Assembly (NCBI GenBank): GCA_026416035.1
Contig: JAOAFY010000009.1
Span: 1 to 36,718 of the forward strand
Origin: Coriobacteriia bacterium
GTDB taxonomy: Bacteria; Actinomycetota; Coriobacteriia; Anaerosomatales; Anaerosomataceae
Direction of reading: 5' to 3'
DNA length: 36,718 nucleotides
Position numbers and translations under genes: made by a program. The notes beneath the pieces were generated by a model. The model was not told the origin of the DNA. It searched no databases and was given only the letters and a program-made list of their open reading frames with translations. Positions 1 through 36,718 of the stretch are shown here, piece by piece (the first letter of the stretch is position 1; every line of letters starts with the position of its first letter).

Positions 1-1891
1 CTATGAGTGCGACGGAGCCGTCGCCAAGCACCGATGCCCCCAGCACTCCTTCCGTTCGCCGAAGCGCGCGCCCCAGCGACTTGATGACTACGGGCAACCG
101 GTCTTCCACCTTGTCGACGACAAGCGCGAAGCGCTCGCCGTCTGCTGATGCGACGCAGGCGATCTCGTCCTGTCCCGGCGCATCCGACACGCCGAAGAAT
201 GTCCTCAAGCGCACGAACGGTACGGTCTCACCGCGGATATCGAGCAGATCGCGGCCGTGCGCGGCCCATCCCTCAGGCTGCTCAAAGGTCACGCACTCTT
301 CGATCATCGAAGCGGGCAGCACGTAGCGCTCGTCTCCGACCGCTACGAGCAGGCCGTCGATTATCGCGAGCGTCAGCGGAAGACGGATGAGGACCGTCAT
401 GCCCCGACCCGGCTCTGAGATGAGCTCTACCGAACCCTGAAGGTCGGTCACCGTCTTCTTCACGACATCAAGGCCCACGCCGCGCCCAGACACGGCTGTG
501 ACGCGGGATGCCGTCGAGAACCCTGGTTCGAACACGAGCTGGGCAAGCAATCGATCGTCGGGTTCGGCGTCCGCCTGGATCAGGCCCGCTGCGCGGGCCT
601 TCTCGCGCACAGCTGCCAGATCAAGACCGCGTCCGTCGTCAGAGATCCGCACGTACATGCTGCCGCTCGCGTGATATGCGGAAAGCGAGATCGTGCCGTG
701 CTCGGGCTTGCCCGCGAGCCGTCGTTCGACCGGCGGTTCGATGCCGTGGTCGATGCAGTTGCGGATGATGTGCAGGATCGGCTCCTCGATGCGTTCGATG
801 ACCATCCGGTCGAGCTCCGTGGTGGCACCGTGCGTCTTGAGCACGACGTCCTTACCGAGCTCCTTGCTCAGGTCTCGTACGTAGCGAGCGAAGCGGCCGA
901 ACGCGCTGCCGATCGGCACCATGCGCATGTCGAGCACGGTCTCGCGCATGTCGTGCGTCAGCCGCTCGATGACTTCGGCAACCCGCTGCACGCGCTCGTC
1001 GTTCGATTCTGCGGCGGCGTCGCGGAGAAGCATTTGCGTCGTCACGAGCTCCCCAACAAGGTCGACGAGGTCGTCCAGCCGCTCGGTCGACACCCGTACG
1101 CCGCCTCCGCGCTGCTTCGCTCGCGCCAGCGCCGCCCTGCTGGCACGCCCGGCCTGAGCGGCCTGCTCACGCGACGACTGGCAGACGAACTCGCCTTCGT
1201 CGAGGAACATCATCGCGTCACGTATCGCGCGCTCAGGCGCAGACGTCCTCAGCTCCACGCCAATCTCGAGGTAGCACTGCTCCGGGTCCAAAGAGTCCAG
1301 GGGCGGCACCTTGCTGGCGTCGACTTCGACGGAGGTCCTGCCGAGGCGAGCGAGCTCCGCGAGGATGCCGGTAAGGCTCACGCCGCGCACGAACAGGTCT
1401 CCTCGCGGACGGATGACGACGTGGTACGTCTCCTCCTCCTGGCCCTCGGGTTCGGCGACCGGCTGCTCGGCATCGAAGGACGCGACGTCGCCTCCTTCAG
1501 ACGCCAACAGGCCTTGCATGCCATCCATCAGCACCTGCGTGGCCATCCGAGCTCGTGCAGCTTCCTCCTCGGTTCCCGAGACCAGCGCCGACAACGCATC
1601 GCGGGCAGACAGAGCGAGCTCGATCAGGTCCGATGTGATCGGCATCTTCCCGTGACGTGCGCGGTCGAGCAGCGTCTCCACTTCGTGAGCAAGGCCGGCG
1701 GCGTCGCTGAACCCGTACATCGCACAGGTGCCCTTGAGGGTGTGGAGCAGACGGAACCCTTCGTCGAGCAGCGATCCGCATGACGGATCGGATTCCAACT
1801 CGAGCAAACAGGACTCGAGGCGGCCGAGCAGGTCCTCGGCCTCGTCATGGAAGACCTCCAGGAGTTCGTGCTCTTCGCCGCTTGCGGCCAT
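1..1891 (-). CDS. cheA: Chemotaxis-type histidine kinase CheA (3' end beyond the left edge)
   Basis: Cytoplasmic sensor kinase that autophosphorylates on a histidine in its P1 domain and passes the phosphate to CheY. The visible 630 residues contain a P1/HPt domain with phospho-acceptor H50 in LLHTLKG, a P2-like region (about 155-235), the P3 dimerisation helices (about 262-325), and a P4 ATPase domain with N-box N378 (HIIRNCIDHG), G1 DDGRG (418-422) and G2 GRGVGLD (469-475). A CheW-like P5 domain starts near 505 and is cut by the window edge. ATG at 1891 follows GTAGGAG and lies 8 bp after the cheY stop, so the two are co-transcribed. All motifs needed for kinase activity are intact. Whether it controls motility, pili or another output cannot be told here, because no receptor, cheW or cheB is visible. 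Confidence 0.95.
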   Translation of the reverse strand, partial: MAASGEEHELLEVFHDEAEDLLGRLESCLLELESDPSCGSLLDEGFRLLHTLKGTCAMYGFSDAAGLAHEVETLLDRARHGKMPITSDLIELALSARDALSALVSGTEEEAARARMATQVLMDGMQGLLASEGGDVASFDAEQPVAEPEGQEEETYHVVIRPRGDLFVRGVSLTGILAELARLGRTSVEVDASKVPPLDSLDPEQCYLEIGVELRTSAPERAIRDAMMFLDEGEFVCQSSREQAAQAGRASRAALARAKQRGGGVRVSTERLDDLVDLVGELVTTQMLLRDAAAESNDERVQRVAEVIERLTHDMRETVLDMRMVPIGSAFGRFARYVRDLSKELGKDVVLKTHGATTELDRMVIERIEEPILHIIRNCIDHGIEPPVERRLAGKPEHGTISLSAYHASGSMYVRISDDGRGLDLAAVREKARAAGLIQADAEPDDRLLAQLVFEPGFSTASRVTAVSGRGVGLDVVKKTVTDLQGSVELISEPGRGMTVLIRLPLTLAIIDGLLVAVGDERYVLPASMIEECVTFEQPEGWAAHGRDLLDIRGETVPFVRLRTFFGVSDAPGQDEIACVASADGERFALVVDKVEDRLPVVIKSLGRALRRTEGVLGASVLGDGSVALI

Positions 1892-1899
1892 CGGGGCTC

Positions 1900-2265
1900 C
1901 TACCCGAGCGCCCTGCGCACCGCGGCCAGCAGCGAGTCACGCTCGACAGGCTTCTGCAGCACCCCGGTCACGCCCACTCGTTTCAGGTCCGCGATGACTT
2001 CCTCGCGACCCTCAGTCGTGAGCACGAGGACCGGCGTGAACCGGTACGTGCGGTCTTTGCGCATCTCGCGGATGAGCTCGAACCCGTCCATCACCGGCAT
2101 GTGCAAGTCGGCGATGACCAAGTCGACTTCGTTCTCCTGCAGCAAACCCAGGGCCTGGCGGCCATCCGCCGCCTGCAGACACTCGTAGTCTGCGCCGAGC
2201 ATCAGGGCGACCGCCCTGCGAACGGCCATCGAGTCGTCGACGAGCAGGATCGTCTTGCCGGACAC
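1900..2265 (-). CDS. cheY: CheY-like single-domain response regulator
   Basis: Stand-alone receiver domain of 121 residues, the usual CheY length, with no output domain. Key residues are present: acidic pair D10-D11, phospho-acceptor D53 in VIADLHMPVMDG, the LTT switch residues near 82-84, and K105 in QKP. It is the likely phosphate acceptor of the CheA encoded immediately downstream. I chose the GTG at 2263-2265 because AGAAGAGG precedes it at suitable spacing and the conserved KTILLVDD begins three residues later. A second GTG at 2296-2298 would add 11 residues and overlap the STAS stop. Which start is used is an inference. Confidence 0.93.
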   Translation of the reverse strand: MSGKTILLVDDSMAVRRAVALMLGADYECLQAADGRQALGLLQENEVDLVIADLHMPVMDGFELIREMRKDRTYRFTPVLVLTTEGREEVIADLKRVGVTGVLQKPVERDSLLAAVRRALG

Positions 2266-2294
2266 CGTGCACCTCTTCTCTAGAGCAACGCCGT

Positions 2295-2600
2295 TCACTC
2301 AACCATGCGGATCACAGCCGGACGATCGTCGCTCGTAGGAAACGCGGCGGCGACCAATCCCGACGGGTCCTCAACGACGATCTGCACACCGGCTCGCGAA
2401 GAACTGAGCCGGGCAGAGAGGAGCATCTGGGCGAAGGCCGCGTCGATCGAGGCAGCTCCGGTCAGGTCCACGGTGACCGAAGACCCATCCGCGATGCACG
2501 AAAGCAGGGCCTCACGAAACTCGCCAGCCTCCCGAACGGTGGCTGAGCCATGCACCGCTATCACCGATGCATCTTCTGAACGTGAAACGTCGAACGGCAT
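2295..2600 (-). CDS. STAS-domain protein
   Basis: Small soluble STAS-fold protein of 101 residues, the family that includes anti-sigma-factor antagonists and STAS proteins found beside chemotaxis genes. The core segment VTVDLTGAASIDAAFAQML (about 43-61) matches the usual DLS-x-V-x-x-ID-S/T-x-G region. The serine or threonine normally phosphorylated after the ID pair is alanine here (IDAAFAQ), so classical regulation by a serine kinase looks unlikely. The start at 2600 follows GGAGG by 4 bp; an upstream start would add seven residues. It is the first gene after the pst block and leads into cheY-cheA, with 29 bp to the cheY start. A role as an adaptor or scaffold in the signalling complex is inference. 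Confidence 0.85.
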   Translation of the reverse strand: MPFDVSRSEDASVIAVHGSATVREAGEFREALLSCIADGSSVTVDLTGAASIDAAFAQMLLSARLSSSRAGVQIVVEDPSGLVAAAFPTSDDRPAVIRMVE

Positions 2601-2633
2601 GTTCCCTCCGGCGACCGACACGGCGAGTATCGG

Positions 2634-2652
2634 AAGGGCATGCGATGCCCTT
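2634..2652 (-). terminator. 8-bp perfect inverted repeat between pstB and the STAS gene
   Basis: AAGGGCAT, a 3-nt loop, then ATGCCCTT, lying 47 bp after the pstB stop in the 99-bp gap before the STAS gene. The transcript would form a compact hairpin, but no U-run follows. It may be a weak or Rho-assisted terminator, or an mRNA-stabilising 3' structure, that lowers read-through from pst into the signalling genes. It is the only strong inverted repeat I saw in the gap. Confidence 0.45.
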
Positions 2653-2699
2653 GAGCAACATGCGCCGAAGGGTCGCCGTCAGCAGATGAGCGCGAAGCG

Positions 2700-3530
2700 T
2701 CAGCCGTACGACCCGTCCAGGTATGCTGCCGTCTCCTCCCGCTGCGGTGCAGCGAGCACCTGCTGGGTCGGACCCTGCTCCAGCATCTCTCCCATGAGGA
2801 AGAACGCCATCTCGTCCGAGATGCGGCGCGCTTGGGCCAGGTTGTGGGTTACGATGATGATCGTGTACCGCTCGCGAAGCTGAAGCAGCAGCTCCTCGAT
2901 CTTGCCCGTGGCGATCGGGTCGAGCGATGCGCAGGGCTCGTCGAGCATCAGGACCTCGGGCTTCACGGCCAAAGCCCGGGCTATGCACAAACGTTGCTGT
3001 TGGCCGCCCGACAGGCCCAACGCTGACCCGCTCAACCGGTCCTTGACCTCATCCCACAGGTGCGCGTCTTTCAGGCTCTGCTCGACGATGCCATCGAGCT
3101 CGTCGCGATTGATGGACGGCTTGTGCTCACGAACGGCCAGCGCGATGTTGTCGTACACCGACATCGGGAACGGATTCGGGTGCTGGAACACCATCCCGAC
3201 GGTCCGGCGCAGAAGCGTCACGTCTACCTGCGGCCCATTGATGTCCTCGCCGTGCACGGACACCGTGCCTTGCATCCTGAACCCGCGGATCAGGTCGTTC
3301 ATCCGGTTCACGCACCTCAGGAACGTCGACTTGCCGCATCCCGAGGGACCGATCAGGGCAGTGATGCGCCGCTGAGGGATGCAGATGTCGACGTCTTTCA
3401 ACACCTGGTTCGACCCGTACCATGAAGACACACCTGCAGCCTGCACAGCCCACGGTTCGCATGCCACATCCACGCTCGCCGTGCCTGCAGTCGGCACCGC
3501 AGGCAAGACGACCTCAGCGACGTCGTTCAC
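2700..3530 (-). CDS. pstB: Phosphate ABC transporter ATP-binding protein PstB
   Basis: Cytoplasmic ATPase that drives the PstSCAB high-affinity phosphate importer. The 276-residue product has Walker A GPSGCGKST (61-69), Q-loop Q116 in VFQHPNPFP, signature LSGGQ (173-177) followed by QQR, Walker B VLMLDE (193-198) and switch histidine H229 in THN. VFQHPNPFP and the RMNDLI segment are typical of PstB rather than other ABC ATPases. The GTG at 3528-3530 was chosen because GGAGG precedes it by 8 bp. This leaves an N-terminal stretch of about 30 residues before the ABC domain. It starts 31 bp after pstA. No phoU follows, which is unusual for pst operons. Confidence 0.96.
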   Translation of the reverse strand: MNDVAEVVLPAVPTAGTASVDVACEPWAVQAAGVSSWYGSNQVLKDVDICIPQRRITALIGPSGCGKSTFLRCVNRMNDLIRGFRMQGTVSVHGEDINGPQVDVTLLRRTVGMVFQHPNPFPMSVYDNIALAVREHKPSINRDELDGIVEQSLKDAHLWDEVKDRLSGSALGLSGGQQQRLCIARALAVKPEVLMLDEPCASLDPIATGKIEELLLQLRERYTIIIVTHNLAQARRISDEMAFFLMGEMLEQGPTQQVLAAPQREETAAYLDGSYG

Positions 3531-3561
3531 GCGATCATCCTCCACTCTCCATAGACCATCG

Positions 3562-4500
3562 CTACTGGGCCTTGATGCTCCGTTGCCGGCCGATCCAAGC
3601 AACAAATGCGTTCAGTGCCACGACAAGGGCGAGCAGCACGAATGCAGCCCCGTATGCCTTGCCGGGCGCATTTCCCTCCCCTGCTGGGGAGGAGTAGAAG
3701 ATGAAGGTCGTCAGCGTCGAACCCGTGCCCTTCAATACAGGGAGCCAATTGTGGGGAAGCCACCACGCGTCTGCTCCCGACATCGTCATGGTTCCGCCGA
3801 CCGTCAACCACACAATCGCTGTGTCACCCACGATCAGACCGAGACCGAGCACGATCGCTGTCACGATGCCTGGAGCTGCGCTTGGCAGCACGACGCGCTT
3901 GATCATCCGCCACTTGGTCAACCCGAGCGCATACCCCGCCTCCCGCAGGGCACGAGGAACAGCTCTGATGGCCTCCTCCATGACCTTCACGACGAACGGC
4001 AGGATGTGCACGGCCATCACCAGCGCGCCGACGAGGAAGCTTCGCCCAAACGCCGAGGTCGCATCGCCTCCAGCAGAATCGGACAAGAACGCGAAGATCG
4101 GCTGCGAGAACACGGCCAGACCCCAGAAGCCGAACACCACGCTCGGAACGCCGGCTAGCACCTCCAGTCCGAGCCGGATGGCACGGGTGCCGAGCTTCTG
4201 CTCGTCCATGTACTCGGCCAAGTAGATCGCAGCGCCGAGCGACGGGAGGAAGACGGCGAGGATCCCTGAGACTGCGAGGATGACGCTGCCGGCAAGCGGG
4301 GCGCGGATACCGCCGGCCAGGGATTCCTCGAAGCTTGGTTGCGGATCCGTCGTGAAGAACGAGGGCTCCAAAGCACCGATGCCCCGCGCGGCCATGGCGA
4401 GCACGATGCCTGCACAGACGGCGAGCACCACTGCAGCGCTGACCCAGCATGCAGCCATCCAGAACCGCGAACGGACATGCGCAAACGACAGTCGAGCCAT
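3562..4500 (-). CDS. pstA: Phosphate ABC transporter permease PstA
   Basis: One of the two membrane subunits of the phosphate importer, 312 residues. It has an N-terminal membrane helix (about 13-35), a periplasm/exterior-facing loop, then the core permease helices. The cytoplasmic EAA loop that contacts PstB is the segment REAGYALGLTKWRMIKRVVL, in the second half of the protein. The ATG lies 1 bp after the pstC stop, so translation is probably coupled. Length and the TKWR loop fit PstA well. Confidence 0.95.
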   Translation of the reverse strand: MARLSFAHVRSRFWMAACWVSAAVVLAVCAGIVLAMAARGIGALEPSFFTTDPQPSFEESLAGGIRAPLAGSVILAVSGILAVFLPSLGAAIYLAEYMDEQKLGTRAIRLGLEVLAGVPSVVFGFWGLAVFSQPIFAFLSDSAGGDATSAFGRSFLVGALVMAVHILPFVVKVMEEAIRAVPRALREAGYALGLTKWRMIKRVVLPSAAPGIVTAIVLGLGLIVGDTAIVWLTVGGTMTMSGADAWWLPHNWLPVLKGTGSTLTTFIFYSSPAGEGNAPGKAYGAAFVLLALVVALNAFVAWIGRQRSIKAQ

Positions 4501-4501
4501 G

Positions 4502-5524
4502 TCAGATCGCCCTTTCCGTCGCGAGCCCGGTCTTGGTGCGCAAGCGCGAGAACGCAGCTCGAGCGAGGATCGAGGTCACCACGCTCACGACGAGAAGCGT
4601 CGCTCCAAGGCTGAACAGCGCCGATTCGACCTGCAGCACGCTCATCCCCTCGCCGTTCTCGACGATGGCCGAAGCGAGCGTGCGCACCGGTTCGAGGAAG
4701 GCGACGAACCCCCTATCGAGGTGCGGGATGTTCGCGAGACCGCCGGCCACCATCGCCATCGCGATCGCTTCACCGATGCCGCGAGCGGTGGCGAGGACGA
4801 TGCCTGCGACGATGCCAGGCAGGGCTGGTGGGATGACCAGCTTCGCGATGGTGCGCCACTTCGTCATGCCGAGCGCCAAGCCGCCGAACCGGTACGACTC
4901 AGGGACTGAGCGCATCGCGTCGGCGGACACGGCCACGACAAACGGGATGATCATGAAGGCGAGCACCAGAGAACCCGCCAACAGCGATTGACCATCAAGA
5001 GGCACGTCGACGTAGCGAAGCCCGAGTTCCTCCGTGATGAACGTCTTCTGAACGAACGGGACGACGACCGTGAGCCCGACGAGACCGAAGATGACGGAAG
5101 GCACGCCAGACAGCAGACGCACCGCGGTCGCCAAGATCCTGCCCAGACCAGGAGGCGCGACTTCCGACAGGATGATGGCGCACCCCACTCCCAGGGGTAC
5201 CGCCACCATCAGCGCTCCGGTCGTCGTCGCGAACGTCCCTACGAGCAACGGCAGCGCTCCGAAGCGCCAGAAGTCCGGATTCCACCACGCCTCCATGACC
5301 GCCCCGTCCCAGTCGGCCCTCGCCAGCCAGGCGAGGCCGTCGCGTGCGAGCAGGGGGTAGGCCTTCATGAAGACGAACGCGATGACGAACAGGATCGCCG
5401 CACCGGACGATGCAGCCGAGAACGCCAGTGCGCGCTCCACGAGCTTCTCGGTGCCGAGCCTCCCGAGCGACCCGTCTGCGCGAGAGAACCTCAGTCTGAT
5501 CGCTGCCTCCTGCGAAGACGACAT
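4502..5524 (-). CDS. pstC: Phosphate ABC transporter permease PstC
   Basis: Membrane subunit that pairs with PstA to form the phosphate channel. The 340-residue product has a cytoplasmic N-terminal tail, a first membrane helix near residues 33-53, a binding-protein-dependent permease core and an EAA loop containing RFGGLALGMTKWRTIAKLVI. I placed the start at the ATG at 5522-5524, preceded by AAGGGA. An ATG 30 bp upstream (5554) is in frame but has no comparable ribosome binding site and lies close to the large hairpin at 5569-5603. Its stop is 1 bp from the pstA start. Confidence 0.94.
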   Translation of the reverse strand: MSSSQEAAIRLRFSRADGSLGRLGTEKLVERALAFSAASSGAAILFVIAFVFMKAYPLLARDGLAWLARADWDGAVMEAWWNPDFWRFGALPLLVGTFATTTGALMVAVPLGVGCAIILSEVAPPGLGRILATAVRLLSGVPSVIFGLVGLTVVVPFVQKTFITEELGLRYVDVPLDGQSLLAGSLVLAFMIIPFVVAVSADAMRSVPESYRFGGLALGMTKWRTIAKLVIPPALPGIVAGIVLATARGIGEAIAMAMVAGGLANIPHLDRGFVAFLEPVRTLASAIVENGEGMSVLQVESALFSLGATLLVVSVVTSILARAAFSRLRTKTGLATERAI

Positions 5525-5568
5525 GTCTGTCCCTTCCATGCGGTCGTATGACATGTACGCGGACGGCT

Positions 5569-5603
5569 GCTGGCGCCGCCGAGGAATCCCCGGCGACGCC
5601 AGC
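5569..5603 (-). promoter_or_regulatory. Large hairpin in the pstS-pstC gap
   Basis: Arms 5569-5584 and 5588-5603 pair over 16 bp with a 3-nt loop. Two positions pair as G-U only when the minus strand is transcribed, so the structure favours the pst mRNA over the opposite strand. It starts 20 bp after the pstS stop. No U-run follows, so it is more likely an mRNA-protecting or partial-attenuation structure than a full terminator. Such an element would let pstS, whose product is needed in excess, outrun pstCAB. The pairing is read from sequence; the role is inferred. Confidence 0.7.
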
Positions 5604-5622
5604 GCCCCGCCGTGTACACGCC

Positions 5623-6450
5623 CTAGCGGATGGGCAGGTAGTACCTCGAGATGATCGACTGGCCTGTGGAGCTGAGGCAGTAGTCGATGTAGTACTTGGC
5701 AAGACCTGCGGGCCGACCCTTCGTGACGAGATAGAGCTTCCGCACGTACTTGTACGTGCCGTTCAGAGCGTTGGTGCGCGACGGATAGACCCCGCCGATG
5801 GAGATCGGCTTGACGGTCGAATTGACGAACGCCATCGACACGTATCCGATCGCATACTTGTTGCTCGCCACCGCCTGCCGCACGAGGCCGTTGGACTCGT
5901 ACGTCTTGACCCGGCTGGACTGCGTCACGCCGACGAGGAACCGCGACTTGAAGAACTCACCCGTACCAGAGGTCGCAGCACGACCCACCGGAACGATCGA
6001 GGCGTTCGGGCCGCCGACCTGCCTCCAGTTCGTGATTCTGCCGGTGTAGATGCCGGTGATCTGCGCCGCCGTGAGGTTCTTCACCGGGTTCGCAGGGTTC
6101 ACGATGATGGTGAGTGCGTCGCGGGCGATGGCCGTCGGATAGGCGCCCCTCTGCAGCTCGGTCGTGCGCAGGTCGCGGGAGCTCATGCCGATCGCGACAC
6201 GGCCCGCCAGAACGTCGTTGATGCCGACGCTCGAGCCGCCGCCCACGACCGTGATCCGGACCGCAGGGTACTTCTTCATGAACGAGGTCGCGACCGCTTG
6301 AGCAGCCGGCTGAACTGTCGTCGAGCCCGAGATCTTGATCGAGCCCGACAGGGCGCTCGCCGGTGCGGCGAAGCCTACGGCAAGGGCGACCGCAGCGGCG
6401 AACACCGCGAGCGCTCGCCTTTTCGGTGTCATCATCTTGCGCATCCTCAT
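5623..6450 (-). CDS. pstS: Phosphate-binding protein PstS
   Basis: Extracellular phosphate-binding component of the Pst importer, 275 residues. A signal peptide (RRALAVFAAAVALAVGFAA, cleavage probably after ASA near residue 33) is followed by the ligand-binding fold: SGSTTVQP (41-48), GGGSSVGIND (70-79), GMSSRDL (88-94) and SGTGEFF. These phosphate-contact segments are typical of PstS. There is no lipobox cysteine at the cleavage site, so unlike most Gram-positive PstS proteins it appears secreted rather than lipid-anchored. A start six bases downstream is possible, since ATG-AGG-ATG follows AGGAGG. It lies 27 bp after the CWB2 gene and is probably in the same transcript. Confidence 0.94.
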   Translation of the reverse strand: MRMRKMMTPKRRALAVFAAAVALAVGFAAPASALSGSIKISGSTTVQPAAQAVATSFMKKYPAVRITVVGGGSSVGINDVLAGRVAIGMSSRDLRTTELQRGAYPTAIARDALTIIVNPANPVKNLTAAQITGIYTGRITNWRQVGGPNASIVPVGRAATSGTGEFFKSRFLVGVTQSSRVKTYESNGLVRQAVASNKYAIGYVSMAFVNSTVKPISIGGVYPSRTNALNGTYKYVRKLYLVTKGRPAGLAKYYIDYCLSSTGQSIISRYYLPIR

Positions 6451-6477
6451 CTGCCTCCTTCCTTTCTCACGGAGTCG

Positions 6478-8217
6478 TTACTGGATGGCCTGGACCGCAG
6501 CATTGAACGCCGCGTCGGAGACCGCACCCGGGCCGCCGATCGTCACGATCCGCGCGAGCACGCCCTTGCGACCCGCGAGGAACGACTGGGTGTGCAGGGA
6601 CAGCGCCGAGGGCTCCGTGAGCAGGATCGCGCGACGGCGGCTGCCGTAGATCGGACCGGCTGCCATGGCGTCCGCGAAGCCGCGGCCAGAGCACAGGCCG
6701 ACGATCCGGCGGTTGAACCCGAACTCGTCGATGGCGAACGCTGCGATCCTTGCTGCCGTGTCGTACCGGTTCTGGCCCGCGAAGCGCTCCACGTCGCCCG
6801 AGAAGTCAGGCAGGGACTGGTCGCTCACCGCACCCGTGCCGCCGGCGACGTACAGGGTGTCGATGCCGTTCTTGTCGAAGAACTTCTGGGTAGAAGCCGG
6901 AACCCCGTCCGGACGCACGAACAGGATCGGCCATCCTGCAGCGGACGCCACAGGAGCGGCTGCCAGCGCGTCAGGGTAGTTCTGGCCGTTGGCGATGAAG
7001 GCACCGGTGCCCGCAGAGAAGGCGAGCCCGCGGTTCACCAGCTCCTGGGCGACCTGCGCCGCCGTCTCGTAGCGATCGCGGCCCATGACCCGCCGCACGA
7101 CGGGAACGCCCATGTCGCGGAGCTCGATCTCCTGGTCATATGGCACCGCTGCGGGCCCGCCGACGATGACGACTTCGATCGGCATGAGACGCTCGATCTC
7201 GGCACGCGTGGCCTCCGGCATCCCAGACGGCGAGGTGAGCAGCATCGGTCCCTCGAGGCCGTAGGCCAACGGGCCAGCAGCCAGAGAGTCCGGGAAGTTC
7301 ATCCCGTTCACGAGCACAGCCACGCCGCCGAAGCCGTCCTCGTACGCGCTCTTGGAGAGCTCCACCGCCGTCTCGAACCGATTCGCGCCCTGCACACGAT
7401 TAGACGGAAGAGCCGTCATCGTGACGTCGATCCCTGCCACCGGCACGCCGACGGTCACGGTGACGTCCTTTGCCGCTTGAACCGTCGCAGCGTTCGGGTA
7501 GTAGACCGTGCCGAAGACGTCATCAAGATCGACGAACCCGAGACGGTACACGCCTGCCGCAGGGCAATGGACGCGGTAGGTGCCGTCTGCCTTGCTGGAG
7601 CGGATCGCAACCGGCGTCCACATGCCCTCGCCGTCGATGATCTCCCACTTGAGAAGCTCGACAGTGATGGGAGCGGGAGACGCGCCGACGAACGAGACGC
7701 GGCCTTCGACGACGTTGACCGGATTCTCAGCCAAAGTCTGGTTGATCCCGGTCTTCTTCTCATTCGCAGCGACCACGACGTCTGTCGCCGATGTCACGGA
7801 AGACGCATTCAGGTAGTAGATGTCCTTGTAGACCAGCGCCGCGTCGAAGAAGCCGATCCGGTAGGTGCCCGGACCCGGCAGCGCGATGCAGTAGCTGCCG
7901 TCGGACTGCACATCTGCCCCGGCAGCAGCGGCCCACGTGGTGCCGTCGTAGGCGAAGGCCACCGCGGAGACTTCAGCATCGTCGGCGTACACACCAGGCT
8001 TGGTCACCACGCCGCTGATAGTCTCGCTCGCCTCTGCGGCCGGCTCGATGAGCGTCTTGATCGCAGCGGGCCCGCGGGACGTCAGATCATCGGCAGTCAC
8101 CGCTCGCGTGTTCGAAGCGGATGCGCCCGCTGCCGGGAGAAGACCGACGGCCGTGACCATGACGACGACCGCAGCCGCGAGCCTCCTGCGGAACGACCGC
8201 TTCACGGAAACTCCCAT
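6478..8217 (-). CDS. Secreted surface protein with three cell-wall-binding (CWB2) repeats
   Basis: Exported protein of 579 residues. A signal peptide (about 1-34, ending AGASA) is followed by two Ig-like or carboxypeptidase-regulatory-like beta domains (about 66-163 and 167-268; each has a DGTYR/DGSYC strand and a YYxN motif). Three CWB2 repeats follow (about 275-365, 376-463, 478-570), each with R(F/Y)(E/D)TA, a (N/G)(F/Y)xD(S/A)(L/M)AA motif and a (I/V)xGGxxAV motif. CWB2 triplets bind wall polymers in Gram-positive surface proteins. I chose the ATG at 8217 with AGGAGG 7 bp upstream. Only 27 bp separate it from pstS, so it heads the pst transcript. It may be a wall-anchored phosphate-stress surface protein or an adhesin; its substrate is unknown. 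Confidence 0.9.
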   Translation of the reverse strand: MGVSVKRSFRRRLAAAVVVMVTAVGLLPAAGASASNTRAVTADDLTSRGPAAIKTLIEPAAEASETISGVVTKPGVYADDAEVSAVAFAYDGTTWAAAAGADVQSDGSYCIALPGPGTYRIGFFDAALVYKDIYYLNASSVTSATDVVVAANEKKTGINQTLAENPVNVVEGRVSFVGASPAPITVELLKWEIIDGEGMWTPVAIRSSKADGTYRVHCPAAGVYRLGFVDLDDVFGTVYYPNAATVQAAKDVTVTVGVPVAGIDVTMTALPSNRVQGANRFETAVELSKSAYEDGFGGVAVLVNGMNFPDSLAAGPLAYGLEGPMLLTSPSGMPEATRAEIERLMPIEVVIVGGPAAVPYDQEIELRDMGVPVVRRVMGRDRYETAAQVAQELVNRGLAFSAGTGAFIANGQNYPDALAAAPVASAAGWPILFVRPDGVPASTQKFFDKNGIDTLYVAGGTGAVSDQSLPDFSGDVERFAGQNRYDTAARIAAFAIDEFGFNRRIVGLCSGRGFADAMAAGPIYGSRRRAILLTEPSALSLHTQSFLAGRKGVLARIVTIGGPGAVSDAAFNAAVQAIQ

Positions 8218-8320
8218 CCACACACCTCCTCGACTCTGGGCTATAGCCCTGTGCCATAGCCACGTCCGAGACGAGGGTAGGTGCGGCGACCGCGGCGTTG
8301 GTTTCAGCGGTCTTCAAAGA

Positions 8321-8338
8321 ATGTGTATTCGATGTGAC
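8321..8338 (-). promoter_or_regulatory. Possible Pho-type direct repeat upstream of the CWB2-pst operon
   Basis: On the minus strand GTCACA, 5 nt, then TACACA: two near-copies of a TCACA-type hexamer with exactly 11-bp periodicity, about 104-121 bp before the CWB2 start. PhoP-family phosphate regulators commonly bind repeats spaced 11 bp apart. Only two repeats are visible, each with mismatches to any published consensus, and no convincing -35/-10 pair was found, so this is a weak candidate. The rest of the 226-bp gap (8218-8443) holds a short hairpin at 8239-8261 and nothing else I can name. Confidence 0.25.
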
Positions 8339-8443
8339 CCTGAAACATCCGTGCAACCATCCCGCCGTCTGGATGCGCGCGGGCGCGAGATGCAGTGTGG
8401 TCAGGCGCTCGGATGTCGAAGCGGCGAGCCGCGACGACGGCTG

Positions 8444-8941
8444 CTACACCGCAAAGCCGCCGTGCTTCTTGAAGTGCTCGACCAGCCCGCCGTCTGCGAG
8501 AAGCTGCGCCATCACGGGCGGAAGCGGCGCGAAGGGGATCTCCGTGCCCTTGGTGAGGTTTCGCACGACTCCGCCTTCGAGATCGATCTCGAGCTCGTCG
8601 CCGTCGTCTATACGATCGGTATCACACTCCACCACCGGAAGTCCCGTGTTGATCGCGTTGCGGAAGAAGATGCGCGCAAAGCTCTTCGCGAGCACGGCCT
8701 TGGTGTTGCTGTGGATGAGCACGAGCGGCGCCTGCTCGCGGGAGGAGCCCATACCGAAGTTCTTGCCAGCCACGAGGATGCCCCCTGCCGGCTTGACCTT
8801 CGCGTAGTACTCAGGGTCGAGGTCCTCCATGGCGTGAACCGCCATGGCTTCCATGTCCGCCGACTTGAACTTGTACTTCCCAGAGATGATGTAGTCGGTG
8901 TTGATGTCGTCGCCGTACTTGAACGCGCGGGCGCGGATCAT
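8444..8941 (-). CDS. leuD: LeuD-type small subunit of a 3-isopropylmalate dehydratase-family hydro-lyase
   Basis: Swivel-domain subunit (165 residues, normal for the stand-alone small subunit) that completes the active site of the Fe-S hydro-lyase encoded just upstream. The N-terminal FKYGDDINTDYIISGKY segment and the GKNFGMGSSREQAP loop (60-72) are family hallmarks, as is FARIFFRNAINTGLP (88-102). Two departures stand out: the common GCGSSREHAP reads GMGSSREQAP, and the substrate-recognition stretch reads GKYKFKSAD rather than a YL-type sequence. The substrate may therefore be isopropylmalate, citramalate, homoaconitate or a dimethylmalate-like acid. ATG at 8941 has AGGAGG 10 bp upstream. 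leuC ends 14 bp before it. Confidence 0.82.
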   Translation of the reverse strand: MIRARAFKYGDDINTDYIISGKYKFKSADMEAMAVHAMEDLDPEYYAKVKPAGGILVAGKNFGMGSSREQAPLVLIHSNTKAVLAKSFARIFFRNAINTGLPVVECDTDRIDDGDELEIDLEGGVVRNLTKGTEIPFAPLPPVMAQLLADGGLVEHFKKHGGFAV

Positions 8942-8955
8942 GTGCCTGCCGCCTC

Positions 8956-10224
8956 CTAACCCAGGTACTTCCGCGGGTCGGTGATCTTCCCCTCGATGAC
9001 AGAGGCAGCCACCGTGGCTGGGCTGCCAAGGTAGATGAACGCGTTGCTGTTCCCCATGCGGCCCTTGAAGTTGCGGTTTGCAGTGGAAATCACGTTCTCC
9101 CCGTCGGACGGCACGCCGTTGTGGGTGCCGACGCACGGTCCGCAGCCGGGCGTCACGAGCGCAGCGCCGGCCTCCACGAGCGTCTGGATGTACCCGGCTT
9201 CGATCGCGTCGAGCAGCACGCGCCGCGAAGCGGGCGCCACGATGAACCGGACGTCCGGATGCACGCGCCGGCCAGCGAGGATGCTCGCCGCTATCGCGAG
9301 GTCTTCCAGACGGCCGTTCGTGCAGGTGCCGAGGACTCCCTGCTGGATCGGCGTCCCTTCCACCTCTTCGATCGGCGAGACGTTGTCCACGGAGTGCGGC
9401 TTTGCGACCTGGGGGCCGACGCGCTTGGCGTCTATCTCGATCTCGCGTGCGTAGCGCGCGTCCGGATCGGGGTCCACTGGGTTCGGTCGCCGTTCGCTTC
9501 GGCCTTCGTGCCATGCCAGCGTCTTGGCGTCGGCACGCATGAGCCCCGCCTTTGCGCCGACCTCGATCGCCATGTTCGAGATGGTCATGCGCGCGTCTAC
9601 GGACAGCGCCTCGATTACCGGCCCGTCGAACTCGATCGCCATGTAGGTGGCACCGTCGGCTCCGATCAGCCCGGCGAGGTACAGGACGAGGTCCTTGCTG
9701 TAAACGCCCGGGCTGAGTTCGCCGGTGTAGGTCACCCGCATCGTCTCAGGCACCTTGAACCACAGCTTCCCGGAAGCCATCGCAGCCGCACCGTCCGTGG
9801 ACCCCACCCCGGTCGAGAAGACGTTGAGGGCCCCATAGGTGCAGGTGTGGCTGTCGCACCCGACCATCAGGTCTCCCGGCACGACGTGCCCGTTCTCGGG
9901 GATGAGCTGGTGGCAGACGCCGCACCCGATGTCGTAGACGATCGCGCCGGTGCGCTTCCCAAACTCGCGCATCACCGTGTGCAGCGCGCTCACGCCTTCG
10001 AGCGGGCTCGGTGCTGAGTGATCGATCACGAGAGCGACCTTCTTCGGGTCGAACACGCCTTCGACTCCCATGCGCTCGAGCGCGCGTATCGCCAGCGGCG
10101 AGGTGCCGTCCTGCCCCATGACGAAGTCCACGTCTGCGACGACGATGTCGCCTGCGCGCGCATCGGCGCCCGCGTGAGCCGAGAGGATCTTCTCGGCGAT
10201 GGTCTTGCCGGGAATCGCTACCAC
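8956..10224 (-). CDS. leuC: LeuC-type large subunit of a 3-isopropylmalate dehydratase-family hydro-lyase
   Basis: Catalytic [4Fe-4S] subunit of an aconitase-superfamily isomerase or dehydratase. The three cluster cysteines are present: C301 in LGTCTNGR, and C361 and C364 in PGCGPCVG. GCDSHTCTYGA (122-132) and the ANRNFKGRMG segment (382-391) are conserved. At 422 residues it belongs to the short, two-subunit class used for leucine, isoleucine-by-citramalate or homoaconitate-type pathways. No other leu gene is visible, so its pathway is open. The start is awkward: the only in-frame GTG (10222-10224) directly abuts AGGAGG, while an ATT codon nine bases downstream has ideal spacing. Confidence 0.85.
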   Translation of the reverse strand: MVAIPGKTIAEKILSAHAGADARAGDIVVADVDFVMGQDGTSPLAIRALERMGVEGVFDPKKVALVIDHSAPSPLEGVSALHTVMREFGKRTGAIVYDIGCGVCHQLIPENGHVVPGDLMVGCDSHTCTYGALNVFSTGVGSTDGAAAMASGKLWFKVPETMRVTYTGELSPGVYSKDLVLYLAGLIGADGATYMAIEFDGPVIEALSVDARMTISNMAIEVGAKAGLMRADAKTLAWHEGRSERRPNPVDPDPDARYAREIEIDAKRVGPQVAKPHSVDNVSPIEEVEGTPIQQGVLGTCTNGRLEDLAIAASILAGRRVHPDVRFIVAPASRRVLLDAIEAGYIQTLVEAGAALVTPGCGPCVGTHNGVPSDGENVISTANRNFKGRMGNSNAFIYLGSPATVAASVIEGKITDPRKYLG

Positions 10225-10366
10225 CCTCCTCAGTCAGACGACGCGCGACGGCGTGGCCGCCGTGCGGAGTTGATAGTGTACGCTAGGGTGCCTGACGGGA
10301 CAACGACGGCCGCCGCGGCGCTTCCCGCGCACCGTCCGGAGCCGCGATGCCACCCAAGGAGCCGAG

Positions 10367-10882
10367 ATGGAAATCAGGCCGGCCACGCCCGAAGACGCAG
10401 ACGCCATCGCATCGATTTACAACGACGCCGTGCTCAACACCACGGCGACCTTCGACACCGAGCCAGTGACCCCCGAGAGCAGACGCGCGTGGCTCGCCAG
10501 CCACGGAGCCGACCACCCAGTCATCGTCGCAGAGGAGCACGGGGCCGTGGTGGGTTGGGCTGCGCTGTCGCCGTGGTCTGACCGCTGCGCGTACCGCACC
10601 AGCGTCGAGCTTTCGGTCTACGTCGACCGAAGGCACGTGCGCCGCGGCATCGGCCGTGCGCTCGCCCAACACCTGCTCGGGAACGCTCCCGCCCTCGGGG
10701 TCCACGCCGTGCTTGCACGCATCTGCACTGAGAACAGACCGAGCATCGCGCTGGTCGAGGGGCTCGGATTCGAACTCTGCGGCGTCCAACGCGAGGTCGG
10801 CCGCAAGTTCGGCCGGTGGCTCGACGTTGCAGTCTACGAGCTCATCGTCGGTGCAGGGGAGTCGGGCGCGGACGCGGGCTGA
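10367..10882 (+). CDS. GNAT N-acetyltransferase of the phosphinothricin/methionine-sulfoximine acetyltransferase type
   Basis: Cytosolic acetyl-CoA-dependent N-acetyltransferase, 171 residues. IYNDAVLNTTATFDTEP (17-33) and SVELSVYVDRRHVRRGIGR (79-97) match the PAT/MnaT branch. The latter contains the acetyl-CoA pyrophosphate loop (RRGIG). Known members acetylate phosphinothricin, methionine sulfoximine or methionine sulfone; the substrate here is not provable. ATG follows AAGGAG by 5 bp. It is divergent from leuC across a 142-bp gap that has a short inverted repeat (10248-10263) but no clear promoter. Its last 49 bp overlap the 3' end of the convergent MFS gene. Confidence 0.85.
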   Translation: MEIRPATPEDADAIASIYNDAVLNTTATFDTEPVTPESRRAWLASHGADHPVIVAEEHGAVVGWAALSPWSDRCAYRTSVELSVYVDRRHVRRGIGRALAQHLLGNAPALGVHAVLARICTENRPSIALVEGLGFELCGVQREVGRKFGRWLDVAVYELIVGAGESGADAG

Positions 10883-12039
10883 TCGACCTGAGCGTCGTCG
10901 ACCCGCCGCAACGCCAGCAACGAGACGACGAGCAGGACGCCGAGCGCTCCGAGCGCACCGGGCCTCCCGAGCCAGGACACACCGCTTGCCAGCGCCCACA
11001 AGGCGGGTCCAGCCAGCACTGAGAACCTGCCGACGGTCGCAGAGAGCCCGAACATCTCTCCAAGGCGCTCCTGGGGAGCCAACCTCGTCAGCAGCACCCG
11101 GTCCGACGTCCAGGCCGCTCCGACGGCGGCCCCTCCTGCAATGGCGGCGAGGTACGCGGCGGCACGCGGCCCGCCAGTGCCAGCGGCCACTCCGAGCAGG
11201 ACCGCTGCGAGCAGCCCCGAGACCGCCGCTCGCAGCACCCGTGCCGGACCTGCCCTGTCGACGGCGGACCCGGCCAGTGCAGCACCGGCGAGAGCGGAAA
11301 GCACCCCCACGAAGGCGACGACGTCCGTCGCCTTGTCGTCCAAGCCGACCTGGTGACGCACGTACACCGCGCTGAACAGGAAGAAAGTGTTGGCGGCATC
11401 CACGTACATGAACCGCCCCACCAAGAACCTGATGATGCGCGGTTCGCGCGCTGCGTGCCGCCACACATCGGCCAGAGTCGAAACCACCCCGCGCGGGCGA
11501 GAAGCCGCAGGAAGGGGCCCGGGCTCACGGATCGCTACGAAGGCCGGGAGCGCGAAGGCCAAGAACGCCCCGGCCAAGGCCGCGAACAGCACCCGGTGGC
11601 CGAACCGCGGCAGCACGAACGCCCCGATCCCGAGCGCGAGAGCAGATCCTAGGTATCCAACGGCGACACCGATGCCTGAGACCCGGCCGCGATCCGCCTC
11701 GGTGCTGACGGCGGGAAGCAGCGCATCGTACACGATGCTGCCCAAGTGAAACCCCGCGCTCGCAATGCCATACAGGACGAGCGCTGCCCCAAGCGGAACC
11801 GCTCCGAGCAGTGCCGTCGCCGCCACAGTCACGAGCGTCGTTGCCGCGAGAAGCCGCCGCCGCTTCCCCGTCCGGTCTCCGAGAGAGCCGAACCACGGCG
11901 CAGCCGCCGCGACGAGCGCGCCGGAGACGATGGCGACCGCTCCGATGTGGGCGTCCGTGCTACCCCGCGAGACTGCGTAGGGTGCGAAGTACCGCCCCGC
12001 CACGCCCATGGCGAACACGGTGTTCGCCAGGTCGTACAA
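10834..12039 (-). CDS. MFS transporter of the UMF1/Atg22-like type
   Basis: Integral membrane protein of 401 residues with about 12 predicted helices, major facilitator superfamily. The N-terminal YDLANTVFAMGV matches the UMF1/Atg22-like signature (YDxANSxF), and the first cytoplasmic loop GSLGDRTGKRRR fits the MFS A-loop (GxxxDRxGRR). The substrate is unknown; relatives have been linked to amino acid or metabolite efflux. The listed start is a TTG just before YDLAN, which is unusually short for the family. The same frame stays open upstream to a CTG at 12093 that overlaps the stop of the preceding gene and would restore 18 residues ending RVAWV. It converges on, and overlaps, the GNAT gene. 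Confidence 0.82.
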   Translation of the reverse strand: MYDLANTVFAMGVAGRYFAPYAVSRGSTDAHIGAVAIVSGALVAAAAPWFGSLGDRTGKRRRLLAATTLVTVAATALLGAVPLGAALVLYGIASAGFHLGSIVYDALLPAVSTEADRGRVSGIGVAVGYLGSALALGIGAFVLPRFGHRVLFAALAGAFLAFALPAFVAIREPGPLPAASRPRGVVSTLADVWRHAAREPRIIRFLVGRFMYVDAANTFFLFSAVYVRHQVGLDDKATDVVAFVGVLSALAGAALAGSAVDRAGPARVLRAAVSGLLAAVLLGVAAGTGGPRAAAYLAAIAGGAAVGAAWTSDRVLLTRLAPQERLGEMFGLSATVGRFSVLAGPALWALASGVSWLGRPGALGALGVLLVVSLLALRRVDDAQVDQPASAPDSPAPTMSS

Positions 12040-12089
12040 GACCCATGCGACCCTGCCCGCTCGGGCGTCCCTGTGGCGCGGAGCCTCGA

Positions 12090-12683
12090 TCAGCGCCCCG
12101 CCTGACCTATCGGGACCGGCTCCATCGGCTCGGGCCCAGGCGGCTCCGCGGTGCCGGTGGGCTCGACGGTACCGGTGGGCTCCTCGCTCGGCGCCTCGTC
12201 ACCGGCTCCGGGCTGCTCTTGTGGCTGCTCAGACAGCCCGAGCCATCCGAGGAACTTCGCGATCACCCGCTGCAGTCCCGGCGGAAGCCCCTTCCTCTGC
12301 CCGGCCTCCATCTGAGCCTGCATCCGTGCGAGGTTCCGCTGAAGCCTGTCAAGCGCGTTCGCGATGCCAGTGCGCTTCGTGCCGCCCGGTCCTGCAGCAG
12401 ACGTCCCGTCCTCAGACGCACCGGGCGCTGGGGAAGCCTTCCCGGCGCCGAGACCCTTCCGCGCACCTTCCTGCTCCGTGCCGAAGGCCGCACCCTTGCG
12501 CTTCCCGTGGCCCTTCTCCGGCGCCTCCGTGCCGGCGGCCCCCACATCGCTCGACGCGCGCGCTCCGTGCCCACGGCTGCGCATGGATGCAGGCATACCG
12601 CCCTTCTTGGCGACCGCCACGCCCGGCACCGCGAGCGCGGCGATGAGCACGACTGCCAGCGACACGATCGTCAGCCGCTTCAC
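12090..12683 (-). CDS. Secreted low-complexity protein of unknown function
   Basis: A 197-residue product with a clear signal peptide (KRLTIVSLAVVLIAALAV, about 2-19, cleavage near AVA-KK). A basic, Gly/Ala/Lys-rich linker (27-100) follows, then one amphipathic helical segment (about 104-142, ALDRLQRNLARMQAQMEAG and onward) and an acidic Pro/Glu/Thr tail with repeated EPTGT units. I do not recognise a family. GTG at 12681-12683 was chosen because AAGGAGG lies 5 bp upstream and the signal peptide starts immediately. The composition suggests a surface-exposed or wall-associated polypeptide. It ends 50 bp before the MFS gene on the same strand. Confidence 0.65.
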   Translation of the reverse strand: MKRLTIVSLAVVLIAALAVPGVAVAKKGGMPASMRSRGHGARASSDVGAAGTEAPEKGHGKRKGAAFGTEQEGARKGLGAGKASPAPGASEDGTSAAGPGGTKRTGIANALDRLQRNLARMQAQMEAGQRKGLPPGLQRVIAKFLGWLGLSEQPQEQPGAGDEAPSEEPTGTVEPTGTAEPPGPEPMEPVPIGQAGR

Positions 12684-12877
12684 GCCGACCTCCTTGCTCG
12701 CACACACCTCTCGTCGTACCCACTCATCGGCGCGCACGGGCGGGCGATGCACCGTTTTCCGACGAACGGACGAGCCGGGCATCGGTCACACGGCCGTGCG
12801 CGGTAAGCAATCACGACAGGCGCATCGCGCTTGTTGGGTATCCTCAGTAGGAGCCGCCGACGGACAGGAGGACTGCC

Positions 12878-13072
12878 ATGAAACCGACAGTCGACCGCGC
12901 GCTCTGCATCGGATGCAGGCTGTGCGAGGACACCTGCCCGGACGTGTTCCGCATCGACGAGGAGGGTCTGGCCTACGTCTTGCGGAGCGACCCGCCGCAC
13001 GAACTGTACGGCGACGTCAAGGCGGCTGCGGAGATCTGCCCGACTAACGCCATCGGCATCCTCGCGACCTGA
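12878..13072 (+). CDS. Single-cluster [4Fe-4S] ferredoxin
   Basis: Small electron carrier of 64 residues. C10, C13 and C16 (CIGCRLC) with a distal cysteine in EICPTNAI (near residue 54) form a CxxCxxC...CP set that binds one [4Fe-4S] cluster, as in Thermotoga- and Desulfovibrio-type ferredoxins. An extra cysteine at 20 (CEDTCP) could form a disulfide or be spare. ATG has AGGAGG 6 bp upstream. It stands alone, facing away from the secreted-protein gene and ending 4 bp from the convergent glycosyltransferase gene, so its redox partner is not indicated by context. Confidence 0.93.
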   Translation: MKPTVDRALCIGCRLCEDTCPDVFRIDEEGLAYVLRSDPPHELYGDVKAAAEICPTNAIGILAT

Positions 13073-13076
13073 GGGC

Positions 13077-14405
13077 TCAGGACTCCGCAAGCGCTGGCGC
13101 ACCCGCGGCAGCCACCACGTGCCCGTACAGCCCCTCGAGTTCGCTGACGACGGCCCCGATCTCGTGACGCTGCACGTCGGCCCACGCCGCACGACCCATC
13201 CGCTCGCGAAGCGCGTCGTCTCCTGACAGCCGCTCGATTGCGCGAGCAAGCGACTGTTCGTCGCCCGGAGCGACCACGATGCCGCTGCGCCCCGTACGGA
13301 CGATCTCGGGTATGGCCAAGGCGCGGACTCCTATCACGGGAAGCCCCGCAGCCATCGCTTCCAGCAGTACGATGCCCTGCGTCTCGATTGTGCTCGCGGT
13401 TATGAAGCAATCGTACTCGTGATAGCGTTGCACCAGCTCATCACGCGCGACGAATCCCGTGAACCGCACTCGCTTCGCGATGCCGAGCCGGTTCGCCAGC
13501 CGTTCGAGCGACTCTCTGGCAGGACCGTCACCCACGACGTCGAGCACGGCGTCGGCCCCGTGCATGAGCGCACGGGAAAAGGCCTTGATCACGACGTCCA
13601 CGTTCTTCTCGTACCCGAGACGTCCAGCGTGCACGATCCTCCCGGTCGGGCGGTACGAGTCTTTGACGCGCACGAGGGCGAGGTCGATCCCGTTGCTCAG
13701 GTAGTCGACGGGCGCCGTGACGCCGTGCCGCAACAGCTCGCGCTTCAGAGTCAGCGACGGCGTCAATACGAGGTCCGAACGGTTGTACAGAAGCCGCGTG
13801 TACCGCCAGGCCAGACGCGCCGTGAGTTCCGGCTGACCCCGCGCGACGTCGCTGGTGATGCCGAGCCACGCGTCCGCGAACTCATCGAGACCGGTCTCGA
13901 ACAGGGCGCGCGACCTCACGATCCGCTGCCACAGTCCGGACGCGAGCACCCGCTCGAACACCAGCGAGTTCACGACGCGTTCCTGAAGCGTGTCGATGCC
14001 GAGGATCCGGGAGATCTCGAGGTACTGCATGAAGTCAGGGATGTAGGTATGGTACGTCTGCACGATCGGCAGCCGCAGCGCCTTCGCCGCCAGCAGTCCG
14101 ACGACGCCAAGTGAAAGCGGCGTATGCACGTGGACCAGGTCTGGATCGAACGCTCTGATCTTCCTGGTCACAGACGCAATCGCCGGCAGGGCGACGCGCG
14201 TCGCCTTGTTCGTCACGAAGCTGAACGCCGGATAGCGCTCGACCCGCACGTTCGGCCGAGGCTCATCTGCGAAGTCCCCATACCGCGGCGCGATGATCAG
14301 GACTTCGTGGCCACGCTCCGCGAGCAGCCGGGTATGCGTGGCAATTGCAGTCACTACCCCGTTCACCTCGGGGACGTAGGTGTCCGTGACGATTGCGATC
14401 CGCAC
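13077..14405 (-). CDS. GT4-family glycosyltransferase
   Basis: Retaining GT-B glycosyltransferase, 442 residues, likely acting at the inner face of the membrane on a lipid or polyol acceptor. The N-terminal acceptor domain begins RIAIVTDTYVPEVNGV and contains HVHTP (92-96) and a YHTY motif (118-121). The C-terminal nucleotide-sugar domain has the HAGRLGYEKN loop (R262, K267) and the EX7E motif (E341-E349, ETQGIVLLE). The N-terminal part resembles diacylglycerol glucosyltransferases and mannosyltransferases. An extra helical stretch of about 70 residues (about 130-200) lengthens it. GTG start, 4 bp after the NYN gene, so they are co-transcribed. Donor and acceptor are unknown. Confidence 0.9.
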   Translation of the reverse strand: MRIAIVTDTYVPEVNGVVTAIATHTRLLAERGHEVLIIAPRYGDFADEPRPNVRVERYPAFSFVTNKATRVALPAIASVTRKIRAFDPDLVHVHTPLSLGVVGLLAAKALRLPIVQTYHTYIPDFMQYLEISRILGIDTLQERVVNSLVFERVLASGLWQRIVRSRALFETGLDEFADAWLGITSDVARGQPELTARLAWRYTRLLYNRSDLVLTPSLTLKRELLRHGVTAPVDYLSNGIDLALVRVKDSYRPTGRIVHAGRLGYEKNVDVVIKAFSRALMHGADAVLDVVGDGPARESLERLANRLGIAKRVRFTGFVARDELVQRYHEYDCFITASTIETQGIVLLEAMAAGLPVIGVRALAIPEIVRTGRSGIVVAPGDEQSLARAIERLSGDDALRERMGRAAWADVQRHEIGAVVSELEGLYGHVVAAAGAPALAES

Positions 14406-14409
14406 GGCG

Positions 14410-15204
14410 CTACTTCCCGTTCGCGAAGCCTACGACCACCCAGGTCCCGGAGCGCTGGTCGGTCCTGAGCGTTATGACTCCCATCTTCTCGGCGTCCTGC
14501 AACAGGTCCGAGAACGAGCGATACCCGTAGGATGACTCCGAGAACTGCGGCTGCTTGCGCTTCATCGTGTCCTTCACCATCGACGAGTACATCACGTCTT
14601 TGTTCTCACGCTGCAGCGCTTCGACCGCTTCAATCAGGAGTTTGATCGCGGGCCGCTTCGCCTTCGGGATGGAGGTCAGCGGCACGGCCGGTCCTGCCGG
14701 GGGCCGCACGATGTCCTCGTAGTAGATGAACTCGTCGCAGTTCGCGGCGAGCAGGTCGCTCGTCGAGTCCTTCATCCCGAGCCCGATGACGGACTTGCCG
14801 TTCTCTTTGAGCTTGGAGACGAGCGGCGTGAAGTCTGAATCGCCAGAGACGATGACGAAGGTGTCGATGTGCATCTTCGAGTAGCACAAGTCGAGCGCGT
14901 CGACCGCGAGCTGGATGTCGGCGTAGTTCTTGCCGGTCATGCCACGCTCTGGAATCTCCATCATCTGGATGCCAGCGTCGTGCATCACCTCGCGGTACTG
15001 AGCGAAGCGGCCCCAGTCGGCGTACGCCCGCTTGACGATCAGCTTGCCCTTCTCGACGAGGCGCTCGAGCACCGACTTGATGTCGAACGAGCCAGGCGTC
15101 GAGCTCTGGCCCTTCCGCCCGCGCGCCTGACCGCTCCGCTCGAAGCCGAGCGCGAGGTTCTCGAAGTCGATGAGCACCGCAAGCGAGTGCGCTTCCTCAG
15201 CCAT
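14410..15204 (-). CDS. NYN-domain (LabA/DUF88-like) putative ribonuclease with C-terminal LOTUS/OST-HTH domain
   Basis: 264-residue protein. Residues 6-165 form a PIN-like NYN domain: D13 in VLIDFENL, D96 in ADIQLAVDAL, and D122/D124 in VSGDSDFTPLV supply the acidic metal-binding cluster expected of a nuclease. Residues about 184-260 resemble a LOTUS/OST-HTH winged-helix domain (AIKLLIEAVEALQREN, FSESSYGYRSFSDLL, then a final GTWVVVG strand), a module linked to RNA binding. The ATG has GGAAGG 5 bp upstream. It is in an operon with the glycosyltransferase. Likely an RNA-cleaving or RNA-processing factor; the target is unknown. Confidence 0.88.
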   Translation of the reverse strand: MAEEAHSLAVLIDFENLALGFERSGQARGRKGQSSTPGSFDIKSVLERLVEKGKLIVKRAYADWGRFAQYREVMHDAGIQMMEIPERGMTGKNYADIQLAVDALDLCYSKMHIDTFVIVSGDSDFTPLVSKLKENGKSVIGLGMKDSTSDLLAANCDEFIYYEDIVRPPAGPAVPLTSIPKAKRPAIKLLIEAVEALQRENKDVMYSSMVKDTMKRKQPQFSESSYGYRSFSDLLQDAEKMGVITLRTDQRSGTWVVVGFANGK

Positions 15205-15302
15205 GACGACCTTCCTTCCCGTGGCCCCCGCCACATCATGCCACACGCCGCGCGCACCCGTAAGCGGCACCAGCACGACGGGTGCAGCGCGACGCGGCAA
15301 AC

Positions 15303-15336
15303 GCTGCGGGCAGCCGCTCACGCGGCCGCCCGCAGC
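15303..15336 (-). terminator. Hairpin terminator after the small secreted-protein gene
   Basis: Arms 15303-15317 and 15322-15336 pair over 15 bp with a 4-nt loop (GTGA in the minus-strand transcript). The single non-Watson-Crick position is a G-U pair in that strand only. It lies 23 bp past the stop at 15360 and is followed by a short GTTTG. The U-run is weak, as is common in high-GC bacteria. It separates this gene from the NYN-glycosyltransferase operon. The remainder of the gap (15205-15302) shows nothing else I can name. Confidence 0.7.
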
Positions 15337-15359
15337 ACGGAGAAGATGCCGCTCGAACG

Positions 15360-15908
15360 CTACTGGACCTGGGCCGCGTTCGGGCACGGACCGCAGTACG
15401 CAGCACCGCCGCCCGACGCGCCACGGCGGGTGCACCGGCCCGCACCCCGGCCGCCCCACGAGGGACCGGCGGTGGCCGTCGACTCGATGCGCTCGGCCAG
15501 ACGCTCCTTCATCTGCGCGTAGGCGGCATCGGCCTGCGCCTGGGTGATCGTCTCGTCCTTGACCTTCTGCTCCAGCACCGAGGCACGAAGCTCAAGCGCC
15601 TTGTCGACGATGTCGCCTGGATCGACGCCCTCGGCCCTTGCGATGTCGGCGATCGACTCGCCCGCGGTGCGCTTCGACCGGATGTCGGCCGCACTGAGCC
15701 CTGTGAGTCCCGCGAGCACATCGACCAGCCGGGCGCCCGAACCGCGGATCGCCTGTCCCATACGTACGCAAGCGCCGACGGCGCCGGTCTTGCCCGCCGC
15801 GCCGCCGCCGACAGTCGACGGCGAAGCCGCGGCGAGGCCCATGCCACCGAGCACCAGCCCTGCCACCAGTCCGGCGGTCACGAGCACGAGGGACTTGCTA
15901 TGCTTCAT
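15360..15908 (-). CDS. Small secreted protein of unknown function (DUF2680-like middle region)
   Basis: 182-residue exported protein. A signal peptide (SLVLVTAGLVAGLVLGG, about 6-22, cleavage probably after AAA near 28) precedes a helical region (55-145). There, ESIADIARAEGVDPGDIVDK and the following coiled KALELRASVLEQKV, then ITQAQADAAYAQMKERLAER, resemble DUF2680-type exported proteins. The tail is Gly- and Cys-rich (C159, C172, C175) and could form disulfides or bind metal. ATG has AGGAGG 8 bp upstream. It is monocistronic, closed by the hairpin at 15303-15336 and divergent from the methyltransferase gene. No function can be assigned. Confidence 0.72.
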   Translation of the reverse strand: MKHSKSLVLVTAGLVAGLVLGGMGLAAASPSTVGGGAAGKTGAVGACVRMGQAIRGSGARLVDVLAGLTGLSAADIRSKRTAGESIADIARAEGVDPGDIVDKALELRASVLEQKVKDETITQAQADAAYAQMKERLAERIESTATAGPSWGGRGAGRCTRRGASGGGAAYCGPCPNAAQVQ

Positions 15909-16035
15909 ACCTGACACCTCCTGCGTCGCGTCCGGGAGGACCCGCGCCCTCCCTATGGATCCGATGATGCCTGTGCGTGGTGAAGACGGAGTGAACCTGA
16001 GACACAGGTGCCGTGAACGCGTGGACGGAGTGACT

Positions 16036-16620
16036 GTGGCTGCGTATCGCTTCGACCCGAAGAAGCTGGACAAGCTCAACGACCTGGCCCGGCTGGACGA
16101 CCTCGTGCCGGACCTGATGTGGGACGCCTTCGATGCACCGGACGCGCGGACGGTCGTCGAGGTCGGAGCCGGCACCGGCATGTTCGCGCGCGAGTTCGCC
16201 TCACGCATGGATCCGAGCGGCGTGCTGTACGCGGTCGACGCGGAGCCGACGATGACGGCATGGATGCGGGAGCACCTCTCGGAGGGCGGCGGCGCCCGGA
16301 TCGAGGTCGTCGACGCACGCGCGGAGGCGCTTCCGTTCGCCGACGAGACAGCTGACCTCGTCTACACCGTCAACCTGCACCACGAGCTCGACGACCCGGT
16401 ACGCGCGCTGGCCGAAGCGCTTCGGATCCTGCGGCCAGGCGCGCCGATCGGCGTCGTCGACTGGAAGAAGGAGCCGACGCCGAAGGGGCCGCCGGTGGAG
16501 CATCGCGCTGGCGCCGAACGCATCGCGGAAGACCTGGCGCAAGCCGGGTTCGCGGAAGTCCGTGCCGTGCCGGTGCTCCGCTACCACGACGTGGTCGTCG
16601 GCCGGAAGCCTCTGGCGTGA
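16036..16620 (+). CDS. Class I SAM-dependent methyltransferase
   Basis: 194-residue protein of the Methyltransf_11/UbiE-like type. Motif I is VEVGAGTGMF (41-50), an acidic residue for the SAM ribose is at D68 (YAVDAEP), D93 begins the motif II region, and the post-motif strand LVYTVNLHHEL (108-118) is followed by the LRPGAPIGVVDW stretch. Substrate unknown; HHELDDP is common in small-molecule or arsenite-like branches but proves nothing. The GTG at 16036 (GGAG 5 bp upstream) starts shortly before the domain. Other in-frame GTGs at 16021 and 16030 are possible. Single gene, divergent from the secreted-protein gene. Confidence 0.85.
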   Translation: MAAYRFDPKKLDKLNDLARLDDLVPDLMWDAFDAPDARTVVEVGAGTGMFAREFASRMDPSGVLYAVDAEPTMTAWMREHLSEGGGARIEVVDARAEALPFADETADLVYTVNLHHELDDPVRALAEALRILRPGAPIGVVDWKKEPTPKGPPVEHRAGAERIAEDLAQAGFAEVRAVPVLRYHDVVVGRKPLA

Positions 16621-16637
16621 GACTGTCTGGTTCCCGG

Positions 16638-16666
16638 TTCACCTGGTTCGCATAAGAGGGTATGCT
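16638..16666 (+). promoter_or_regulatory. Candidate sigma-70 promoter for the cDPGS-arcC operon
   Basis: TTCACC (16638-16643), a 17-bp spacer, then TATGCT (16661-16666). Each hexamer matches four of six consensus positions. It lies 61 bp before the ATG at 16727, inside the 106-bp gap, and is the best pair I could find there. Confidence 0.45.
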
Positions 16667-16685
16667 TGCTGTGTAGAGCCATGCT

Positions 16686-16704
16686 CAGTCGCGGGTGGCG
16701 ACTG
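16686..16704 (+). promoter_or_regulatory. Leader hairpin upstream of the cDPGS-like gene
   Basis: CAGTCGC, a 5-nt loop, then GCGACTG: a perfect 7-bp stem within the likely 5' untranslated region, ending 8 bp before GGAGG. It could influence translation or mRNA stability. No known riboswitch family is matched by eye. Confidence 0.4.
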
Positions 16705-16726
16705 CATACAACCGGAGGTGTCGCGC

Positions 16727-18058
16727 ATGAAGCGCACGCGCACGGTCATCATGGGCGCCGCAGGCCGCGACTTCCACGACTTCCTGACCCGGTTCAGAGA
16801 CGACGAGAGCACCGAAGTCGTGGCGTTCACCGCGACGCAGATCCCTGGGATCGACGGGCGCACCTTCCCTCCCGACCTCGCGGGTCCGCTGTACCCGGAC
16901 GGCATCCCCATCGTGCCTGAGTCAGAGCTTCGCCGCCTGATCCGTGACGAACGCGTCGAGCGCGTCGTGTTCGCCTACAGCGACATCTCCCACGTCGACC
17001 TGATGCACAAGGCGTCCCTCGTCGTCGCCGAAGGTGCGGACTTCGTGCTCATGGGTTCGACGCCGACCATGCTCGCTTCGCGCAAGCCGGTGATCTCCAT
17101 CTGCGCCGTGCGGACCGGCGTCGGGAAGAGCGGCATCTCCAAGCGGGTGATCCGCACGCTGCGAGCTCGTGGGCTCACGGCCGTCGACGTCCGCCACCCG
17201 ATGCCCTATCGAGACCTGCTGTCCATGCGGGTCGAACGGTACGCGTCGCTCGACGACCTCGACCGATACGGCGTCACCATCGAAGAGCGCGAGGAGTACG
17301 AGCACCTCGTCCGCGACGGGATCGTCGTGTACGCAGGGGTCGACTACGAGGCCGTGCTCCGCGCCGCAGAGGCCGAGGCCGACGTCGTGATCTGGGACGG
17401 CGGCAACAACGACCTTCCGTTCTTCGAGCCCGACCTCGAGATCGTCCTGCTGGATCCGCACAGGGCCGGGCATGAGCGCTTGTACCACCCCGGCGAGGCG
17501 AACCTGCTGCGCGCCGACGTGCTCGTCATCAACAAGGTGAACACCGCCGACGCCGCAGCCATCGACGCTTTGCGCCGCACGGCAGCCGAGCTCAACCATA
17601 ACGCCATCGTCATCGAGACCGCCTCCGAGATCACCCTCGATGATCCCTCTGCCGTCGCGGGGAGACGAGCGCTCGTCATCGAAGACGGCCCCACCGTCAC
17701 CCACGGCGGCATGGCCTACGGGGCGGGCGCGCTCGCGGCCCGCACCGCTGGAGCGGCGAAGCTCGTGGATCCACGGCCCTACGCCGCTGGCTCCATCGCC
17801 ACGACCTTCGCTCAGTACCCGCACCTCACCGAGGTGCTGCCAGCCATGGGGTACTCGCGTCGACAGCTCGAGGAACTCGAGGCGACGATCCGCGCAGCCG
17901 AGTGCGACGTCGTCGTCATCGCGACACCCATCGACCTCGCGCGGCTGATCGACATCCCGCACCTGGTGGTCCGTGCAGCCTACGAGGTCGTCGACGCGTC
18001 GTCGCCCACGCTCGACGACGTGCTCTCGGCCTTCTTGCAGCAACACGGCATCGGCTAG
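16727..18058 (+). CDS. Cyclic 2,3-diphosphoglycerate synthetase-family GTPase-like protein (COG2403)
   Basis: 443-residue cytosolic protein of the family that includes archaeal cyclic 2,3-diphosphoglycerate synthetase. Residues 6-115 form a Rossmann-like domain (VIMGAAGRDFHDF; MGSTPTM). Residues about 121-300 form a P-loop NTPase domain with TGVGKS (130-135), DGGNND (224-229) and NKVN (269-272), the last resembling a nucleotide-base recognition motif. A C-terminal domain follows, with YGAGALAA and a final VVIATPIDL strand. The ATG has GGAGG 8 bp upstream. It sits 8 bp before arcC. In methanogens the enzyme makes cDPG from 2,3-DPG and ATP; many bacterial homologues are uncharacterised, so cDPG synthesis here is only a possibility. 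Confidence 0.85.
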   Translation: MKRTRTVIMGAAGRDFHDFLTRFRDDESTEVVAFTATQIPGIDGRTFPPDLAGPLYPDGIPIVPESELRRLIRDERVERVVFAYSDISHVDLMHKASLVVAEGADFVLMGSTPTMLASRKPVISICAVRTGVGKSGISKRVIRTLRARGLTAVDVRHPMPYRDLLSMRVERYASLDDLDRYGVTIEEREEYEHLVRDGIVVYAGVDYEAVLRAAEAEADVVIWDGGNNDLPFFEPDLEIVLLDPHRAGHERLYHPGEANLLRADVLVINKVNTADAAAIDALRRTAAELNHNAIVIETASEITLDDPSAVAGRRALVIEDGPTVTHGGMAYGAGALAARTAGAAKLVDPRPYAAGSIATTFAQYPHLTEVLPAMGYSRRQLEELEATIRAAECDVVVIATPIDLARLIDIPHLVVRAAYEVVDASSPTLDDVLSAFLQQHGIG

Positions 18059-18066
18059 GGGTCGGC

Positions 18067-19026
18067 GTGGCACCGGCACCGGATACTCGGCTGTTGGTCA
18101 TCGCCCTGGGCGGGAACGCCATCCTCCGGCGAGGCGACGACGGCACGATCGGGACCCAGTTCCAACGAGCCGACGAGTCGATGCGCGCCCTCGTCCCGCT
18201 CATCGCCCGCGGCGACCGCATCATCCTGACGCACGGCAACGGCCCTATCGTCGGGAACATCGTGATCCGCAACGAGGCGGCACGCGACCTCATTCCGCCG
18301 ATGCCGCTGTACATCGCCGATGCCGACAGCGAGGGCGGCATCGGGTTCATGCTCGAGACGAGCCTGACGAACGCCCTGTCCGCCGCCGGGATCGATCGTC
18401 GCGTCGTGACGGTCGTGACACGGTGCGTCGTCGACGACAAAGATCCTGCCTTCTCCCGCCCGACGAAACCCATAGGCCCCTACTTCACGCCACAGGAGGC
18501 AGAACGTCTCGCCAGGACCGAGGGGTGGGTCTTCACGGAGGTGCCGGGGGCTGGGATGCGCCGCGTCGTGGCTTCTCCGCTTCCGATCGAGGTCATCGAG
18601 GCACCCACCATCTTCCAGCTCGCGGCGGCAGGCGACGTGGTCATCGCTGCCGGCGGCGGCGGGGTGCCCGTGGTCAGGAGACAAGACGGGACGCTTGCTG
18701 GCGTGGACGCCGTCATCGACAAAGACTGGGCGTCAGCGGTCCTCGGCGAAGCGGTCGGAGCCGACAACCTCGTCGTGCTCATGGAGGCCGACCGGGTCTA
18801 CGAGAGCTTCGGGACCCCGGACGCCCGTCCCCTCGACGTCCTGACGGTAGCCGACGCCGAGCAGCTCTTGCCGCGCCTCGATCCGGGCAGCGTAGGACCG
18901 AAGGTAGCGGCCTGCGCGCACTTCGTGCGCACGACCGGGCGAGACGCGGTCATCTGCTCGGCGGAGCACATCCACGACGCGCTCGCCGGCCAGGCGGGCA
19001 CCCGCATCACCGCCGCGCTGCGCTAG
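18067..19026 (+). CDS. arcC: Carbamate kinase
   Basis: 319-residue amino-acid-kinase-fold enzyme that interconverts carbamoyl phosphate + ADP and carbamate + ATP. It shows ALGGNAI (13-19), LTHGNGPIVGN (54-64), the acidic DADSEGGIGF segment (85-94), AAGGGGVPV, VIDKDWASA and a C-terminal GSVGPKVAA, in normal carbamate kinase order and length. The GTG at 18067 follows GGGGTC and is 8 bp after the cDPGS-like gene, so the pair is translated from one mRNA. No arcA or arcB is visible, so arginine fermentation is not supported by this window. Its stop codon shares CTAG with the convergent degV gene. Confidence 0.93.
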   Translation: MAPAPDTRLLVIALGGNAILRRGDDGTIGTQFQRADESMRALVPLIARGDRIILTHGNGPIVGNIVIRNEAARDLIPPMPLYIADADSEGGIGFMLETSLTNALSAAGIDRRVVTVVTRCVVDDKDPAFSRPTKPIGPYFTPQEAERLARTEGWVFTEVPGAGMRRVVASPLPIEVIEAPTIFQLAAAGDVVIAAGGGGVPVVRRQDGTLAGVDAVIDKDWASAVLGEAVGADNLVVLMEADRVYESFGTPDARPLDVLTVADAEQLLPRLDPGSVGPKVAACAHFVRTTGRDAVICSAEHIHDALAGQAGTRITAALR

Positions 19027-19907
19027 CGGTCGCGCTCCGCTCCCCAAAACACGACCGCGAGCATGCCAGGTCCCACGTGGGACCCGATCACCGGACCGAC
19101 GGGCAGCTCCAGCACCTCTGTCGGAGAGAACCGCTCCTCCACCATGCGCTTGAGAGCAGCGGCTTCCTCAGGAGCATCGGCGTGTGCGACGGCGACCACG
19201 TCCCCACGCGATGCATCTCGACGCTCCTCCATGATGTCGAGCAGCGCGCTCATCGACTTCTTCCGCCCGCGCACGCTCTTCCGCAGCACGAGCTTGCCGC
19301 TTCGGTTTATCGTGAGGATCGGCTTGATGTCGAGCACCGCACCGGCGGCAGCCGCGGCGTCCGAGATGCGCCCGCCCCGCCGGAGCGCCTCCAAGCTCTC
19401 GAGGGTGAAGTACCCGTTGACAGAAAGCTTGGCGTCCTCGACGAACCCGACGATGTCGTCCGCACTGGCGCCGTCTGCGTGCATGCGCATGACGTGGTAC
19501 GCGAGGAAGCCTTCTGCCGCGGACGCGCTGAGCGTGTCCACGAGCCGGATGTCGGCGTCCGGGTGATCGCTCAGCACCGCCTGCCTGACCATCTGCGCAG
19601 TGTCGAAGGTGCCGGAGAGCCCCGACGAGAACCCCAGGTAGACGAGGGTGCGCCCGGCCTCCGCTGCCGCCCGGAACACGCGCTCGAACGCGGCTGGAGG
19701 AATCTGCGCCGTCGTCGGCGTCGCTCCGGCGCGCATCGCGGAGTAGAAGTCCGCGTGCGGCATGCTCCTGCCGAAGTCGTCCAGCCGCTCTTGCCCATCG
19801 AGGGTGAACGGGAAGTGGAGCTCCTCGACCTCGAAACCCTCGACGATCGAAGGCGTAAGGTCGGAACACGAATCGATCACGAGCACGGGCCGCTCGTTCG
19901 CCTTCAT
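19023..19907 (-). CDS. DegV-family fatty-acid-binding protein (copy 1)
   Basis: 294-residue cytosolic protein that in relatives (FakB) binds a fatty acid and presents it to a fatty acid kinase. It has the N-terminal LVIDSCSDLTP, the PTTAQIPPAAF variant of the TSQP segment (about 65-75), YLGFSSGLSGTFDTA, the RRGGRI motif, and a C-terminal SHVGPGMLAVVF. Lipid-contact residues look intact. ATG at 19907 follows AGGAG. It lies 37 bp after copy 2. No fakA kinase is in view. Confidence 0.9.
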   Translation of the reverse strand: MKANERPVLVIDSCSDLTPSIVEGFEVEELHFPFTLDGQERLDDFGRSMPHADFYSAMRAGATPTTAQIPPAAFERVFRAAAEAGRTLVYLGFSSGLSGTFDTAQMVRQAVLSDHPDADIRLVDTLSASAAEGFLAYHVMRMHADGASADDIVGFVEDAKLSVNGYFTLESLEALRRGGRISDAAAAAGAVLDIKPILTINRSGKLVLRKSVRGRKKSMSALLDIMEERRDASRGDVVAVAHADAPEEAAALKRMVEERFSPTEVLELPVGPVIGSHVGPGMLAVVFWGAERDR

Positions 19908-19944
19908 CACGATCTCCTGTCGTCCATCGCGTGACGGCGCCACC

Positions 19945-20814
19945 TCACCGGGCGCCCTTCTCCATCGGCTCTTCTGTCGCGTACACGAGCCCCACAGACC
20001 CTGGTCCGACGTGCGTGCCGATCGTCGGGCCCACCGGGACCACAGGGACCTCGCGGCCGACCGCCTCGCCCGCCATCGCTGCCAGCTCGCGGCCTTCGTC
20101 CTCGTCGTCGATGTGGTGTGCGACGACATCGACGAGGCCCTTGTCGTCCGCGTCACGCGCGAACGCCGCCACGATCTCAGCCATGGCCTTCCGCTTCGTC
20201 CGCACCTTGGCGAACACGTCGGTCTTGCCATCGACCACGGTCAGGATCGGCCGGATCTGCAGGACGGTGCCGATGAGCGCCGAAGCGCTCCCGATACGAC
20301 CGCCTCGACGGAGGTACTCGAGCGTGTCGGGGACGAACAGGAACCTCGTGTGCAGCGTCATCTCCCTGGCCGCCTGCGCCGCCTCGGCGTAGCTTGCTCC
20401 CTCGTCGGCCGCCCGAGCGGCGGCCAGGACTGCGAAACCGAGCTCCATGCAGTTCGACCGCGAATCCACGATCTCGATCCTGGCGTCCGGATGCTCCTGG
20501 AGCACCATGTCCCGCGCAAGCAGCGCAGTCGAGAAGGCCCCGCTGATCTCCGAGGGCAGGAACACACCGACCACCTCGTGGCCGTCACGCACGGCCGCCT
20601 GGAAGGAGTCGGCGATCGTCGCAGCCGACGGCTGGGAGCTCGTGGGAAAGCTCGAGCTTCTCCGCAGCGCCTCGTAGAACGCCGCGTCGGCGACTCGCTC
20701 CACGTACGTCACCCCGTCGAGCGTCACTGACAGCGGGACGATGCGTATGCCGTGCCGCTCCACGTCGCTCTCGGGCAGGTACGAGGTGCTGTCCGTCACG
20801 ACCCGAACCGCCAT
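19945..20814 (-). CDS. DegV-family fatty-acid-binding protein (copy 2)
   Basis: 289-residue paralogue of its downstream neighbour, with the more canonical motifs: RVVTDSTSYLP (4-14), FPTSSQPSAATI with the classic TSSQPS loop, GVFLPSEISGAFSTA, LRRGGRIGSASALIG and THVGPGSVGLVY. Likely a FakB-type fatty acid carrier. The two copies differ clearly along their length, so the duplication is old or they arrived separately, and they may prefer different acyl chains. ATG at 20814 has AAGGAG about 13 bp upstream, a rather long spacing. It is divergent from the phosphodiesterase gene across 136 bp, where I see no clear promoter. Confidence 0.9.
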   Translation of the reverse strand: MAVRVVTDSTSYLPESDVERHGIRIVPLSVTLDGVTYVERVADAAFYEALRRSSSFPTSSQPSAATIADSFQAAVRDGHEVVGVFLPSEISGAFSTALLARDMVLQEHPDARIEIVDSRSNCMELGFAVLAAARAADEGASYAEAAQAAREMTLHTRFLFVPDTLEYLRRGGRIGSASALIGTVLQIRPILTVVDGKTDVFAKVRTKRKAMAEIVAAFARDADDKGLVDVVAHHIDDEDEGRELAAMAGEAVGREVPVVPVGPTIGTHVGPGSVGLVYATEEPMEKGAR

Positions 20815-20950
20815 GCCGCCCGCCTCTCCTTCCGACCGTCCCGGCGACCCCGCGCAATGATGCTCCTCCTGCGCCCGCGCGTCCAGGGGTCGAGGTTGCG
20901 CGACCCGCAGCGGTACGCGACACTCGCGTCGAGCCCGAAGGAGGTCTTCT

Positions 20951-22645
20951 GTGAAGCGCTGGATCCTGCTTGCCATCGGCATCGCGTGCTCCGGCATCGC
21001 GGCGTTCGGAGCCATGCGTCTGGCGACCTACTCCTGGAACCAGGTCGTCGGATACCGCGGCCCGTTCGCGGACCTGGACCCGGAACGATTCACGGGAGCC
21101 CGTCCCCCGCTGGATTCGCCCGTCCCCGGAGCGAACCGGCCTCGAACGGTGGTCGTGCTGATCGACGGATTGACAGACGCCGCTTCGCGCACCATGCCGA
21201 CGCTGCAGCGCATGCGGGCGACAGGGGCGGACGTGCGCCTGACCGCTCCCGAGCCAAGCCTCTCGTATCCCTGCTGGACGACTGCGTTCTCCGGAGCGCC
21301 CCCGCAGATCAGCGGCGTCACCACCAACTGGTACGAGGAACGGGTGAAGGTGGAGACACTGTTCGACGTCGCTCACGGTTCAGGCCGGCGCCTCGCGGTC
21401 GCAGGTCCGGACGACCTTGATGTCCTCTTCGGCGTGAGCCAGCTGACGTCGGCCACCGCGCTCGTGCCCTGGGAAGAGGGCGAGCACCGTTCCGGGCGCA
21501 TCGTGGACTCCGCGATCTCGTTCGCCCGTCGTGGCGCAGACTTCCTGGTGGTCTTGCTGCCAGACGTCGACGACGCCGGGCATGCCGCCGGAGCCGCATC
21601 CGAACGGTACCGGAAGACCGTCGCCCGCGTGGATGCGGACCTGTCGCGCCTCGTCGCGGCCCTCGACGACGGCAAGACCGTCTTCGCGATCTTCCCAGAC
21701 CACGGCCACCTGCCCGACGGCGGCCACGGCGGCTGGGAAGAGCCGGTGGTGCGTACGTTCGCGGTGTTCTCGGGACCTGGCGTGCGCCATGCGTCCGCCG
21801 ATGCCCGGCTCGAAGACGTGGCCCCGACCGTGGCCGTGCTTGCGGGTCTGCAGTCACCGCGCCTGGCCCGTGGCATGGCCATCGAGACGGTCCTGGCAGA
21901 CGGCAACGGTCGTGCGCGAGACGCCGACTTCGTGCGCGCCTGCGGCTTCGCCCTCGCCTATGCGCGTGAGGTGGCCGGACCGCAAGCAGTCGCGAACCTC
22001 GGCTCGCTCAAATCCCGCTCCGACCTCGAGCGCGTCATGGCGCGAGCCGACTCGACCCGCCTTCACGCCGATCGCCGCGACCGGGTGCCTCAGGCGCTCG
22101 CGCTCGGGGTAGTAGCGCTCGGCGTGCTCGCCGTGATCGGGCTTGCCTCGTGGCGAGCGCTCGTGGCTGCCGTCTCGGGCGTCGCCGTGTACAACGCGGC
22201 CTTCCTGTCGCTGTACTTCCTCGTGCACGGCTATCGCTGGTCGCTTTCGGCGTTCAACGAGGAGTCGCAGATCCAGTCCTTCTTCAATGCCCGGATGCTC
22301 GAGGCCATCGCAGCGGCGACGGTCGCCTGCGTCGTCTCGGCGCTCGTCTACGCAGCCTTGCGACCACGGCCAAAGGGACCTCAGGACGGACACGCCGCGG
22401 GGTGGCTCGCGCTCGGTGCAGCGACCGTCTTGGCGATCCAGGCCGTGCTGGGGCTGCAGATCGCGTGGTTCTTGTGGCGGTGGGGCGCCTCGTGCGTCTG
22501 GCGGCTGCCCGACTTGCGTTGGGGCTTCAAGTACGACGTCGACCTGCTGCAGGTGACGGCCCTCGCCGGAGCCGCTATCGTCGGCCCAGCAGCGACCTAC
22601 CTCGTCGGGCGGTGGCACCCACGCACGCGTGCAGCACGACGCTAG
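20951..22645 (+). CDS. Membrane-anchored type I phosphodiesterase/nucleotide pyrophosphatase-family protein
   Basis: 564-residue protein of the alkaline phosphatase superfamily. An N-terminal helix (4-22) exports the catalytic domain (about 60-330). Metal and catalytic residues: D72 in VVLIDG, probable nucleophile S105 in PSLSYPCWTTAFSG (aligned with the TFP of NPP enzymes), LPDVDDAGHAAG, and FPDHGHLPDGGHGGW. The C-terminal third has about five membrane helices and an exterior loop rich in aromatics, an arrangement seen in phosphoethanolamine- or polyol-phosphate-processing relatives. The GTG is preceded by AAGGAGG. Substrate unknown; wall polymer or lipid headgroup processing is possible. 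Confidence 0.86.
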   Translation: MKRWILLAIGIACSGIAAFGAMRLATYSWNQVVGYRGPFADLDPERFTGARPPLDSPVPGANRPRTVVVLIDGLTDAASRTMPTLQRMRATGADVRLTAPEPSLSYPCWTTAFSGAPPQISGVTTNWYEERVKVETLFDVAHGSGRRLAVAGPDDLDVLFGVSQLTSATALVPWEEGEHRSGRIVDSAISFARRGADFLVVLLPDVDDAGHAAGAASERYRKTVARVDADLSRLVAALDDGKTVFAIFPDHGHLPDGGHGGWEEPVVRTFAVFSGPGVRHASADARLEDVAPTVAVLAGLQSPRLARGMAIETVLADGNGRARDADFVRACGFALAYAREVAGPQAVANLGSLKSRSDLERVMARADSTRLHADRRDRVPQALALGVVALGVLAVIGLASWRALVAAVSGVAVYNAAFLSLYFLVHGYRWSLSAFNEESQIQSFFNARMLEAIAAATVACVVSALVYAALRPRPKGPQDGHAAGWLALGAATVLAIQAVLGLQIAWFLWRWGASCVWRLPDLRWGFKYDVDLLQVTALAGAAIVGPAATYLVGRWHPRTRAARR

Positions 22646-22759
22646 GGGCTTTCCGTTCGTCGGGAAACGGCCTCCCCGGTGACCCGCGCCACAAACATCC
22701 GAGCACCTCGGCGCCGATACCGTGCGCGTACGAACGACTCGCCCGCAAGGACCCGCCCG

Positions 22760-23338
22760 ATGATCGAAGCGCTCGCCCGTATCGCCGACCTGCAGGATGC
22801 CTATCGCACGGCGCCCGAGGTATTCTCCGTGCTCGTGAACGCCCGCTCGCATGCAGAGGCGGGCCTTGCCCTCGATGTGCTGCGCGAAGCCGTCCCTGAG
22901 CGGACCTTGGTCAAGGCGATAAACATGCGGGAGATCCTCCAGGCATTGCCGACGTTCCCGTGCAGCATGGCAGTAGACGACGAGACGCTGGCCAAGGTGG
23001 CCGGGCTGACGAAGGACAAGTCGCTGCTGAAGCGTCGTGTGGACGGCGTCCGTGGAGTCTGGACCGCTGTGACCACGGCGGGCAACTTCTGCTTCGACCT
23101 GTTCGTCGTCCACCGGGGCAAGACGCTGATGTGGGCGCCGCCCTCCGGCTCTGCGGACATCGTGAACCCGGAGGTGCTGTCGCTTCTCGTGAAGCATCCT
23201 CCGGTGCTGGGCGACGTGATCGGGCTGGTCCAAGACATGGGGCTCGTCTTCAACCCGCGCTTCTACCTGTCGTTGGAAGACTGGGGGTTCGATCGCGTCG
23301 ACGAGGTCCTCGAGGACTTCCAGGCGCTGTTCTTCTAG
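22760..23338 (+). CDS. Hypothetical protein, 192 residues
   Basis: No family recognised. The product looks soluble: alpha-rich at the N-terminus (MIEALARIADLQDAYR), a mixed centre with VWTAVTTAGNFCFDLFVVHR (positions 100-119) that reads as beta strands, and an acidic, aromatic C-terminus (SLEDWGFDRVDEV). Cysteines at 68 and 111. ATG at 22760 has AAGGA about 10 bp upstream; an earlier in-frame ATG at 22679 would add 27 very basic, less credible residues. It follows the phosphodiesterase gene by 114 bp and converges on the flavoprotein gene with 10 bp between stops. Codon usage matches its neighbours, so it is very probably a real gene. Confidence 0.72.
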   Translation: MIEALARIADLQDAYRTAPEVFSVLVNARSHAEAGLALDVLREAVPERTLVKAINMREILQALPTFPCSMAVDDETLAKVAGLTKDKSLLKRRVDGVRGVWTAVTTAGNFCFDLFVVHRGKTLMWAPPSGSADIVNPEVLSLLVKHPPVLGDVIGLVQDMGLVFNPRFYLSLEDWGFDRVDEVLEDFQALFF

Positions 23339-23348
23339 TCGACGACGC

Positions 23349-23927
23349 TCAGTCGCCACGCACCCGCTTGAGCAGCCACGCCATGTTCTGGCCGAGGCGA
23401 GCCATGGTCTGCAACCCCTCTTCGTCCTGCTCCACCGCACCGGGCGGGCCGCCCACACCGATGTTCCAGTAGGTCGAACCAGGCACGATCATCTCGCTGA
23501 TCAGGAAGAGGTGGTTGACGCTGTCGAACGCGTGGATCGCGCCACCGCGCCGCACGGCGATCACGGCGGCCCCGACCTTGCGTCGCAGCAGTTCAGGATT
23601 GCCGCGCGCGACGTACCCGACCCTGTCGATCAGCGCCTTGGCTTCTGGCGTGACGTCGGCGAAGTACACCGGCGAGCCGATCACGATCCCGTCAGCCGCA
23701 TCCACGGCTTCGATGCACTCGCTGATGAAGTCGTGGATCCCCGTGCAGCGACGGTTCAGGGTCTCGCGGCACTTCATGCATGCGGTGCACCCGTGGATCC
23801 GCTTGCCGGCGAGCGAGTACGTCTCCGTCTCGATGCCCTCGGCCCTCAGCTCGACGAGCACCCGCTCGATGAGCCGAGCAGTGTTGCCCTCCTTGCGCGG
23901 GCTGCAGTTGAACGCGACGACCTTCAT
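23349..23927 (-). CDS. Flavodoxin-fold Fe-S flavoprotein-like oxidoreductase
   Basis: 192-residue protein of the NADPH-dependent FMN reductase/Isf family. FNCSPRKEGNTARL (6-19) is the FMN phosphate loop, and IGSPVYFADVTPEAKALIDR (83-102) the second flavin loop. C47, C50, C53 and C61 form a compact CxxCxxCx7C set, the arrangement that binds a [4Fe-4S] cluster in archaeal iron-sulfur flavoprotein. It may carry two-to-one electron transfer in an anaerobe. ATG at 23927 has AGGAGGG upstream. It lies 19 bp after pncA, so it is the third gene of the pnc operon; the link to NAD salvage is not explained. Confidence 0.85.
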   Translation of the reverse strand: MKVVAFNCSPRKEGNTARLIERVLVELRAEGIETETYSLAGKRIHGCTACMKCRETLNRRCTGIHDFISECIEAVDAADGIVIGSPVYFADVTPEAKALIDRVGYVARGNPELLRRKVGAAVIAVRRGGAIHAFDSVNHLFLISEMIVPGSTYWNIGVGGPPGAVEQDEEGLQTMARLGQNMAWLLKRVRGD

Positions 23928-23946
23928 CTGCCCTCCTCGGCCCCTC

Positions 23947-24567
23947 TCACAGTCGCGGCACCTCGGCCGACTCGACGATCCGAGCGCCTCCGGCCGCCAT
24001 CGCCGCGAGGGCGCGCTCCCCGTCGCCTGGCGCCACGTCCACCGCGCGGCATCCGTCCCTCACAACCGTCACACCGAACCCTAAGCCGAGCGCATCGAGC
24101 ACGGTCGCCTTCACGCAGTAGTCGGTAGCCAGACCCATCACCACCAGCTCGCTCGCGCCGTGCGTGCGCAGGAAGGCATCGAGGCCCGTGCTGGTGACGT
24201 GATCGTTGTCGAAGAACGCGCTGTAGCTGTCCACGAGAGGGTCGGAGCCCTTGCGCACGACGTGGCCGATCGGCACGACGTCGAGACCCGAGTGGAACGA
24301 CGCACCAGGCGTGTGCTGCACGCAGTGGTCGGGCCACAGGACCTGCTGCGTGCCGCCAAGCATCACCACGTCGCCGGGAGACCTCCCCGGATGCGAGGAG
24401 GCGAACGACGCATGCCCCGCAGGGTGCCAGTCCTGCGTGGCGACAACGAGCGAGAACAGCGGCGAGAGCGCGTTGGCGACCGGCACCACCGCATCTCCGT
24501 CAGGGACGGGCAGAGCTCCCCACGGCATGAAGTCGTTCTGCAAGTCCACCAGCACGAGCGCCTTCAC
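23947..24567 (-). CDS. pncA: Nicotinamidase
   Basis: Cytosolic isochorismatase-fold hydrolase that deamidates nicotinamide to nicotinate, 206 residues. The catalytic triad is D8 (VLVDLQNDF), K106 (VRKGSDP) and C151 (GLATDYCVKAT). D46, H48 and H52 in TQDWHPAGHASF, with H81, form the metal site. The WPDHCVQHTPGA segment is characteristic. ATG has AAGGAGG upstream and the gene lies 15 bp after pncB, the enzyme that uses its product, so both steps of nicotinamide salvage are encoded in one operon. Confidence 0.95.
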   Translation of the reverse strand: MKALVLVDLQNDFMPWGALPVPDGDAVVPVANALSPLFSLVVATQDWHPAGHASFASSHPGRSPGDVVMLGGTQQVLWPDHCVQHTPGASFHSGLDVVPIGHVVRKGSDPLVDSYSAFFDNDHVTSTGLDAFLRTHGASELVVMGLATDYCVKATVLDALGLGFGVTVVRDGCRAVDVAPGDGERALAAMAAGGARIVESAEVPRL

Positions 24568-24582
24568 GGCTCCTCCTTCCCT

Positions 24583-26037
24583 TCACCCAAGCCGCCGGGC
24601 CCGCGCTATCAACGCTGACCTCAGCTCGTGCAGCCCCTTCTCGATGCCGACCGGGTAGATGTACGGCGCCACCAGGCGCTTCACGCTCGAATCGAGCCGG
24701 GCGAGCTGAGCCGCCGCCCGCGCTCGAGCAGCAGCGGCGTCCGGCACATCGTAGACGCGCTCCCCTCGCCTGAAGACGGGCACGAGCAGGTCCTCGTGGG
24801 AGTCGCCGCACATCCGCTTGCGCCGGATCGGGTCGCCCGGGTCGACCATCTCGCAGCGTCCGGGAAGCGGCTTCGTCTCGTCGTAGACCATGTCTCCGTC
24901 GAAGGTGTCACCGGCGACGAACCTACGCACCTGCAGCACTCCGGGTACGGTGGTCTTCGCGCTCTGCTCGGAGACCTTGATCCTGGGCTCCCACTGACCG
25001 CCCGGCTCACGCACCGCCGACAGCTTGTAGACCGCTCCGAGCGCGGGCTGTCCGTCAGCCGTCGCGAGCTTGGTCCCCACTCCCCACACGTCGATGGGGG
25101 CGCCCTGGTCCTTGAGCGCCTCGATCGTCTGCTCGTCGAGCTCGTTCGACGCGTAGATCTTGACGTGCCGCATCCCGGCCGCGTCGAGCATCTCGCGCGC
25201 ACGCGCCGCGAACCAGGCGAGGTCGCCCGAGTCGATCCGGATGCCGACGAGCGCCTGCCCGCGCTCGGCAAGCCGCCTGCCGACTTCGATGGCGTTGCGA
25301 ACCCCTTCGAGGGTGTCGTAGGTGTCCACCAAGAGGATGCAGTTGTTCGGCATCGCCTCAGCGTATGCGGCGAAGGCATCCGCCTCTCGCTCGAACGCCA
25401 TGACCCAGCTGTGCGCATGCGTGCCGCCGACCGGGATGCCGTATCGCTTCCCAGCGAGCACGTTGGAGGTCGCCACGCATCCGCCGACGTACGCCGCTCT
25501 GCTCGCCGAAAGGCCACCGTCCGGCCCTTGGGCGCGTCGCAGGCCGAACTCCACGACCGGAGCGCCCTTGGCGGCATGGCACACCCGCGCGGCCTTCGTC
25601 GCCACCAGGGTCTGGAATCCGATGATGTTCAGGAGCGCCGTCTCGACGAGCTGCGCCTGCGCTATCGGTCCTGTGACTCGTACGATCGGCTCGTTCGGGA
25701 AGACCACGGTTCCTTCAGGGGCTGCATCGACGTCGCAGGCGAAGCGCGTCGCGGCCAGCCACTCGAGGAACTCGGGGCTGAACAGCGGCTTGCCGTCTGC
25801 ACCCGAGAGCGTGGCGAGGTACGCGATGTCGTCTTCCTCGAACCGCAGCTGCTCGAGGTACTCGATGGCCTGCGCGAGCCCGCACGCGACCGCATATCCT
25901 CCGCCGAACGGGTGCGAACGGAACACCATGTGGAAGCACGCGTCCAGGCGCGCTGCGCCGCTACGCCAGTACGCGTAGGCCATCGTGATCTGGTAGAGGT
26001 CCGTGAGAAGCACGCCTGGCGTTGCGGGTCCGCCCAT
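24583..26037 (-). CDS. pncB: Nicotinate phosphoribosyltransferase
   Basis: Converts nicotinate and PRPP, with ATP, to nicotinate mononucleotide for NAD salvage. The 484-residue product begins PGVLLTDLYQITMAYAYW, and has the VEFGLRRAQGPDG segment (162-174), an expected phosphorylated histidine at about H209 in GGTHAHSWVMAF, RIDSGDLAWFA, and DVWGVGTKL. It is of the longer bacterial type. ATG at 26037 has AGGAGG 5 bp upstream (a GTG six bases earlier overlaps that site). The 98-bp gap to the ABC permease stop holds no obvious terminator, so the ABC genes may read through into this operon. Confidence 0.95.
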   Translation of the reverse strand: MGGPATPGVLLTDLYQITMAYAYWRSGAARLDACFHMVFRSHPFGGGYAVACGLAQAIEYLEQLRFEEDDIAYLATLSGADGKPLFSPEFLEWLAATRFACDVDAAPEGTVVFPNEPIVRVTGPIAQAQLVETALLNIIGFQTLVATKAARVCHAAKGAPVVEFGLRRAQGPDGGLSASRAAYVGGCVATSNVLAGKRYGIPVGGTHAHSWVMAFEREADAFAAYAEAMPNNCILLVDTYDTLEGVRNAIEVGRRLAERGQALVGIRIDSGDLAWFAARAREMLDAAGMRHVKIYASNELDEQTIEALKDQGAPIDVWGVGTKLATADGQPALGAVYKLSAVREPGGQWEPRIKVSEQSAKTTVPGVLQVRRFVAGDTFDGDMVYDETKPLPGRCEMVDPGDPIRRKRMCGDSHEDLLVPVFRRGERVYDVPDAAAARARAAAQLARLDSSVKRLVAPYIYPVGIEKGLHELRSALIARARRLG

Positions 26038-26135
26038 GCCCACCTCCTCGTGCGTATGGACAACGGTACCCGAACCCGTTCTTCAGGCGCCACTCCTGCA
26101 CCCGTTCGCGAGCCAGTGCACGGGCCGCGACGCCG

Positions 26136-26933
26136 TCAGGCAGCGTCCCGGCGCGAGAACACCGCCACGCTCCCCGCGAGCGTGAGCAGAGCGACCAGCC
26201 CGTACAGCCACCATGCCTCGGGTTTGACCTGACCGCCGTCCATGACGACGCCTGGCTGCCACGCGCTCACGAGGTTCACCGGACCGAAGAAGTCCGCGAC
26301 GTCCGAGACGTTGGCAACGAAGTCGCTCACCCACATCAGCGCGACGATGCCGGCGGCGATGCCTCCCGCCTTTCCGCCGCCCCGGACCGCTGCGCTGATC
26401 AGCATGCAGATGCCGCCTGCGGCGAGCATGAACAGCGTCCCAAGCGCCGTCAGCGTCCACAGCGCCTCCGCTCCCAGCTTCACGCCATAGGCGGGTCCGA
26501 ACGCCTGGATCGACCCGAACGTAGCCAGCGCGAGCAACGCCGAGATCGCCACGAGCCCGACGACGCGGCTTGCGCCCACCCGTACCCGCGAGACTGGCTG
26601 CGCCAGAGTGAGCTCCATCGTGCCGTCGGCGATCTCGCCCGCGAACGCTCGCGAAGCGTAGATGAAGACCGCAGAGAACACGATGAGCATCCACATCAGC
26701 CCCAGGTACTCGATCTGGAAGAAGCCGCCGATGGTGCCGAACGAGACCTGGGTCCCGCCGAGCATCTTGAGCATCTCCGGAGGAAGGCTCTCCACGAGCT
26801 TCTGATACTCCTCGCCACCGATGTTCGGCCAGTACCAGACCATGATCCACGAGTAGAACAGCAGGCCGCTCACGTACCAGGCGAGCGAGGTCCTTCGCTG
26901 CCACAGCGACGCGCGAAGCACCGTCCAGCTCAT
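26136..26933 (-). CDS. ABC-2 type exporter permease
   Basis: 265-residue integral membrane protein with about six helices, of the ABC-2 (ABC2_membrane) type. The N-terminal cytoplasmic helix WTVLRASLWQRRTSLAWY leads into the first membrane span; a later FAGEIADGTMELTLAQPVSR (97-116) is the typical coupling-loop motif of this class. It presumably forms the membrane pore for the adjacent ATPase. Substrate unknown; relatives export antibiotics, lipids or peptides. Its ATG overlaps the ATPase stop (ATGA), so translation is coupled. Confidence 0.88.
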   Translation of the reverse strand: MSWTVLRASLWQRRTSLAWYVSGLLFYSWIMVWYWPNIGGEEYQKLVESLPPEMLKMLGGTQVSFGTIGGFFQIEYLGLMWMLIVFSAVFIYASRAFAGEIADGTMELTLAQPVSRVRVGASRVVGLVAISALLALATFGSIQAFGPAYGVKLGAEALWTLTALGTLFMLAAGGICMLISAAVRGGGKAGGIAAGIVALMWVSDFVANVSDVADFFGPVNLVSAWQPGVVMDGGQVKPEAWWLYGLVALLTLAGSVAVFSRRDAA

Positions 26934-27883
26934 CGCGGCTCGCCTCCCTCCGAACCCGGCGTCGCCGCCTCGCCACCGGTGACCTCCACGGAATCCTCGC
27001 TCCGATAGAACTCCATGAACACCTCTTCGAGGCTGGCGTGCTGGATGCTCAAGTCCACGACCCGCTTCGTGGCGAGCCGCTTGACCACGTCATCGAGGTG
27101 ATCGCCCTTCACTCGGGCAACGAACGTGCTCGGCGAGCGCTGCTCGAGGTTCGCAAGACCTGGGACGCCATCGAAGAACGCGGCGTCGACTGGCTCCGCG
27201 AAGCTGACCACCAGCTCCCGGAGCCGCTTGTCCAGCAGGTCACGGACGCTCTCCTCCGCCGCGAGCCGCCCCTGCCGGATGATGCCGACGCGGTCGCATA
27301 TCCTCTCGACTTCTGACAGCACGTGGCTCGACAGAAACACCGTGGCACCATCCCTAACGCGCTCCTCGATGATGCTGAAGACCGTTTCCTGGTTCAGGGG
27401 GTCGAGCCCGGAGGTCGGCTCGTCCAAGATGAGCACCTCCGGCGCGTGCATGAGTCCGAGGATGAGCGCCAGCTTCTGCTTGTTGCCCTTCGAAAGCTCC
27501 TTGACCCTGCGGGACGGGTCGAAGTCGAGCCGGGCGATCAGGTCGTCGGATGCCACCGGTCGAGCGCCGCGCAGCCCGGCGACGTAGTCGATGTGCCACC
27601 TGCCGGTCTCCTTCTCGAAGAGGCGGATCTCTCCGGGCACGTAGCCGACGCGCCGCCGCAGCGTGGACCCGTCGAGCGTGACGCGCTGTCCGAACAGACG
27701 GGCCTCCCCGGCCGTGGGCCGCAGCACCCCGAGCAGGCAGCGGATCGTCGTGGTCTTGCCGGCGCCGTTCGGACCGAGGAACCCGTAGACCGAACCCTCG
27801 GGCACTTCCAGCGACAGCCCCTCGACGCCCCGCGTCTTGCCGTAGTACTTGGTGAGCCCGACGCACTCGATGATGCCCGCCAC
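26930..27883 (-). CDS. ABC-2 type exporter ATP-binding protein
   Basis: 317-residue ATPase of the drug/lipid exporter class. Walker A GPNGAGKTT (37-45), signature ELSKGNKQKLAL, Walker B VLILDEPTSGLDP and switch histidine SSHVLSEVERICD are present. A C-terminal domain of about 100 residues follows the ATPase core, as in BcrA/DrrA-like proteins. The GTG at 27881-27883 was chosen because AAGGAGG lies 7 bp upstream; longer upstream frames lack domain content. It pairs with the permease through a 4-bp overlap. The 137-bp divergent gap to the MFS gene (27884-28020) shows no promoter I could assign. Confidence 0.92.
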   Translation of the reverse strand: MAGIIECVGLTKYYGKTRGVEGLSLEVPEGSVYGFLGPNGAGKTTTIRCLLGVLRPTAGEARLFGQRVTLDGSTLRRRVGYVPGEIRLFEKETGRWHIDYVAGLRGARPVASDDLIARLDFDPSRRVKELSKGNKQKLALILGLMHAPEVLILDEPTSGLDPLNQETVFSIIEERVRDGATVFLSSHVLSEVERICDRVGIIRQGRLAAEESVRDLLDKRLRELVVSFAEPVDAAFFDGVPGLANLEQRSPSTFVARVKGDHLDDVVKRLATKRVVDLSIQHASLEEVFMEFYRSEDSVEVTGGEAATPGSEGGEPR

Positions 27884-28020
27884 GCGATCGCCTCCTTCTT
27901 CCTGGTCACGAGCGTACACCCAGAGGCTTCCAGAGACCAGAAGGATGGGTCGCCGGACCGCACGCACCGCCGCTGTTTCGTATACCATTGGCGCTTGTCT
28001 GCATATCACGACGAAGGGCG

Positions 28021-29274
28021 ATGACGATCGACCGAGACGTGCGACGTGCGCTTGGGGCACGCTTCATATCGAGGGCAGGTAGCGAGGCCGCGTTCTTCAT
28101 CGGAGTGTGGGGCAAGGCCGCGTATTCGCTGCACGCCACGCCGCACCAGATCGCGCTGGTGATGTTCTGCCTGAGCGCTTCCTCCATCGCCGGCAGCATG
28201 CTCGGCGGCATCCTCGTCGACCGCTACGGCCCGAGGCGGGTCATCATGGGCGCTGAGGCGCTGTTCGTGCCCGTGGCCCTCGCCGTAGCCCTCGCGGGCT
28301 CGTTCGGCACCTTGGTACCGCTGGTCGCGCTGTGGGGCCTCGCCGGTTCACCCATCCAGACGGCTGGCGCATCCCTTGCGCCGTACCTCGTCTCGGAGCG
28401 CTCGTCGTTGGCCCGGATGAACTCGCTCTTGGAATCCGCAGGATCGCTGGCGTTCATCACCGGGCCCGTGGTCGGAGCCCTCGTGTCTCGCACGCTCGGC
28501 GTGGACGCGGTCTTCGTCTTCGACGCCCTCACCTCGCTCGTGGCTGTCGCCCTGTTCGCTTCGACGCGGATCGCTGGTCCCCGGCCCGCGGCGCGCCGGA
28601 CGCATCCGCTCACGGAGCTCGCTGCCGGGATCAAGACCGCATACGGCATGCGCTCGCTTCGGTTCTACGTGCTCGCGGGGACGGTGACTTGGCTGGGGTT
28701 CGGTGCGTTCGGAGCACTCGAACCGTTGTTCTACCGCGACGTCGTCCGGGCCGGCGTCGAGGCGATCGGGTACATGAACGCCGTCTTCGGAGCCGGCATC
28801 CTGCTGGGTGCGACGCTCCTTAGACGGCTGCCCCGCCGCGTCGTGTCCGCGCAAGGCCTCGCAGCCGCCGTTGCCCTGACGGGAGCAGGCAGCGTCCTGT
28901 ACGTCGGGACCTCCGACCTGCGCATCATCGCCTTCGGCGCCTTCGCGTGGGGGACCGTCGTGGGGTCGCTCGAGCCGCTGCTCAGGACGCTCGTCCACCG
29001 AGACACACCGCACGAGCTCGTCGGGCGGGTCACGGGGACTGCGCAGGTGCACAAGCAGGCAGGCGAACTCGTCCCTCTGGCCTTCGCGCCCGCACTCGCG
29101 GCGACCCTCGGCGTGCAGCAGACGCTCATCGCAGGCGGCATGTTCACCGCCCTCGCGGCGTCGCTCGGCATGCTCGAGGCGCGGGCCATCGACAGGGCTG
29201 TGCCGCGCGGTGCAGCCGTCGTCGAGATCCAGCCGCTGCTGGCGTCGGACGAACCGATATCGCCAGTTCGCTGA
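28021..29274 (+). CDS. MFS transporter (drug/metabolite efflux type)
   Basis: 417-residue membrane protein with about 12 helices. GGILVDRYGPRRVI after helix 2 is the MFS A-loop, and SLLESAGSLAFITGPVVGAL fits the antiporter-type helix 5 motif. The arrangement is that of MFS_1/MFS_3-like exporters; no substrate can be named. The ATG at 28021 has GAAGGG 2-7 bp upstream and begins directly before a short cytoplasmic tail, as expected. It converges on the Mrp-like operon with 6 bp between stop codons. Confidence 0.86.
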   Translation: MTIDRDVRRALGARFISRAGSEAAFFIGVWGKAAYSLHATPHQIALVMFCLSASSIAGSMLGGILVDRYGPRRVIMGAEALFVPVALAVALAGSFGTLVPLVALWGLAGSPIQTAGASLAPYLVSERSSLARMNSLLESAGSLAFITGPVVGALVSRTLGVDAVFVFDALTSLVAVALFASTRIAGPRPAARRTHPLTELAAGIKTAYGMRSLRFYVLAGTVTWLGFGAFGALEPLFYRDVVRAGVEAIGYMNAVFGAGILLGATLLRRLPRRVVSAQGLAAAVALTGAGSVLYVGTSDLRIIAFGAFAWGTVVGSLEPLLRTLVHRDTPHELVGRVTGTAQVHKQAGELVPLAFAPALAATLGVQQTLIAGGMFTALAASLGMLEARAIDRAVPRGAAVVEIQPLLASDEPISPVR

Positions 29275-29280
29275 GACCTC

Positions 29281-31926
29281 CTACCACCGCACCACCGACC
29301 ACACGAACACGAGCAGCACGACCGCGATCACAGCGACGTTGAAGCTCATGTCGCGCGCGTACCGTGTGATGGCCTGGCGCGTCAAGACGATGCTTTCCTC
29401 GCTGCTCGAGGTATCGAACACCCTGCCCGCTCGCTCGCGCGTGAGCGCATCCGCTGCGAGGCGGAGCATGTCCAGCATCCAGCGCGAGCATCGCCACGAC
29501 GTCGCCGCAGCAGGACCGCCTCTCGCGCGAGAGGCCCACCCGAGCCTCCCTGCAAGGTGCGAAGGCGCCGTCTCCGCCTGGGACGCAAGACGGTCGGCGA
29601 CGACTGGCCGACGTCTCGTCGCAGCCCGGACCTTCAGATCGAAGCGCTCTTCGCTCGCCGCTGCGTTCGCCGCTGCCGCAAGCTGGCGCACCACGTCGCG
29701 TCCAGCACGCCGGTCTGACGCTGCGGCGAACGCAGCCGCCGCGATGCGCTCTCGGGTGCTCACGGCATCGGCGACCAGACCGTCTATGCGCTCGAGCACC
29801 GCCTCCGCATGGCCCTGCCTCACGGCGTCCTGAACGGCTGCCAGTCGCACAGCGAACAACCGATGTGCGATGTAGCTGGCCGAATCGCGCACGGCCTCGA
29901 TCGCGTCGCGCCACTCGGCCTCGTCGGTGACGCCTGCGGACGCCAGCAGGCGGATGGTCCTGTCTACCGCGGTCCGAACCTCGTCCTGACGCTCCACCTC
30001 TAGCACCAGCTCAGCCCGCGCCAGCGCCCTACGCGCCTCTGAGTCGGCGACTCCCGTCGTCACAAGCGCGATGGCGCGACGGTACGCCCGCTCGATGCGT
30101 ACACGGGCACGCTCGTACCAGTTCTGCAGGTCGTGCAGCGCCTCCGAAATGCTTCGCAGGTAGGCGGCGTACCCGTCTGCGACCCAGCCGCTGGCACACC
30201 ACAGCCCGCGTACGGCGCGCTGGTACCACCAGTCGATGGACAGCCAGTGCGGCAGGTGGGCGTGGAACAGACCCGTCCTCATCCCGATCACGAACACCGT
30301 CGCACCGATGGCGAACGCGACGAGGACCGAGGAGATGTCGCCCCAGCTCAAGAAGTACTCCGACAGGTACTCTTCGAGGATGTCAGGATGCAGCCCCCAC
30401 AGGTGCAGCCCCGGCTCGAAGATGCCGCGGATCACCATCTGCGGGCGGACTCCCAAGACCACGATCGCCGCTGCCAGCAGCCCCATCGCAGCGAGCATCC
30501 TCGGAGAGGCTTCGCGCACTTCAGGGCCTGTCTCGACCTTCTCACGACCGAGGAACACCAGCCCGATCAGCTTGATGAACGAGCACGCCGTTCCGCCGCA
30601 GGTCACGACGTACACCTTCTCAGCCAAGCCGAGGGATGCGATGTGATGCAGGTCTGCGGCCTCCACGATCGCGTGGTGGATGATGCACTTGCTCACGAAG
30701 CCGTTGAACAGCGGCACGCCGGTGATGCCCGCCGCCGCCACCACCATGAAGGCGAACGTCATCGGCATCCGCTTCCATAGCCCGCCCAGGTGGTACATGT
30801 CCAGCGAGCGTGTCCGCAGGTACACTGCGCCGACCCCGAGGAAGAGGCATGCCTTGAACAGCGCGTGGTTCAGGACGTGGAAAAGGCTCCCCGCGATGCC
30901 CATCGCGCCATGCGCACCGAGGTAGCCGGCGGCCCCGATGCCTGCCAGGATGAAGCCCATCTGCGAGACTGAGTGGTACGCCAGCATGCGTTTTGCGTTG
31001 CTCTGCAGAAGCGCCATGCACACGCCGGTGAACATCGTGAACACGCCGATCCACAACACGGCAAGACCGAGGTGCTCGCTGAACGCCCAGGCGCGCTCTT
31101 CAAGGTGCTCAGCGACTTCAGGCCGGAACAGCGCGGTGACCGTGCGGAAGATGCCGTAGGCACCGGCCTTGATCATCACCCCCGAGAGCAGCGCACTCGC
31201 GGGAGACGGCGCCACGGGGTGGGCATCGGGCAGCCAGACGTGCACCGGCTGCATGCCGGCCTTCACGCCAAACCCAAGGACGAGCAACGCCGCAGCCGTC
31301 CAGCGCAGCGCCGCAGGACCGCCTGCTGGCAACGGCGCAAGCTCGCCGTGGCCCCCCAGATAGAACGTGAGCATGATCCCGGCGAACAGCGCGAACCCGC
31401 CGATGACCGTCATCCAGAAGTACTTGATGCCGGCCTTCTTGGCCTCGTCGGTCTGCGCGTGCACGACGAAGAGGAACGCCACCAGCCCGAGCGCTTCGAA
31501 GAACAGGTACAGCGTCACGAGGTCGGCTGCCGTCACGACGCCGAGCATCGAGGCCAACGCCACGAGGTTCGTCACGTGGTAGCGGTCGTGGTGCCGCTCG
31601 TGGGCGAGGTAGTCCAGCGCGTACAGGGTCGAAGCGAACCAGACGAACGCTGCGAACAGGGCGAACAGAAGCGAGAACGGATCGACCGCAAATGCAAGGC
31701 CACCCACGACGGCAGGGACGCTGGCGACGATGCGATGATGCTCCGCTACCTGCGGCACCATCGCAGCCACGACGGCGAGGTCGGCCGCGACGACGGCTAC
31801 GACGAACGCATCGCGCACCGTCGGCCGGATCCGACCCAGGAGCGGAACGGCAGTCGCTGAGGCCAGTGGCAGCGCGACCGCCGCCGCCGGCAGCAGGCTT
31901 ACGAACGTTCCTGCCTCACCGTGCAT
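29281..31926 (-). CDS. NuoL/MrpA-type ion-translocating subunit with a ~290-residue C-terminal extension
   Basis: 881-residue membrane protein. Residues 1-555 form the proton_antipo_M fold shared by complex I and Mrp antiporters: E144 in LFFEALGL, K222 in GFGVKAGM, K253 in GVMIKAG, SVSQMGF (319-325), HVLNHALFK (350-358) and K413 in NGFVSK, all on the expected proton path. Residues about 575-860 form a soluble, Ala/Arg/Glu-rich, mostly helical region with no motif I recognise. A final membrane helix (863-880, NVAVIAVVLLVFVWSVV) ends the protein. Typical D/M/N subunits are near 500 residues, so the tail is additional. It is the last gene of the operon, 12 bp after the previous one. The ATG has GAGG close by. 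Confidence 0.9.
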   Translation of the reverse strand: MHGEAGTFVSLLPAAAVALPLASATAVPLLGRIRPTVRDAFVVAVVAADLAVVAAMVPQVAEHHRIVASVPAVVGGLAFAVDPFSLLFALFAAFVWFASTLYALDYLAHERHHDRYHVTNLVALASMLGVVTAADLVTLYLFFEALGLVAFLFVVHAQTDEAKKAGIKYFWMTVIGGFALFAGIMLTFYLGGHGELAPLPAGGPAALRWTAAALLVLGFGVKAGMQPVHVWLPDAHPVAPSPASALLSGVMIKAGAYGIFRTVTALFRPEVAEHLEERAWAFSEHLGLAVLWIGVFTMFTGVCMALLQSNAKRMLAYHSVSQMGFILAGIGAAGYLGAHGAMGIAGSLFHVLNHALFKACLFLGVGAVYLRTRSLDMYHLGGLWKRMPMTFAFMVVAAAGITGVPLFNGFVSKCIIHHAIVEAADLHHIASLGLAEKVYVVTCGGTACSFIKLIGLVFLGREKVETGPEVREASPRMLAAMGLLAAAIVVLGVRPQMVIRGIFEPGLHLWGLHPDILEEYLSEYFLSWGDISSVLVAFAIGATVFVIGMRTGLFHAHLPHWLSIDWWYQRAVRGLWCASGWVADGYAAYLRSISEALHDLQNWYERARVRIERAYRRAIALVTTGVADSEARRALARAELVLEVERQDEVRTAVDRTIRLLASAGVTDEAEWRDAIEAVRDSASYIAHRLFAVRLAAVQDAVRQGHAEAVLERIDGLVADAVSTRERIAAAAFAAASDRRAGRDVVRQLAAAANAAASEERFDLKVRAATRRRPVVADRLASQAETAPSHLAGRLGWASRARGGPAAATSWRCSRWMLDMLRLAADALTRERAGRVFDTSSSEESIVLTRQAITRYARDMSFNVAVIAVVLLVFVWSVVRW

Positions 31927-31938
31927 CCTCGCGATCCC

Positions 31939-33441
31939 TCACCGGAAGAACCCCTCGGCCGCCGCTTTCGCCAGCTGGAGCGGAGACCACGCCGGCGTGG
32001 TGCACAGCCCGAGCACGACCACCAGCAGCACCGCCGCTGCCAGTGGAGCCAACATCGTCGCAGGCGCTTCTGGCGCACCCGCCTGCGCCAACGGCGATCC
32101 CTCAACGACAGGGGCCGGTTCGTTGAAGTACATCCGGTACACGATCGGCAGCAGGTACACGCCTGCGAGCAGGGCGCCGCCGACCAGCACCCCCAGGTAC
32201 GCCACTTGGCCGGAGTCCAGGATGCCCAGACCGAGGTACCACTTGCTGACGAAGCCGGCGAGCGGCGGCGTGCCGATCATCGCAAGGGAAGTCGCCGCGA
32301 ACGCGGCTGCCGTAACCGGCATTCGCTTCGCGACGCCGTCCATCTCGCGCACCGAGCGCACTCCCAGCCGCTTGATGATCAGCCCAGCACAGAAGAACAG
32401 GGCGCCCTTCATGAACGCGTGGTTCGCCACATGCACGATCGCGCCCGTCGCAGCCTGCGCGTCTACGAGCGCGACCCCGAGAGCGACGTATCCCATCTGC
32501 GAGATAGTCGAGTATGCGAGACGACGCTTGATGTCGTCTTGGTGCATCGCGAGCACGGCTGCGAACACCACGGTGAACGCCGCCAGGGCCGCCACCTGCT
32601 TCATCACCGCGAGCTCACGCACAAGGCCGACTCCGAAGACGTTGTAGACCACGCGCATGATCCCGAAGGAGCCGGTGGCCACCATCATGCCGGACAGCAC
32701 AGCCGAGAACGGCGCAGGGGCTGCCGGATGGGCGTCGGGCACCCAGCCGTGAAGGGGGACCAGGGCTGCTTTCACGCCGAACCCCGCGATGAAGCACCAG
32801 AACACCACGAGCAGCTGGCCGCGCCCCATCCCGAGATCCAGCAACGGCGAACCGATGTCCTGAGCGCCTGCCAGGAAGTACGCGTAGACGATGGCGAGCA
32901 GGACGAGACTGCCTCCGATGAGGATGTACACGATGTACTTCGTCCCGGCAGCCAGGGCTTCGGGCGTCTGCTCGTGGACCACGAGCGGGTAGGTCAGGAT
33001 GCTGAAGAGCTCGTAGAACACGAGGAACGTCAGCAGGTTGCCGGAGTACGCCACACCCACGGTCCACGCCAGGCTCAGCATGAAGAACGCGTAGTAGCGT
33101 CCGAGCCGGTGCTCGTCGGCCATATAGCCGAATGAGTACACCAGCGCGAGCAGCCACAAGACGGCTGCTGCCATGCCATACAGGGCACCGAGCCGGTCGA
33201 CGCGAAGGTGTATCCACACCTGGGGAGTCATCTTCACCAACCGCACGGACTGCGTCGCCCCACTCGAGGCGCGCACGAGGACTGAGCCCGCGAGCACGAC
33301 CGTCAGGATGCTTGCGGCCGCAAGGACGAGGCGTCGCCGGGTCTCGGGCCACGCCCCCGAGAGGCCCGCGACGACGCCGCCCAGCAGCGGCGTGAAGACC
33401 GCAGCAGGGACGATCCAGCTCGCCTGCGCTCCTGCTTCCAT
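31939..33441 (-). CDS. NuoM/NuoN/MrpD-like ion-translocating subunit (missing the helix-8 lysine)
   Basis: 500-residue subunit with about 14 helices of the antiporter-like family. E144 (VFYELFSILTYP), K224 (GFGVKAALVPLHGW) and K400 (AGFVSKWYLGLG) are conserved. The lysine expected in transmembrane helix 8 is not: the segment reads SGMMVATGSFGIMR where the other three subunits have an I/V-K-x-G. NuoL shares this kind of change, so it may be functional. ATG with GGAGG 5 bp upstream. It lies 12 bp after the previous gene and 12 bp before the 881-residue subunit. Confidence 0.88.
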   Translation of the reverse strand: MEAGAQASWIVPAAVFTPLLGGVVAGLSGAWPETRRRLVLAAASILTVVLAGSVLVRASSGATQSVRLVKMTPQVWIHLRVDRLGALYGMAAAVLWLLALVYSFGYMADEHRLGRYYAFFMLSLAWTVGVAYSGNLLTFLVFYELFSILTYPLVVHEQTPEALAAGTKYIVYILIGGSLVLLAIVYAYFLAGAQDIGSPLLDLGMGRGQLLVVFWCFIAGFGVKAALVPLHGWVPDAHPAAPAPFSAVLSGMMVATGSFGIMRVVYNVFGVGLVRELAVMKQVAALAAFTVVFAAVLAMHQDDIKRRLAYSTISQMGYVALGVALVDAQAATGAIVHVANHAFMKGALFFCAGLIIKRLGVRSVREMDGVAKRMPVTAAAFAATSLAMIGTPPLAGFVSKWYLGLGILDSGQVAYLGVLVGGALLAGVYLLPIVYRMYFNEPAPVVEGSPLAQAGAPEAPATMLAPLAAAVLLVVVLGLCTTPAWSPLQLAKAAAEGFFR

Positions 33442-33453
33442 CGCGTCCTCCGA

Positions 33454-34929
33454 TCACATCTTGAACACGAACTCCACCGCGGCACGCGCGAGCGCGAACG
33501 GCATCCCCGGGACGTCGCTCGTCGTGCCGAGCACCACGACCCACGCCGCACACGCGATCGTGGGCACCAACAGGACCGGCTTTGCCTCCCTCCGTTGCAC
33601 CTCCTGCCCCTCGGGGCCCTTGAAGAAGGCGAGGTACACGATCGGCAACCAGTACGCAGCGTTCAGAAGCGAGCTGGCGACCATGACGAGCGCGAACCAC
33701 CACATACCTGCCTCAAAGGCGCCGACGGACAGGTACCACTTGGTGATGAACCCCGCGAACAGCGGGACGCCGACGAATGACAGCGATGCGACGGTGAAAG
33801 CGGCCATGGTCCACGGCATCTGGTGCCCGACACCGCCGAGTTCGTGCACCTGAGTCTTGCCGGTAGTCCTCTGGATCGCGCCAGCGGCGAAGAACATCGT
33901 GATCTTGGCGAACGCCTGGTTCGCGATGTGCGCCACGGCCGCGCTCGCGGCGGCCGGCGTCAGCAATGCGGCGCCGAGCACGATGTAGGAGAGCTGGCTT
34001 ACCGTCGAGTAGGCGAGCCGACGCTTGAGGTTGTCCTGGAACATCGCAGCCACCGACCCGGCGATGATCGTGAAGGCGGCCAGGTACGCGAGGGGCACCG
34101 TGTACCCGAGGCGCTTGAGCAGCTCGATCCCGAACACGTTGTACACGACGCGCAAGACGCCGAACGCGCCCACCTTCACGACCGCCACCGCGTGCAGCAG
34201 TGCGCTCACCGGAGTCGGGGCGACCATCGCGCTCGGCAGCCATCCGTGAAGCGGCATGACCGCCGCCTTCACCCCGAATCCCGCAACGAGCGTCACGAAG
34301 AGGACAGCAAGCGAGCGCGGATCTGCAGCGGCGGGCAGCACGCCGGGTCTGGACAGGGTGAGCGTCCCAGCAATCTGGTACGTCAGCGCCGAGCCAAGCA
34401 GTATGCATGCGCCTCCCACAAGCGTGTACGCCAGGTACTTCCTGCCGGCGCGCAGCGCCTCGGGCGTCTCCTCGTGAATCACGAGAGGGTAGGTGCATAT
34501 AGTCAGCGTCTCGTAGAAGACGAACAGCGTGAGCAGGTTTTCTGCGAACGCGACGCCGACGGTCGTCGAGACGCACAGCGCAAAGAAGCCGAAGAACCTG
34601 ACCTTCGCGTGCTCTGGCTCCATGTAGCCGATGGCGTACACCGTGGTGATCAGCCACAGCGCCGATGAGACCAGGGCGAAGAACATGCCGAGCGCGTCCG
34701 CCCTGAACGTGATGCCGATGCCTGGCGTGAACTCGATGAGGTTCCACACGAACGTCTTGCCAGTAAGCGCCGCCGGCAGCATCGAGAGCACGACCACGAA
34801 CTTCAGCGCAGCTGCCCCGAGACTCCAGAACCGTCGCCAGAACACGCTCCTGCCCGTCAGGAACACTAGCCCCGAGCAGGCGAACGAGATGGCTGGGGCG
34901 AGCAATACCCTCACGTCCGCCGTTTCCAC
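33454..34929 (-). CDS. NuoM/MrpD-like ion-translocating subunit
   Basis: 491-residue antiporter-like membrane subunit. E140 (VFYETLTICTYP), K221 (GFGVKAAVMPLHGWLP), K252 (VVKVGAFGVLR) and K397 (AGFITKWYLSVG) are all present, so the proton path is complete. GTG at 34927-34929 was chosen because GGGAGG lies 5 bp upstream; it is 1 bp from the stop of the mrpD-like gene, so translation is coupled. An earlier in-frame start would add seven residues inside the preceding gene. The downstream gap to the next subunit is 12 bp. Confidence 0.89.
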   Translation of the reverse strand: METADVRVLLAPAISFACSGLVFLTGRSVFWRRFWSLGAAALKFVVVLSMLPAALTGKTFVWNLIEFTPGIGITFRADALGMFFALVSSALWLITTVYAIGYMEPEHAKVRFFGFFALCVSTTVGVAFAENLLTLFVFYETLTICTYPLVIHEETPEALRAGRKYLAYTLVGGACILLGSALTYQIAGTLTLSRPGVLPAAADPRSLAVLFVTLVAGFGVKAAVMPLHGWLPSAMVAPTPVSALLHAVAVVKVGAFGVLRVVYNVFGIELLKRLGYTVPLAYLAAFTIIAGSVAAMFQDNLKRRLAYSTVSQLSYIVLGAALLTPAAASAAVAHIANQAFAKITMFFAAGAIQRTTGKTQVHELGGVGHQMPWTMAAFTVASLSFVGVPLFAGFITKWYLSVGAFEAGMWWFALVMVASSLLNAAYWLPIVYLAFFKGPEGQEVQRREAKPVLLVPTIACAAWVVVLGTTSDVPGMPFALARAAVEFVFKM

Positions 34930-34930
34930 G

Positions 34931-36424
34931 TCAGCCTCCCGTCGGAGCAAGCATCCGGGTCACCACGGGCTCTATGAAGGTCAGGGGCACCTTCCCCGCA
35001 AGCCCCATGGCGAGGCAGAGCGCAGCGAGAACCCACATGGGCACCAGCATTGAAAGCGGAGGGTCTCCAACGTGCGTGACTTCTGCGCGTACCGGCTCCT
35101 GGAAGTAGAACGCATTGAGCATCCGGATGTAGTACACGAAGATGAACAGGGCACCGAAGACGAGCGCGAAGCCGAAGGCGGCGTTCTTCGCCTCGAACGC
35201 CCCGAGTGCGATGTACCACTTGCACAGGAACCCGGCGGTGGGCGGTATGCCGACGATCGACACCGCCCCTACCGCAAGCGCCGCTCCCGTCAGCGGCATG
35301 CCGCGGCCGACCCCACGCAGGTCGCTCAAGCGCCGGTACCCCGTCTGGTAGATGATCGCTCCGGCGCTGAGAAACAGCGCGGACTTGATGAGCGCGTGGT
35401 TGAAGATGTGCACGGCCGCGCCTACCAGAGCGTACCGTGACGCCAGGCCGAACCCCATGACGATGTAGCCGACGTTGGAGATGGTGGAGTACGCGAGCAT
35501 CATCTTGATGTCGTCTTGGAACATCGCGAAGAACGCGCCCATCACGATCGATGCCGCCCCGAGCCACGTCAGGAGCCGGTTGAGCGTCACAAGGTCCACG
35601 GCTCGCGATGCGTAGACAACCTGGTACAACCGCAGCATCCCGACGAGGCCCACCTTCACCACGAGCCCCGACAGAACCGCGCTGACCGGGCTCGGAGCGA
35701 TCGCGTGCGCGTCTGGAAGCCATACGTGCAGCGGGAACAGCGCGGCTTTGACCATGAATCCCAGCACGATCGACCCGACCGCCACCGCGACAGGAACGGT
35801 ATCGGCCACGACGCTCAAACGCTGGGTGGCATCCGCGATGTTCAGCGTGCCGGTCACGCCGTACAACATCCCGATCCCGAACAGCACGAAAAGCGAGGAC
35901 ACGGCGCCGAGCACGAGGTACTTGAACGCGGCCATCTCCGCGATGCGCTCGCCGCTTATCGCCACCAGCGCGTAGCCGGACAGCGAGATGATCTCCATGA
36001 AGACGTAGAGGTTGAACATGTCTCCCGTGACCGAGAATCCGATCAGCCCCGCAAGGTTGAGCAGCAGCAGCGCGTAGTAGTACGGGATGCGGGCCTCGTC
36101 GAGGGCATGGGGCGCGTACCTCAGTGAGAACACGATTGCAAGCGCTCCGAGGAACGCGACCACGAACGCGAACGCGCTCACCTCGTCGAACCGGAACTCG
36201 ATGCCGTACGGAGGCGTCCAGCCCCCGAAGGTGTACGAGAACGGGCCTTCTTGGGCCACGCGGATGACGAGAGGAAGCGACGCTCCGACCGTGGCCGCGA
36301 CCGCCGTGGCGGCCCAGACCCATGCCGCCTTGGTGCTCTTGCGAGAGATCGCCGGGGTCACCACGCCGGCGCCGAGCGGCACCAGCACGACGAGAGGGAG
36401 CCAATGCGGCCACTGCCACCACAT
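34931..36424 (-). CDS. mrpD: MrpD-like Na+/H+ antiporter subunit
   Basis: 497-residue membrane subunit closest by eye to MrpD/MnhD: it follows an MrpC gene directly and has E144 (VFMEIISLSGYALVA), K226 (GFMVKAALFPLHVWLPDAH), K257 (LSGLVVKVGLVG) and K402 (AGFLCKWYIALG). SGYALVAISG and PDAHAIAPSPVSA are typical MrpD segments. It would carry one proton or sodium path in the complex. The ATG begins immediately after the mrpC stop (TAGATG), so the two are co-translated. Confidence 0.88.
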   Translation of the reverse strand: MWWQWPHWLPLVVLVPLGAGVVTPAISRKSTKAAWVWAATAVAATVGASLPLVIRVAQEGPFSYTFGGWTPPYGIEFRFDEVSAFAFVVAFLGALAIVFSLRYAPHALDEARIPYYYALLLLNLAGLIGFSVTGDMFNLYVFMEIISLSGYALVAISGERIAEMAAFKYLVLGAVSSLFVLFGIGMLYGVTGTLNIADATQRLSVVADTVPVAVAVGSIVLGFMVKAALFPLHVWLPDAHAIAPSPVSAVLSGLVVKVGLVGMLRLYQVVYASRAVDLVTLNRLLTWLGAASIVMGAFFAMFQDDIKMMLAYSTISNVGYIVMGFGLASRYALVGAAVHIFNHALIKSALFLSAGAIIYQTGYRRLSDLRGVGRGMPLTGAALAVGAVSIVGIPPTAGFLCKWYIALGAFEAKNAAFGFALVFGALFIFVYYIRMLNAFYFQEPVRAEVTHVGDPPLSMLVPMWVLAALCLAMGLAGKVPLTFIEPVVTRMLAPTGG

Positions 36425-36718
36425 CTACTCCAGCTCCCTCAACTCGTCGGCCTCGATAGTCCCGCACTGGCGCCACACCCGCACGATGAGGCTCAACGCA
36501 AGCGCAGTGGTGCTCACCGCCACCACGATCCCGGTGAGGATCAGCGCCTGAGGTATCGGGTTCACGAACGGTGGGTGCGCGTCGGCACCCATGATCGGTG
36601 CGCTGCCGCCATCGACGACCCCGAGAGCGACGATGAACGCGAAGACCGAGGTCTCCATGATGTTGAGGCCCATGAACTTCTTGATCAGGTTGTTCTTCGC
36701 GATCACGCAGTACAGGCC
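36425..36718 (-). CDS. mrpC: MrpC/NuoK-like small subunit (5' end beyond the right edge)
   Basis: The visible 97 residues include the central GLYCVIAKNNLIKKFMGLNI helix start and the hallmark NPIPQALILTGIVVAVSTTALAL segment. Both match MrpC/MnhC, the NuoK-like three-helix subunit of Mrp antiporters. The in-frame coding continues to the edge (four codons beyond the internal GTG at 36706), so the true start and first helix lie outside. Its stop abuts the mrpD ATG. Other Mrp subunits (A/B, E, F, G) would be expected further to the right, but are not visible. Confidence 0.85.
   Translation of the reverse strand, partial: GLYCVIAKNNLIKKFMGLNIMETSVFAFIVALGVVDGGSAPIMGADAHPPFVNPIPQALILTGIVVAVSTTALALSLIVRVWRQCGTIEADELRELE

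Follow-up and report, generated by a model that had tools for sequence, protein, structure and literature searches.

The long tail of A', the protein encoded by the last gene of an operon from a Coriobacteriia bacterium, is the lateral brace known from complex I and Mrp antiporters, enlarged by a soluble helical domain. We consider A' to be probably the distal subunit of a redox-free Mrp complex with four antiporter subunits, in which the enlarged lateral segment would brace the array and the helix bundle within it would clamp or regulate the subunit D3. The encoded system is most likely a cation/proton antiporter of the Mrp type whose array of antiporter subunits is longer; its assembly, stoichiometry and transport we infer. 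How complex I-like pumps acquired their subunits, and whether the lateral helix acts as a piston, a brace or a ruler, has long been debated, and the joint occurrence of an enlarged brace and a fourth subunit suggests a way in which such complexes grow longer. Complex I is already known to have variants with additional pump subunits and with a longer lateral helix. For a folded domain that lies within the lateral segment of an A subunit of the Mrp type and is tied to a fourth antiporter-like subunit, no precedent was found in the libraries and papers searched, and the searched literature yielded no report of an Mrp system with three MrpD subunits or an enlarged MrpA lateral segment.

An Mrp-type operon with four antiporter-like genes

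The window, that is, the whole stretch of DNA analysed, is a complete contig of 36,718 nucleotides from a genome of 1.58 Mb in 115 contigs. As the first-pass annotation had proposed, four antiporter-like genes stand in a row, all on the minus strand. A' (29281..31926; NuoL/MrpA-N-like, 881 residues) was assigned from its open reading frame, Pfam (PF00361/PF00662), NCBIfam and full-length conservation. Upstream of it lie D3 (31939..33441; MrpD/NuoM-like, without the TM8 lysine; Pfam, key residues and tree), D2 (33454..34929; MrpD-like; Pfam, key residues and relatives) and D1 (34931..36424; MrpD-like; Pfam, NCBIfam and key residues). The GTG start of D2 was picked by comparison with relatives, the listed frame beginning with TTG at 34950. 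The operon beyond position 36718 is missing because the window is the whole contig, whose end cuts mrpC (NuoK-like): the last 294 bases (36425..36718, minus strand) are the 3' part of that gene, recognised by its translation and by the full gene in sister genomes. On the other side, positions 24583-29274, outside the operon, hold genes for a nicotinate phosphoribosyltransferase, for an ABC-2 permease and its ATPase, and for an MFS transporter that is convergent with A'.

Operon content was read in 10 regions of the window's order, and in addition in Wenzhouxiangellaceae. The gene order in sister genomes is GGDEF-type gene, mrpE, mrpF, mrpG, MbhD, MbhE/MnhB, mrpC, D1, D2, D3, A'; Wenzhouxiangella sp. 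15190 and its relatives have the same order without the GGDEF-type gene. The small subunits of Mrp (CPA3) systems are thus all present in sister genomes (MNHE, MrpF_PhaF, PhaG_MnhG_YufB, MbhD, MbhE/MnhB and Oxidored_q2). A membrane GGDEF-family gene opens the operon in L066-L072, L075 and L155; it has lost the GGDEF motif in the window's order, and GGEEF is kept in other families.

Like MrpA-N (TMH1-16; PDB 7qru, 6z16), A' has a 14-TM core, TM15, the start of a lateral helix, a final TM16 and an operon with mrpC-G. The C-terminal domain of MrpA (TMH17-21) is not fused to it: A' stops after TM16, and, as in MBH, MbhD and MbhE/MnhB have genes of their own. Unlike Mrp/Mnh, which has a single D gene, the operon carries three. 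More than one mrpD per cluster is also described for group 3 mrp clusters (Microbacterium mrpFGBCDDAE, cyanobacteria; PMC5703873); these have two D genes, and the section of the review that treats them does not mention an enlarged A tail.

The gene content bears on one of three roles suggested for the tail at first reading, a docking platform for a soluble oxidoreductase, which would make the complex a redox-driven pump. Complex I, MBH and FHL do join such subunits with redox modules. However, no redox gene, of the kind that accompanies complex I or group 4 hydrogenases, was found in the operons read, those of the relatives hold only Mrp subunits and the GGDEF-type gene, and the soluble bundle of the tail has no cysteine and no oxidoreductase-like match. 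We therefore reject this role as very improbable.

A' keeps a complete antiporter core in a single frame

The A' reading frame has 881 codons and no internal stop. Its ion-translocating core (residues 1-505, TM1-14; 30412..31926, minus strand), delimited by invariant columns and a PDB profile match to MrpA/MbhH, carries E144, K222, K253, H350, H354, K358 and K413. Claimed to be complete, the core is so: E144, K222, K253 and K413 are present and invariant across the 29-row alignment, and A' has the NuoL/MrpA-N hallmark set (TM5 Glu, TM7 Lys, TM8 Lys/His, TM12 Lys). Full-length identity to the 28 aligned relatives is 48-78%. Pfam recognises only the antiporter core (Proton_antipo_M at 133-424, and Proton_antipo_N).

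The interval first singled out, 29281-30204, encodes residues 575-881 of A'. Its description as Ala/Arg/Glu-rich is two-thirds right, Ala (20.5%) and Arg (14.6%) agreeing with it and Glu reaching only 6.2%. The tail was detected in 33 of 199 searched genomes, a count that includes its own, and most of the frames had the same size; tail and core nearly always share a single long open frame in the relatives searched. A scan of genome contigs yielded a single named relative, Wenzhouxiangella sp. 15190. Around this organism, a class-wide search recovered the tail in one of 274 genomes and in no other, and a family search at least part of it in eight of 43. A plasmid search returned only distant NuoL/MrpD matches, none of which covered the tail.

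The tail occupies the place of the lateral helix, between TM15 and TM16

The tail had been seen as a C-terminal extension of a complete NuoL ending in an extra membrane helix. Both points have to be revised. In MrpA the lateral helix runs from TMH15 to TMH16 as a brace of the complex (PMC7419157). NuoL is built alike, with a helix between TM15 and TM16 (PMC3274701); both proteins end in TM16 behind the lateral helix. The family profile of A' aligned with the solved MrpA chains to residue 585 (7qru_A) and 578 (6z16_A), covering TM15 and the start of the lateral helix, and the same two chains are the best Foldseek matches of the full A' model. TM15 itself (residues 528-551; 30274..30345, minus strand) is a Kyte-Doolittle peak and is recovered by AlphaFold2 and by the alignment with both chains. 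Behind it, the first lateral amphipathic helix (residues 564-624; 30055..30237, minus strand; AlphaFold2, hydrophobic moment up to 0.64) begins at a conserved W..D.WY motif that matches the tail start of short-tailed A' proteins elsewhere in the phylum. Because the MrpA alignment passes TM15 and this motif is shared with short tails, we identify the tail as the lateral segment, lying between TM15 and TM16.

The membrane helix proposed at residues 863-880 is real: the tail contains a single hydrophobic helix, with its peak at 861-879. It lies within residues 844-880 (29287..29397, minus strand), a helix with the conserved motif RY.RDMSFN followed by TM16 (861-879), delimited by hydrophobicity, alignment, AlphaFold2 and dN/dS (0.132). 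Since the tail occupies the position of the lateral helix, this helix is TM16 and no addition. A profile of the last 41 residues of A' gave no significant match to NuoL C-termini, so the identity of TM16 rests on topology and order together with a short shared pattern, I..Y..D. A' thus has the NuoL/MrpA-N layout, with TM15, lateral helix and TM16 behind a 14-TM core, TM16 being assigned by position only. What sets A' apart from MrpA-N is the size of the lateral segment, 298 residues with a soluble bundle, as against 83 and 59 in the two other NuoL-type proteins of the same genome.

A constrained, confidently predicted domain within the lateral segment

The first-pass annotation had suggested a structure prediction of the 881-residue chain alone. 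We ran AlphaFold2 on full-length A' and on the tail alone, and it yields a confident soluble bundle in the tail. The predicted order is a 61-residue helix (564-624), the bundle (629-771), a stretch of uncertain structure, the amphipathic helix 805-835 and the TM16 helix (844-880). The bundle (29614..30042, minus strand) has a pLDDT of about 92-97 in the tail-alone model. It is followed by a low-confidence, fast-evolving linker (772-804; 29515..29613, minus strand; pLDDT below 50 in the full-length model) and by the second amphipathic helix (29422..29514, minus strand), which is of low confidence, appears as a helix in the tail model and has a hydrophobic moment of 0.45-0.56. The full-length model has a pTM of 0.64, and its placement of the tail relative to the core is unreliable.

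Sequence searches of the tail against Pfam, NCBIfam and PDB found nothing, and Pfam gave no convincing match for 30 tails; a PDB hit to glucose-6-phosphate isomerase (E 0.004) was weak and is attributed to chance. The tail model had no Foldseek match at E<=0.001. The bundle is thus a confidently predicted domain without a Pfam or PDB match, and none of these searches linked it to a described NuoL/MrpA tail domain. The claim of a large soluble helical domain, undescribed for NuoL, is borne out.

Within the genus, dN/dS is 0.129 for residues 625-772 and 0.132 for residues 843-881, close to the value of the core (0.134), and rises to 0.37 for residues 556-624 and 0.51 for residues 773-803. These values indicate that the tail is a real part of the protein, in which a constrained domain is accompanied by a variable lateral helix and a loose linker. 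They also bear on whether the tail could be a neutral or degenerate extension, a frame artefact or, as first considered, a separate gene joined by a frame error. The rapid evolution of the linker and the first lateral helix, and a middle part that varies between families, would suit a neutral tail. Against this, bundle and TM16 are as constrained as the core, relatives have one frame, and the tail contains invariant residues (e.g. G625, E645, R680, R694, G742, E760, D763, R858 and D859). Conservation refutes a neutral or artefactual tail and a separate tail gene, and we give such explanations practically no weight.

The main rival to a brace or clamp is that the bundle serves another cytoplasmic protein, e.g. 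a signalling partner, for docking or regulation, its coincidence with a fourth subunit being historical. The bundle is well folded and constrained, yet a clamp made of helices does not require a domain of this kind. Other families have a middle part of the tail with a dissimilar sequence and with other repeats, as if different modules had been inserted. The GGDEF-family membrane protein that heads most long-tail operons of the window's phylum might provide a signalling link. However, a GGDEF-type gene is absent or unseen in the long-tail operons L073, L074, L076, L128 and L129, adjoins the short-tail operon L149, and has lost its motif in the window's order; no conserved downstream partner gene was noticed. 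On balance we regard docking as rather unlikely, and prefer the bracing and clamping of the array.

Tandem repeats of 27, 28, 33 and 58 residues occur elsewhere in the lateral segment (L033 and L034, L053, L064, L130), those of L033 and L034 lying ahead of the second amphipathic helix. The length of the lateral segment therefore varies by duplication in several lineages.

Size of the brace and number of antiporter-like subunits

We tallied 29 operons, nine with three and 20 with four antiporter-like genes. The three-subunit operons (L139-L141, L143-L147, L149) encode D1, one further D and A'. They belong to other families within the window's phylum and resemble the window operon in gene order, in the clade of their A' and in a W..D.WY-like tail start; they differ in having only these three antiporter-like subunits and a lateral segment of 88-123 residues (9/9; 88-91 in seven of them), too short for the bundle. 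Of the four-subunit operons, 18 were measured and have segments of 236-359 residues; the remaining two have an A' frame of comparable length (20/20). One genome, G296, carries both kinds, the short L149 and the long L150. Among the 29 operons tallied, the enlarged lateral segment thus occurs only together with a fourth antiporter-like gene. Of the three roles suggested at first reading, a coil bridging four tandem subunits fits best for this reason.

The A' proteins all group in a single clade (SH-aLRT 99). In the tree, D3 and the second D of the three-subunit operons are sister groups. The change in length and subunit number happened once or twice on the A' tree, so the link between the two is suggestive and not statistically independent.

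The same pair of traits, an insertion in the lateral helix and an extra antiporter-like subunit, marks the extended arrays of '2M'-type complex I (extra NuoM/MrpD; Nitrospira, Manganitrophaceae), whose NuoL, like A', has its lateral helix between TM15 and TM16. There, added pump subunits are reported to go with an insert of 26 residues (PMC9040806). Here there is no redox arm, and the added segment, far longer than 26 residues, amounts to about 200 residues with a folded domain. Without bundle and linker (residues 625-804) the lateral segment has 118 residues, and that of three-subunit relatives about 91; the two values differ by close to 26, in a sum made post hoc. A ruler alone fails to explain the bundle, because a pure ruler needs 26 residues and about 200 were added. 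Operons with three, four and five antiporter-like genes, whose braces differ in size and which lack a redox arm, form a natural series that allows the brace to be tested by itself.

As judged from sequence, A' would be the distal NuoL/MrpA-N-like subunit of an Mrp-type cation/proton antiporter, with a row of antiporter-like subunits A', D3, D2 and D1 ahead of C, MbhD, MbhE/MnhB, G, F and E. The four subunits would form one complex in gene order. The lateral segment, a cytoplasmic-face brace in NuoL/MrpA, is enlarged here by about 180 residues (bundle plus flexible linker). Its flanking amphipathic helices may run along the array and clamp it, and the bundle may serve as a cytoplasmic clamp or regulatory domain above the added D3. 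A longer array would be expected to alter the proton:cation ratio.

D3 has lost the TM8 lysine

In D3 of the window, MVATG stands in place of V.K.G, and the equivalents of E144, K222, K358 and K413 are kept. The TM8 lysine of D3 is replaced in all 15 operons checked, by Ala in 13 and by Cys in two (the five-subunit family), and is kept in D1, D2 and A' of the same operons. The loss is thus fixed throughout the four- and five-subunit operons checked, which span two phyla, and this indicates that the central lysine path is altered in the subunit adjoining A' (next but one in the five-subunit family). It offers a separate test of which subunits need a full proton path. In the three-subunit operons L139, L141, L143 and L144 the TM8 lysine is lost (Glu or Ala) in D1, not in the D that adjoins A'.

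26-residue repeats and five-subunit operons

A bolder proposal is that the Mrp array has grown to four subunits (to five in one family), that the brace grows in 26-residue steps plus the bundle, and that D3 is a modified relay and not a full channel; we put this forward tentatively, as somewhat short of probable. PMC9040806 reports a 26-residue lateral-helix insert where complex I has gained a pump subunit, and 26-residue repeats occur in some relatives of A'. In G203 (L148), which counts among the four-subunit cases, the lateral helix of A' (1404-4568) contains a perfect 78-bp (26-residue) array of 2.7 copies. The same locus has two D3 genes (5077-6651 and 7183-8757) that are 100% identical and form a 2106-bp tandem repeat, and D2 is missing. 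The D3 duplication and the array reflect either a recent event or an assembly error. Since misassembly can produce perfect repeats and gaps in a draft genome, we treat the 26-residue repeats as a lead.

Five antiporter-like genes are present in two genomes of one family, G442 (L125) and G266 (L126), in both of which A' is interrupted by N gaps. In G266 a repeat of 26 residues opens the lateral helix beside the assembly gap, and at least 348 residues lie from the gap to TM16. G442 has at least 314 residues after a longer gap, in which the 26-residue repeat itself is not resolved. The extra D of both five-subunit operons carries an A'-like TM8 motif (LSGVMIKAGAYG).
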